Assembly: GCA_030272585.1 (NCBI GenBank)
Contig: BSYQ01000009.1
Location: 1 to 64,000 of the forward strand
DNA length: 64,000 bases
Source: Bryopsis sp. KO-2023
Taxonomy: Eukaryota; Chlorophyta; Ulvophyceae; Bryopsidales; Bryopsidaceae
Direction: 5' to 3'
The notes beneath the pieces were generated by a model. It was not told where the DNA came from. It saw only the letters and a list, made by a program, of their open reading frames with translations, and searched no databases. Made by a program: the position numbers and the translations under genes. This document shows, in pieces, positions 1-64,000 of the stretch (position 1 is its first letter; every line of letters starts with the position of its first letter).

Positions 1-3000
1 CCTAAACCCTAAACCCTAAACCCTAAACCCTAAACCCTAAACCCTAAACCCTAAACCCTAAACCCTAAACCCTAAACCCTAAACCCTAAACCCTAAACCC
101 TAAACCCTAAACCCTAAACCCTAAACCCTAAACCCTAAACCCTAAACCCTAAACCCTAAACCCTAAACCCTAAACCCTAAACCCTAAACCCTAAACCCTA
201 AACCCTAAACCCTAAACCCTAAACCCTAAACCCTAAACCCTAAACCCTAAACCCTAAACCCTAAACCCTAAACCCTAAACCCTAAACCCTAAACCCTAAA
301 CCCTAAACCCTAAACCCTAAACCCTAAACCCTAAACCCTAAACCCTAAACCCTAAACCCTAAACCCTAAACCCTAAACCCTAAACCCTAAACCCTAAACC
401 CTAAACCCTAAACCCTAAACCCTAAACCCTAAACCCTAAACCCTAAACCCTAAACCCTAAACCCTAAACCCTAAACCCTAAACCCTAAACCCTAAACCCT
501 AAACCCTAAACCCTAAACCCTAAACCCTAAACCCTAAACCCTAAACCCTAAACCCTAAACCCTAAACCCTAAACCCTAAACCCTAAACCCTAAACCCTAA
601 ACCCTAAACCCTAAACCCTAAACCCTAAACCCTAAACCCTAAACCCTAAACCCTAAACCCTAAACCCTAAACCCTAAACCCTAAACCCTAAACCCTAAAC
701 CCTAAACCCTAAACCCTAAACCCTAAACCCTAAACCCTAAACCCTAAACCCTAAACCCTAAACCCTAAACCCTAAACCCTAAACCCTAAACCCTAAACCC
801 TAAACCCTAAACCCTAAACCCTAAACCCTAAACCCTAAACCCTAAACCCTAAACCCTAAACCCTAAACCCTAAACCCTAAACCCTAAACCCTAAACCCTA
901 AACCCTAAACCCTAAACCCTAAACCCTAAACCCTAAACCCTAAACCCTAAACCCTAAACCCTAAACCCTAAACCCTAAACCCTAAACCCTAAACCCTAAA
1001 CCCTAAACCCTAAACCCTAAACCCTAAACCCTAAACCCTAAACCCTAAACCCTAAACCCTAAACCCTAAACCCTAAACCCTAAACCCTAAACCCTAAACC
1101 CTAAACCCTAAACCCTAAACCCTAAACCCTAAACCCTAAACCCTAAACCCTAAACCCTAAACCCTAAACCCTAAACCCTAAACCCTAAACCCTAAACCCT
1201 AAACCCTAAACCCTAAACCCTAAACCCTAAACCCTAAACCCTAAACCCTAAACCCTAAACCCTAAACCCTAAACCCTAAACCCTAAACCCTAAACCCTAA
1301 ACCCTAAACCCTAAACCCTAAACCCTAAACCCTAAACCCTAAACCCTAAACCCTAAACCCTAAACCCTAAACCCTAAACCCTAAACCCTAAACCCTAAAC
1401 CCTAAACCCTAAACCCTAAACCCTAAACCCTAAACCCTAAACCCTAAACCCTAAACCCTAAACCCTAAACCCTAAACCCTAAACCCTAAACCCTAAACCC
1501 TAAACCCTAAACCCTAAACCCTAAACCCTAAACCCTAAACCCTAAACCCTAAACCCTAAACCCTAAACCCTAAACCCTAAACCCTAAACCCTAAACCCTA
1601 AACCCTAAACCCTAAACCCTAAACCCTAAACCCTAAACCCTAAACCCTAAACCCTAAACCCTAAACCCTAAACCCTAAACCCTAAACCCTAAACCCTAAA
1701 CCCTAAACCCTAAACCCTAAACCCTAAACCCTAAACCCTAAACCCTAAACCCTAAACCCTAAACCCTAAACCCTAAACCCTAAACCCTAAACCCTAAACC
1801 CTAAACCCTAAACCCTAAACCCTAAACCCTAAACCCTAAACCCTAAACCCTAAACCCTAAACCCTAAACCCTAAACCCTAAACCCTAAACCCTAAACCCT
1901 AAACCCTAAACCCTAAACCCTAAACCCTAAACCCTAAACCCTAAACCCTAAACCCTAAACCCTAAACCCTAAACCCTAAACCCTAAACCCTAAACCCTAA
2001 ACCCTAAACCCTAAACCCTAAACCCTAAACCCTAAACCCTAAACCCTAAACCCTAAACCCTAAACCCTAAACCCTAAACCCTAAACCCTAAACCCTAAAC
2101 CCTAAACCCTAAACCCTAAACCCTAAACCCTAAACCCTAAACCCTAAACCCTAAACCCTAAACCCTAAACCCTAAACCCTAAACCCTAAACCCTAAACCC
2201 TAAACCCTAAACCCTAAACCCTAAACCCTAAACCCTAAACCCTAAACCCTAAACCCTAAACCCTAAACCCTAAACCCTAAACCCTAAACCCTAAACCCTA
2301 AACCCTAAACCCTAAACCCTAAACCCTAAACCCTAAACCCTAAACCCTAAACCCTAAACCCTAAACCCTAAACCCTAAACCCTAAACCCTAAACCCTAAA
2401 CCCTAAACCCTAAACCCTAAACCCTAAACCCTAAACCCTAAACCCTAAACCCTAAACCCTAAACCCTAAACCCTAAACCCTAAACCCTAAACCCTAAACC
2501 CTAAACCCTAAACCCTAAACCCTAAACCCTAAACCCTAAACCCTAAACCCTAAACCCTAAACCCTAAACCCTAAACCCTAAACCCTAAACCCTAAACCCT
2601 AAACCCTAAACCCTAAACCCTAAACCCTAAACCCTAAACCCTAAACCCTAAACCCTAAACCCTAAACCCTAAACCCTAAACCCTAAACCCTAAACCCTAA
2701 ACCCTAAACCCTAAACCCTAAACCCTAAACCCTAAACCCTAAACCCTAAACCCTAAACCCTAAACCCTAAACCCTAAACCCTAAACCCTAAACCCTAAAC
2801 CCTAAACCCTAAACCCTAAACCCTAAACCCTAAACCCTAAACCCTAAACCCTAAACCCTAAACCCTAAACCCTAAACCCTAAACCCTAAACCCTAAACCC
2901 TAAACCCTAAACCCTAAACCCTAAACCCTAAACCCTAAACCCTAAACCCTAAACCCTAAACCCTAAACCCTAAACCCTAAACCCTAAACCCTAAACCCTA

Positions 3001-3702
3001 AACCCTAAACCCTAAACCCTAAACCCTAAACCCTAAACCCTAAACCCTAAACCCTAAACCCTAAACCCTAAACCCTAAACCCTAAACCCTAAACCCTAAA
3101 CCCTAAACCCTAAACCCTAAACCCTAAACCCTAAACCCTAAACCCTAAACCCTAAACCCTAAACCCTAAACCCTAAACCCTAAACCCTAAACCCTAAACC
3201 CTAAACCCTAAACCCTAAACCCTAAACCCTAAACCCTAACCCTAAACCCTAAACCCTAAACCCTAAACCCTAAACCCTAAACCCTAAACCCTAAACCCTA
3301 AACCCTAAACCCTAAACCCTAAACCCTAAACCCTAAACCCTAAACCCTAAACCCTAAACCCTAAACCCTAAACCCTAAAACCCTAAAACCCTAAACCCTA
3401 AACCCTAAACCCTAAACCCTAAACCCTAAACCCTAAACCCTAAACCCTAAACCCTAAACCCTAAACCCTAAACCCTAAACCCTAAACCCTAAACCCTAAA
3501 CCCTAAACCCTAAACCCTAAACCCTAAACCCTAAACCCTAAACCCTAAACCCTAAACCCTAAACCCTAAACCCTAAACCCTAAACCCTAAACCCTAAACC
3601 CTAAACCCTAAACCCTAAACCCTAACCCTAAACCCTAAACCCTAAACCCTAAACCCTAAACCCTAAACCCTAAACCCTAAACCCTAAACCCTAAACCCCT
3701 AA
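1..3702. repeat. Telomere, CCCTAAA repeat array
   Basis: About 528 nearly perfect copies of the 7-bp unit CCCTAAA, the C-rich strand of the plant-type telomere TTTAGGG. The C-rich strand reads 5' to 3' from the first base, as expected at the left end of a chromosome reading inward. Rare variant units lie only in the inner part: CCCTAA near 3234-3240 and 3621-3627, and two CCCTAAAA units near 3376-3391. The array decays at about 3696-3702 into unique sequence. The outer perfect region and inner variants fit a telomerase-maintained tip with older proximal repeats. Confidence 0.99.
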
Positions 3703-5783
3703 CTTTCTAAACCCCAAAGTCGTCAGTTTCATGACTAAAGGCGTCAAAACTTGATTTTCACCAAAAACACAATATGGGTATCAAAAGATAAGTCACGAAA
3801 AAAGATTGCATTTGGCTCTAATCAGATTTTCGAAATTCCTTCTCATTTTCGAGATATCGGGCGTTAAGCACTCATCGCTCGATAACTCAAAAACTAATCA
3901 TCAAAACATCACCAAAATTTGTCAGCATCAAGTTTACACATTCATGAAGCTTTCCTCAAAGTTTTGGTTCAAACTTAGGAACAGATTTTCCGTAAACCTT
4001 GAAAACCACTAATTTAGTCCAAAAACGCCCAAAAAAGGGCTTTTTGCAACGGCTGCGACTCTGCAAGTCTGCCAGTTAAGCTGAAGGTGAAACAAAGGAA
4101 GACCAAGGTGCAAAGCACTCCAAACAAGGTTAAAGCTAGGTTAAAAACCAAGTGTACCAATACCCTAGAGGCGCTGCCCCAAATACCCTGCTGCAGCACC
4201 TCTGACAAGACCTGATCCCCTGATCAGACAACTACTGAGCTGACACAGTGAACCCTTCACTGTATCAGGTCAGATCACAGAATGTTCTGAGCTGCCAGTT
4301 CAGCAGGGACACCTGCTGAGCTGCCAGCTCGCCAACCTACAGTCAGATCTCCTGATTCAGGGCCCAGCAGGCTCTGAATCAGGCGATTCACTACAGCTGC
4401 ACATGCGAAATTGCGCAGTGAATGTTGGCACTGCGTAAGTTGATGATGTGAAGCGCAGCAGCCACAGGAAAGCGCAGCACATACGAGATTGCACTGCAGA
4501 CGACAGATTTACGCTGCATGCGATGGATTGTAATGTCGATGGGACATATGCACGCAGATGCAGGGATCGCGCAGCTCTGTGCAAGGTCGACACAAGGTGC
4601 AGGTTCTGGTGACTTGTTCAGAACGTGGCAAGATGTATGCGAGAGTGAGAATTGCGCAGCGCAAATTAAGTTGCTGCGACCAGGAAGAGTTGCAGTGCAC
4701 GTGGTGATGTGCATGTCAGAAGCAATGCACGGCATGCATCGCTGGACTGATGCAGACATCGCACAGCTGAGCGTAGGTTGGCGCAGGTTGAGCGCAGGTT
4801 GAGCGCAGGTTGAGCGCAGATGTGAGATGCAAGAGTGTTACACGCTTGCAGTGTTACATTTGATAAGAAGTGATCTGATCATTTCGTGAGTTGATTGAAG
4901 TGACTTTAGAAGTAGTGAGCTGCAGATTGATTTCAGGATCTACGATTTTCTGATTGCAGCACACATTCTGGAAAAGATGTTTGATCACTTTAGAAAGGAT
5001 TTCAAGAGTAGCAGTCAAATTTTCAGGCTGAAGAAGGGAGATGTTTCTGAAAGGCTGTGATTGATCACAAGTCAGTGGGGAAAATTTTGAAAGGAGTCTT
5101 GGAGACCAGGCAGATTTTTCGGGGAAGTTTTGATATATTGTTTGAATAGTCTGGTGCTGATATTTAACAGCTTTATTGGTCAGAAGTTAGGACTCTCTGA
5201 TCAGAGGCCTTTCCTTACTGATATGGGATAAAGGTCCTTTATGCAAAAGAAGTATCTTCTTGATTGCTTGGATTTGTGAATTTTCTAGTGAAATATTATC
5301 CTTGGCTCAGTTGGATTGAGCAGTAGTGGTGGAGTTATCATTTCAGAGGGTGGAAGATTGTAGTGGAAAAATTCTTGATTTTAGTGGCAGGTCAGGACAT
5401 GTGTCTTTGATGTGATTGTGCATACATATTTTGGATGTTTGTACATCATGGTCACCTGCTACATTTGGGTTGATTGTGGGAACATTTTCAGGTGTTTCAG
5501 TGATTACACAATAGCTTGAGGGAATTTTTCAGAGTCGTTTCTGAACTTGAAATGAGGAGAACTGAAGATCAGAACTTGTTTAGAGTTGCTTGCAGAAAGC
5601 TAAGGCATCTTTCAGTTCTAATCTATTGGTCAGTTGAAGTGTCTTTGTATTTTAGTGGAAGAGTCTCGTGTCTTTATCTTGGTAAATGCACAGGATCTGT
5701 TCTTGGTTTCTATATAGAGCAAGGGGCAGATTACTCTGTTGCTTAGCAGGACAAAGGGCAGCAAATTTTCGATCTTGAATAGA
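3703..5783. other. Subtelomeric region, no gene recognised
   Basis: This stretch joins the telomere to the first transposon. Reading frames are short (122 codons or less), overlap on both strands and lack recognisable domains. From 4390 to 4820 it is rich in GCGCAG and TGCA words; from 4860 to 5783 it is AT-rich. The style resembles the interior of the non-coding LTR elements at 33-35 kb and the flank at 23.9-28.2 kb, so it may be an old, decayed relative of those. That link is inference. Removing the hAT element at 5792-23887 rejoins this region to 23896 onward. Confidence 0.5.
4769..4820. repeat. Short tandem repeat, 11-bp unit
   Basis: Three to four tandem copies of an 11-bp unit close to GCGCAGGTTGA, the first diverged. 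It lies in subtelomeric DNA with no gene around it. Confidence 0.8.
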
Positions 5784-5791
5784 CTAGTGGC
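5784..5791. repeat. hAT target site duplication, left copy
   Basis: CTAGTGGC immediately outside the left hAT end; the identical 8 bp follow the right end at 23888-23895. Confidence 0.9.
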
Positions 5792-6130
5792 CATACTATG
5801 GATCCGACACCGATATGTCGGCGTCCGACTTTCCCGATAACCGATAAACGTCGGTCCCAGACAGATCCGATATTTCCGACCCCCGACATAATCGTTCCGA
5901 CTTAGTCGATGGGCCGATCTGATCGGCCCGACTATACTTTGTCGGCCCGACTGTTCCGACAAATAACGGCCGACCGCCCAGTTCCTGCTTCAAAACCAGA
6001 TCGGATCGGGGTCGGGGTCGGCGTTTGCCGACTTGAACGGTTTCTGTCTGGTAAAATCGGATCGGCGCCGATCATGATCGGCGCCGATCCGATCAACGAT
6101 CACGATCAAATCTGGTTCAGCTGTTCACAC
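5792..6130. repeat. Left subterminal repeat region of the hAT element
   Basis: Dense short words CCGA, TCGG, CCGAC and GATCGG in both orientations, many combined into small palindromes such as GATCGGCGCCGATC. The right end of the element (about 23440-23887) has the same composition inverted. hAT transposases are known to bind repeated subterminal motifs, so this is probably the binding platform. No coding sequence is supported here. Confidence 0.75.
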
Positions 6131-6287
6131 CCGGGATCGTTCGTCGGTGTATGAGAACCTGAAACCGTCTTTTTTCCGTGCTTTTCCGTGAAGATGCGTG
6201 GAAACCGTAAAAAACAGCAATCGCGTTTTCTGCACCGTACAATACCCCCCCCGAACGCAGACGTAAGGGGGCCAGTACTATCTCGAC

Positions 6288-6407
6288 AGACCCAGCAGCG
6301 GCGGAGCTCAGATTCAGTTAACCCACGCCGAGCACCAGAAGGATCTACGCCATCGGCTGGAATTGGAACTGGAAGCCGTTCTGGAGCAGGGCAACTATCA
6401 GCCACCG
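6288..6407 (+). other. Possible first exon of the hAT transposase
   Basis: A short open stretch on the plus strand encodes a Glu/Leu-rich, helix-prone segment of about 40 residues. It is bounded by a possible acceptor (CCAG before 6288) and a good donor (GTGAGC at 6408). It lies just outside the inverted part of the transposase gene and in the orientation of the transposase 3' half, so it could be an original 5' exon left in place by the inversion. The length is too small to exclude chance. Confidence 0.3.
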
Positions 6408-6574
6408 GTGAGCGCAGCAACAAACCGTCACTGAGCAGGGGGTTGGGCCTGTCCCTAGAAAGTGTGAAAATAGTTTTCACAAAACAGGGTCTGAATCTGG
6501 CCAAGTTTTCATCCCTGATCTGTTTCCTGAGGGCCTCGGCTGCCACCCCGACCTAGTGAGAGATTGTCTTTGCA

Positions 6575-6582
6575 CTCAGAGG
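6575..6582. repeat. MITE-1 target site duplication, left copy
   Basis: CTCAGAGG, repeated exactly at 7546-7553. Confidence 0.9.
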
Positions 6583-6992
6583 CAGAGCTGGGCAGTAACC
6601 CGTTTGTAACGCACCGTACCGTAACGCACAGGGTCGGTACAGTAACGTGTCCGGTCGGTGCACGCACCGACCGGACGTTACAACACGTTACACACGTTAC
6701 AACAACGACCCAGTCGGTACAACAACGTCCAAGTCCGGTACAACAACGATCCGACGTTACTGTAACGCCAAAGCGTTGTTGTAACGCAGTACGTTATCAG
6801 TAACGTCTACACCGGCTGCTATAACGTCCGCACCGAGGCAAGACGTTACAACAACGATCGGTTGCGTTACGTGTAACGATAACACGTTACAACAACGGCC
6901 AGGTCGGTACAACAACGTAATGACGTTGCAGTAACGTCATGTGGATGACGTACAAAGTAACCCCCGCAGGGTCCCCAGAACCCAAGGGAACC

Positions 6993-7066
6993 GAGTGGGA
7001 TTCGAACACCGTACCGCACAATGCCGAATCATCTACACTGAGCGCTAAGCCAAGTGGACCACGATG
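6993..7066 (-). other. tRNA-like sequence, left arm of MITE-1
   Basis: Mirror copy of the tRNA-like segment in the right arm. On the minus strand it has an A-box-like TGGCTTAGCG and a B-box GTTCGAATCCC (complement at about 6998-7010). The acceptor stem is not recognisable, so it is a tRNA-derived head and not a functional tRNA gene. Confidence 0.6.
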
Positions 7067-7152
7067 ATTTTGTGGCTGTTGCGATGATATACCTTAATCT
7101 GTTTGTAATTCTGTGAAATTAGGGTATATCATTGCAACAACCACAAAATCAT

Positions 7153-7225
7153 CGTGGTCCACTTGGCTTAGCGCTCAGTGTAGATGATTCGGTATCGTGC
7201 GGTACGGTGTTCGAATCCCACTCGG
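7153..7225 (+). other. tRNA-like sequence, right arm of MITE-1
   Basis: An A-box-like TGGCTTAGCGCT (7164-7175) and a B-box GTGTTCGAATCC (7207-7218) are spaced as in tRNA genes, but no acceptor stem pairs. A conserved tail with GGGGACCCTGCGGGGGTTACTTT-like words follows to about 7270; nearly the same tail follows the tRNA-like unit of MITE-2 at 26630-26650. Pol III transcription is possible. Confidence 0.6.
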
Positions 7226-8094
7226 TTCCCTTGGGTTCTGGGGACCCTGCGGGGGTTACTTTGTACGTCATCCACATGACGTTACTGCAACGTCATTACG
7301 TTGTTGTACCGAACGTCGTACTGTCTGTGTCGGTACAACAACGTCAGTGACACGTTGCAACAACGACCCGATGTTGGGTGCTGGTCGTTGGCGATAACGT
7401 ATCGTACCGACCCAGTACCGATGTTGTACCGTACCGTAAAAAACATTCGCACCGTACCGTACCGTACCGACCCCTTACGGTACGGTACGGTACGTAACGT
7501 GTCGTACCGTACCGTAGGGGGTCGTTACGGTACTGCCCAGCTCTGCTCAGAGGCGGTGCTGATGCATTCAGAGAGGTGCACATGGCCCTGAACTGCACAT
7601 CCTCCACTGCTCTGAACGGTGCTCCGGTGCTGACCACGAACTTCATGACCTGATGCCGATATTTCTTGTACTCCCGGCTCTGGCTGCTCCATTTCGACAC
7701 GAAAGGCAATGTTCTTTGAGTCCCAAACGATGCCATCCGGTGCCCCCCATTCTGAATCTGATTAAGCTGTTCCCGAAACCCCATCTGAACTGCAAACCGC
7801 ATTTGTTCCCTCGTGCCCCGGCCATGCTTTCTGGCGTGGCCCACCAATGGGGTCCGCCCACCCTTTTTAAACACCAACCGAGCTGAACAGATCCTACAGG
7901 TCACGATCGGTTTCTCCAGCTCATCAACAAAAACCTCCATTTTTCCCTCAGCATCATGTACAAAAAGGGCATCCACCCACTTGCTGCTCCGGACCGGGTT
8001 GGGCACACCTGTCTGTGCTGAACTGTGGGATGGAACATCAACTGCAGGGCAGCCACAAGTTGGCCAAAACACTGTCACTGTTTCTAGCACCTTT

Positions 8095-9696
8095 CTGTTT
8101 CAACTGAAGCGGATCAGTTTGGGTACCTGGGATCTGAAGGGGAATTGTGACGCTGATGATATAAGGAAAAAAATGGATCAGATTCGGATTGAGTATAACC
8201 TTACCGGGTACAGGGCCAGTATAGTAACTGATCATGAGGCCAGGATGGGAGCTGCGTGTGAGCGGGCGGAACTGTATGACTGGCACGGCTGCTGCACCCA
8301 CAGAATCAACCTCGGGGTCAGAAAAGCTCTCAAAAACATATCTGCTCCGTTGGATGACCTGATCAGTACGGTACACCGGCTCTGTGTGCATATCATGGGC
8401 TCCGCAACACAATGGGAAACATTCAAGGCTATTCAGTTGGCGCGGTTGGACAGGGAGCAGGCTGAGCAGGATATTCTCGAGATCACACGTGCGACAGAAG
8501 CTGAGATGAGAAGTGAAGCCAGCCACAATGTGAGCAGTGAGGGTCAGAATGAGGGTGTCACTACAGCTCAGGGGCAGGGTCAGAACCCGGGTGGCAGTCA
8601 GAATCAGGGGCAGGCTGCAAGTATGGATCAGAATCCGGATCAGGAGGACGAGGATGCCCCCCCCATATACTCATCTGATGAAGACACATGTCCTGATGAT
8701 GGAGACGATGTGGAAGAAGAAGAAGACTGTCCAGGTCCGGTCAGGAAATCGCAGCGGGTTCTGAGACTGACCCTGCCTGTTGAAACAAGGTGGAACAGCA
8801 CGTGGTACATGATCCATCGGTTCCTGATCCTGAAGGAGGACGTGCAGGAATTGCTACAAACATTACCGGATCAGTATCAGGTGACGGAAGAACAATAGGA
8901 ACAGCTCAGGGTGCTGCATTCGATTCTGAGGCCATACAAGGAGGCAACCAAACGGATGGAGGCGGAAAAAACTGTGACGTGCTCGCTGGTTCTGATGGTC
9001 ATGGCCAGGATCAGTCAACACATCGATGATATGCGCATTGATGATCTGGAACTAGACTTGTTCAGAATCAGTATCAGATCCTGTATGGACGAACAGTTTG
9101 ACGATCCCAATTGGCTCCGTGCCGTGGGCTGTATGCAACAGCTGGATCCGTCACGATTGCGATTGGATGATCCTGTTATCACTCAGTATCTGTGGGGATC
9201 AGATGGGTTCCAGTATTTAAAATCAGAGTGGTCTCGGAGCGATTTGTGGATTGCTGATGTGTTCAAGGAGTGTGAGAAACTGGTTCAAGATATCAAAGGA
9301 AGACATGGGCAAGAGGGTGGACCAGGGGGTTGTGGAAGTGACGAGGGCTCCAACAAGAAAGGGGCGAGACCCTAGTATGATTGGCTCACATCTGTGGATC
9401 CTGCTGCTGACCAGTACGGTACTGTAACGGATGAGTGGCACCGGTACTGTGGGATGAGGGCAACCCCCTTGACAAGCGTTCCAGGTTCAGGTCTGGAATG
9501 GTGGAGAATAAATCAGGCTCTGTATCCGAATGTTGCAGTTCTGGCAGCAGAATATTTGTGCGTACCTGCCTCCAGTGCCTCGGTGGAACGGATGTTCAGT
9601 GTCAACGGCCATCAGCTCAATAAACGCCGACGACTGATTGAACACAGTAAGGTACGGGATCTGACCATGCTGCGGGATAATCTGGATTTGATTTAG
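8095..9696 (+). pseudogene. hAT transposase, 3' part
   Basis: A single plus-strand frame encodes the central and C-terminal regions of a hAT transposase. It begins with the LKG...DDI region and has the conserved DWHGCCTHRINL segment (about 8278-8310). A long acidic Gln/Glu/Asp-rich insertion follows (about 8460-8740), then the ETRWNSTW motif (about 8780-8803). It ends with the hATC dimerisation domain (LAAEYLCVPASSASVERMFS, about 9541-9600) and stops at 9694-9696. Two in-frame TAG codons (8896-8898 and 9373-9375) break it. The N-terminal half is on the other strand (8093-6480), so it could not make full-length transposase even without these stops. Confidence 0.9.
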
Positions 9697-9757
9697 TTTC
9701 ATTTGCTCTCTGCATCTGGTGCACCTTATGTTCCCGTTTTTTTTGTTTGGTGGTTTT

Positions 9758-9991
9758 GGTTTTCAAGAAGGGTCTGGTTCAGAGCTGCCTCTGATCAGAG
9801 GGATTCGTTTGTTTGTTTTGGTTTTCAAGAAGGGTCTGGTTCAGAGCTGCCTCTGATCAGAGGGATTCGTTTGTTTGTTTTGGTTTTCAAGAAGGGTCTG
9901 GTTCAGAGCTGCCTCTGATCAGAGGGATTTGTTTGTTTGTTTTGGTTTTCAAGAAGGGTCTGGTTCAGAGCTGCCTCTGATCAGAGGGATT
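9758..9991. repeat. Tandem repeat, 62-bp unit
   Basis: Nearly four identical copies, starting at 9758, 9820, 9882 and 9944. Each contains the palindromic core CCTCTGATCAGAGG. The array lies just downstream of the transposase stop, between the two convergent hAT genes. Confidence 0.95.
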
Positions 9992-10172
9992 GGTGTGGTT
10001 GTTTTCGGTTTTTGTTATGTTGTGTAACAGATGATAACATGAACCAGTGTTAAACTCTCAAGACACAAACTTGCTTTCAAACTCTGTTTAAAAGATCTCC
10101 AGCCCCGGTTTATAACCCACAAACCAAAACCTGATCAGATCCCAATCTGAATCAGTCTATATAAAAAAATAA

Positions 10173-10390
10173 CCTGATCAGCATCACTCTGAATCAGGAA
10201 AAAAAAATCATTGTTCACCCCCCCTCCCAAAGACAAAGGAACCAAAAAAACCTGATCAGCATCACTCTGAATCAGGAAAAAAAAATCATTGTTCACCCCC
10301 CCTCCCAAAGACAAAGGAACCAAAGGAACCTGATCAGCATTACTCTGAACCAGGAAAAAACAACCATTGTTCACCCCCCTTCCCAAACAA
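10173..10390. repeat. Tandem repeat, 78-bp unit
   Basis: About 2.7 copies starting at 10173, 10251 and 10329. Each unit begins CCTGATCAGCATCACTCTGA, then an A-tract and a C-rich stretch. It shares the TGATCA core with the 62-bp repeat. It lies just beyond the 3' end of the minus-strand hAT gene and may act in 3' end formation or as a spacer; this is not shown. Confidence 0.9.
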
Positions 10391-10441
10391 AAAAATCAAA
10401 CCATTCCCAGAAACCCTCACGACCGAGTGAACTGTGCTGAA

Positions 10442-13048
10442 TCACCAGGCACTGCGCCCACTCTCATAACGCTCCAGTCGCTCCTGCCTATCCTGCTCCC
10501 GCCTGTCCTGCTCCCGCCTGTCCTGCTCCTGCTCAGCCTGCAGAGTCGGCTCCCGTCGCTGCTGGTGGTCTGATACCTCCACATGCTCCTCCACATGTTC
10601 TCCCACACTTCTGACTCTGATAACGCAAGATGTATTTTGTGCATGTTTGGCAAACGGGATCAGCTCCTGATTATCAGTTTCCCTATATACCATATCTGGT
10701 CCGATCGCGATTCTGTGAAATTTCAATGCTTCCTTTAGCCTGTGCAGGATCCAAGAGTTTTCTACCGCAACGTTTTGCAGGAACTGGCATAAGTGCGTCA
10801 TCGACATGAAACTGATCGGAAACTGGAGCTGGTAGTCTGGTGTGAAACTGTAAAACGTCCCTGCATTCATCAACCGCCTCTGTTCTTCAAACCTATCCCT
10901 TTCAGTGGGTGTACTGATCCTGGTCAGCATCGGTGAATCCCGTCTCTGCAAATTTCCAAGGTCGTCCGGTTTACAACGCAATCCATCAAAATCACGGGGC
11001 CAAGGTGTTGCACCATAGGCTCGCAGGAGTTCCTCCCGGGTCTGGTTCTGCCTCATGTTCGGGGGTGGCCCCCTCCCACCGGGTCTGTGTAAGGATTCGG
11101 CAGAATCAAAGGAGATTCAGGCAGACCTGCAGGCTTGCAGACTGGCAGTGATTGGGCTGACAGGTTAGAGCTGCAGGTTGACTGCTATGATTCTGCAGAA
11201 GCAGGAATGGTTCAGGTCCTTCAGACCCGCAGACTAAAGGACTGGTAGTCAGCAAATTGGCAGACTGACGAAGTGGCAGAGTAGTCGGGCTGACAGGGTT
11301 GCTGACGGCAGACAAGTGCTGGCAGCGTTGCAGAACGTGGGCTGCAGAGCTGGCAGGCACAAGGTTCTAGAAGGTCTTAGATGGCAGACTCAGGACCGCA
11401 GTACCATCCAAGTGGTCTGAGGCTGCATGTCATGAAAGGGGACTGAAAGGAACTTGGTAGTTTGATGGTCTGCAACACTGATGCAGACTGATGTTATGGC
11501 TTAGGATCAGTTTGGATCAGGGTTGGAAGAAACGGTATAAGTTGTTGGGGTTTGGACATTCTTATAACCTTAGTTTGGAACCTGATCTCTCCTTGAACCT
11601 TGCTAGGTTCAAGTGTTTCTCCCATGGTCGTTCAATAGAACGGCAGTTTCAGACTGGCAGACCGGCAGGGTCGCAGTCTTCGATGGACTTGAGTGGAAAA
11701 AGCGATCTGCAGGGGCAGAGTCGTTACAGTCTGCTCTGGTTCTGCCTCATGTTCGGGGGTGGCCCCCTCCCACCGGGTCTGATCTGGTTCTGCATCATGT
11801 TCGGGGGTGGCCCCCTCCCAGTGGTCCTGAGGACCCTGCCCCTGCCCGGGCCCACACCCATGCCTCCACCAAACGCCCAGGCTGATCCTGATGGCAATCC
11901 ACTTCCAGATGGCAGACCACTTCCAGATGGCAATCCACTTCCAGATGGCAGACCACTTCCAGATGGCAGACCACTTCCAGATCGCCACTCACCTGGTCCA
12001 GCTCCGGTTCTGGGACGTTGCCGAGGTGGCTCCACCTCCCCATCCTCGTATTCTGAATCTGATTCTGGTCCAGGACCAGGTCCGAATTCACCAATGAACT
12101 GGACTTCCTCCTCCTGATCGTGTTCCATTTCACCCCACCTGTCCTGGGGTTCCACCTGCACACACACCATGTTGCGGGTCAGGAATCTATTTTGAGACTG
12201 ATACACTGTGGACTTTGTTACCGAAAGTTTGAAATAATATGCACTCTGGAAATACTGATGGTCATGTTGGTTTAATTCATTGGTATCATTGATTGGACAA
12301 ACCTTGATTTCTGGTCCAGCAGACCTCGACCATGCTGATGCAGTTCCAGGTGGGAGTGTTCCAGGTGGGAGTGTTCCAGGTGCTGAAACTGGTGCAGGTG
12401 CTGAAACTGGTTCAGGTGCTGGTAGGGCGAGGACGAAGTCACCGCTGATTTCAGTGTTCATCAGGACCATCATTCGAAGTTCATCTCGCAACTGATCAAG
12501 ACTCTGGTGCAGATCCATGGCTTTAAGCAGAACTGCACCACACAACACTCACAAGTTCAGAGCATGTGAGAAACATGATTGAAATGAAGAACACACACAT
12601 AGATTCCTGACCTGTTTTCACTTCTATTGCCAGATGCTGATCTGAGTACAGTAGGGTAATGTTTTCCTCCTGGAGTCCGGGTGGGCAGCTCTGCATTTTC
12701 CCCAACAAGTGGTCTATCAATCTGAAACTGAACGGGTCGTCTTCTCGGGCCTGATCCCAGTAGGGCTGTCCCAGAACCGAAGCAATATTCAGAAAGGTAC
12801 CCTGCAAGACCGTCGAAACCCCTCACGTCCGACCTTCGAACCGCAACAGCAACAACAACAGCAAAAGCAAAAGCAAAAGCAACACCGACCCCTACCTTTT
12901 CCAAACCGAAATACCGACGCAGAGTCCGAGCGGCGAAAAAGAGTCTGTCCCTCTGCAAAACCGTATCTGAAGCGAATGCCCTGGGTATTTCGCCCCCGAT
13001 CTGATTCAGGCTGCGGGCGTAGGCCAGGGAAGGAAGGGGGGCTACCAT
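10442..13048 (-). CDS. Second gene of the hAT element, spliced, function unknown
   Basis: A frame-consistent model has three exons: 13048-12896, 12801-12612 and 12532-10442. The introns are 94 and 78-79 nt, with GT donors (GTAGGG, GTCAGG) and AG acceptors (CTTGCAG, GGTGCAG); the first also has a T-rich tract before the acceptor. Exon 3 is split by a solo LTR (11088-11728). Removing the LTR and one 5-bp duplication keeps the frame, giving about 595 residues with no internal stop. The product has a Pro/Ala-rich part, an acidic stretch near EEEVQF, repeats of GSGLPS and of GGRGPPPNMRQNQ, then a non-repetitive C-terminal part ending in Glu/Gln/Arg-rich sequence. I recognise no known domain. Gypsy-1 is inserted about 20 bp upstream of the ATG, cutting it from its promoter. 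It is convergent with the transposase and may be an accessory transposition factor (inference). Confidence 0.6.
11088..11728. mobile_element. Solo LTR, family X, copy 1
   Basis: 641 bp beginning TGTAAGGATTC and ending GAGTCGTTACA, with TG...CA ends and short inverted termini, flanked by the 5-bp duplication GTCTG (11083-11087 and 11729-11733). No coding sequence. A second copy in the opposite orientation lies at 25651-26300. TG/CA ends plus a 5-bp duplication are typical of a solo LTR left by LTR-LTR recombination. It sits in exon 3 of the second hAT gene; excising it with one duplication (646 bp) restores the reading frame. Confidence 0.88.
11736..11830. repeat. Coding tandem repeat, about 48 bp
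   Basis: Two adjacent copies here and a third before the solo LTR at 11042-11087 share TGTTCGGGGGTGGCCCCCTC. On the minus strand they encode repeats of GGRGPPPNMxQNQ in the second hAT gene. The solo LTR landed between copies. Confidence 0.85.
11889..11990. repeat. Coding tandem repeat, 18-bp unit
   Basis: Five to six copies of an 18-bp unit alternating CAATCCACTTCCAGATGG and CAGACCACTTCCAGATGG. On the minus strand it encodes the GSGLPS repeats in exon 3 of the second hAT gene. Confidence 0.9.
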
Positions 13049-13067
13049 AGCGGAACTGAACGGGAAA

Positions 13068-13255
13068 TGATACGAACGTTTCGAATTGTAGTACAGTCGT
13101 GGTACGGGTATTCGGGTTCTAGGGTGATAAGTTCAGAGAGAACTTGTAAAAATTAATTATCTCTGCGTGTCGAGTTTCACCCCTGTTCACTCGTTTCTCA
13201 AACTCAAGTGTGCACACAACCTCCCAGTGAAAGCCTAGCTAAACAGGGCCTAACA
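13068..13255 (+). repeat. Gypsy-1 5' LTR
   Basis: 188 bp, TGATACGAACG to GGGCCTAACA, matching the 3' copy at 23011-23198 at every base I compared. No primer-binding site starting TGG follows: the next bases are AACTTCGAAAAGATCG. The primer may be an internal tRNA segment or an unfamiliar tRNA. Confidence 0.96.
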
Positions 13256-13707
13256 AACTTCGAAAAGATCGACAGGGAATTTAGCAGTCGAGTTGCAAAA
13301 GATCAGGTCAACTAGGTCGAAGAAGGTTTCCTCTCGTGTCTGGAACCTACTTCGTGTTGCTGCGCACCAACTTTACGCTGGACGACACAGAACGCACGTT
13401 GCTGCGCCTGATCATTCCCTCGAAGATCGCGCAGGATCTGTAGATCCTCGGACTCTACGACCACACAGCACGGCGTAGTAGACCTTCAGTTCGTCGCAGA
13501 GTTGTCGACGCTAAACGTGGTTAAACGGAAAGGCAGACGAAGCGGAACCGCTAAGCGGACGTCTTTAGACGGAAACGGAGCTCCGCCAAAAGTTACGCTG
13601 CCAGAAATTGCGCGACAAAGAGTGACAAATTAGTCACGTGGATCACCGGCAAAGTGATTCACCGAACTGACACGTGATCAGCCCGCCGACAAGTCAAGAC
13701 ATCCACC
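13256..13707 (+). other. Gypsy-1 5' leader
   Basis: About 450 bp between the 5' LTR and the gag ATG. No long frame and no obvious primer-binding site is seen; it presumably holds packaging signals. Confidence 0.6.
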
Positions 13708-16671
13708 ATGGGGGACGACGAGCAGTTATTCCTGGAGTATGGAATCGAGGACGACAATCAAGAGCGCGATGCCCCAGCTGGCGCGCCGCTATATCCGATT
13801 ATCGTCGCGGGAGACATACCTGCTGTCGGACTGCCCTACCAGGCAGAAATGGGCCAGCCGCTACAAGCGTATGGCATACCCGTACAACCGGATATGGTGG
13901 AAGAGGGAGGCGATGAGGAAGCCGACAATGGCCCGCAATTTGATGAAGAGATGGACGAAGAGCCAGGAGTATTCATCAATCAGCAAACGCAGCACCTGCG
14001 CCAAAGCCAAGTGAATGTACATAATCAAACTCTGCACGTTCACAATGACGGTTTGCAGGAGCGCGATCTCCAACAATCGCAAGAGCGATTGTATAGCCAA
14101 TTGTCGGACGAGGCTGCCCACAGAACAGCCCAGGTCGCCCAACATCTTGATAGTCGGGTAGAGGGAGCTTGTTCAAGCATGGCTTCCCAAGTACATGATG
14201 TGTTGGACTCTACTCTACAGTCCCGCCATCACCAGATTGAAGGACAGCTCCATGAAAGGTTGGATGAGCGGATTCAAGATCTGGATGCTGCAGCCAAGGG
14301 AAGGCTCAGCCAAGTGGAAGCTGGCTTGGCGAATATCCGTGATGTCGCCCAGAAAGAGGTGGACGAAGCCAAAGAGGCTCAGCGGATATTGGCGGAACAA
14401 GTGGCCGACACGGACGAAAAAAGGAAGAAACTTGAAGAGGATTATGACCGGCAATATAACGACGCCCTTTGGGGGTTGGATACAGTCCAACAAGAACTGC
14501 GAGAGACGCAGGCGGAAATGGGTGCGGGTCAAGATAAACAGTTCAAGGAACTCGTTCGTGTTAAGTATGATCTCAAAGAGACGCAAGAAAAAGCGGAAAG
14601 TTTTCAGATACAGCATCATGCGGAAGTAGCCTATTTGTTAAAGGAGGCAGCGGCTGCGAAAGAAGCGGCGGCTAGATTACAAGCGGAAATGGAGGAGTTG
14701 AAAAGAAGTCAAAGTCGGTCTTCAAGGAGAAGCAGATCGAGAAGCTCAACAAGGAGCAGAGAGCCGCGGGAAATGTTGCAGGAAATGCTACAAGACCCGG
14801 AAACAGCGCAAGAGCTAAAGAAGGTGTTTGAGGATGTAGCGGACACAAAGTTCACGTCGAACTTTGAGTTTTGGCGGAAGAAAGATGCTGCAGCAGTTGC
14901 CACACACATGGCATCCGCCGCCCAACAAACACCTCTTGTGGCTGCTATGGCGGGAGCGGGAACCAGAACGGTGGCACAACCACCAAGCTTGGCCGAAGTA
15001 CAAGTTCCATTCGGTCAACCGCCCCAAACCTCATCCGGCTTTGCCCCGGATTCAGTAGGTTTCCCGCCAATACCACCAGTATTCCCGCGGGCAAATAGAC
15101 CGATTAGCCGACCTGCATCACCCCCAGTCATTATTCCTGGAGTGGGGCGAGGCAGTGCAATCAGCGGACAGGGAAATGTACCTAGGCCGACTGTGAGGCC
15201 TAGCGCTGTGTTTGGACAAACGCCAAATACAAGACCACCAGCGGTATTACAGCCAGTACAACCGCCACAGCGTACGCAGGCTTCTCCCGTGGTACAAACT
15301 GTCCCGCTGACAACTCCAACAACCACGTCACCCGAGCCACCTAGAACATTACCCATGCCACCACCAGCTTCTCAGCCAGTGTTATCACATCCATCAATGA
15401 TTTCACCACCCGGCTATTATGCCATGGGAGCATCATACATTCGGCCTTCTATCTTAGGTCACTCCGTGAATGTATACGGAGCTCCATCATCCGGAAACCC
15501 CTATGTGGGATGGGGATCCTATCCGCGTATTCCTCAACGCGCAGGCGGAGGAGGCGGAGGAGGCGGAGGTGGAGATGATGATGGTTCCGGTGATGGAAGT
15601 GGCGGAGGCCCATCGGACAGAAGTGGCCGTGGGTCTGCACCTGGACCACATATTGGTGGAGGAAGAGAAGGACCATCTAGGAACCCAGGAGGCGGTCCTG
15701 GAGATGGTGGTGGTGGAGGTGGCGGAGGAGGCGGACCTCCTGGTCCCCCAAGTGGGGACCCCGATTTTATGGGCTATGCACGTCCAGAAAATCGTTTGCT
15801 TCACATTCCCAATGCGGTCAAATTCCCGATGCCGAAACCGTATACTGGCGCTGGAGATCGCTGGATTCGGGATTGGCAGGCAGAACTCACCAACTTCTGC
15901 AAAGTGTATGATTTGGATGAGTCTGTTTGGCTTAAAGTATTCCGCACAAATCTCTCTGGTTCAGCCGCCACATGGCGGAATATGCAAGAGATGCGGATTC
16001 GGGAAGGAGTTCGTCCGATGTTCCAGGACTGGATTCAACTTGTGGAGGAATTAGCCATTGCTTTTGAGCCCACAAGGATGTCCGATGTTTCGCGTAGGAA
16101 GCTGCGGAAACTTCAACAAACAGGGAATGTTCGTTCCTACATCAACGCATTTCGGGATCTCATACTCAGAATTCCGAATATGACGGAGGAGGAACAGTAC
16201 CTACAGTTTGTTGACGGATTGAAACCCCAGATCCGACATCAAGTTGTTACAATGGTGACAGAAGGAGTGGAAGCGGCGATAGTCACTGCCGAAAGAATCG
16301 ATTCGTTGGGTGGCCAATCTCAAAACAACCGCGGACGTGGTCGCGAACGAGGGCGATGGAACTGGAATTGGAAAAACAAGCCCAAAGCTGACCAGAACCA
16401 GCAGATGCAGGGTCAGCAACCGCAACCACCACCTCCACCCCAAGATCAAAATCAACAAATGGGAGGAGGCAACAGAGGTGGAGGCGGCCGTGGCCGCGGA
16501 AGAGGCGGAAGACGAGGTGGCGGACGAAATCGAGGTGGTGGCGGAAGGCAGCAACAAGGAGGAGCTAGAGGCGGAGGCGCATGTTACATCTGCGGCGAAG
16601 TGGGCCATGGTTTTGGGAAATGTCCCAAAGGTCCAACTTTTCAAAAGTGGCTAAAAGATCACGCCGCATAG
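13708..16671 (+). CDS. gag: Gypsy-1 Gag polyprotein
   Basis: 987 residues, long for a gypsy Gag. The first 330 residues are acidic and then strongly helical, likely coiled coil (about 120-330). A Ser/Arg stretch follows (about 340-360), then a Pro/Thr-rich linker (about 400-590) and Gly-rich runs (about 615-690). The retrotransposon Gag domain is at about 700-880, with WIRDWQAELTNF, SAATW and the YLQFVDGL segment. After a Gln/Pro/Gly/Arg-rich region there is one zinc knuckle, C-x2-C-x4-H-x4-C, at about 959-972 (CYICGEVGHGFGKC). It forms the particle and packages RNA. The ATG at 13708 is in a fair context (CCACCATGG). It ends in TAG and overlaps pol, which is in the -1 frame. Confidence 0.95.
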   Translation: MGDDEQLFLEYGIEDDNQERDAPAGAPLYPIIVAGDIPAVGLPYQAEMGQPLQAYGIPVQPDMVEEGGDEEADNGPQFDEEMDEEPGVFINQQTQHLRQSQVNVHNQTLHVHNDGLQERDLQQSQERLYSQLSDEAAHRTAQVAQHLDSRVEGACSSMASQVHDVLDSTLQSRHHQIEGQLHERLDERIQDLDAAAKGRLSQVEAGLANIRDVAQKEVDEAKEAQRILAEQVADTDEKRKKLEEDYDRQYNDALWGLDTVQQELRETQAEMGAGQDKQFKELVRVKYDLKETQEKAESFQIQHHAEVAYLLKEAAAAKEAAARLQAEMEELKRSQSRSSRRSRSRSSTRSREPREMLQEMLQDPETAQELKKVFEDVADTKFTSNFEFWRKKDAAAVATHMASAAQQTPLVAAMAGAGTRTVAQPPSLAEVQVPFGQPPQTSSGFAPDSVGFPPIPPVFPRANRPISRPASPPVIIPGVGRGSAISGQGNVPRPTVRPSAVFGQTPNTRPPAVLQPVQPPQRTQASPVVQTVPLTTPTTTSPEPPRTLPMPPPASQPVLSHPSMISPPGYYAMGASYIRPSILGHSVNVYGAPSSGNPYVGWGSYPRIPQRAGGGGGGGGGGDDDGSGDGSGGGPSDRSGRGSAPGPHIGGGREGPSRNPGGGPGDGGGGGGGGGGPPGPPSGDPDFMGYARPENRLLHIPNAVKFPMPKPYTGAGDRWIRDWQAELTNFCKVYDLDESVWLKVFRTNLSGSAATWRNMQEMRIREGVRPMFQDWIQLVEELAIAFEPTRMSDVSRRKLRKLQQTGNVRSYINAFRDLILRIPNMTEEEQYLQFVDGLKPQIRHQVVTMVTEGVEAAIVTAERIDSLGGQSQNNRGRGRERGRWNWNWKNKPKADQNQQMQGQQPQPPPPPQDQNQQMGGGNRGGGGRGRGRGGRRGGGRNRGGGGRQQQGGARGGGACYICGEVGHGFGKCPKGPTFQKWLKDHAA

Positions 16672-19600
16672 AGGGGACTTCACTCCATGCGGCCAGAAGG
16701 AAAAGAGCCAGACGCCGAAGATACAAGCATCGCAAACGTCAAAAGCTCCGGGAGTCACGAGAACGAGAACGGAAGGGGAAACAGAATAAGAAGCCAGAGA
16801 AAGAGTCAAGTAATCCCGCCCAGAGGGCTGAACATCCGCTAATGAGTACGAAACTTGGGGACAAAAAGCGGATGGACGATTCAAGTACGGTCGCCCAAAG
16901 CATTTCCGACAAAGATTTGCCGGAAAGTGTTGGTTCAGTACGTGAAGACTCTGGAAGTTCCTCCGAAGATAGCAACCTGGAATCTGTCCTACCTTGTGGA
17001 GAGAAACAGGCTTCGGAAGGAAGTGTTAAAAGTTCAAGCCGGACTAGTCCAAGAGTTCCGTTTGACGCCGGTGCAAGAGGGGTACCGGACCGTAGAAAAG
17101 GAACAGCGGAAGGAGAAGGGGATTACCTCCAAGACAGTTTTAATCCGTTAGTTCAAAATAAACACCTCAAGTTCATGGGATATGAGCTTAGAGGGCGGAT
17201 AGGGGGAGCGGCAATTTCCGCTTATGTAGACTGTGGAGCTACGGAAAATTACGTGGCACAAAAACTGGTGGACAAGTTTGGGTTAGAGTTCTCCTCGTGT
17301 AATAAGACAGTTTCGTTAGCGAATGGGGCTGTTTGCACTGTGGACAAACGATGTGGGAACATCAAGATGCAGCTGGGTGACTACAAAACCCAGTTTTCTG
17401 CAGATGTATTCCCTCATCTCACATATGACATTGTGTTAGGGTTACCGTGGCTCATCGCTAATAACCCGTCCATAGACTTTGCACAAGGAACCATCAACAT
17501 CCGTCAGGGAAATCGTTGGATTACAGTACCGGTTAAAGAGAAGCCGACTGATTATCTCCAACTGACGGAAGAAACTATTCCCATTCTGTCCCACAAGAAA
17601 GTATTCCGCCATATAGGCAAACAGGCCGACAAAGATAGCCTGGCCTATTTGGTGGTGGTTCGTGAATCTGACCCTATGGATAGCAACCATTTGATGCAAT
17701 ATCCATATGAGGGCCTCCAGGTTGATAGTCTAAAGACCTCGGCCGACAACCACGCACCAATACAGACGGATCTTCCACGGCTTTTGCATGACAAGATGCA
17801 TCCGGCAATCCGTTCTGTGGTGGAGGAATACAGCCATGTTTTTCCCAAAGATCTCCCACCTGGCATCCCTCCAGTCCGTAAGGGTCACGAATTCAAAGTT
17901 GACCTGGAGGATGAGAGTATGAGCCCAATCCATCGTCCGTTGTACAAACTTTCTCCAGCAGAATTGGATGAAGTTCGGACACAGGTGGACTACCTACTGG
18001 AACAACGGAAGATACGGCCGTCAGAGAGTCCCTGGGGTGCTCCCATACTCTTCGTTCCAAAGAAAGACGGCGGATTGCGGATGTGTGTTGATTATCGTTG
18101 GATCAACAAATACACAATCAAAAACCGCTATCCACTTCCACTTCCGGAGGAATTGATGGATCGGCTCGCTAAAGCAAAGATCTACACGAAGATCGACCTA
18201 CGTTCGGGGTACTGGCAATTTCCAGTTCGCCCGAAGGATACTGCAAAAACCGCCTTCCGAACAAGATATGGACATTTCGAGTTTCTCGTCTGTCCTTTCG
18301 GAATGTCCAACTGTCCAGCCCAGTTTCAGACAATGGTGCAGGATTTGTTGGGCGAGTTTTTGGACCACTTTGTGGTTGTTTTCATTGACGACATCTTGGT
18401 GTTTTCCAACTCAGTGGAGGAACATGTCGATCATTTGAAACAAGTATTCGAACGCCTTGCAAAGTATAAACTGTACGCCAAAGCAAGCAAGTGCGAAGTA
18501 GGGGTCAGCGAGACCGACTATTTGGGGTATCATCTGTCGGGAAAAGGCCTGCAGCCAATGAGTGACAAAGTGCGGGCTATACAAGAGTGGAAGGAGCTGA
18601 GCTCAGTGACGGATGTGCGAAGTTTTTTGGGCATGGTATCTTACTATCGTAAGTTTATACCAGAGTTTGCTCGAATTGCAGGACCCTTGCATGATCTCAT
18701 CAAAAAGAATCATGTGTGGACGTGGGGACCTCTGCAACGGGAAGCTTTCGGCAAACTCAAGGAAAAGATTACCCGCACACCGATCCTTCTCCTACCCGAT
18801 TCGCTGCTCAAGTACACCGTAATAACGGACGCATCAGGGACTGCATATGGAGCAGTTTTGTGTCAGGACCATGGAAAGGGGCTACAACCAATAGCTTACC
18901 TTTCAAGACGACTAAAACCAGCTGAGACACGATATTCCGCTTACGAGCGAGAGCTGGGGGCTATAGCATATGCGCTTAGCCAATGGCGACATTATCTCGA
19001 AGGAGCGCCTGGGGAGGTTACGGTTATGACGGACCATCAGCCGTTAACCTACTTCATGACCCAAGCAACAATGTCGCGGACCCAAGCCCGATGGTGGAGG
19101 TCAGGGTTTTTTTATTCCATAGGTCCAACAATCGTCTATGTTCCTGGCAAAGCCAACGTTTTGGCGGATGCGTTATCCCGAAGCCTTCCTGATGCTAAGG
19201 ATCAAATTCATGCTTTGTCGACCTGGGTGGTAGATGAAGCGGATGCATGGAAGACCGCTCTTGCAGAAGATCAAAAACTGCAAGCGGAAGTCAAGAAAAT
19301 CCAAGAGGGTAAACCCACGAAACTTTCGCTAGAGGATGGCTGGTTGTATTATCAAGCAACTCCCACCTCAGACAAAGTATTAGTGGTACCGAACGGATAC
19401 CGGGAAAAGGTGATGGGGGAATTCCATGATGTGCCGAGTGCCGGCCATGCAGGCGCGGCCCGCACCATGGATGTGCTAAAGCGATACTATTGGTGGAAAG
19501 GAGTTGGCAAGGATGTTCAAGCATATGTGCGGACATGTCCTGTCTGTCAGCGGACGAAAGCTGATACGACAAAGCAAAAAGGACTTTTGCAGCCACTCCC

Positions 19601-20756
19601 AATTCCGTCAGCAAAGTGGGAACAGATTACCACTGACCTCGTGACTGATTTACCAAAGTCACATTGGTTTACCGCCATTGCGGTATTTGTTGATCGGTTA
19701 ACCAAGTACGTTCGCTTTGCACCGTGCACCAAGGAAATAACCGCCCCAGAATATGCGAAGTTGTTTGTGGACAAAATCTACAAACACTATGGCCTTCCCA
19801 AAGTGATCATCTCAGATCGTGACCCCAGATTCACAAGTTCCTTCTGGAGGTCGATGTTTTCACTGTTGGGAACCCAACTCCGAATGAGCACCGCCTATCA
19901 TCCACAAACGGATGGGCAGTCTGAAGTAACAATTCGGGTGTTGGAGGATTTCTTGCGGCCTTTTGTGGAACGGTACCCAGATCGTTGGGTAGAGTTTTTG
20001 GCGACAGCAGAATTCGCTGCCAATAACTCCCGCAATGTATCCACAGGCTATGCCCCAGCGCATTTGTTGTATGGGCAGCATATGGGCCAGATTACTGTGC
20101 ATAGGAAGTTGACGGCAAAAGAGGAGTCCGAAATGGCAACCGAAATGGTCAAGAGGATGGACGAACAACTGCAGCAGGCAAAGCAGCAGTATGCAACCGC
20201 ACAAGAGCGGATGTGTGTCCAGGCCAACAAAAAGCGACGAGAAGTGACGTTTAAAACGGGGGATGAAGTATTGGTGAAGAGTGCCTTCATACCATTGCAC
20301 TCCCTACAAAAGATCCCACCTAAACTTCGTCGACGTTTTGTCGGACCATTCGTTGTGGACAAGGTCATATCCACAGTGGCCTACCGTCTCAAACTTCCAC
20401 CCCATTGGACTATACATGCCACCTTCCATGTTTCCAAGCTGAAGGCATACAACCGCTTGTCGGAAGATGATAAGCGGGAGGTGGAACTTCCCGAAGGGGA
20501 ATTGGTGGATGGCACCATCGAATACGAGGTGGAGCGTATTCTGCGGGACCGAGGAGCCTCCAACCGTAAGGAGTACTTGGTTTCGTGGAAGGGCTTTGAT
20601 TTGATGGAAGCCACCTGGGAGCCAGAAGCCCACCTGGCCAATGCCAGCGACCTTTTGGCTGAGTACTTGAAGAACCGCACGCGCTTGCCGACTAAAGAAG
20701 AAGTCCGATCAGAACGGGCAAAGAGACGGACAAGGCGGCGGGGGTTAGCTCTCTAG
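16581..20756 (+). CDS. pol: Gypsy-1 Pol polyprotein with chromodomain
   Basis: Frame -1 to gag with an overlap of about 90 nt. The first ATG of the frame is at 16581, but entry by -1 frameshifting is also possible; I see no canonical slippery heptamer in the overlap. Order: a basic segment; protease near residue 217 (YVDCGATENY, with DCG in place of the usual DSG or DTG); reverse transcriptase with FIDD near 601; RNase H near 750 (TDAS); integrase with the H/H-C/C finger at about 949-985 and D, D, E near 1018, 1079 and 1115; and a chromodomain at about 1313-1365 (EYEVERIL ... YLVSWKGF ... TWEPE). The chromodomain marks it as a chromovirus, a lineage that targets chromatin. The product copies and integrates the element. 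Confidence 0.95.
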   Translation: MLHLRRSGPWFWEMSQRSNFSKVAKRSRRIEGTSLHAARRKRARRRRYKHRKRQKLRESRERERKGKQNKKPEKESSNPAQRAEHPLMSTKLGDKKRMDDSSTVAQSISDKDLPESVGSVREDSGSSSEDSNLESVLPCGEKQASEGSVKSSSRTSPRVPFDAGARGVPDRRKGTAEGEGDYLQDSFNPLVQNKHLKFMGYELRGRIGGAAISAYVDCGATENYVAQKLVDKFGLEFSSCNKTVSLANGAVCTVDKRCGNIKMQLGDYKTQFSADVFPHLTYDIVLGLPWLIANNPSIDFAQGTINIRQGNRWITVPVKEKPTDYLQLTEETIPILSHKKVFRHIGKQADKDSLAYLVVVRESDPMDSNHLMQYPYEGLQVDSLKTSADNHAPIQTDLPRLLHDKMHPAIRSVVEEYSHVFPKDLPPGIPPVRKGHEFKVDLEDESMSPIHRPLYKLSPAELDEVRTQVDYLLEQRKIRPSESPWGAPILFVPKKDGGLRMCVDYRWINKYTIKNRYPLPLPEELMDRLAKAKIYTKIDLRSGYWQFPVRPKDTAKTAFRTRYGHFEFLVCPFGMSNCPAQFQTMVQDLLGEFLDHFVVVFIDDILVFSNSVEEHVDHLKQVFERLAKYKLYAKASKCEVGVSETDYLGYHLSGKGLQPMSDKVRAIQEWKELSSVTDVRSFLGMVSYYRKFIPEFARIAGPLHDLIKKNHVWTWGPLQREAFGKLKEKITRTPILLLPDSLLKYTVITDASGTAYGAVLCQDHGKGLQPIAYLSRRLKPAETRYSAYERELGAIAYALSQWRHYLEGAPGEVTVMTDHQPLTYFMTQATMSRTQARWWRSGFFYSIGPTIVYVPGKANVLADALSRSLPDAKDQIHALSTWVVDEADAWKTALAEDQKLQAEVKKIQEGKPTKLSLEDGWLYYQATPTSDKVLVVPNGYREKVMGEFHDVPSAGHAGAARTMDVLKRYYWWKGVGKDVQAYVRTCPVCQRTKADTTKQKGLLQPLPIPSAKWEQITTDLVTDLPKSHWFTAIAVFVDRLTKYVRFAPCTKEITAPEYAKLFVDKIYKHYGLPKVIISDRDPRFTSSFWRSMFSLLGTQLRMSTAYHPQTDGQSEVTIRVLEDFLRPFVERYPDRWVEFLATAEFAANNSRNVSTGYAPAHLLYGQHMGQITVHRKLTAKEESEMATEMVKRMDEQLQQAKQQYATAQERMCVQANKKRREVTFKTGDEVLVKSAFIPLHSLQKIPPKLRRRFVGPFVVDKVISTVAYRLKLPPHWTIHATFHVSKLKAYNRLSEDDKREVELPEGELVDGTIEYEVERILRDRGASNRKEYLVSWKGFDLMEATWEPEAHLANASDLLAEYLKNRTRLPTKEEVRSERAKRRTRRRGLAL

Positions 20757-21085
20757 ATGACACAGATTGATGTGGGGATGGGAACGATGGTGAGAGGATG
20801 GTATCAGTTCACCCACAATCAAATACATCTGGAGGAGCAAGCTAATCAGTACACAGTCAAGGGGTTGAGGGTAATTACAAAGCGGGCTAGAATCTGACTG
20901 AGGCGACTCTCAATAGAGGAGGTCAGCCATCGGTGACAAGTGGGTGACTCTACCACTTGTATATATACCCACTTCTTCAACCCTCCGCACCATTTTTCAC
21001 TTTCGAGCAACCCAGTAAACGGAGCCGAGTTCAGCAAAGAGCGAAGTGTGCGTGTGTGTGTTTGCGGAGAGACCGTCCAGCAGCT
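20757..21085 (+). promoter_or_regulatory. Internal promoter region before gypsy-1 third gene
   Basis: A TATA box (TATATATA, 20960-20967) stands about 125 bp before the first good ATG of the third gene at 21086. Downstream lies GTAAACGGAGCCGAGTTC (about 21016). A nearly matching word, GTAAACGGAGCGAGCTC, lies in the same place in gypsy-2. This suggests the third gene is transcribed from its own promoter. The interval has no other long frame. Confidence 0.6.
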
Positions 21086-22849
21086 ATGTCTTCCAAAGGC
21101 AACCGTGAAAGCAAGGATGAGCAAATCACGCGTTTGCGAATGGAACGAGACAAATATGGAAAGGAATTAGCGGAAGCTGTGGAAGTAAGCAACAAGGCTT
21201 TGACGGCAAACACAGCATTGCTCCAGCAATTGACGGAAGTAAACAAACTCGCTCAAGAAGGAGTAGGCCATCGAGATGAACTGGCCGACAAACTTGCCGA
21301 ACAAGAAGCACTGATGAGGGAAGCGGCTCAAAAACATGCGGAAGAGCGGGCTAAAGAGGAGGCCGACTACCACCAGAAATTTCGGACATTCCAACAAGCA
21401 ATCAGTGATGCCAAAGTGAATGCACGGGGATTAGCTTCTGAGTTGAAGGAAGCCCGGACAACAATCAAAACGCTGGAAGAGGAAAACCAGGCTGTCCGAC
21501 AAGAGAAAATCTGCATCACTTCGGAGTTGGGATCCGTGAAAAACAACCTCCAAACTGCGCTGAAGGATCAGTCCTTCTATATCAAAGAAAACAAGGAATT
21601 GCGGGAAGCTCAGACAAAACGCTTCCAAGCGCTGAAGCAGTTGGAGAAAGAGGTGGCGGCCCTCAAAGCGGAAAAAGCGGCGGACAAACGTGGTGAGCGC
21701 GTCGCGCTCGAGACCAAGATCATGATGACGGAGCTGCTAGCATCCAGAGCAGAGGCGGCCAGGCTTCGTCAAATCTTGGAGAAATTCCCACAAGATTTGG
21801 CGGCCATGGCCACTGGAGTCGTCCAAGGGAAGCTCCACACTCTGTCCGATCAAATGTCGCTGTTGCATAAGGGGAAATTTCAAGATGTGGTAGACATCCA
21901 CAAGATAAAAGAAATCACCCTGACGCATACAAGCTTGCCGCCCGCGAATGAACTGAAGCATGTCCGAGACTGGGATGGGAGACTCACAAGGGAGGCCACG
22001 AAGATTGCAAGAATGATGGGCCAACCACCATCGCAGCCGACAAACGAGGACGACAGCAGCGATGACGACAGTGATTCCTCGGAAGATGAACAACACCAAA
22101 AAGAAAAGGAAGCTGCGGAGGCAGCCAAGGCAGCGGCCGACATTCTGAAGGCCGACAAATTGAAGTCCGACAAAGCTAAGGCCGACAAGGCTAAGTCCGA
22201 CAAAGCTGCAGCCGACAAGTTGAAATCCGACAAAGCTGCAGCCGACAAAGCAGCAGCCGCCAAAGCTAAGACGGACACGATCAAGCCCAAGCCCAAGCCA
22301 ATCAAGACGACAACACCGACCCGCAAGAGAATGCGTCCATCAAAGATTGCAAAGGAGCTGGAGGAGACACTGCTCAAACGTCACAAGGCAAATGGTGATC
22401 CTCGGTTGTTGGGCCGCACATGTTATCATTGTGCAGGACGACAACTGCATGTAGGAATTCCTGCAGATTGTCAGTCCCACTTTGTGTGCCCCAAACATTG
22501 GACCAGACACCAAGTGACGGAGAGAATGATCCAGCGATGGAAGGACGACAAGTCTGTGGTTCCGCTCAACATGACTGTGACGGAACTGCATCTCGGCAAG
22601 CGAATGCCGGACTTCCTTCCCCTTGCACCACCACCACCAGCCGACGCCATCGACAATTTGGTTGTTCCATGCCAAATTTGTAATATCCGCAAATGTGGAT
22701 TTCCGTCCGGCTCGAGCACAAAGGCTCTCCGGTCGACGATGACGACAATCCTTCATGAGATGTGGGATCCAGAGCAGGACATTGACTCAGACATTGACTC
22801 TGATGTTGCTGGTGGCGGCGGTACTGTTGGACCAAGCCAAGCCGACTAG
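21086..22849 (+). CDS. Gypsy-1 third gene: coiled-coil protein with RING-like Cys/His cluster
   Basis: The frame is open from 20957, but the first proper ATG is at 21086 (MSSKGNRESK), giving about 587 residues. The first 300 residues are charged heptad-like helix, probably coiled coil. An acidic Ser/Asp stretch and a run of ADK/SDK repeats follow (about 330-395), then a basic segment. The C-terminal part has C-x2-C (CYHC, about 445), C-x2-H-F-V-C-x2-H-W (about 461-472) and C-x2-C (CQIC, about 528). This order matches cross-brace RING-type zinc binding with a long final spacer. It occupies the env position but shows no signal peptide or membrane segment, so it is not an envelope protein. Gypsy-2 has an equivalent gene with the same cysteine pattern. 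Function unknown. Confidence 0.85.
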   Translation: MSSKGNRESKDEQITRLRMERDKYGKELAEAVEVSNKALTANTALLQQLTEVNKLAQEGVGHRDELADKLAEQEALMREAAQKHAEERAKEEADYHQKFRTFQQAISDAKVNARGLASELKEARTTIKTLEEENQAVRQEKICITSELGSVKNNLQTALKDQSFYIKENKELREAQTKRFQALKQLEKEVAALKAEKAADKRGERVALETKIMMTELLASRAEAARLRQILEKFPQDLAAMATGVVQGKLHTLSDQMSLLHKGKFQDVVDIHKIKEITLTHTSLPPANELKHVRDWDGRLTREATKIARMMGQPPSQPTNEDDSSDDDSDSSEDEQHQKEKEAAEAAKAAADILKADKLKSDKAKADKAKSDKAAADKLKSDKAAADKAAAAKAKTDTIKPKPKPIKTTTPTRKRMRPSKIAKELEETLLKRHKANGDPRLLGRTCYHCAGRQLHVGIPADCQSHFVCPKHWTRHQVTERMIQRWKDDKSVVPLNMTVTELHLGKRMPDFLPLAPPPPADAIDNLVVPCQICNIRKCGFPSGSSTKALRSTMTTILHEMWDPEQDIDSDIDSDVAGGGGTVGPSQAD

Positions 22850-22989
22850 AGAGACTGACCAAGCGAGAGACAGTGGTTTCGGGAGTTGGTAGTGGGCTGA
22901 GTGTTAGTTGGACTTTTATTTTTTTCTGTTGATTGACTTTTGGGGTTTTCTTTTTCATGTGTTCACGCACAAGGGTGAGGGCACCCTTT

Positions 22990-23010
22990 GGGGGGGGGGG
23001 GGGAAGTAGT
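22990..23010 (+). promoter_or_regulatory. Gypsy-1 polypurine tract
   Basis: A run of about 14 G followed by AAGTAGT ends directly at the 3' LTR (23011). This is the place and composition expected of the primer for plus-strand DNA synthesis. Confidence 0.8.
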
Positions 23011-23198
23011 TGATACGAACGTTTCGAATTGTAGTACAGTCGTGGTACGGGTATTCGGGTTCTAGGGTGATAAGTTCAGAGAGAACTTGTAAAAATTAAT
23101 TATCTCTGCGTGTCGAGTTTCACCCCTGTTCACTCGTTTCTCAAACTCAAGTGTGCACACAACCTCCCAGTGAAAGCCTAGCTAAACAGGGCCTAACA
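23011..23198 (+). repeat. Gypsy-1 3' LTR
   Basis: 188 bp, apparently identical to the 5' LTR; followed by the duplication GGAAA at 23199-23203. Confidence 0.96.
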
Positions 23199-23203
23199 GG
23201 AAA

Positions 23204-23439
23204 TGACGGAACGCAGAGCCGCGAGAAACCGATAACTGGTCGGTGCAGGAACTGATGACGGAACGCAGATCCGCTAGAAACTGAAAACTGCTCGATGCAG
23301 GAACTGATGACTTTCTCGTAGAGCAGCGACAAACTGAACACAACGGCAAGTATGAAAGGCCACAAAAACGAAACGAGCCTGTGCGCAAACCTCCCAGGGC
23401 TGTCGATATATTCGGAGCAGTTCCGTACAGTACGTAATA
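23204..23439 (-). promoter_or_regulatory. Upstream region of the second hAT gene
   Basis: Once gypsy-1 is removed, this segment lies directly upstream of the ATG at 13048 and should hold its promoter and 5' UTR. It contains a duplicated unit of about 52 bp (23204-23307) starting TGACGGAACGCAGA. No TATA box stands out. Confidence 0.45.
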
Positions 23440-23887
23440 ACTCAGTCATCGATGTGGCCCATAACACGATGGTCGGAGTCCAGGTCGGCATCGGATCTGC
23501 ATCGCCGATTTCATCGGAAACACCGACTTTACGCCTTTCCTACCGATCATGATCGGACGTCGCCGACTATTGCTCCGATCAAAATATAGCGCCGACTTTT
23601 TGGTCGGCCGACTATGCCGATCCCAGCTTCGAAACCAGATCGGATCGGTGTCGGGATCGGATCTGCCGACCTTTATTCGGGTCGGGCGCCGATCCCGACT
23701 AGTCGGTCCGATTTTGACACCGATTTCCGATTATCGGCCCGACTTTTGAAGATTTCAGAATATCGGAACAGGACCGACTTTTTTCAACTTTCCGAGAATA
23801 ATAGATTCGTGAAAACCGGAATCCGATCCGATCCCGTACAGGTCTGTTTATGTGCGGCCGATATTTGCCGACTGTATCCCTAGTATG
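23440..23887. repeat. Right subterminal repeat region of the hAT element
   Basis: Dense CCGA/TCGG/GATCGG words in both orientations, matching the left end at 5792-6130. It ends in the inverted terminus CCCTAGTATG and the duplication CTAGTGGC. Confidence 0.75.
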
Positions 23888-23895
23888 CTAGTGGC

Positions 23896-25400
23896 AGATT
23901 ATTTTCTGGTGTTTGATGAGACGAATGACAGAGTATTTTCAGTCTATGATAGATCAGTGGCAGATCATTTTCTGTTCGTTGATAGAGCAAATTCGCAGTG
24001 GTATTTGTCAAGGTAGTTGTCAGTGGACAAACATTTTTCAGTCCAGGCTGAGTTGATGGCAGTATATATCTTCAGGACGGGAAAAATAGAGATTTATTGA
24101 GGACCAATAGGTCTATGGGACTTTCACTTATTAGACTGAGTGGTAGCTAGTATTTGAAGAAGGATATGAACAGCAGTAGCTGACTCTTAGGTGTTGCAGA
24201 AGTAGAACATCTCATCCTTCTTGACTATCAGGAAAAAGGCAGTCAGAAATATTCCAAATGAGGGCAATTGTTTTGTCTAAGGATGACCCTCGTTGTGAGC
24301 TAAGTAGTAGCCAGTGATTAGAGGACTTCTGGAAAGGAAAAGTTTCCTTAGTTGAATGAAATAGGAGGCTGAGTTTTGGACTGTCTTTAGAGTATTCAGG
24401 AAATTGCGCAGAATTGAAAACACAAATTATCTTTTAGAGAGAAGAAGAAATCTGATGGGGAGGATGCAGTTATGAGATAACCAGATCCTACCCATTGGTA
24501 AAGAAGGTGTTTTTCTTTCGATTGGTGGCAGCAGTTTCTGAAATTACTACGGTGTAGTTCGACAGAATTCTGGTAGAACAAAGATGGTTGAGAGTATTCT
24601 AGATATCAGGAATTATGCTTATCTTTGAAGAGGAATGAAATCCGATAGGGAGGATGAAGTGCCAATGCAGCCACATCCTACCCATTGTTGGACAGAGTGA
24701 TTCTTGGTTGATGGCAGGATTTCTTTGATACTAGAGTTCGTTTCAGCAAGATTTCAGTGGAACAGTTTGAGTTCGGGAATCTTGGTTTTTACAGAAATGG
24801 TGATTTCTCTAATACACTCTTGGTTTCTTATTTTTTATGGTGACTGAGAGATGAGTTTTTCAGGTTATACCCCATTCTGGAAGTTTGTTCAGTTTATCAG
24901 AAATTTCTGGAGTGTAATTGATCACTAGTGGTGCTCTTGAGGCATAGAAAAGTACATCAGTTCATGGGACAAATGGCTGAACAAAAGAGGAATTTCTATG
25001 GTAGTTTGGTTTGATTTTGTCCTTTCGTTTTCATTTGGATGAGAAGTTGCTGATTTCTGGTGAAGCAATATCAGTAGAGGTTTCTAACCTGTGGTCAGTA
25101 GAATGCTACAGTGTGTTTGAGATGTCTATACATTAATAGTCTGAAAAGGAGAAGTGGCAGACTTTTGTACGCGCTGATTTCTTACTCAGTAGTATTGTGG
25201 GAGTGCTGAGGATACAGGATGTGAGACAGAGGTGTACTCAACATATTTTTTTAGGTTGATTGCAGTGGATCAAAAAAAAAAGATTGGAAGTATGTGGCAG
25301 ATTTATACCTTGACAGCCACATGGTAGTTAGTTGTTTCTTGAGAAAAGAGTGAAGATTTGAAAGAGAAAGGTGGCACCAGGTGGTGCTTGTGGAAGGAAT
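23896..25400. other. AT-rich flank without a recognised gene
   Basis: Joins to 5783 when the hAT element is removed. It has no long frame. Words such as GTGGCAGAT and CAGTGG recur, and two related segments near 24440-24500 and 24635-24690 share AATCYGATRGGGAGGATG and CACATCCTACCCATTG-like words. It looks like an old, decayed repetitive element. Confidence 0.5.
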
Positions 25401-25650
25401 TGGTCCAAGGGTTGTGAAATGGAGAAGAGGAAGGCCTGAGGGTGGAGTAGCCACACCTCACTAGGGTAAACAAACTTGCAGTAGATATTTTCTGCAGATG
25501 CAGAGCCATGTGTAGCCACATCTGAGGAGATGGTGCATGAGTGGAGTGCCATGTGAAGCATACACCCATGTAGGACAACTGAGCGGGGAAGCTAAGATCA
25601 GCATCCCTCAAGAAAGTTGCTCAGCCCCAAGTTTTCGCGGGAATGGAAGT

Positions 25651-26300
25651 TGTAACGACTCTGCCCCTGCAGATCGCTTTTTCCACTCAAGTCCATCGAA
25701 GACTGCGACCCTGCCGGTCTGCCAGTCTGAAACTGCCGTTCTATTGAACGACCATGGGAGAAACACTTGAACCTAGCAAGGTTCAAGGAGAGATCAGGTT
25801 CCAAACTAAGGTTAGGTTAAGTTACAAGAATGTCCAAACCCCAACAACTTATACCGTTTCTTCCAACCCTGATCCAAACTGATCCTAAGCCATAACATCA
25901 GTCTGCATCAGTGTTGCAGACCATCAAACTACCAAGTTCCTTTCAGTCCCCTTTCATGACATGCAGCCTCAGACACCTTGCACGGTACTGCGGTCCTGAG
26001 TCTGCCACCTAAGACCTTCTAGAACCTTGTGCCTGCCAGCTCTGCAGCCCACGTTCTGCAACGCTGCCAGCACCTGTCTGCCATCAGCAACCCTGTCAGC
26101 CCGACTACTCTGCCACTTCGTCAGTCTGCCAATCTGCTGACTACCAGTCCTTTAGTCTGCAGGTCTGAAGGACCTGAACCATTCCTGCTTCTGCAGAATC
26201 ATAGCAGTCAACCTGCAGCCTAATCTGTCAGCCCAATCACTGCCAGTCTGCAAGCCTGCAGGTCTGCCTGAATCGCCTTTGATTCTGCCGAATCACTACA
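25651..26300. mobile_element. Solo LTR, family X, copy 2 (inverted)
   Basis: 650 bp reading TGTAACGACTC to GAATCACTACA, the reverse complement of the copy at 11088-11728 with scattered differences. It is flanked by the 5-bp duplication GAAGT (25646-25650 and 26301-26305). Two copies with independent duplications and shared ends define the family boundaries firmly. Confidence 0.9.
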
Positions 26301-26374
26301 GAAGTCCAGGGAGGACGTAGGAGAGTAAGGAAACCCTGAGGGTGATGAGCCAGGGGTTCACACCTGATGGGGAG

Positions 26375-26839
26375 CAGAGATAGGACTTGGGCCGATTTTT
26401 TGGTCCGGCTCCGGTCCGGTCCGGTTACGGTCGGGTTACGGTCACCGTACTACGGCCGTAACTCCGTACCGTAACCGGAGTAATATGTTGTTTTTACGGT
26501 ACGGAACAGGTACGGTATAACTACGGTAGGCCCTAAATCACCGTGAAGTAGCGTGGTTCAGTGCTAAAGCGTTAGGCTGCAGTCAGTAGGGTCGCGGGTT
26601 CGAATCCCCCTGGGTTCCTTTGGAATCGCGGGACCCTGCGGGGGTCACTTTCTACGGTTTACGGTTGTTACGGCCGTTACGGTCGTTACGGTCCGGTACG
26701 GAGCGGTACGGAGTGGTACGGTGCTACGGTTACGGCCGTAAAAGTACGATTTTCTGACGAAAATTGTACTCCGGTTACGGTCCGGTTACGGTGGTTACGG
26801 TCCGGTTACGGTGACCGTAACCGTAAAGTCCTATCTCTG
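26375..26839. mobile_element. hAT-type MITE with tRNA-like core (MITE-2)
   Basis: The 14-bp inverted termini are CAGAGATAGGACTT, flanked by the 8-bp duplication ATGGGGAG (26367-26374 and 26840-26847). It is 465 bp with no coding sequence. GGTTACGG, TACGG and GTCCGG words fill both sides of a central tRNA-like segment. Its plan (subterminal word arrays, tRNA-like core and the same post-tRNA tail) is that of MITE-1, with different terminal sequence. Confidence 0.93.
26545..26616 (+). other. tRNA-like sequence inside MITE-2
   Basis: An A-box-like GTGGTTCAGTGC (26553-26564) and a B-box GGGTTCGAATCCCC (26596-26609) are spaced as in a tRNA gene. The acceptor stem does not pair, so this is a tRNA-derived head. 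It is followed by GGGACCCTGCGGGGGTCAC (about 26630-26648), shared with MITE-1. Confidence 0.6.
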
Positions 26840-27312
26840 ATGGGGAGGCGAAAAAGAAGAAGATGATGGAGAACCTTGCAGATACAGAGCCATGTGTAGC
26901 CATATCTGAAGGGGATCCTGCAGTTTCAGTGTTGAATTTTGCAGGTGGAGAGCCGTGTGTAGCCACATTTGCAGAATGTTTGGTGAAGGATATAGAGACA
27001 ACGAAGGAGGGCTGTGGGCTGTGTGAAGCCACAACCGCTCTGGTCTCTGAGGCAGGAGGTGATGAGCCAAGTGAAGCCACACCCAGCCTGCAGGTGATGT
27101 CAGGCAGTGCAGGATTAGGTGGGGCCCCACCTGAACCTGAGCTGCACAGTATTTCTGAGAGTAAAGGTACTGATGTTGATCTAAGGGCAGACACATCAGG
27201 TTTTTCGGTAAGAAAGGAGCTTGAACAGGGGAAACTAAGTGCAGATTCCCTTAAGAATGTTTGTTCAAGTGTACCCCAGTTTTGGGAGTTTTGGGAGTTG
27301 AGAAGAGTCTAG

Positions 27313-28198
27313 GGAGGGACTCTAAGTTGATACAGACCACATGTTTTGTGGCAGATTGTTTGTTTTTGAAGAATTAGAAGTCAGAAAGTTGGATTTTATT
27401 CTCGAACTGCAAATGGTTAGTTGCAGTTTTGCAGAAAGTCTGACTACTTTATTACAAGTCAGTGTATCAACATTACGATACTCAGATTTGGTTGGTATGT
27501 TTAAAAAAAAAAAAAAAAAAGAACATATGTAGAAAGAATTATGAAGGAGAGTTTGACAAACTCATAGGGCTTCAGAATCTTTTGCCAAAGAGGATCAGAG
27601 ATAGCATTTTTCAGTGGCAGAGTTCACTATTGTTGCAGCTGCAAGGGTAGTGACTGAAGTATGGAATGCTGATTCTATTTCTGATTCAATATATTGGATT
27701 CAGTTGTCAAACTTTCAAGGAGACAAAGATTTTACGGAGATTATGGTTTGGATTTTCTGTGGAGATCAGAGGACTCCGTTAGATGAAGAAAAGAAAATCT
27801 TTCAAGGGATTGTGAAATTTTGCAGGCACATCTGGAAATGTGTTATGAGCACTTGGCACATTGCAGGTGCAGAACCTGTTAGTTGCAGAGGCACTTTGCA
27901 GGGCTGCAAAATTTTCTGTGTTTTCTTTATTCTCTATTTCTTTTCTGGTAAATGAAGCAGAAATAGCCTTGATCTTTGGTGGCATAGTTGGTGTATATTT
28001 GTGTGAACAACATATATCAGAAAGGTTGAAAACTGAACATTTGATTACAATCTGGGGCAGCAGATTATTCTGACTTTGGTAGAGCAAATTCAGGCCTTCA
28101 GTTTTTCAGGCTTGTTTCTTGAAGTAGTTTGTTCAGTTGTTTGGGGTTATTTTGGCTGCTCCGAACAGCTCAACTTTCTGTAGCTGGTACAGTGATAT
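27313..28198. other. AT-rich stretch without a recognised gene
   Basis: Only short frames on either strand. An 18-base A-run lies at about 27502-27519. The segment ends where the first LTR of the tandem array begins. Confidence 0.5.
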
Positions 28199-28855
28199 TG
28201 AAACGAGGCTACTTTTTTCAAGGTCCCCTCGCCCTCCTAGAGGAGGACGAGTGCCTTCCTCAAGCGTCTCGTTAGATAGAACTTCCTTACAAGAATAAAG
28301 TTATAAAGAAGGTACAACGACCTTTTCTGTTAGTCTTTTAGCGCTCTACGAGGTAGTTTGGGATAGAGCCGAGGGTGGCTGACGCATGTGGGTTCACGAG
28401 TAAGACAGATTAGACCCAGAGTTTGGGGCATGCGTCAGCGTACTACACTTAGGGGTACTTAAGAGGCCCACTCGTTGTTTTGACACTTATAGTTACTTTG
28501 TAAGAACTCGGGATTCGTGGGATTGGTGTGTTCCCGCTTGTGTGTGTGTTTGTGTGTGTGTGTGTGTTAAGTGTTTGCCTGACGCAATCACTTCCCAACC
28601 CAAGTGCTCTAGTAGCGTTCACAACCGCGCTAGCTAGAGAGTTGTCTAAAGCAACAAACCCCACAAGTATACTTGCGTTAGCCAGCAAGTTATCACGAAT
28701 CCAACCAACACATCCGACCACTATTGCGTCACCCACAAGCTTCACTATCATTTTCCTTCCACACTCTTATACCCTAGCGCCACAGCGCATCAAACCCTTG
28801 TTCCTGTCGACGTGTCACTATTCACTAGGAATTCACACATCTCCTTGCCACCTCA
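28199..28855 (-). repeat. LARD-3 LTR, copy A (with solo LTR inside)
   Basis: TGAAACGAGG to about CCACCTCA; 229 bp once the 428-bp insertion at 28328 is removed, the same as copy B. The inner edge is uncertain: copies A and B run on identically, and copy C is cut at 56668 by the next element. Confidence 0.7.
28328..28750 (+). mobile_element. Solo LTR of the gypsy-2 family
   Basis: 423 bp, TGTTAGTC to ACTATCA, the reverse complement of the LTRs at 45186-45607 and 54859-55280 with a few substitutions. It is flanked by the 5-bp duplication TTTTC (28323-28327 and 28751-28755). It lies inside LTR A; LTR B lacks it, so it arrived after the array formed or before only one copy was duplicated. Confidence 0.93.
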
Positions 28856-28984
28856 ACTGTGAACGTGCCCCTATTCCACGAGAACTCACACGTCCAATTG
28901 ACAACTCGACTTTGATGGCTGCCACATCATCATCCATCAAACTCCATCGAGCTTGGTTGTAGTCGTGACTCCAAGGGTGTCGCA

Positions 28985-29112
28985 CTACTGCACCTCTGCA
29001 CCTCTGCACCTCTGCACCTCTGCACCTCTGCACCTCTGCACCTCTGCACCTCTGCACCTTTGCACCTCTGCACCTCTGCACCTCTACACCGCTGCACCGC
29101 TGCACCGCTGCA
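28985..29112. repeat. Minisatellite, 8-bp unit CTCTGCAC
   Basis: About ten copies of CTCTGCAC, then GCTGCACC variants. The matching array in unit B (36580-36710) has fewer copies, one of the few differences between the units. Confidence 0.9.
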
Positions 29113-29525
29113 CGCTGCACTCCTACACGCCGCACTCTCGCACGCTGCTCCTACACGTTGCACTCTTGCAACCTTCCCTTTTTCAGCTGCAGGAAGCATG
29201 GCAACTACTCTTGTAGTTCCAGCTCGAGTGCTGCGATAACCAACCGTTACATTCCTCCCCACCAGGTTGGCAGTAAGTTCCAACACTGCCGTGGAGAGCA
29301 TGTCTCAAATAAAACCCGTTGCATAAAGTATCACAATCCATAAGGCATCTCACAATCCAAATCAGAATATCTTTCAGTGTCCAAACACGAAAAGAGTACG
29401 AGACTGGCATAATATTTTCTTTCGCTTTGTCCATAAAATCGAGAAAATCATCTCTCTATTTCAAACTGAAATATCCTTTCTCTGCTCTTGAGTTTCCAGA
29501 GCTCCTCTTCTTGCAATATTTGGAT

Positions 29526-29576
29526 TGCTGCTGCTGCTGCTGCTGCTGCTGCCGCTGCTGCTGCTGCTGTTGCTGC
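29526..29576. repeat. CTG microsatellite in unit A
   Basis: About sixteen CTG triplets with CCG and TTG interruptions; the same array is at 37117-37167 in unit B. Confidence 0.9.
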
Positions 29577-31663
29577 ATCTAACGCAACCTCGTTTATCAT
29601 CACTTGAGACTCCCATGGATTGCTGCTGCTGCACCATGCTGCTTCCATTGCCCTCAAGGGCTACCAGAAAATTAACCAACTCTGTCCACTATTCTTCCCT
29701 CTCTGGAATTATGTGCTCCCACCAACGAGGCACCTGAAAATAAAATAAAATATCCAGAGGGTTGCTCTCATGTTTTCTTTTTTTTTTTCTTTTTTTTACT
29801 TGTGCTCCCTTCATTGGGGCACCAAATGAATGCCTGAAAATTTCCATAGCATTTTTTCCCTTCAGAAATTTTGCTGCCTTCTGTGGGTATCCACAAAATA
29901 TTCACTCTCACTCTGTTCCTTCCCTTTTCTTTCATTCCATACTCTCTCGTTCCCCATTCATCAAGCCCCACTGTTCCAAGTGGAACTCAAAATCATATGT
30001 TCTTTTTTCCAGTCATCAAGCCTCACTGTCCCAAGTGAGACTCAACATCAGATGCTCAAAACAACATCAGCCCCGAGACTGATGTCCCAAAAATAAACCA
30101 TACACTTGCTGCACTAAACTCGTGTTGAAAAACCCGCTGAAAGCCCCCTCCCCACCAGCTTTAGGCAGTCCCTTGCCTAACAATAGGATTCAAAACTGAG
30201 TGAGGGGCAATCAATGTTGCCACGAGTGATCACAACGATATAAACAATCATCAATATCGAAGGGAATGTTCATAAACAACCCACACTCACGGCATTGCAC
30301 CGCCGTCTTGTGCAACGGAGATAAGGAAGCAATATACTCAGGGAGATTGAGTAGAAGCTTTGTGTGATTCTTCAGTGAGGAATCTTCACTTCAGTGGCAG
30401 TGGATCTCGCCATTCCTCTGAACCTCCAGGCACATGCAAGCCTTGCATGTTCGTCTTCCAAGGTAATCCAATTCCGTTCTCCGTATCGATTGTAGCACAA
30501 TCGTTGCATGCAGTGTTGTATTCTTGAACATCTTCACTGAGCTTGGGAAAATCTGACATCACCAATGGTGATCCACCATTCACTTTGCTGCTAATGGCCT
30601 GCAGGCTGCAGCCAGTCAAAGCGATAAATAAGGCGTACGTGTGCTCGTTCAGGCTTGAGAGCTCACGGGATGTAAGATAAATCCCATATATTTTATCAAT
30701 AAAGTTCACACCACCATATTGCCTACAGAAGAAGCTCCAGTTAGCTCTACTCCCTTTGCAATCTTCCTACACTTAAGTCATGGGGGAAGTTTTCTCAACC
30801 CCTACGTGAAACACCGGTACGGCTGTAACACTACGGGAGCTACCCGTTTGACGCTAAAGTGTGTGTGGATATTATCCAAGCGCCATTGACGTCTGATGGG
30901 TGTTTCTCCGAAAGGCGGCGGCAAACGCTCGACCGCTTTTTGGAGGTATCCTAAAATTCTTGAAATCTGGAGGGGCCCTCCGTCGAGTCGGCTCTCCTCA
31001 AACCTTCTACAGGTGGCTCAAGGTTCTAGTCGTGCACTGACCTTAGGTGGCCCATATGGCTCTTCCTAAGCTTCGCAATTGGTTCAGAATTGGGAGGGAA
31101 CCCATCCCCACTTCCCTTTTCTTGGTGACAAATGGCCTATGGCTCTTTCTGCCCCCTCAATTGCGTTACAAGTGGCCCAAGGCTCGCTTGTTCTTTGTGC
31201 GTTCTTGCTTGTCTCAACTCCTTGAAACTTGGTACAGGCGGCCTAGCCTGAGCACTTTCTCATTCATCAAGGGGATCTCTCGCTCAACCCCTTTTTTTCT
31301 CCGCGGCTGCACCACAAGTCCTGAGAGTGGCCGTAAGGCACTTCTCACCTCGGTATCACAGGAACTCTGTCCTCCGTCTCTTTCTTCAATCCCGCCACCA
31401 GTCCTGAGAGTGGCCAAAGGCACTTGTCTCTGAGCGGTCGGGTTGTTTCTCCATATGTATTTTACTGTTCATTCTTGATTGCTCTCTTGTCGCTCCATGT
31501 CCGCGATAGTATCATCTCTCTCGGCATGCAGTTGCATTCTTGCCACAAATAAAGTGGGTGTTCTCTGATAGAACTCCATAGTCAATGCTTTTGGCTGCAA
31601 CTCTTGATGCTCCTTTGTTGTGGGCTGTGGCATCAGCCCCTCTTTTCCAACTCCTTGTTGTCA

Positions 31664-31812
31664 GTTGCTGCATCAGCACCTCAGTCAAATCCTTGCTATA
31701 GGTTGCTGCATCAACACCTTGTCCAAATCCTTGCTTTGGTTGCTGCATCAGCACCTTGTCCAAATCCTCGCCTTGGTTGCTGCATCAGCACCTTGTTCAA
31801 ATCCTTGCTGCA
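31664..31812. repeat. Tandem repeat of 37-38 bp in unit A
   Basis: Four copies starting GTTGCTGCATCARCACCT; repeated at 39875-40023 in unit B. On the minus strand it encodes short G-x-DAAT-like motifs. Confidence 0.85.
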
Positions 31813-34800
31813 GCTTGCTGCAGCTCTTGTTTCCACATTCAAGATCTCTTCTTCACATAGTAATAGGTGCAAATCCTGGCTGCGGCACACACACCGGACC
31901 AGTCCAGGCTGCACATCAGCCAAAGATGCCATGTGCTGATCTCTTAGCAACTCAAAACTGAGCTTTGAACTGAGTATGTCTTGGGATGCCTCCCACATAA
32001 AACTCACTCTAGCCATCTCCAGCGGCTGTTGCTTTCACTCTCTCGCACTCGCAATTTTCCTGAAATTCTCAGGTTGCAGCAATGATCCACACCACAGTGG
32101 ACAACATCAGCTTACCAAGCATGATTCATCACCGGGCTGGACCATCCACAGTATGCCCTCTTCTTTCCACACATCTGTGTTGGGGCCTTAAGTCTCGGCA
32201 AGGGTGAAAAGACAACTTCAGCAACCTTGAGCTTGCATCATAATGCACCAGCTCGCATCTTCTTCTTTTGTCCTTCTGACTCAGAAGTTCTGAGGTGGAC
32301 ACCATAAACCTTTGGCTGCTTCACCATCAGAAATCTTTGATGCCACTGGTTGCTCTCACCACCGTGAATACAATCATCTCTTTGTGTCATTGGCAGAAAC
32401 GGCATCGATATATTCTTGGGCTGCGATCCACTTGGGTCTCTTGCTCAAGCTGTTGGCCCTCATACATCAGCTCATATCAACATGAGCCGGCAGTTCACAA
32501 GTTCCTTGAACTGTCGATTTTTCTGGCCACTTTCCTTTAGCAACTGGGGTATTCTTGGCCTTGCTGTAGCCACTCCTTTCACCTCCAGTTTATTTGCCAC
32601 CAGAGGTGTTGCCTTTAGTATAAGCAACCCTCTACCACTGGTGCAAATACAAATTCGAATCAACTGATTCGCAAGCTTGATATCCTCTTGTATCTCCAGA
32701 AGTCTCACAACATTCTGTCATAAACAACAGCCGGATCGCAATCGTTTCTCCAATCCTCTTTCTCCACCTGATAGACTTTTCTATCCCATCCAGATGTGGG
32801 GACATGTGCCCTTCATTTTCTTGAAGAGACCTTCCTTTCTTAGGTCAACCTCAGCCCTCCTTGGCTGGTGCACACAAACTTGATCCTCCTTAATATCCAC
32901 CAAATCATGGTCCTTGACTGGATTTCAATGCACAGCCCATGTATTTTCCAGAGCTGTCATTCAACACAAGCTTTCAGAAATCCTTGACCATTTTCCACCA
33001 CATCGGACTCTAATATTTCAGTTCCACTATCAACAATATCAAGCCAGAAAACTCCACAGAGAGATTTCTGCCTGAAACACCTTTCATATGACCCGAAACC
33101 TTCAAAAGAAAATCATTTTCCTCCTGAAATTTCCATCACTAATCAGATCATTCCTTTTTTTCTCATATGAAATAAATGCATGAAAGAGATTAATCCCCTG
33201 ATCACTTCTTTTCTTCTCAGTTCATCAACCATTCAGAAATTTATATTTGCTATCCAAATTTTTCAGCAAGTGGTGAAAAGGTGTCTCTTTCTTCCCATTT
33301 CTGTGGGTATAATCAAATGCAAAAAGAGAAACAAATACTCTGCCTTGATTTCTACAAATCTGTCCATTTTCTGCATCGAATTTCGAAAAGACCAATGCAT
33401 TCATTCAATCTGATGACAATACCACCAAACTCATCTCAAACTCTTGAAGAAGAGGTTCAGCATCAGCAAGTCATGTCCTCTGACTCCTACTGCTGGATAA
33501 ACATGAATCACTTTGCATCCAATGGGTGCTCTCTTGCTGCAACTCTTGTATTGCAGCAACATCTCCGAGGGAAGATCATTCTTTGCTTTGTAGCACACTC
33601 AGAATTATTACTCAACAGCTCCTGTGGCATTTGTTGCATGTCTCCTTGAGTAATAATGATCTCCTTCCACTTGATGTGCATCCTCTTGTGCAAGTGTAGA
33701 TGGTATTGACTCAGCATTTCGATGTGATCTTCTCCACATCAGTAATTCTGATATTTGCCTTGGCATTCGTTGCAATATTTGCCATATCATACACTCCAAT
33801 GTATGTTGCAGTCAATGTGATACACATTGGCTGTATTGTTTCATGTGTTCATGTAAACAACACGTCATGGCTGCGGCATGTTCAACTCAGTTCGAACTGC
33901 GAAATCTGCTGGCAGTAGATGCTGCAGTCAATATGAATTCGTTGTGGTATCCCCAGATGCACCCGAGGTAACATCCATTCTTGATCGCACGCTTGATCCC
34001 AGTGGGTATCACATATAGTGCTTCAACAGCATCCTCGTTCAAGAGGTTCTCTCGTGTGTGTCGGTGAGCTACCTCAACCACAGTCTCATCATTGACTTCA
34101 TTATCATTCGCACTTGTTCCGTTCACTGTGTTGTCGTCGATGCCAACTTCGATGTATGTCTGCAACATTAACAATCGAATTGATTGCAACATTCGTTGGG
34201 GCTCTCTTGTCTTTGCTGCCCTCATTTGTGCCAGTTGCGGCAATGCCTCCAACTGTAACACCTTGACGACTGCATTCCTTGCAGTCACGCTTCTCACCCT
34301 CTCTGAGAATCGTCTCATCAAAACTCTCACGCTGCTGTTGCTTGGCTTATCAGCCCGGCATCACTTGCAGGTGATGCGGCGTGTTTTGCTTGGCGCCTGG
34401 TCACACTTCTCTCCTCAGAGGTCGAAATCCAAACTTGCATAGTCTTCTGCAGTTTGCCTTTGCGCTTGTGTCACTCCCAACTGACGCAGTCTGATGCAGT
34501 TCGCTTTTGCACTTGGGTCACTTTCCATCAATGGTGCGCGTGAGATTCGTTTCTCCACGCACAAGCTGCTCAAGTCTTTGCCAAAAGCGCTCACTTAGCA
34601 TCAACACAGTCGACTGCACATTCCACCTTCGAGTGGTGTGGCTCAGTTCAGTGATCTTCGAAACATAGCACAATAGAAGACTTGTCGCTGCCTCTGAGTA
34701 GCTGTCTAGTTCAATCGAACTATTTCGACAATCCTTTTGCTCCATCGCCATGCAATCAACCGTCAGGCTATCAGTAGCAACTGCGGCGTCGCGCTGCAAC

Positions 34801-36217
34801 TGTTCGATCAACATTCGATCGAATTTTCTGTGTCGATTCGTCCTGCATTTTGCGCACTTCCTGCAAAATGCTGTTTCAATGCGCTGCAACTTTTATCACT
34901 CGTGATAATGTTGCGCCTGTGTTCTCAGGGCGTTGCACTCTTGTCAGTGTCCAAACGCCTTCTGTAACTCCGTCTTTTCGCGTCCGAGGCGAGGCTTGCG
35001 CCTGCCACTTTCTTCCGTCGTTGCGCTTCCATCGCAACATCTGCATCTGCTGTAATTGCAATGAAATTGCAATGTGCTGCATGTAACATTCGCTGCATCC
35101 CCTTCATTGGGATTCCGTTTGTGTCTCCACAATCGCTTTGTTTTCATGCAGAATCGTCTGCACTCTCAACACCAACGATATCGAACTCACCTCCCAAGGA
35201 GGTTTGCCCTGTTGTGTACAGTCTCCTCGACTTGTACAATAGAACGACCAGCCAGTTAGGTGGCTTAAGAGGGTTCGACTCCCTCTCTGGATCTCAAGCA
35301 AAGCCTCATTGACCTGGCGCTCGATAGCGACCAGCCAATAGGTGCTTCCAGAGGGTCTAACGACCTCTTTGAACCTTAAGCGAAGCCTGAACAGCTGCTT
35401 TTCCGCTTTGCCTTTTCGGGATCCTCAAAAGAGGAAAACCTCAGATCTTAGGTTACCCCTGTAGGGTGTGAGATCTTTCGCTTGTCAGCCTTGCGCTGAT
35501 CCCAGCGACTGGGTGGGCGCTCTCTAGCGACCCACTCGACTTAGACGAGCCAGTCTCTTGGAGTTGATTGCTGTCAGAAAAGGGGGGTCGTCGCTGACGA
35601 CTAGTCATGGTACGACCTCAGCCCCCAAAACCACGCAGGCTGCAGTTGTTGCTCGTGAAACGAAAGCTAGCTCACACTGTGCAGTCGTTCCTCACGATCT
35701 GCGACTCTCTTGTTGGGTCACACTGCGCAGTCGTTCCTCACGACCTGCAACTCTCTTGGAAGGTCACACTGTTGGGCTTCCACGAACTTGCGCTGCCATG
35801 CTCATACGTCACTTTTACTTAGTGCAGCCTTGGTCAAGTCTCTTCGTCGTTCAACGAACTCGAACACCAATAGTCGGAGACGACAGGTTCGGCCCTGGGC
35901 CGTCTTCTTTGTCGTCCTCGCTGGCGATCACCTTTTCAAGGCTTCTTCAAAGCACGCTTTCGCTGGCACGACCATCACCACTGCAGATCGCTTTCCCCAC
36001 CCTAGTCCAAAGGGTCGACAGTGGTGGGTAACCTCTTTTCTTTGCAACGCTGCTCTTCTCCAGCGTCTCAGTAGTCCATACTTCAGTAGCTTCCATAGCT
36101 GCTCGCGTTCTGCTCTTGTGGTCGCACCATTAGCGCTGCTCTTAGACCCCTTACTCCACTTTGCCACACAGGGTCGCACAATAAGTAACACTTATTGCGC
36201 CTTCGCTCCGAAACCAA

Positions 36218-36446
36218 TGAAACGAGGCTACTTTTTTCAAGGTCCCCTCGCCCTCCTAGAGGAGGACGAGTGCCTTCCTCAAGCGTCTCGTTAGATAGAA
36301 CTTCCTTACAAGAATAAAGTTATAAAGAAGGTACAACGACCTTTTCCTTCCACACTCTTATACCCTAGCGCCACAGCGCATCAAACCCTTGTTCCTGTCG
36401 ACGTGTCACTATTCACTAGGAATTCACACATCTCCTTGCCACCTCA
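36218..36446 (-). repeat. LARD-3 LTR, copy B (middle)
   Basis: 229 bp, TGAAACGAGG to CCACCTCA, uninterrupted. It serves as 5' LTR of unit A and 3' LTR of unit B in the minus orientation. Confidence 0.72.
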
Positions 36447-37232
36447 ACTGTGAACGTGCCCCTATTCCACGAGAACTCACACGTCCAATTGACAACTCGA
36501 CTTTGATGGCTGCCACATCATCATCCATCAAACTCCATCGAGCTTGGTTGTAGTCGTGACTCCAAGGGTGTCGCACTACTGCACCTCTGCACCTCTGCAC
36601 CTCTGCACCTCTGCACCTCTGCACCTCTGCACCTCTGCACCTTTGCACCTCTGCACCTCTGCACCTCTACACCGCTGCACCGCTGCACCGCTGCACCGCT
36701 GCACGCTGCACTCCTACACGCCGCACTCTCGCACGCTGCTCCTACACGTTGCACTCTTGCAACCTTCCCTTTTTCAGCTGCAGGAAGCATGGCAACTACT
36801 CTTGTAGTTCCAGCTCGAGTGCTGCGATAACCAACCGTTACATTCCTCCCCACCAGGTTGGCAGTAAGTTCCAACACTGCCGTGGAGAGCATGTCTCAAA
36901 TAAAACCCGTTGCATAAAGTATCACAATCCATAAGGCATCTCACAATCCAAATCAGAATATCTTTCAGTGTCCAAACACGAAAAGAGTACGAGACTGGCA
37001 TAATATTTTCTTTCGCTTTGTCCATAAAATCGAGAAAATCATCTCTCTATTTCAAACTGAAATATCCTTTCTCTGCTCTTGAGTTTCCAGAGCTCCTCTT
37101 CTTGCAATATTTGGATTGCTGCTGCTGCTGCTGCTGCTGCTGCCGCTGCTGCTGCTGCTGTTGCTGCATCTAACGCAACCTCGTTTATCATCACTTGAGA
37201 CTCCCATGGATTGCTGCTGCTGCACCATGCTG

Positions 37233-37854
37233 CAGCCTGATTTGTCTCCACTAGAGACTCTCCAGTTTGTCACATTCCAGCTTCACTTAATTCCTTGGCT
37301 TCTGATCTCTTGATTCGACAGCGCATAAGCTTTTATGGAGTCCCGCTGTTTGCTTTCCCGAACTGCAAGTTTCTTCACCTCGATTGCACTCCAGAATTTC
37401 TGCAATGCAGTCTCCATCATCAAGCTTTCTCCAGAATTTCTGCAATGCAGTCTCCATCATCAAGCTTTCTCCAGAATTTCTGCAATGCAGTCTCCATCAT
37501 CAAGCTTTCTCCAGAATTTCTGCACTTCCATTCTCCAGAATTTTTGCATTTCCAGAATCCAGAATTCTTGCACTTCAATACTCCAGAATTTCTGCACTTC
37601 CATCGCACTCCAGAATTTCTGCGATGTACTCTCCTTAATCCACGCTTATTACAACATGTTCCACTGCTGTCGAATTTTGACAACCTCTTGATACTTCAAG
37701 AACATCAGAAGCAATGTTCAGAGAACCATATTGTTCTCCACAATATGTTCTAACCTCCAACAAAGTTCGAGATATCCGAAACATTCATTTGAATCAGTTT
37801 CATGTCAACGAACTGATTCGATTCTCAGCACTTCAATAGAAACATCCAGTTGGT
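37233..37854. repeat. Unit-B-specific segment with 40-bp tandem repeats
   Basis: Unit B carries about 620 bp absent from unit A at the corresponding site (after 29641). Its core is a tandem array starting at 37391 with copies every 40 bp (37391, 37431, 37471), each beginning CCAGAATTTCTGCAATGCAG, then degenerate copies to about 37625. No target duplication flanks it, so deletion from unit A is as likely as insertion into unit B. Confidence 0.75.
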
Positions 37855-40800
37855 TCCATTGCCCTCAAGGGCTACCAGAAAATTAACCAACTCTGTCCAC
37901 TATTCTTCCCTCTCTGGAATTATGTGCTCCCACCAACGAGGCACCTGAAAATAAAATAAAATATCCAGAGGGTTGCTCTCATGTTTTCTTTTTTTTTTTC
38001 TTTTTTTTACTTGTGCTCCCTTCATTGGGGCACCAAATGAATGCCTGAAAATTTCCATAGCATTTTTTCCCTTCAGAAATTTTGCTGCCTTCTGTGGGTA
38101 TCCACAAAATATTCACTCTCACTCTGTTCCTTCCCTTTTCTTTCATTCCATACTCTCTCGTTCCCCATTCATCAAGCCCCACTGTTCCAAGTGGAACTCA
38201 AAATCATATGTTCTTTTTTCCAGTCATCAAGCCTCACTGTCCCAAGTGAGACTCAACATCAGATGCTCAAAACAACATCAGCCCCGAGACTGATGTCCCA
38301 AAAATAAACCATACACTTGCTGCACTAAACTCGTGTTGAAAAACCCGCTGAAAGCCCCCTCCCCACCAGCTTTAGGCAGTCCCTTGCCTAACAATAGGAT
38401 TCAAAACTGAGTGAGGGGCAATCAATGTTGCCACGAGTGATCACAACGATATAAACAATCATCAATATCGAAGGGAATGTTCATAAACAACCCACACTCA
38501 CGGCATTGCACCGCCGTCTTGTGCAACGGAGATAAGGAAGCAATATACTCAGGGAGATTGAGTAGAAGCTTTGTGTGATTCTTCAGTGAGGAATCTTCAC
38601 TTCAGTGGCAGTGGATCTCGCCATTCCTCTGAACCTCCAGGCACATGCAAGCCTTGCATGTTCGTCTTCCAAGGTAATCCAATTCCGTTCTCCGTATCGA
38701 TTGTAGCACAATCGTTGCATGCAGTGTTGTATTCTTGAACATCTTCACTGAGCTTGGGAAAATCTGACATCACCAATGGTGATCCACCATTCACTTTGCT
38801 GCTAATGGCCTGCAGGCTGCAGCCAGTCAAAGCGATAAATAAGGCGTACGTGTGCTCGTTCAGGCTTGAGAGCTCACGGGATGTAAGATAAATCTCATAT
38901 ATTTTATCAATAAAGTTCACACCACCATATTGCCTACAGAAGAAGCTCCAGTTAGCTCTACTCCCTTTGCAATCTTCCTACACTTAAGTCATGGGGGAAG
39001 TTTTCTCAACCCCTACGTGAAACACCGGTACGGCTGTAACACTACGGGAGCTACCCGTTTGACGCTAAAGTGTGTGTGGATATTATCCAAGCGCCATTGA
39101 CGTCTGATGGGTGTTTCTCCGAAAGGCGGCGGCAAACGCTCGACCGCTTTTTGGAGGTATCCTAAAATTCTTGAAATCTGGAGGGGCCCTCCGTCGAGTC
39201 GGCTCTCCTCAAACCTTCTACAGGTGGCTCAAGGTTCTAGTCGTGCACTGACCTTAGGTGGCCCATATGGCTCTTCCTAAGCTTCGCAATTGGTTCAGAA
39301 TTGGGAGGGAACCCATCCCCACTTCCCTTTTCTTGGTGACAAATGGCCTATGGCTCTTTCTGCCCCCTCAATTGCGTTACAAGTGGCCCAAGGCTCGCTT
39401 GTTCTTTGTGCGTTCTTGCTTGTCTCAACTCCTTGAAACTTGGTACAGGCGGCCTAGCCTGAGCACTTTCTCATTCATCAAGGGGATCTCTCGCTCAACC
39501 CCTTTTTTTCTCCGCGGCTGCACCACAAGTCCTGAGAGTGGCCGTAAGGCACTTCTCACCTCGGTATCACAGGAACTCTGTCCTCCGTCTCTTTCTTCAA
39601 TCCCGCCACCAGTCCTGAGAGTGGCCAAAGGCACTTGTCTCTGAGCGGTCGGGTTGTTTCTCCATATGTATTTTACTGTTCATTCTTGATTGCTCTCTTG
39701 TCGCTCCATGTCCGCGATAGTATCATCTCTCTCGGCATGCAGTTGCATTCTTGCCACAAATAAAGTGGGTGTTCTCTGATAGAACTCCATAGTCAATGCT
39801 TTTGGCTGCAACTCTTGATGCTCCTTTGTTGTGGGCTGTGGCATCAGCCCCTCTTTTCCAACTCCTTGTTGTCAGTTGCTGCATCAGCACCTCAGTCAAA
39901 TCCTTGCTATAGGTTGCTGCATCAACACCTTGTCCAAATCCTTGCTTTGGTTGCTGCATCAGCACCTTGTCCAAATCCTCGCCTTGGTTGCTGCATCAGC
40001 ACCTTGTTCAAATCCTTGCTGCAGCTTGCTGCAGCTCTTGTTTCCACATTCAAGATCTCTTCTTCACATAGTAATAGGTGCAAATCCTGGCTGCGGCACA
40101 CACACCGGACCAGTCCAGGCTGCACATCAGCCAAAGATGCCATGTGCTGATCTCTTAGCAACTCAAAACTGAGCTTTGAACTGAGTATGTCTTGGGATGC
40201 CTCCCACATAAAACTCACTCTAGCCATCTCCAGCGGCTGTTGCTTTCACTCTCTCGCACTCGCAATTTTCCTGAAATTCTCAGGTTGCAGCAATGATCCA
40301 CACCACAGTGGACAACATCAGCTTACCAAGCATGATTCATCACCGGGCTGGACCATCCACAGTATGCCCTCTTCTTTCCACACATCTGTGTTGGGGCCTT
40401 AAGTCTCGGCAAGGGTGAAAAGACAACTTCAGCAACCTTGAGCTTGCATCATAATGCACCAGCTCGCATCTTCTTCTTTTGTCCTTCTGACTCAGAAGTT
40501 CTGAGGTGGACACCATAAACCTTTGGCTGCTTCACCATCAGAAATCTTTGATGCCACTGGTTGCTCTCACCACCGTGAATACAATCATCTCTTTGTGTCA
40601 TTGGCAGAAACGGCATCGATATATTCTTGGGCTGCGATCCACTTGGGTCTCTTGCTCAAGCTGTTGGCCCTCATACATCAGCTCATATCAACATGAGCCG
40701 GCAGTTCACAAGTTCCTTGAACTGTCGATTTTTCTGGCCACTTTCCTTTAGCAACTGGGGTATTCTTGGCCTTGCTGTAGCCACTCCTTTCACCTCCAGT

Positions 40801-43800
40801 TTATTTGCCACCAGAGGTGTTGCCTTTAGTATAAGCAACCCTCTACCACTGGTGCAAATACAAATTCGAATCAACTGATTCGCAAGCTTGATATCCTCTT
40901 GTATCTCCAGAAGTCTCACAACATTCTGTCATAAACAACAGCCGGATCGCAATCGTTTCTCCAATCCTCTTTCTCCACCTGATAGACTTTTCTATCCCAT
41001 CCAGATGTGGGGACATGTGCCCTTCATTTTCTTGAAGAGACCTTCCTTTCTTAGGTCAACCTCAGCCCTCCTTGGCTGGTGCACACAAACTTGATCCTCC
41101 TTAATATCCACCAAATCATGGTCCTTGACTGGATTTCAATGCACAGCCCATGTATTTTCCAGAGCTGTCATTCAACACAAGCTTTCAGAAATCCTTGACC
41201 ATTTTCCACCACATCGGACTCTAATATTTCAGTTCCACTATCAACAATATCAAGCCAGAAAACTCCACAGAGAGATTTCTGCCTGAAACACCTTTCATAT
41301 GACCCGAAACCTTCAAAAGAAAATCATTTTCCTCCTGAAATTTCCATCACTAATCAGATCATTCCTTTTTTTCTCATATGAAATAAATGCATGAAAGAGA
41401 TTAATCCCCTGATCACTTCTTTTCTTCTCAGTTCATCAACCATTCAGAAATTTATATTTGCTATCCAAATTTTTCAGCAAGTGGTGAAAAGGTGTCTCTT
41501 TCTTCCCATTTCTGTGGGTATAATCAAATGCAAAAAGAGAAACAAATACTCTGCCTTGATTTCTACAAATCTGTCCATTTTCTGCATCGAATTTCGAAAA
41601 GACCAATGCATTCATTCAATCTGATGACAATACCACCAAACTCATCTCAAACTCTTGAAGAAGAGGTTCAGCATCAGCAAGTCATGTCCTCTGACTCCTA
41701 CTGCTGGATAAACATGAATCACTTTGCATCCAATGGGTGCTCTCTTGCTGCAACTCTTGTATTGCAGCAACATCTCCGAGGGAAGATCATTCTTTGCTTT
41801 GTAGCACACTCAGAATTATTACTCAACAGCTCCTGTGGCATTTGTTGCATGTCTCCTTGAGTAATAATGATCTCCTTCCACTTGATGTGCATCCTCTTGT
41901 GCAAGTGTAGATGGTATTGACTCAGCATTTCGATGTGATCTTCTCCACATCAGTAATTCTGATATTTGCCTTGGCATTCGTTGCAATATTTGCCATATCA
42001 TACACTCCAATGTATGTTGCAGTCAATGTGATACACATTGGCTGTATTGTTTCATGTGTTCATGTAAACAACACGTCATGGCTGCGGCATGTTCAACTCA
42101 GTTCGAACTGCGAAATCTGCTGGCAGTAGATGCTGCAGTCAATATGAATTCGTTGTGGTATCCCCAGATGCACCCGAGGTAACATCCATTCTTGATCGCA
42201 CGCTTGATCCCAGTGGGTATCACATATAGTGCTTCAACAGCATCCTCGTTCAAGAGGTTCTCTCGTGTGTGTCGGTGAGCTACCTCAACCACAGTCTCAT
42301 CATTGACTTCATTATCATTCGCACTTGTTCCGTTCACTGTGTTGTCGTCGATGCCAACTTCGATGTATGTCTGCAACATTAACAATCGAATTGATTGCAA
42401 CATTCGTTGGGGCTCTCTTGTCTTTGCTGCCCTCATTTGTGCCAGTTGCGGCAATGCCTCCAACTGTAACACCTTGACGACTGCATTCCTTGCAGTCACG
42501 CTTCTCACCCTCTCTGAGAATCGTCTCATCAAAACTCTCACGCTGCTGTTGCTTGGCTTATCAGCCCGGCATCACTTGCAGGTGATGCGGCGTGTTTTGC
42601 TTGGCGCCTGGTCACACTTCTCTCCTCAGAGGTCGAAATCCAAACTTGCATAGTCTTCTGCAGTTTGCCTTTGCGCTTGTGTCACTCCCAACTGACGCAG
42701 TCTGATGCAGTTCGCTTTTGCACTTGGGTCACTTTCCATCAATGGTGCGCGTGAGATTCGTTTCTCCACGCACAAGCTGCTCAAGTCTTTGCCAAAAGCG
42801 CTCACTTAGCATCAACACAGTCGACTGCACATTCCACCTTCGAGTGGTGTGGCTCAGTTCAGTGATCTTCGAAACATAGCACAATAGAAGACTTGTCGCT
42901 GCCTCTGAGTAGCTGTCTAGTTCAATCGAACTATTTCGACAATCCTTTTGCTCCATCGCCATGCAATCAACCGTCAGGCTATCAGTAGCAACTGCGGCGT
43001 CGCGCTGCAACTGTTCGATCAACATTCGATCGAATTTTCTGTGTCGATTCGTCCTGCATTTTGCGCACTTCCTGCAAAATGCTGTTTCAATGCGCTGCAA
43101 CTTTTATCACTCGTGATAATGTTGCGCCTGTGTTCTCAGGGCGTTGCACTCTTGTCAGTGTCCAAACGCCTTCTGTAACTCCGTCTTTTCGCGTCCGAGG
43201 CGAGGCTTGCGCCTGCCACTTTCTTCCGTCGTTGCGCTTCCATCGCAACATCTGCATCTGCTGTAATTGCAATGAAATTGCAATGTGCTGCATGTAACAT
43301 TCGCTGCATCCCCTTCATTGGGATTCCGTTTGTGTCTCCACAATCGCTTTGTTTTCATGCAGAATCGTCTGCACTCTCAACACCAACGATATCGAACTCA
43401 CCTCCCAAGGAGGTTTGCCCTGTTGTGTACAGTCTCCTCGACTTGTACAATAGAACGACCAGCCAGTTAGGTGGCTTAAGAGGGTTCGACTCCCTCTCTG
43501 GATCTCAAGCAAAGCCTCATTGACCTGGCGCTCGATAGCGACCAGCCAATAGGTGCTTCCAGAGGGTCTAACGACCTCTTTGAACCTTAAGCGAAGCCTG
43601 AACAGCTGCTTTTCCGCTTTGCCTTTTCGGGATCCTCAAAAGAGGAAAACCTCAGATCTTAGGTTACCCCTGTAGGGTGTGAGATCTTTCGCTTGTCAGC
43701 CTTGCGCTGATCCCAGCGACTGGGTGGGCGCTCTCTAGCGACCCACTCGACTTAGACGAGCCAGTCTCTTGGAGTTGATTGCTGTCAGAAAAGGGGGGTC

Positions 43801-44428
43801 GTCGCTGACGACTAGTCATGGTACGACCTCAGCCCCCAAAACCACGCAGGCTGCAGTTGTTGCTCGTGAAACGAAAGCTAGCTCACACTGTGCAGTCGTT
43901 CCTCACGATCTGCGACTCTCTTGTTGGGTCACACTGCGCAGTCGTTCCTCACGACCTGCAACTCTCTTGGAAGGTCACACTGTTGGGCTTCCACGAACTT
44001 GCGCTGCCATGCTCATACGTCACTTTTACTTAGTGCAGCCTTGGTCAAGTCTCTTCGTCGTTCAACGAACTCGAACACCAATAGTCGGAGACGACAGGTT
44101 CGGCCCTGGGCCGTCTTCTTTGTCGTCCTCGCTGGCGATCACCTTTTCAAGGCTTCTTCAAAGCACGCTTTCGCTGGCACGACCATCACCACTGCAGATC
44201 GCTTTCCCCACCCTAGTCCAAAGGGTCGACAGTGGTGGGTAACCTCTTTTCTTTGCAACGCTGCTCTTCTCCAGCGTCTCAGTAGTCCATACTTCAGTAG
44301 CTTCCATAGCTGCTCGCGTTCTGCTCTTGTGGTCGCACCATTAGCGCTGCTCTTAGACCCCTTACTCCACTTTGCCACACAGGGTCGCACAATAAGTAAC
44401 ACTTATTGCGCCTTCGCTCCGAAACCAA

Positions 44429-44470
44429 TGAAACGAGGCTACTTTTTTCAAGGTCCCCTCGCCCTCCTAG
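44429..44470 (-). repeat. LARD-3 LTR, copy C, left piece
   Basis: First 42 bp of the third LTR; the rest resumes at 56480 after the CACTA element and its 3-bp duplication. Confidence 0.85.
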
Positions 44471-44760
44471 CACTAGTAAAAAAAGGCTCGATTTACCAGT
44501 TTATTTACCAGTTTTTGCACGAAGTTCAAACAAACGTTTCGTGCGTTTTTTCAGTTTACCAGTTTTTCAATTTACCAGATTACGACCACGATTACCAGTT
44601 TTTTTTTACCACATTATCAGAATTTACCAGTTTTCTGGGAGGTGGAAAAACTGGTAATCGTGGTCGTAAAGTGGTAAATTCGAAAAGTGACGACTTTTGA
44701 GAAACTGGTAATTTCAGGAATGTGGTAATTCTGAGACTGGTAAACTCAAGAATTAGAGAA

Positions 44761-45036
44761 TCAGTCATCACAGTAATGTTTGGCATGCAAAACTGGTGAT
44801 TCAAATTCAGTTTGAGATGGAACTGAACACAACTTCTTGTCATTAAGTACTCTCTTTACACAACCATAAACCAAACCCACATCCAATAACCCACTGTCCT
44901 CCCACAGGCCCCACCAAATACTAGCAACTGCAAAACACATAACCCTGGATGAACCTGGCTGGGGTTTTCTTATCTCGAACTCCAACCATTTGAAAGCCCC
45001 AAACGCACAAGGTGCACAGTAACACAGAAACTCCAA
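44761..45036 (-). other. Open frame in the CACTA interior, unknown
   Basis: About 91 codons, rich in Cys, Trp and hydrophobic residues, on the minus strand between the CACTA subterminal repeats and gypsy-2. CACTA elements often capture host gene pieces; I cannot match this to a family. It may be chance. Confidence 0.25.
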
Positions 45037-45185
45037 GTCTTGTCCCTATTTCATATTTCCCATCATTAATATTCGTGTTCTTGGAATCCCTCCTCCTATC
45101 GCTGCTTCAATCCAAGATTCTTATCCCAGCTTGGACACCTGCCCTTCTAGCCCTTCCCTCCCTATCATCTGAATATTGCTGACGA

Positions 45186-45607
45186 TGATAGTGAAGCTTG
45201 CGGGTGACGCAATAGTGGTCGGCTGTGTTGGTTGGATTCGTGATAACTTGCTGGCTAACGCAAGTATACTTGTGGGGTTTGTTGCTTTAGACAACTCTCT
45301 AGCTAGCGCGGTTGTGAACGCTACTAGAGCACTTGGGTTGGGAAGTGATTGCGTCAGGCAAACACTTAACACACACACACACAAACACACACACAAGCGG
45401 GAACACACCAATCCCACGAATCCCGAGTTCTTACAAAAGTAACTATGAGTGTCAAAACAACGAGTGGGCCTCTTAAGTACCCCTAAGTGTAGTACGCTGA
45501 CGCATGCCCCAAACTCTGGGTCTAATCTGTCTTACTCGCGAACCCACATGCGTCAGCCACCCTCGGCTCTATCCCAAACTACCTCGTATAGCGCTAAAAG
45601 ACTAACA
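45186..45607 (-). repeat. Gypsy-2 3' LTR
   Basis: 422 bp, no difference from the 5' copy noticed. It contains a CA-rich microsatellite (45372-45394). Confidence 0.95.
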
Positions 45608-45622
45608 TACGCCCCCCCCGCA
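45608..45622 (-). promoter_or_regulatory. Gypsy-2 polypurine tract
   Basis: On the minus strand a run of eight G (C-run on the plus strand) stands directly before the 3' LTR, equivalent to the longer G-run of gypsy-1. Confidence 0.6.
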
Positions 45623-45802
45623 AAAAGTGGGCGCCCACGCACACCAAAACACAAAGAAAAACAAAAACACAAAAACACAAACACAAAACTCACCCACTCC
45701 CATACCCACACCCAACTGTCTTGGACCTGTCTCTTGCTCTGACGTCGCTGACAGCTGCTGCACGCACACACTTGGTCGACGATAACGCCTTTTCCCTCCT
45801 CC

Positions 45803-47617
45803 TTAACGCTGTTCCTGCGCTTGCGCTTGCTGGATAGCACGCTGCTCCTGCGCATGCGCTTGCTGCACTGCACGATACCGGACACAGGGATCAAATGCGG
45901 CAGCCACCCTCTTGGATTTAAGGAATGGCAGATCCCTTGTGATGCCGGACACCTTGAGCTGCCGCTTCACACACATATTGCAGTGTGGCAACTTCTCGTG
46001 CTCAGCCGGGAACGAAGGGATTTCTTCGAACGTCGAGCGTGTCAGCTTCAACATATGGGCAGGTAGAGAGAATGGGGAGACGGTGGCGATGGACTTGTTG
46101 TCCACTTCCGCGACTTTTTGGACCGCCGTGACGATGCGCCCCAGCATCGAGTATGCCAACCAATGAGCATCACACACGAGGTGATACCCACAAGGAAGGA
46201 CGGAATACTTCTTCTGCGTCAGCCGCTGAGCACTTGCTTGCATTGGGCTTCTCCCGCACCAAATGCACATGGGCAACTCGTGAAAGTGCCGGTTGCCGCG
46301 GTAATTTTGCAAGGCTCGGTCCCTGGGGTTAGTATATTGGACCTTCGGCCATTTCTCTGACGCAGTGATGGGGTTGCAAGCCTCCTCGATATCCTCCCGT
46401 GACAGGTTCACTTCGCTGGGTGCAGCATCCACTTTGTCCTGAGCAGCCGCCCTTAGTCTTCTGAGCTTAACCTTTTCTCGGAAAGCCCGAAGTGCTGCTT
46501 CTGTTGGAGCTAACTCCAACGGTGGATGGACCGCACGCTGAACCTCTGTCACCTGGCTTGGCCCTTCATCATTCCTGATTTCCCCGTCCTCCAGTTCAGA
46601 ACTAGGACCTTCGAGCCTAGGAGGTGGACTGCCGAAGTCAATTTCTTCGTTAAAATCCAAGTCCAAAAGCTCCTCCTCTCTCATGTCGAATAAGTCCTCC
46701 CCCGGTGCTATTGCGGTAGCCTCATCTCCGGGAGTCTGAACTGTTGGCGCTGGTTGTGAGGGTGCTGGAGTCTTTAATGCGGCAGCCTTTAACTTGAGTA
46801 ACAAGTTGGCTCTTGCTGCATCTCCAGGCATACGATCCCTCGGTGGCTCACCACCTTCATCGTCACCGTCCTCTCGCCTTCTCTTTCCGTGTGGATCTTC
46901 ATCCCTACACGGCGAGCTTGGGCGTTTGTTTTTCCCTTTCCCCTTGCCCTTGCTTGAGCCTCCCGCATCATCGTCCTTGGACGGTTCCAGATCAAGTGTT
47001 GCGTTTGACAACAGAACTTGGACTTGGCGATCCAGTTCTTCGCGTACCCGTGGTGCTGGTACCGCCGGGTTCAAACGCAGCATCTTGTCCGTTGTTTCGC
47101 TCTGCACTTGAAGTTTTTCAGAGCCGTCTCTGAGGGACTCTCCCAGCAAATCGATCTGCAGCTCTTGTTCTGCCAATTCCTTCTTAAGGTTGTTGGCTGC
47201 TGCACTCCACGCGGTTGCTACAGCTCGCTGCAGCGTTTCCTCTACCGCGGTAAATCGATCCACTATTCCCCCGAGAGCTTGTTTACGGAGGTCATTCTCA
47301 CGATGGTTAGCCATCATGTGAGATTGGAACCTTTGCTTTTTCAGCTTCATGGCTTCCAATTTTTCTTCCAAGACCTTGGTCTTGTCCTCCGCTTCTTTCT
47401 TTTCCGCCTCCGCCTTATCCTTGGCTTTCTCCGCTGCCTCCTTCGCAGCCTCAGCTGCTTTCGTCCGGTCACTCAACTCTGCGAGCTGCCGGGTTAAGGC
47501 CTCATTGTTCTGCAGCACCTCCTCTGCGGTCGTAACAAAGTGCTGCAGCTCCTCTTCTTTTTGTGCTACCTCCGCTTCCAACCTCGCAATAATTGCGGCG
47601 GGTGTATCGGCAGCCAT
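45803..47617 (-). CDS. Gypsy-2 third gene: coiled-coil protein with RING-like Cys/His cluster
   Basis: The frame is open from 47701, but the first proper ATG is at 47617 (MAADTPAAII), giving about 604 residues. The N-terminal 230 residues are Ala/Glu/Lys-rich helix, probable coiled coil. A basic Gly/Lys stretch and acidic segments follow. The C-terminal half has C-x2-C (CIWC, about 450), C-x2-H-L-V-C-x2-H-W (about 475) and C-x2-C (CNMC, about 543); spacing after the HW is 60 residues, against 57 in gypsy-1. Apart from these residues and the general layout it differs strongly from the gypsy-1 protein, which argues for selection on the metal-binding core. The C-terminus has HAQEQR/QAQEQR repeats. 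No signal peptide or membrane segment. Function unknown. Confidence 0.85.
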   Translation of the reverse strand: MAADTPAAIIARLEAEVAQKEEELQHFVTTAEEVLQNNEALTRQLAELSDRTKAAEAAKEAAEKAKDKAEAEKKEAEDKTKVLEEKLEAMKLKKQRFQSHMMANHRENDLRKQALGGIVDRFTAVEETLQRAVATAWSAAANNLKKELAEQELQIDLLGESLRDGSEKLQVQSETTDKMLRLNPAVPAPRVREELDRQVQVLLSNATLDLEPSKDDDAGGSSKGKGKGKNKRPSSPCRDEDPHGKRRREDGDDEGGEPPRDRMPGDAARANLLLKLKAAALKTPAPSQPAPTVQTPGDEATAIAPGEDLFDMREEELLDLDFNEEIDFGSPPPRLEGPSSELEDGEIRNDEGPSQVTEVQRAVHPPLELAPTEAALRAFREKVKLRRLRAAAQDKVDAAPSEVNLSREDIEEACNPITASEKWPKVQYTNPRDRALQNYRGNRHFHELPMCIWCGRSPMQASAQRLTQKKYSVLPCGYHLVCDAHWLAYSMLGRIVTAVQKVAEVDNKSIATVSPFSLPAHMLKLTRSTFEEIPSFPAEHEKLPHCNMCVKRQLKVSGITRDLPFLKSKRVAAAFDPCVRYRAVQQAHAQEQRAIQQAQAQEQR

Positions 47618-47760
47618 TATGTTCGTCGGAAAGAAAGAAATAACAACGGTTTGTGCGTCTTTAGACTTTTTTTCACTCAGGAGCTCGCTCCGTTTACACA
47701 AACACTAGGGCAAAATGGTTCGAGGGCTGCGCTTATAAGGCTGGGTGACTCGTACACTTT
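47618..47760 (-). promoter_or_regulatory. Internal promoter region before gypsy-2 third gene
   Basis: On the minus strand a TATA-like CTTATAAGC (about 47731-47739) precedes the ATG by about 120 bp, the same spacing as in gypsy-1. GTAAACGGAGCGAGCTC, downstream of it, nearly matches a word in the same place in gypsy-1. Confidence 0.55.
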
Positions 47761-48066
47761 CCTCGTTGGGTTATTGGGGTGAGACACCAACGTTTCGCTC
47801 GGTTGGAGTCTCGTCAAGACCACCTCAACACGTCACTTGATAGGGGTTTTCTCGGAACAACCACACTATCTCGAATGTGACATCGTTTGCCCGGTTTCTA
47901 AAGTACTACTGAAGCTACACTTACTGCGCCAGCCAAATAACTTAGGCACCTAACGCATTAAAGATCAAGAGTTGGTTTGGAAGTCGACAGAGTTTTTCTA
48001 AGGTATCCTTTTTCGCGCCCCCTTGCTATAAGGAGTTCCACCTTAGCCATCAAACACTCTGTTTCC
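47761..48066 (-). other. Spacer between gypsy-2 pol and third gene
   Basis: About 300 bp without a long frame. It may contain upstream elements of the internal promoter. Confidence 0.5.
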
Positions 48067-51000
48067 CTATTCTCTTCCTTTCTGCAACTCTTTTCTTTCT
48101 TTCTCTTTAAATGCGCGAAGTATATCTGGTGCGTTAACCAGATTAGCTTCAGGTTCCCAAGTAGCGTCAAGTAGATCGTATCCTTTCCACAGCACTAGGT
48201 ATTCACGATTGCGTTTACCTCTAGCCCTTAGGATATTTTCGACCTCATACTCTACTTCGCTACCAATCAACTCTCCTTCTGGAGGTTGTATCTGCCTGCT
48301 GTTATCACTCGAGGCGTGATAACGCTTGAACTTAGAAACATGAAACACTGGGTGAATGAGCCATGTTTCCGGAAGTTGAACTCTGTAAGCCACCTTTGAT
48401 ATTTTCTCCACAATTTCAAAGGGACCCACAAATCGACGGCGCAGTTTGGGACTCACTTTGTTCAAAGCAGCCAACGGAATAAAACGGCTTTTTATCAGGA
48501 CTTTATCCCCTTTCTCAAAAGCAATATCTTTCCTCTTTTTGTTTGCACTCACACACATTCTGTGTTGTGCTCTAGAGTAATATGCTTTTGCGGTATCTAA
48601 GTCCTGTGCCATCCGTGCTACCATAGTCTTAACTGCTTCCACCTGAAATTGCGTTGCCGTCCCACCAATGTTTGGTGTTTCTGGATGGTACCCATACATC
48701 AAGTATGCAGGTGCGAACCCTGTACTCGCATTCACTGCATTGTTTGCTGCAAACTCTGCTGTAGGTAAATACTCAACCCACTTATGGGGATACCTCTCAG
48801 CATATGGCCTCAGGAAATTTTCCAGAGTACGTATGGTAACCTCACTCTGCCCATCCGTTTGAGGGTGGTAAGCTGTACTCATACGAATCTCTGTACCCAG
48901 AGCTTTAAAAAGCGTCTGCCAGAACTTGCTGGTAAAGCGAGGGTCTCTATCAGACACAATCACTTTAGGTAGGCCATGGTTGCGGTAAACATGTTCGATA
49001 AAAAGTTGGGCGTATCCTGCAGCGGTAATTTCTTTCGTACATGGGGCGAAATGCACAAACTTGGTAAGTCTATCGACAAAGACAGCTACAGCACTAAACC
49101 CATTGGATGCTGGTAGATCTGTCACCAAGTCAGTGGTAATCTGCTCCCACTTCCGCTCAGGTATTGGCAGGGGTTGAAGTAAGCCCATAGGCTTCTGTGT
49201 GTCAGCCTTTATTTGTTGGCACACAGGGCATTCGCGCACAAATGCCTTCAACTCATTCATCCACCCCTTCCACCAATATCGCCGCGCTAGGATTTCTCCT
49301 GTTCGCGCTGGTCCTGTATGGCCTGCTGAAGGTGTCTCATGGCACTCCTTCATAATCTTATTGCGCTGGCCTTTAGGAACCACCACTTTCTCGACTAATC
49401 CTCTCTTTGGGACCGTCCAGAGTATTCCCTCTCTGAGGAAATATCCCTCAACTTCCTCGCCACTCTCAAGCTTCCGCAATATCTTCACCAAGGAGTTATC
49501 AGCTTGGAGGGCTTGTTTCCACTCGTCTTGGCTTGCTTGATGCACGTGCCAAGTGGAAATGTTCATCGCAGTTTCCACGGGCTTAGGAACACTGCGGGAG
49601 AGAGCATCTGCTAACACATTAGCCTTGCCTTTGATATAGGAGATCTTGGGGTTGATCGAAGTCAGGTACCCCGCCTCAAGCCATCTTGCTTGGGTTCTAG
49701 AAAGGTTCCTCTGCGACAGAATATGCGTCAGAGGTTGGTGGTCAGTGAACACTGTTACTCCACCCGCACAACCTTCTAGATAATGTCTCCACTGCACCAT
49801 CGCATAACATATTGCACACAACTCTTTGTCGTATGGTGCATAGTTAAGCTCGGCAGGCTTGAATCTACGTGAGAGGTAAGCTATTGGCTGTAGCCCCTCT
49901 CCGTGATCCTGTGTTAACACGGCACCGATGGCCTCATTCGACGCATCAGTGATCACAGTGTAAGGCAGTGACGCATCTGGAAAAATAAGGACGGGAGCTT
50001 GACTCAAACGCTTTTTCAGTTCATTGAATGCGCCACGCTCAACCTGTCCCCATCTCCAGGGATGGTCTTTTTTCACTAAGTCATGGAGTGGTCCAGCAAC
50101 ATGTGCAAACTGGGGAATGAATTTCCTGTAGTATGAAACCATTCCAAGGAAACTACGTACATCACTAACACTCTGTAGTTCCTTCCACTCCTTCACTGCC
50201 TTCACTTTTTGTTCCTGTGGTTTTAACCCACTTCCGCTAATGCGGTAGCCAAGATAGTCTACTGTTGCGACAGCCAGCTCACTTTTACTTGCCTTAGCAA
50301 AAAGCTGATATTCTGCTAGTCGCGACAGGACTTTCTCTAAGTGTTCGGCATGCTGTTCCATGTTTTCAGAGAAGATGAGTATGTCATCAATAAAGACAAC
50401 AACAAAATCATCTAAAAACTCTGTGAGTAGGTCTTGCACTAGAGTTTGGAATTGCGCTGGGCAATTGGTTAGCCCAAAAGGCGCTACCAAAAACTCAAAG
50501 TGACCGTATCTCGTGCGGAACGCTGTTTTATCTGTATCAGATGGCCTTACTGGAAATTGCCAGTAGCCTGATCGCAGATCTAACTTTGAGAACACTTTGG
50601 CTTTGAACACTCTATCCATCAATTCTTCTGGCAGGGGTAAAGGATATCGGTTTTTCACCGTCACCTTATTGATCCACCTGTAATCCACACACATCCTTAA
50701 GCCTCCATCCTTCTTCGGTACAAACAGGATTGGCGCGCCCCAAGGGGACTCGGATGGTTTGATTTTCTTCTGTTCCAGAAGGTAGTCCACTTGTGCTTTC
50801 ACTTCATCCAGCTCTGCTGGTGAAAGCTTGTATATTGGACGATGGATAGGTGTTGGATCCTCCAGGTCTATCTTAAATTCATGACCTTTTCTCTTCGGCG
50901 GGATCCCTGGGGGTAAATCACGAGGGAACACACCACGGTGTGTTTCTACCACCTTTTTAATTTCGGCAGGGGTGTCTGAACGAATAAGTTTACCAATCTC

Positions 51001-51807
51001 ATCCTCAGTGTTGAATGGCTGTGTTCGCTCTATTGCGTCAGGCAATTCATGTTGGCCTAAAGCTTTCTCTTCAGATTCTTGCACTACAACCATGAATGCT
51101 GTCTCTGTTTTGAGATGACGCATCATTCTCTTCGCTGAACACTCAGTCACTGGCACTTCTTGCAGTATCGACTGTACTTTTCGTTCAGGTTCAATACTCT
51201 CTTGGGTTGGATGACGCAACGGGAGATGAAACACTTGGCTGTTTTTGCAAACTGAAATCTCATTCTGCTGAAAGTCTATGCGGGGGTTTTCTTTCTGCAA
51301 CCAAGGCATGCCCAATATTAGGTCATAACCAAGGTCTGGGAACAGATCCGCTTTCATTTTGCACTTCAGCCCTCCTATCTTTACTCGGAGGTTGTTACAG
51401 CTGCCAGCCAGTTCTTTAATATCTCCGTTTGCCAACATTGCTCTCTTTGAGCTTGGTGTAATCGACAACCCGAGATCACGCGCTACCTTATCATTGATAT
51501 AGTTTGCGGTACTTCCACAATCAATGAATGCATAAAGGTCCGTGGTCTTGATCCGTGCTTTTACTTCGTACCCTCTCACAGGCACTTCTTGAATTTTTAA
51601 CAGAGGGCATGTGTCACCCTTGGTTGACGAAGTTGATCGAACTTCTGACACATTAACTCGCTCTGTGGTAGACCGCTGGGTTGTTTCTGACCCACTATCG
51701 TCTACGTCTGCAGGCAGGGACTCCTGTAGACTACTCTGTGACTCCAATGAGCCCACAGATTCACTAACAGAGGGAAGAGATGCAGATGACGCATGAGGCG
51801 CGTCCAT
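48067..51807 (-). CDS. pol: Gypsy-2 Pol polyprotein with chromodomain
   Basis: From the first ATG at 51807 the product is 1,246 residues, but the frame is open upstream to about 52105 and overlaps the end of gag in the -1 frame, so translation probably enters by frameshifting. The upstream extension encodes an Arg/Lys-rich stretch like that at the start of gypsy-1 Pol. Protease is at about residue 96 (AFIDCGSTANY, again DCG), reverse transcriptase with FIDD near 473, RNase H (TDAS), integrase with H/H-C/C finger and D-D-E, and a chromodomain at about 1178-1235 (EYEVENIL ... YLVLWKGY ... TWEPE). It copies and integrates the element. Confidence 0.95.
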   Translation of the reverse strand: MDAPHASSASLPSVSESVGSLESQSSLQESLPADVDDSGSETTQRSTTERVNVSEVRSTSSTKGDTCPLLKIQEVPVRGYEVKARIKTTDLYAFIDCGSTANYINDKVARDLGLSITPSSKRAMLANGDIKELAGSCNNLRVKIGGLKCKMKADLFPDLGYDLILGMPWLQKENPRIDFQQNEISVCKNSQVFHLPLRHPTQESIEPERKVQSILQEVPVTECSAKRMMRHLKTETAFMVVVQESEEKALGQHELPDAIERTQPFNTEDEIGKLIRSDTPAEIKKVVETHRGVFPRDLPPGIPPKRKGHEFKIDLEDPTPIHRPIYKLSPAELDEVKAQVDYLLEQKKIKPSESPWGAPILFVPKKDGGLRMCVDYRWINKVTVKNRYPLPLPEELMDRVFKAKVFSKLDLRSGYWQFPVRPSDTDKTAFRTRYGHFEFLVAPFGLTNCPAQFQTLVQDLLTEFLDDFVVVFIDDILIFSENMEQHAEHLEKVLSRLAEYQLFAKASKSELAVATVDYLGYRISGSGLKPQEQKVKAVKEWKELQSVSDVRSFLGMVSYYRKFIPQFAHVAGPLHDLVKKDHPWRWGQVERGAFNELKKRLSQAPVLIFPDASLPYTVITDASNEAIGAVLTQDHGEGLQPIAYLSRRFKPAELNYAPYDKELCAICYAMVQWRHYLEGCAGGVTVFTDHQPLTHILSQRNLSRTQARWLEAGYLTSINPKISYIKGKANVLADALSRSVPKPVETAMNISTWHVHQASQDEWKQALQADNSLVKILRKLESGEEVEGYFLREGILWTVPKRGLVEKVVVPKGQRNKIMKECHETPSAGHTGPARTGEILARRYWWKGWMNELKAFVRECPVCQQIKADTQKPMGLLQPLPIPERKWEQITTDLVTDLPASNGFSAVAVFVDRLTKFVHFAPCTKEITAAGYAQLFIEHVYRNHGLPKVIVSDRDPRFTSKFWQTLFKALGTEIRMSTAYHPQTDGQSEVTIRTLENFLRPYAERYPHKWVEYLPTAEFAANNAVNASTGFAPAYLMYGYHPETPNIGGTATQFQVEAVKTMVARMAQDLDTAKAYYSRAQHRMCVSANKKRKDIAFEKGDKVLIKSRFIPLAALNKVSPKLRRRFVGPFEIVEKISKVAYRVQLPETWLIHPVFHVSKFKRYHASSDNSRQIQPPEGELIGSEVEYEVENILRARGKRNREYLVLWKGYDLLDATWEPEANLVNAPDILRAFKEKERKELQKGRE

Positions 51808-52061
51808 CTCATCCGGTGTGCTTTCCTTCTGTTCATTTTTCCAATCGCAGTTGTCATGTGCCGATTGGGTAGATGTGGAGAGTGTCTCTGTTCTCTCTTC
51901 ACGCGGTGTACTAGTCCGCCCCTCAGGTTTTCCGCTGTGAGTACAAACCTTTTTCGAGGCACCTACTTTTGATCTATGCTTCCTACGCCGCCTACGAACT
52001 CTGTTTCGCTTACGACGTTTGCGTCGGCCAGGCTCAGACGAAGCAGTTTCCTGCCTGGCGG

Positions 52062-54713
52062 TCAGTTTAACATTTTTTTTACATCGGGGAGGTTTTTCAC
52101 CTCCTCCAATCTAGGACATTGCCTCACAGGGTGACCCTTCTTTCCACAAAGATAACAATGATATCCCCCGCCCCCCTGGGGGTTCTGTCTTCCCTGATTG
52201 GCTTGTCCTCTTCCACGGTTACCACCACCGCGTCCACGTCCACCACCACCACGTCCTCCTCCTCGTCCTTGTTGCTGTTGCTGCTGCTGTTGCACTCCTG
52301 CGGCAGCTTGTGGTGGTGCTTGGGCTGGTGGTGTAGGGTTCTGCTGCTGCTGACCCTGATTCTGGCCTTTCTTCTTTCTTCCACCACGCCAGACTCCTTT
52401 CTTTTTCTGATTGGTTTGCCCTCCTTGGCCTTGTGTTCCAACTCCAAGGGCTTCCAATCGTTCGGCGGATATGATGGCAGCCTCGACATCTCGAGGTACC
52501 GTTGCAGCGACTAACTTCTGAACTTCACTCTTAAGTCCATCCACGAAGAGCAAATACTGGTGATCCTCTTCGAGGTCTGGAATCCTCAAGACTAACCGCT
52601 GAAACTCTTTAACGAACTGTTTCACGGTTCCAGTCTGCTTGAGTTTGTGGAGGTCACGCCACGCTTCATCTCGATCACTAGAGAATTCGAAAGCTGTAGC
52701 TAAGCCATCCATGAAGTCCATCCAGTCACGGAAGGGTGGTCTTTCACCTCGGTGAATTTTCAACTCTTGCATCGTTAACCAATCCGAGGCAGCCCCATAA
52801 AGGTTAGTGGCCATAATCGATTGCCACTGTGCTTCATGCACTCCGCAGGTTCTCAAGTACCGCGTCATGAGCACTTGCCATTTACGGGCTTTTGGTTCTC
52901 CACTTCCGTTAAATGCGCGAGGCATTTGCAACTTGACGGTGCTAGGCAACCACTGTCCTTGCCTAGGAGGTCCTGGCCCTGCTGGTCCAGCGCCACCTCC
53001 ACCTCCACCTCCACCAGGAGGTCCACCGGGAGGTCCACCGCCTCCACCATCTCCACCGCCGCCACCACCTCCTCCGCCATCAGGCGCACCTGGAATGCGG
53101 GAAGGTGGGCGGTTTCGTCTGTCGCGGTAATCATCACCGCCATCATCATCTGGGTCGTCATCACCAGGGTCTCCAAAGTTACCTCGCATGCGAGGAACTC
53201 GACTGGGTCCACCAGTAGACTCATATGAACCAAGTGCAGCAAAGGGATTATTTTCTACCCTTGCTCCCAAAGCACTTAACCCAAGTCCCAATCTTCCAGT
53301 ACGTGTGGGGATCTGCATGGGTTCTTTTCCTTTCTCTTCTCTGACCTGTGCCTTAGCACGCTCAAGGTCAATTTGATATAACACTTCTGCTGAGGAGAGA
53401 ACTCTTGGGTTAGTTCGTGTGGGTCTACGTGATCCATCGGCAGAGTCGGGTTCTGAGATGCGTACTCCAGGCTGAGCTCTTGTACTTGGAGGTATCAATT
53501 GAGGGAATGTGCAATCAGCGTCTGGTGCGCTGTCCACTGCAGTGCATGGTGGTGCTTCTGCAGCAACAATTTCACCCTCCTCGACCTGTACTGCTGGAGG
53601 AGCCGGTATTGTTGAGGTTCCTGCCCCAACCATTCCTACCGCGAAGCTCTGATCTAGTGGCGGCCATGATGCAGCCAACTGCTTTACTGATTTCTTCGGC
53701 AGCGGCATCCCAAAGGCTGAGTCCTCAGGCTCAGGGGAAGTTGATTCTTCACGCTCTGGTGATACTGCACGAGCATCACTTCCACTTTGGGCACTCTGAC
53801 TTCCGCCACTCACATCCTCCATGCTTCGTTCCAGGCCAGATAATCTTAAGGCAACCACATCAGCTGCATCTTGCTGCTGATCCCAGGTTTTGGATGCCTT
53901 TTTCTCCAAGGCAATCAAATCTTTTTGAATTGCTACTTTTGAGCTCTGCAAACGCTTCACCTCAGCACCTTGTTTGTGCAAGGACTCCCGAAACAAGTCT
54001 AGAGTCCGTTCGACTTTTTCGTTGGAATCCGCAACAGTTCCTAATAAGCCTTCAATTCTCCGCCCTTGAACAAGGGATAACTCGGAGAGTTGTTTTAACT
54101 GAAGTGCTGATGCTTCAGTTGCTTCTTTTAGGTCAGCAAAACGAGAGTCCGCTAGAATGTCTGCGGCATCCATTCTCCTCGTTATTGCATCCACAGAAGC
54201 TTTGATCTCGGCTCTTTCTTTCCTATGGTCGATATCTTGGCGTAATAGCCTCTGCTCGTATCGACTATGTTGAGCCGCTACTGAATCCAGCTTCTGCTGT
54301 TGCGACACCACCGCATGCTGTGTGGCCTCAACCTGTTGCGCATGCTGGTGCTGTGTTTCCAGCGCCTGCCCGATCACCTCTGATGCGCCAGCCAGTTGGT
54401 TCGACACAGAGGCCTCAGTATGGGCTAGCCTCTGCCCCAGTGTCTGGTCAACTTGCTGCAGGTGACCCCTTAGCCCGTGGGCTAAATCGTCCACACGGTC
54501 ATGGACCGCATCCACATCCTCTCTTAAGGCTTCCGCATCAGCTCCCATGTCTATGTCGACAGCTGCTTGCTGGACATTGTGGATGTTCTGGACGTTTATT
54601 TGTTGATACACAACATTGGGTGCGTCAGGCAATTCCTCATCGAACTCAGGTTCAATCCCTGGCTCTTCAACTTGAGGCTCGCGCACTGCCAATGCGTGTT
54701 CACGGTCAGCCAT
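52062..54713 (-). CDS. gag: Gypsy-2 Gag polyprotein
   Basis: 883 residues. The N-terminal 300 residues are mostly helical, likely coiled coil. An acidic Ser-rich linker and a Gly-rich run follow (about 545-590). The retrotransposon Gag domain is at about 600-760, with ARKWQVLMTRYL and the YLLFVDGL segment. After Gln- and Gly/Arg-rich stretches there is one zinc knuckle (CYLCGKKGHPVRQC, C-x2-C-x4-H-x4-C, about 850-863). The ATG at 54713 is the first in the frame. It ends in TGA just after a run of eight A that forms the frameshift site. Confidence 0.95.
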   Translation of the reverse strand: MADREHALAVREPQVEEPGIEPEFDEELPDAPNVVYQQINVQNIHNVQQAAVDIDMGADAEALREDVDAVHDRVDDLAHGLRGHLQQVDQTLGQRLAHTEASVSNQLAGASEVIGQALETQHQHAQQVEATQHAVVSQQQKLDSVAAQHSRYEQRLLRQDIDHRKERAEIKASVDAITRRMDAADILADSRFADLKEATEASALQLKQLSELSLVQGRRIEGLLGTVADSNEKVERTLDLFRESLHKQGAEVKRLQSSKVAIQKDLIALEKKASKTWDQQQDAADVVALRLSGLERSMEDVSGGSQSAQSGSDARAVSPEREESTSPEPEDSAFGMPLPKKSVKQLAASWPPLDQSFAVGMVGAGTSTIPAPPAVQVEEGEIVAAEAPPCTAVDSAPDADCTFPQLIPPSTRAQPGVRISEPDSADGSRRPTRTNPRVLSSAEVLYQIDLERAKAQVREEKGKEPMQIPTRTGRLGLGLSALGARVENNPFAALGSYESTGGPSRVPRMRGNFGDPGDDDPDDDGGDDYRDRRNRPPSRIPGAPDGGGGGGGGGDGGGGGPPGGPPGGGGGGGGAGPAGPGPPRQGQWLPSTVKLQMPRAFNGSGEPKARKWQVLMTRYLRTCGVHEAQWQSIMATNLYGAASDWLTMQELKIHRGERPPFRDWMDFMDGLATAFEFSSDRDEAWRDLHKLKQTGTVKQFVKEFQRLVLRIPDLEEDHQYLLFVDGLKSEVQKLVAATVPRDVEAAIISAERLEALGVGTQGQGGQTNQKKKGVWRGGRKKKGQNQGQQQQNPTPPAQAPPQAAAGVQQQQQQQQGRGGGRGGGGRGRGGGNRGRGQANQGRQNPQGGGGYHCYLCGKKGHPVRQCPRLEEVKNLPDVKKMLN
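52073..52080 (-). promoter_or_regulatory. Probable -1 frameshift site of gypsy-2
   Basis: On the minus strand the gag codons read GTA AAA AAA ATG TTA AAC TGA. The heptamer A AAA AAA is a canonical -1 slippery sequence in the gag frame, lying in the gag-pol overlap just before the gag stop. Slipping here leads into the open pol frame. Confidence 0.75.
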
Positions 54714-54858
54714 GGTCTCTCAGCCACTATTTGGGAGTACTCAACAACCACGGTTGGAGTTTCTCTCTACCAAACAAACAAACAAAAACGTTTGTTGCGC
54801 CACGTTCACAAGTTTCGATCTCAAGAACTTAAAGTTCTTGCCTTGCTCCGAAACCAAT
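54714..54858 (-). other. Gypsy-2 5' leader
   Basis: 145 bp between the gag ATG and the 5' LTR, with an A/C-rich stretch near 54770-54790. It includes the primer-binding site. Confidence 0.6.
54845..54856 (-). promoter_or_regulatory. Gypsy-2 primer-binding site
   Basis: On the minus strand TGGTTTCGGAGC begins two bases after the 5' LTR. It would pair with a tRNA 3' end of ...GCUCCGAAACCA. The same site is used by LARD-3 and LARD-4 in this window. It resembles the plant initiator-Met site (TGGTATCAGAGC) but differs at two positions. Confidence 0.8.
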
Positions 54859-55280
54859 TGATAGTGAAGCTTGCGGGTGACGCAATAGTGGTCGGCTGTG
54901 TTGGTTGGATTCGTGATAACTTGCTGGCTAACGCAAGTATACTTGTGGGGTTTGTTGCTTTAGACAACTCTCTAGCTAGCGCGGTTGTGAACGCTACTAG
55001 AGCACTTGGGTTGGGAAGTGATTGCGTCAGGCAAACACTTAACACACACACACACAAACACACACACAAGCGGGAACACACCAATCCCACGAATCCCGAG
55101 TTCTTACAAAAGTAACTATGAGTGTCAAAACAACGAGTGGGCCTCTTAAGTACCCCTAAGTGTAGTACGCTGACGCATGCCCCAAACTCTGGGTCTAATC
55201 TGTCTTACTCGCGAACCCACATGCGTCAGCCACCCTCGGCTCTATCCCAAACTACCTCGTATAGCGCTAAAAGACTAACA
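54859..55280 (-). repeat. Gypsy-2 5' LTR
   Basis: 422 bp, the TGTTAGTC to ACTATCA sense strand being minus; followed outside by the duplication GACGA. Confidence 0.95.
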
Positions 55281-55884
55281 GACGAAACCTCGATTGATAT
55301 CACATTCGCACTCCGTTTCCTCTCACCCCCAGAACTGTGCAGGGCAATGATGTCCTTGCGAGTCAATGATATAAATGGAAAACTTGAGTTTGTTTACACA
55401 TGTAAATCGACAGAGTAAGAATACACACTCTTTCAAGCCGAGAATGTACATAAACAGAATTAATACACACGATGTTAAGCCTTCAGTCTTGAGAACCAGA
55501 CGGTACTGGCTGCACATGTATATCTTTAATTTTTGCATTTCAATTGTTGATTTTACAGGGAAGCTGGAGCACATAATATCTTTTTTTACTTGGTGGTGGT
55601 TGTGGGGCACAGGTTCAGCAATGTTTTCTGCAGCTAAATTATCTCAATGCTCACCAGAACTCTTAGGCCGCACACATATTTTACTTTTTCATCACCGTAA
55701 AAGCTTGGCTCGTTGGGGCCTCCTGGAATCCTCTCATGCTGTGATCCGTAATCTCAAATTGGAACCACAGGAGACTGACCATCATCACCACCCATCCGCA
55801 ACTTTGCCCCTCCAGAAACTAGTTTTTATCCTGAATATAATTGGGTGGCTGGAGGGTGAGGTTGCACTGATACTCAGAGTCTAA
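55281..55884 (+). other. Possible captured gene fragment in the CACTA element
   Basis: After gypsy-2 removal a plus-strand frame reads ADETSIDITF..., then LRFLSPPELCRAM and GKLEFVYT, to about 55408. A second frame at 55375-55884 contains a plausible stretch after 55600. The composition looks protein-like and gypsy-2 splits it cleanly, but I cannot assign it to a family. Confidence 0.3.
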
Positions 55885-56476
55885 ATAACATTTTTTTTTC
55901 CTTTCTCTTCCACACATTTTGTCTCGACCACTTACCTGGCAACTCTGCTCGCACATTGGTTTGCCTCACTTGTTACTCCCATGGCTTTTTTTCCAAACTA
56001 CGCGCACAGTCGAACGTTACCTCCGCGTTGTTTGCCTTCTCCAACCTTGACCATGCAACCCATCGCCTTGTTCGGTAACCTAAACTTAACCTAACCCTTC
56101 TTGCGCGCACGAACGCGCCGCCAACGTTGAAACCTCCTAGACAACTCGAGTTATCACTCGTCGCCGCGAGTTGGTAGGCGCAACTGATTCTGGAAAGTGT
56201 TGTGGCGTGGCTTGGAAAACAAGGTGTTGGCCCTGACGAATTTACATTTCGGATCTGATTCTGGTCCGATTATGAGAGACGCGACCGATTTACACGTTTT
56301 CGAAGCTTGTTTTTACCAGATTCTGGTAAAATTTTACTAGATTCTGGTAAACTTTTACCACTTTAAGGCAGAATCCTCTGTTTTACCACTTTTTCTCTCA
56401 GTTTCTTGAAATTAGTCTGTTTTTTTACCAGTTTGTGGTAAAAAAAAGTGGTAAATCGGCCCTTTTTTTACTAGTG

Positions 56477-56668
56477 TAGAGGAGGACGAGTGCCTTCCTC
56501 AAGCGTCTCGTTAGATAGAACTTCCTTACAAGAATAAAGTTATAAAGAAGGTACAACGACCTTTTCCTTCCACACTCTTATACCCTAGCGCCACAGCGCA
56601 TCAAACCCTTGTTCCTGTCGACGTGTCACTATTCACTAGGAATTCACACATCTCCTTGCCACCTCAAC
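56477..56668 (-). repeat. LARD-3 LTR, copy C, right piece
   Basis: Continues the LTR interrupted at 44470 (after the TAG duplication) and ends where LARD-4 begins. TCAAC at 56664-56668 may be the left target duplication of LARD-4. Confidence 0.75.
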
Positions 56669-56877
56669 TGATAGTGATTTGAGACGAAATGACTGGTCTG
56701 GGAGCGTTGAGGTGACTTGTATCATTAGTGTGACTCGTGATAGCCCTAGAGTACTATTTAAGGGACACGTAGTTAGACACTGGTTGGGTTGTTGTTTTGG
56801 TTGGATTCGCTGTTGTAGGGGAACGCTCCCAGGGGGAGTATGTAGAAAATTTATTTCCACCACACACCCCACTATCA
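56669..56877 (+). repeat. LARD-4 5' LTR
   Basis: Starts TGATAGTG and ends CACTATCA, a perfect 8-bp inverted terminus, directly followed by the primer-binding site. The start is inferred from this symmetry because no second LTR is in the window. Confidence 0.7.
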
Positions 56878-56879
56878 AT

Positions 56880-56891
56880 TGGTTTCGGAGC
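56880..56891 (+). promoter_or_regulatory. LARD-4 primer-binding site
   Basis: TGGTTTCGGAGC, two bases after the LTR, identical to that of gypsy-2. Confidence 0.75.
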
Positions 56892-57589
56892 TGGGGTCGA
56901 TCGACGTCGCTCCTCAAGAGGTCGTGGTGGTCGAAAACGAAACGGGAGTGAAAAAAAAATGGATAGAAAGATCGATTTTGAAAAGATCTGGACGAAAAGA
57001 TCTGTCGACAGGGAGGAGGTTGTTTTTCCAGGGGTATTCCTGAAGTAGGCCAGGCGAAACCAAGGCGAGAGGGTTCCCAACGGGTTCCCAACGTCGCGGA
57101 AAGAAGAGGGCCGAAAATTTTCGACGTGAAAAGTTGGGCGATAGAGATCCCAGGTCGATGAAAAGATCGACAGGTCGAAAAACCCTCGATCTCGAAACGA
57201 AAAGAGTCGACAAGGGGAGGAAAAGAGACAGAAAGAGAAAAGAGGACCTCTGTCTGTTTTCTTGAGGAGAGTAGACCTGGAAATTTAAGCCCCTGGAGCT
57301 AGATTTCATAGGAATCTCCAGAAAGGCTTTTTAAGGGTTCTTAAAAGCCCAAAACTAAGCCTTACCTCCACCTAAGTCTGAGGACTTGCTAGGCGAAGAA
57401 GCCTTAGCTTTGTCGACCAAATTCGCCTAAGTCGCCAAGTTCTGCGCTAACTATAGAAGACTATAGAAAACTGCGCCAGGCACTGTCGACATGACTCATT
57501 TGGTCACTCCAGAAAGTGTGACCCACAGAAAAACGCGCTGCAAGTCGAAAAATCTAACTCCAGAGCGCGCGGCACGTTAACTTTAGCGT

Positions 57590-57915
57590 GAAAACGACCA
57601 AGGCAATGGCTGCCGCAATTGTGAAAAGGTCGGCGTGAAAACGACTAAGGGAACGGCTGGCGCAATTGTGAAAAGTTCGTCCACAGAAATGTGGTAAAAG
57701 CCGAACTGCGCCAACCTGTTGTTTTAAAGGTTGTCTCCACAGAAGTGTGGAAGGACAACTGCGCCAACCTATGGTTGAAGAAAACGTTGTTCCCACAGAG
57801 ATGTGGAAAAAGAACTGCGCCAACCAAATTTCAAAGGTTTCCACAGAAATGTGGTTGAAAAGAATTGCGCCACCCTATGGTTGCAGCAGCAAAGGTCGTC
57901 TTCACAGAAATTTGT
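57590..57915 (+). repeat. Tandem hairpin repeats in LARD-4
   Basis: Two copies of a 47-bp unit (about 57590-57680) are followed by four or five units of 48-61 bp. Each of the latter contains a perfect or near-perfect hairpin of the type CCACAGAAATGTGG (57681, 57737, 57793, 57841 and a weaker one at 57902) and the word CTGCGCCAACC. They lie about 0.8 kb after the primer-binding site, where packaging signals of LTR elements usually are. Confidence 0.85.
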
Positions 57916-58089
57916 GATAGGCGAAACTCGCAACTCCTAAGGCAGAGAGGTATATATAACTGCGCTACTCTCATTTATGTCTCGCGCAACGAAGACGAAA
58001 CGCGCCAGGACATTCAAGGAAACGTGGAAAAAGCGTTCAAGTCGATAAACTTGCTTGGGATAACGCAAGCGCCAGGAAGCGAGAAGGTA

Positions 58090-58232
58090 TAGGAGGTGTT
58101 CCTGGTGACGATAAGCCAGATGGTGAGGGAGGTGATGACCACCGCGATAGGCGAACCCGTCCTTAGTCACACCCCCGCATTCCAGGTGCGCCTGATGGCG
58201 GAGGTGATGGTGGCGGTGGGCGAATATCATCC
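58090..58232 (+). pseudogene. gag remnant in LARD-4
   Basis: This segment aligns with the Gly/Asp-rich part of gypsy-2 gag (complement of about 53060-53190), including an almost unbroken stretch around ATTCCAGGTGCGCCTGATGG. The frame encodes a GDD...DDHRDRRTRP-like peptide and PRIPGAPDGGG, with one TAG. It is too short to function and marks the origin of the element. Confidence 0.8.
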
Positions 58233-59329
58233 CAAGAGGCTGGGACAGCGTTGTGTTCAAGTGTTCTCAAGTAGGATAGTAGAGAACATGTGTGGCTGAC
58301 GCGAAAACCAAGAGAACGTATGTGGTTGACGCGAAAAAGGATGAAGGCTGGCGAAACAAGGAAAATGCGCCAAGCTAGCCACCAAGGTTAAAAGACAAAT
58401 GAACGCAACAGCTGACGACAGTATCGTGCCTGCAAAAAGCTGTATTGCATCAGCAGGATATGAGAATAGCGAAGCTAACGCTGTTATCGACTGGAAAAAC
58501 TTAGATTTTGGATATTAGGCCTAAAGGGAAAAGGAGAGTTCGTAAAAGGGGGTAAAGTTGCGATATAAAGGTTGAACTTTTAACCTAAGTTCGAGTCTGA
58601 TGAGGCCATGGAAGTTGAGAGTGAGATGGCGCCTCTGACCCAAGAGGTTGTAACGAGAGGTGAAAGGGTGCGAACCATGACTAGAGGTGGGCGAGGTCAG
58701 AAGGTCACTAGATCATGGAGGCGACCAGAGGAGGGTGAGGGCAGAAGTTCACTGGATCGCCAGGAAAATCCGCACCGCCGCAGAACAAGGCAAAGACCAT
58801 AAGCTCAAGAGACTAGACGGATCAAAAGGATAAGAACAAAGGATTCTTTCTTCAGAATATCACAAGAAAGATCCTGGAGAACCCCCAAATAGACCCGCGA
58901 GAGAACGGTAACCCGGTAATCGCAGAGGGGTCAAGGCGAATGGAGTAATGGAGTAAGGTGGAGAAGATTTTTAAGGGTGATGGTTTTGGCTTTGAAGGCA
59001 ATTCTAAGGTTTTTCGTTTCTTCTTCTGTGGACCAAGTCCAAAGGTGAACCTAAAAGTATGAAAAGAAGTCAAGCATGTTGGACGCGACAGACCTTTGGT
59101 CTGTAAAGACAAACTGCGCCATTCTGCTAGAATTCGCGAAGTTAGTCAGAGACCCAACATTAAGAGTGAAGCATGTTTGCTTTTTGCGCCAACCAGAGAG
59201 TGTTGCAGTAAGCTCAGGTTGATGAAAGAAACAGAGCGACCCCAGGTGGTTAGTTGTGTGAGACAATCACCACCAAGCGTTAAGTTGTCATCTCTAGGAA
59301 ACTACGGGATGTACACTTCGTTGGTGAGA

Positions 59330-59400
59330 AGAAAAAGACGAGGCTATGGGAGTCGAACCCATATTAGGGCCAACGCCTCGATCTAACTTCCAGCAAAAGA
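59330..59400 (-). other. tRNA-like remnant in LARD-4
   Basis: On the minus strand ATGGGTTCGACTCCCAT forms a T-arm with a B-box. It is bracketed by CGAGGC and GCCTCG, which could pair as a shortened acceptor stem, with a T-run following. The D and anticodon arms are missing, so it is not a functional tRNA gene. Confidence 0.4.
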
Positions 59401-62400
59401 GATCATGACGAAGCAACTGTGAGCTTCGTATTTTCTGGGTGATGCGTGTGTTGCTGCCCAATGAGCCACTGTGTTGTGTGCGACGTTGCTGGAAGAAGCG
59501 ACCGCCTAGTGGGAGTATTGTTGATGAAACGTTGGCAAAAGGCGTGGAGAGAACTGGGTTGATGCTGGCTGACGCAAGTGACACTGAAGGTGCCAAAAGG
59601 AGATGGAGATGGAGTTATGTGATTGAAAACTTCGAGGGGAAAAATTGAATTCTCCCTATGCAAGCGTGGAAGGCTATTATGGCTGAGCCTCAATTGGAGT
59701 CAAGTGTGGAGGCAATTGTGAAGCGCCCCACCTAGAGAAATACTTATACGCTGCAAAAGAGCTGGAAGTATGAAGAGGAAGTTTCCAAGGGGAAACTGAA
59801 CGACCACAACCTTGCGTTCTAAGCAATGGTGACGAACGGCAAGAAGAGAAGTGGTAAACACGAGTCGCTACATTATATGCGAAATGCACTCGCGTTTATA
59901 TGGAGCACCTAAGTAGGAGCACGCCTCTAATAAGGGGAAGCGACCAACGCTGTGGTGTTACTACGTTCAGTAGCAGAAGGAAAACGGGGAAGTGTAAGTG
60001 AGTAGAAGCGAGACGCTCCTCCAACACTCCCGAAAATTCCTCTGCATGGAAAGTGCGTTAACTGCAGAGATAGCACTAAAACGTTCAACATGAGAAGTTA
60101 AAGAACGTTCACTTGGAAACGCCGTCGTGAAGGTATGAGTCAAAGTTTGGGAGAGTATGGAAGATGGAAAAGTAAGAAAAAGTGGGAAGGAAAGCTAAAG
60201 AAGACGTGTAGCAAATGTGCTAAGTGAAAAGCACCCGTGGAGTTATCCATAGTGGGGATAACAAGATATTTTGGAGAAGGGCCGGAAGTTTTTCTACCTT
60301 GTGAGAGCAAGAAGATCCAACGACTGAAAGGCTATGGAGTGTAATGTTAACCAAGTGTGGATGGCGAAATTACAACGAGGGAAAGACAATGTGTTAAAGA
60401 GAGAAAGCGATGGGAGCTTAAAGCGCCACGTTGACGCGCGCAAAACGATGTGTTGTTGAGAACTTCAAACATCGATCGCTCTATTGTTCTTTCCACCCTA
60501 GAACTTTGTTCTATGGGGATACCATGCTTGTGTTAAGCACAAGGAGATGTGCACCCAGTGCGCTGGTTGATGCACTTCCACGAGAGAGTCGTCGTTGCAA
60601 GGGAAAACTTCAAACTTATATAAATTTCGATCTATAAGAGAGAGAGGATGCGTGAAGCAAGAAGTCTATACCACGTGAGATGCGTGAAGAAGGATCTACA
60701 CTAAGTGAGATGCGTGAAGCAAGAAGGATCTCCAAAAGAGAAGATAGTGTGGAGCTGTTGCCTTATATTATGCGGCACCAAAGAGTATGAAAGAACCTTG
60801 AAGTCCATGCGAAGGAATTTGTGTTAACTCTCACAAAACCTTGTGCAAAGGCTGAGGGATACCTCCTAAGGGAGAGGATGTTTATTCGCCACCTGAGCAA
60901 TGCGAGAGCTAGGTGACGCACTATGTGGATGATAGCCTTGTGCATAACGGGGTTTAGAGGATGACAATGGTTGACAACCCCATGAGAATGAGATGCAAGT
61001 GAAAAACCGCAAAAGGTTGCAAAAAGGTTTGCTGATGGTGGTGAAGCGAAGAGGAAGGAGTTTATCTCCTAAAATTCATAACGCCCTTGAGCATCATGGT
61101 TTGAGATTTGGGATATCCACCAAGGGACTTGGTGAGAGGCGTTTGTGAACGCGTTGCCCTGTTTAGGGACCCCCAATGATGCGTCATCCATGTGTTAATG
61201 GTTGATTCCAGGCTGGTCGAGCCGTGGTTGCTCCCAGTGTCTGACAAGTGTGTGGTGAGGCTGATGGGAAAACAGAAGCCACACCTTCATCATTGGCCTG
61301 TAGTGTCAGGACTAACTCCGTGGATGAACTCGACCATATTTCGCTTCAGAGTGTCCGCATTTGCGAGATCTTCGCCACATCATCCATGTGGATATGTTGT
61401 GATGTGTGGTGCATCTTTTTCTCAAGGTTTTATGGAGGTTGACGCATTTTTATGCGATAAGGCTGGAGATATGTGCAACCTTGCAATATTTGCGCATAGC
61501 GACTTGCTGTGTTTGTGTGGAGGCTACCCCCTCTATGTTTTTCTACCCTTTTGGGACGTGGACGAGGGCGTTCCACTGGCCCCAGGGGGGACAGGAGTGC
61601 TCACGAGCGACGAATGAGGTTACCGACGAAGGAGGTCACGAAGTAGTCGTGAGTGAGGTAAATCGAACAAACGAACGAAGTGAGTCTCTTCAGCAACGGA
61701 GTGCGTAGTGAGATTTACTGGCCGCCAGGCCACACTCAAAATTTTGAATTAAACCCGGTGTATACATTGGATGCACTGGAAATGCGACATGGAGGACGAG
61801 TTGAGGGTGGTACTCTCTAGCACAAGTTGCTAAAGTATGTGATGGAGTTGTTTCAAAGAAGTTGTTTTTGAACGTGATAAAAGAGAATACCCACGAGAGG
61901 GACAGCCACAAGTGGCTGAGACGTGATCGATGAATGTGGAGAAAAGGAATTGGAGTGTTGTGGGATGGTTGAGACACCTTGCTGTCTCCCATGACGGTAA
62001 AACCACTATTACAGGGCGTGTGATAGTTGGTGATCTCGAAGTCCTGAGAAACCGTGGCGAAAATATAGGAGACTCCATAGAATCACACATTAGTCGGGAT
62101 AAGAATCCTTGCAGGGAACTCGAGGAGCTGAAACTCAATACCTCATTAGAGTATGAGTTAAAGGATTCGTCAGCTTCAAGACGGCCTTGGTGATGGTCGC
62201 CTAGTGTGAAGTCCACCTTAGTTTCGGTAGTACTAAGGGGGAGGAGACGTGATTCTACCCTAAGTGTTCAAAGAGAGGAACACAGGAGCGAAAAGAGACG
62301 TAGCAGCTGGAACCCTGTGCGCCAGCTACCGCGTACGCGCGTGTGAAGACTTCCTAAGGGAAATGTGGCTACGTTAATATGATGGCGAAACAGTTTACTT

Positions 62401-64000
62401 AATCCAATACTCGAAGTGGATGGTGCTCTGTGTATCATTTTATTAAGAAGAGAGCGCAACACTTGGAGTTCGTTTGTTATCGACGAGTGTGAAGACAATT
62501 CCAGCGACACATGTCAACGCGACTAAGGTGTTAAGGTGATGCATGGCGTGGAATATGTCTATTTCTGAGGGTGTAGCATATGGACCGACCAAAATACAAG
62601 TCTGTCGTTCTGAAAAGGAGAAGGCAAATATTAGCCTCGCGACAGAGGTTCCATGAAGGATAAAGCGAGAGTAACTTCGTGGAAGGGATTGAGCAGTAGC
62701 TTGATCAATTGACGTCGAGGATCGGTGTGTGCTATCACATGAAGAGCTTAGCTCTGGAGGAGATGAAGTTCACAAGAGTTTAATGGACTCTGGCGCAAGT
62801 ATTTGACAATCCGCCAAGTGCTATGAGTAGTGACTGAACCAGAGCAGCAATCGGCGAAAGATGAACGAGCAGTGGAGAAAACTCTTGAACGACAAGAGGT
62901 GTGATATCTTCAACGACAACAAGTGCGTTTAACCAACGTGTTGGTTGGAGAAAGAGAGAGACTATCGAGTGCCACAACCAGATTGAGAAACACCACTCTG
63001 TTTAAGGTTGATGGTAAAAGGAACTGCATTGGATTACACTTGAGAGTTGAAGAAACACAAGTGGAGAAAGAAGAAGCAATAGCAACAGTGGACGTCGACT
63101 ATAAAGGAACCGTGGTGAGCATCTCGGAAGATTTGCAGACGGAGGAGGAGAAGACGAGCAGAATACGCGATAAATCCTTGTACAGCGGTTGTAAGTCGCC
63201 AAAGAGCGCAGTAAAGACTATTCCCATCAAGGTAATAAGTCGGAATGCCGAGCATGGTTCATAGCCGATCCATCAAAGGCAAGAGGAGTCGCAGATATTA
63301 CTTCTGTTGGCGAAGAACACGAGAATGCCTAACGCATCCTTGTTTATCTTTGTGAGAAAATACTTGAAGAATGAGGAGATTATCCACACTACCTTCGGGA
63401 CTTGCATGATGTATGGGTGCAAACACATGTGAGTGTGGGATACGTTCTAAGTCTTCAACGTGGAGCTTGCATATGGTGACTGCCTACAATGGGTAGTGCA
63501 GAAAGGAGTTGCATCTTCAAACGTCAGTGAACTGAAAGGAGGAGAAGCGTTAGCTGGATAGGCAACCGGTAACGCAAGGATCAACAAGTGGAAGAATTTA
63601 TCGAGGAAATAAGAAGAGAAGCACGAGGAAGAACAAGCAAGAGATGAATGGCGGTCAGAGGCATAGGTTCCTTAAAGTGGAATACAAACTCAATAGGTCT
63701 TTTTGGGGATGGCAATGGTGGAAGATCCTAGTGTGGGATCACGTGTTGGTACCATTGACCCAAAGCCAGCCTATGTAACTCGTCTTCATATGCTACTCTG
63801 ACTTAGCTGATTTGATTGAGGATTCGATAATGTTGGAGGTGGAGCACTTGGTTGATCACAACAGTAACAAAGAATACAAGCGGATGTATTCTGACTTGCC
63901 TCCCGACGTGGTAGCCTACCCTCAGGTCAAGGTCAATAGACTATGAGAGGATGGTGCGTTTATATCAAACAAGAGAAAGAGAACCCAAAGCGGAAGAGGA

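Follow-up and report, generated by a model that had tools for sequence, protein, structure and literature searches.

Organization of the elements and position of the third gene

The window, meaning the whole stretch of 64,000 nt analyzed here (C9:1-64000), opens with a CCCTAAA telomere array and contains two LTR retrotransposons, gypsy-1 and gypsy-2. Both present gag, a protease-RT-RNase H-integrase region, a C-terminal chromodomain and LTRs, and are thus Ty3/gypsy chromoviruses. On the forward strand, gypsy-1 comprises a 5′ LTR (13068..13255; 188 nt, identical to the 3′ LTR at 23011..23198, with the TSD GGAAA), a gag open frame (13678..16671) recognized as Retrotrans_gag, and a pol open frame (16569..20756) for protease, RT, RNase H, integrase and chromodomain. 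On the reverse strand, gypsy-2 comprises a 5′ LTR (54859..55280), a gag open frame (52062..54719), a pol open frame (48067..52110) and a 3′ LTR (45186..45607; 422 nt, identical to the other LTR, with the TSD GACGA). Considering their identical LTR pairs and TSDs, both look like complete, recent insertions. Their pol products are 54% identical and the capsid parts of their gag products 42%. An Rfam scan of positions 13000-23300 returned no match at the gathering score. The genome containing the window yielded 107 matches to chlorophyll-binding proteins, counted by exon, and its host is taken to be a green alga, probably a member of the Bryopsidales. When one of these exons was compared with the PDB, a long chain named LHCI-2 (9vfj) ranked first, ahead of Bry-Lhcb1 (8hlv), in which Bry stands for Bryopsis, and of Lhcb chains from 9jzr and 9k7v. 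An oomycete host was discarded in view of the chlorophyll-binding matches, the absence of elicitin matches being uninformative since its control was silent.

Downstream of pol, gypsy-1 encodes a third protein of 587 residues (21086..22849, forward strand; open frame 20948-22849, first ATG at 21086), here called ORF3, just as an earlier note on this DNA had described. The span 20757..22849 given there does contain the gene, but position 20757 immediately follows the stop codon of pol, and 20757-21085 is a spacer. The ORF3 of gypsy-2 (604 aa; 45803..47617, reverse strand) is likewise separated from pol by a spacer (47618..48066, reverse strand), which takes in the part of the ORF3 open frame preceding the ATG. 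In both elements, ORF3 is a same-strand ORF between pol and the 3′ LTR, and it is present in many copies, these being best hits and not a random sample. In the genome searched (91.09 Mb in 28 contigs), the gypsy-1 ORF3 query gave at least 112 matching rows, with the best 70 of 191 candidates scored, and the gypsy-2 query gave at least 70 rows, all 97-100% identical, with the best 70 of 379 candidates scored. Additionally, a third family in the same genome carries an ORF3 that is 35-47% identical to that of gypsy-1 in matched pieces.

Since ORF3 occupies the env position, like the env-like ORFs of plant elements (PMC7264820), it could be taken for a degenerate or unusual envelope, or for a movement-type protein. 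This reading is very improbable, considering that both ORF3 proteins of the window are devoid of a hydrophobic segment. No membrane segment was found in either of them, the highest 19-residue Kyte-Doolittle means being 0.71 and 1.01, and retroviral-type envelope features were absent, the signal peptide being judged by hydropathy only. The earlier view that the protein is not an envelope and has no membrane segment was therefore borne out by hydropathy.

The ORF3 protein and its Cys/His module

The C-terminal part of ORF3 contains a zinc-type module, found at 22421..22681 (forward strand) in gypsy-1 and at 45971..46267 (reverse strand) in gypsy-2, in which both proteins follow the pattern C-x2-C, C-x2-H-x-V-C-x2-H-W, C-x2-C. 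The eight putative ligands are C446, C449, C462, H465, C468, H471 (followed by W472), C529 and C532 in gypsy-1, numbered from the initiator M, and C451, C454, C476, H479, C482, H485 (followed by W486), C546 and C549 in gypsy-2. The spacers between them measure 12 and 57 residues in gypsy-1 and family 3, and 21 and 60 in gypsy-2. In the six frames of the window, the C..H..C..H core motif matched only twice, each time in one of the two ORF3s, and it appeared in 4 of 20,000 and 0 of 20,000 residue shuffles of these proteins. The pattern that had been noted as common to gypsy-1 and gypsy-2 is thus real, and it also extends to the third family, whose module is 47% identical to that of gypsy-1.

The earlier proposal that conservation is confined to the metal ligands and the HW pair is a little too strict. 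BLASTP aligned the gypsy-1 and gypsy-2 proteins at the zinc region only (E 0.002), the other pieces scoring E 17 or worse, but a weaker similarity runs across the C-terminal module. When a gypsy-1/family-3 profile was compared with gypsy-2 ORF3 by hhalign, 102 columns were aligned with the eight ligands in register (E 1.4e-4, probability 53%). Together, these alignments suggest that the C-terminal module is very probably homologous between gypsy-1/family 3 and gypsy-2.

The N-terminal parts of gypsy-1 and gypsy-2 ORF3 have nothing in common except their heptad character. A 3.5-residue periodicity over residues 1-140 was matched by only 1, 2 and 1 per 1000 shuffles in gypsy-1, gypsy-2 and family 3, respectively, in line with the coiled coil noted earlier for gypsy-1. 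Over residues 1-300, which in gypsy-1 correspond to 21086..21985 (forward strand), the coiled-coil-like periodicity is clear in gypsy-1 (1/1000 shuffles) but not in gypsy-2 (97/1000) or family 3 (62/1000). Additionally, basic patches resembling an NLS are located N-terminal to the zinc module in all three families; they lie near the module in gypsy-1 (RKRMRPSK, residues 413-420, at 22322..22345, forward strand) and family 3, and about 200 residues ahead of it in gypsy-2.

Relationship to known zinc folds and protein families

The cysteines and histidines had been described as following the order of a cross-brace RING-type site, and ORF3 could be a RING-like ubiquitin ligase, or an adaptor of such a ligase, directed at eliminating a restriction or silencing factor of the host. 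The succession of its ligands (C, C, C, H, C, H, C, C) resembles that of RING domains, whose consensus is C-x2-C-x9-39-C-x1-3-H-x2-3-C-x2-C-x4-48-C-x2-C, and the association of a coiled coil with a zinc module is reminiscent of TRIM-type proteins. However, although the first spacers fit this consensus, H stands in the sixth ligand position and the final spacer, of 57 or 60 residues, exceeds its range. Furthermore, no RING profile in Pfam matched either the ORF3s (E up to 1) or their C-terminal modules (E up to 10, with filters that remove most matches above about 0.1), and both AlphaFold models, built from two-sequence alignments, had low confidence (mean pLDDT 44.5 and 44.7). A cross-brace RING was therefore not demonstrated, and a ubiquitin-type function is unlikely. 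As for LIM domains, in which the central ligands are spaced 2-2-2 and are of types H, C, C, C, the central 2-2-2 spacing of ORF3 fits their order, but its ligand types C, H, C, H differ, and no LIM profile in Pfam matched either the ORF3s or the C-terminal modules. No DNA-binding family matched ORF3.

The earlier note knew of no described family with this arrangement, and the searches agree, since nothing exceeded the cut-offs in Pfam, NCBIfam, PHROGs or PDB. In Pfam, there was no match for gypsy-1 ORF3; four matches for gypsy-2 ORF3 (E 0.038-0.84) and a further one to a Vps36 NZF-type zinc finger (0.06) remained below the cut-off, as did two for the family-3 copy L055, both in the coiled coil (DUF5620, 8.5e-4; ATG16, 0.0036). 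NCBIfam gave weak coiled-coil matches far below its cut-offs, to SMC, to an SMC-related protein and to a third entry (best 3.1e-5), and the single PHROGs match, to an HNH endonuclease family (0.067), spanned 21 residues at the final CxxC of gypsy-1. A PDB sequence search with gypsy-1 ORF3 found nothing. With the module profile, 14 PDB chains were retrieved (E 0.65-4.7). HIV-1 gp41, aligned along a C..H..HW-like segment, ranked first among them, and these were rejected as chance matches.

When the C-terminal regions were used as queries against protein sets (100, 56 and 535 candidates), no match was obtained at E <= 1, and a scan of IMG/VR returned 28 pattern matches with none confirmed, both results coming from collections that may hold few algal genomes and thus being little informative about other algae. 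No relatives were therefore found in the protein-set and viral collections, and no description of this protein family appeared among the literature matches listed.

Conservation and selection

The disappearance of the motif from further copies, named beforehand as a possible refutation, was looked for, and the opposite was observed. All eight ligands and the tryptophan are kept in 74 of the 76 further loci, corresponding to 8/8 in gypsy-1, 49/49 in gypsy-2 and 17/19 in family 3. The two exceptions, L047 and L055, both of family 3, keep the first six ligands and the tryptophan, while the last pair falls outside one open frame.

The variants accumulated among copies point in the same direction. 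Across eight gypsy-1 copies (the window copy and L002-L008, leaving out L060, which is two codons shorter), ORF3 showed 40 synonymous and 12 replacement variants (pN/pS 0.09), and across 29 gypsy-2 copies (the window copy and 28 of 29 further loci, leaving out L022 for its different length) it showed 85 synonymous and 38 replacement variants (pN/pS 0.13). These copies were top matches by ORF3 protein score, which biases the ratios low; the lower-ranked gypsy-2 copies, of which 16 of 20 were used after four of other lengths had been dropped, shifted the value only slightly, to 0.15. All 45 gypsy-2 copies together also gave 0.15, with 0.07 in the zinc module, 0.14 in the coil and 0.23 in the linker; across gypsy-1 and gypsy-2, the zinc module stood at 0.06-0.07. 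Therefore, ORF3 is under strong purifying selection in gypsy-1 and gypsy-2, and the selected function postulated previously is in keeping with ratios far below 1 and with the ligands kept in further loci. The pol tail of gypsy-2 at the same loci (27/29 kept) gave 0.07, against 0.13-0.15 for ORF3, and thus the constraint on the entire ORF3 is somewhat weaker than that on pol. Within this group of chromodomain Ty3/gypsy elements of a green alga, ORF3 represents a genuine accessory gene.

The pol-ORF3 spacer as a candidate internal promoter

The spacer between pol and ORF3 is itself conserved. In gypsy-2, the 362-nt stretch from pol to the ORF3 open frame held 26 variants (28 copies). For comparison, synonymous sites showed 85 variants in ORF3 (411 sites, 29 copies) and 35 in pol (252 sites, 27 copies). 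The gypsy-1 spacer (20757..21085, forward strand) is conserved with that of the family-3 copy L045, to which it is identical at 164 of 200 aligned sites (82%) upstream of the TATA box and at 68 of 95 downstream of it, where gaps are frequent, while the synonymous sites of the adjoining pol tail are only about 56-57% identical between gypsy-1 and family 3 (pS 0.43-0.44). No alignable similarity was found between the gypsy-1 and gypsy-2 spacers (score 23, with shuffled sequences reaching 25).

As scored in one element of each family, the sole TATA[AT] site of each spacer lies at -126 relative to the ORF3 ATG in gypsy-1 (with an overlapping second one at -124), at -117 in L045 and at -120 in gypsy-2. 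The gypsy-1 box, TATATATA, occupies 20960..20967 (forward strand), and that of gypsy-2, TATAA, occupies 47733..47737 (reverse strand) and is invariant in the 27 further copies compared. When the gypsy-2 spacer was shuffled 20,000 times, a TATA[AT] fell within the 20-nt range from -131 to -112 in 1044 cases (about 5%), so that the position alone constitutes modest evidence, and the gypsy-1 and family-3 spacers, being homologous, are not independent.

Immediately upstream, gypsy-1 carries an 8-bp inverted repeat with an N9 loop, ACAAGTGG-N9-CCACTTGT (20936..20960, forward strand), which extends into the TATA box. In family 3 the repeat reads ACAAGTGA-N9-TCACTTGT, both arms being changed relative to gypsy-1 and still matching each other. 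The block formed by repeat and TATA box was found in 7/7 further gypsy-1 loci (L002-L008) and in 17/19 family-3 loci, the two lacking it (L046 and L052) having altered ORF3 5′ ends. An 8-bp inverted repeat arose somewhere in 14 of 300 shuffled gypsy-1 spacers (about 5%), and inverted repeats of at least 6 bp are absent from the gypsy-2 spacer.

Because the spacer is constrained and the sole TATA site or sites of the element scored in each family lie at -117 to -126, an internal promoter for ORF3 in the pol-ORF3 spacer is likely, as judged from sequence. Alternatively, the full-length RNA could serve for ORF3 expression, through splicing or re-initiation, the TATA boxes being due to chance. Such expression would be compatible with any function of the protein; splicing is reported for plant env-like ORFs such as that of Bagy2 (PMC7264820), and the chance rate of the gypsy-2 TATA position would allow it. 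This alternative deserves weight but is doubtful, since the spacer is more constrained than synonymous sites and the repeat-plus-TATA block is conserved.

ORF3 as a probable separately inherited cassette

The histories of ORF3 and pol appear to differ between gypsy-1 and family 3. Their pol products (L081 plus L045 representing family 3) are 89% identical, with pS ranging from 0.18 to 0.59 per 150-codon window, whereas their ORF3 proteins are only 36-46% identical and pS amounts to 0.72-0.86 in each of four windows, one family-3 copy having been compared across pol and ORF3 and two across the pol tail and ORF3. The zinc module, despite its higher identity, reached a pS of 0.82, like the rest of ORF3, although misalignment at 40% identity will raise such values somewhat. 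Had the two genes diverged together, their synonymous distances would be expected to match. Fast protein evolution alone was discarded as the source of this divergence, since the synonymous sites are saturated as well. Saturated synonymous sites in ORF3 beside a closer pol suggest that ORF3 or pol has been exchanged between lineages, and, in the comparison of gypsy-1 with family 3, ORF3 appears to behave like a separately inherited cassette. This also bears on the ubiquitin-type reading, for which the family-to-family divergence of ORF3 would fit a host-directed role; however, the saturated synonymous distance reflects the age of the cassette and not simply fast amino-acid change.

Possible function of ORF3

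A role in particle assembly, as raised in the earlier note, is possible. In such a case, ORF3 would be a structural partner of Gag that helps to assemble particles, to package RNA or to bring the pre-integration complex into the nucleus, which would be consistent with its coiled-coil character, with selection of the same order as in the pol tail (0.15 versus 0.07) and with families of many near-identical copies. Nevertheless, this explanation is quite unlikely, considering that a structural protein needs no constrained spacer with a likely promoter of its own, that no positive sequence evidence speaks for it and that Gag already has its capsid domain and a weakly matching zinc knuckle. A regulatory gene is better indicated than particle assembly by the NLS-like basic patches and by the probable internal promoter.

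A nuclear, self-associating regulator or anti-silencing/counter-defence factor is tentatively favoured over a ubiquitin-type factor and a particle component. According to this proposal, ORF3 would be transcribed from its own TATA promoter within the spacer, and its product would self-associate via the N-terminal coiled coil and enter the nucleus through the basic patch, while the C-terminal zinc module would bind element DNA or chromatin, or a host silencing factor. Its task would be to raise or maintain expression of the element from the LTR, the internal promoter or both, in the manner of foamy virus Tas or of VANC, and the divergence of ORF3 beside a closer pol would represent the swapping of ORF3 cassettes of different specificities. 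Against this proposal stand the lack of a match to any DNA-binding family, the low confidence of the models for a zinc fold and, in gypsy-2, the distance between the NLS-like patch and the zinc module. If true, it would reveal the means by which an LTR element thrives in a green alga despite host silencing.

A more elaborate version of this regulatory proposal is rather unlikely as a whole. It would make ORF3 a self-contained regulatory cassette, with its own promoter, an operator-like palindrome at the TATA box and a zinc protein with a coiled coil, representing a new family and acting on both that promoter and the LTR, which would move between families independently of pol as a plug-in anti-silencing or transactivation module paralleling Tas and VANC.

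VANDAL elements are DNA transposons, unlike the LTR elements gypsy-1 and gypsy-2. The VANC anti-silencing proteins of Arabidopsis VANDAL transposons are sequence-specific, and their relatives have evolved different target spectra; ORF3 resembles them in being element-encoded, a likeness drawn from description (PMC5735166). In foamy viruses, a TATA promoter of established use lies in env, upstream of the 3′ gene tas (PMC3798896). The elements studied here likewise have a candidate TATA promoter inside the element and upstream of a 3′ gene, which is likened to Tas by description, but the candidate lies in the pol-ORF3 spacer instead of env (PMC3798896).

Comparison with other accessory genes of retrotransposons

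Retrotransposons of the plant lineage commonly carry additional genes downstream of pol, mostly of unknown function. Non-envelope ORF3s, extra ORFs of suggested regulatory function, internal promoters with a transactivator and sequence-specific anti-silencing are already known separately. ORF3 offers a biochemical handle in the tryptophan and the eight putative metal ligands, and it combines clear selection and a candidate promoter of its own with numerous near-identical copies and with three families that can be compared within a single genome.

In Athila, Bagy2 and other plant LTR retrotransposons, additional sense ORFs (aORF-3S) lie between pol and the 3′ LTR, and ORF3 resembles them in position, orientation and conservation in many copies; however, the plant ORFs described there are env-like, some with transmembrane segments, which ORF3 lacks, having a Cys/His module instead (PMC7264820). 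The extra ORFs of Retand, also located between pol and the 3′ LTR, carry a TRP28 domain and have been suggested to be regulatory; they are antisense and belong to PF04195, whereas ORF3 is in sense orientation with no Pfam family above the cut-off (PMC11963269). A further parallel is offered by bdelloid rotifers, whose LTR retrotransposons bear non-envelope ORF3s downstream of pol, of types that recur on different element lineages (PMC5408684). The types named in that report are env-like, GDSL esterase, DEDDy exonuclease, TM and coiled-coil, a zinc motif such as that of the algal ORF3 not being mentioned there (PMC5408684).

Within the green lineage, KnitGypsy-Dnmt3 of the charophyte Klebsormidium nitens is likewise a gypsy element with an extra selected component, in this case a chromatin-acting domain; its methyltransferase lies within the pol ORF, whereas gypsy-1 and gypsy-2 encode ORF3 as a separate ORF (PMC5890265). 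Only six methylase exon matches were detected in the Bryopsis genome, which led to the rejection of a Klebsormidium-like host with many Dnmt3 copies.

Variation along pol and features of ORF3

Along the pol gene of the LTR retrotransposon gypsy-1 (forward strand, window 16569-20756), the difference at synonymous sites (pS, per 150-codon window) from the pol of a third related family in the same genome (family 3; L081 plus L045) ranged from 0.18 to 0.59, and the lowest value was found in the first 150-codon window, which partly overlaps gag. This uneven pS suggests that the pol of gypsy-1 and family 3 is itself mosaic.

Near-identical pieces of ORF3, the third gene after pol, were also observed on two other contigs, at G000:C2:1216712-1218454 and G000:C10:1273083-1274255, where they form part of longer open frames of 1273 and 891 aa, respectively; these are perhaps fusions or readthrough copies. 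In the gypsy-1 ORF3 itself, the C-terminal zinc-type module matched an HNH endonuclease family of PHROGs weakly (E 0.067) near its last CxxC (window 22640-22700). Within the gypsy-1 LTR (window 13129-13153), GTAAAAAT comes immediately after an inverted repeat with 6-bp arms, AAGTTC-N5-GAACTT. This arrangement resembles the repeat-plus-TATA block upstream of ORF3, and the two possibly share an operator.

Genomic surroundings of the elements

A CCCTAAA telomere array extends from window position 1 to about 3700, and gypsy-1 and the second LTR retrotransposon, gypsy-2, both young elements, are subtelomeric. Inverted repeats are found on both flanks of gypsy-1 (window 11170-11728 and 25651-26219), comprising stretches of 399 nt (97% complementary) and 164 nt (100% complementary), which suggests that gypsy-1 is either flanked by copies of a different repeat or inserted within them. 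Between the elements, the regions 28751-29939 and 36342-38150 form direct repeats with identical 300-nt stretches, spaced 7.6 and 8.2 kb, and contain arrays of an 8-bp tandem unit (28934-29169 and 36525-36760). Stretches within window 28326-28753 are complementary (98%) to portions of the gypsy-2 LTRs, and this segment is probably another LTR or a solo LTR in inverse orientation.
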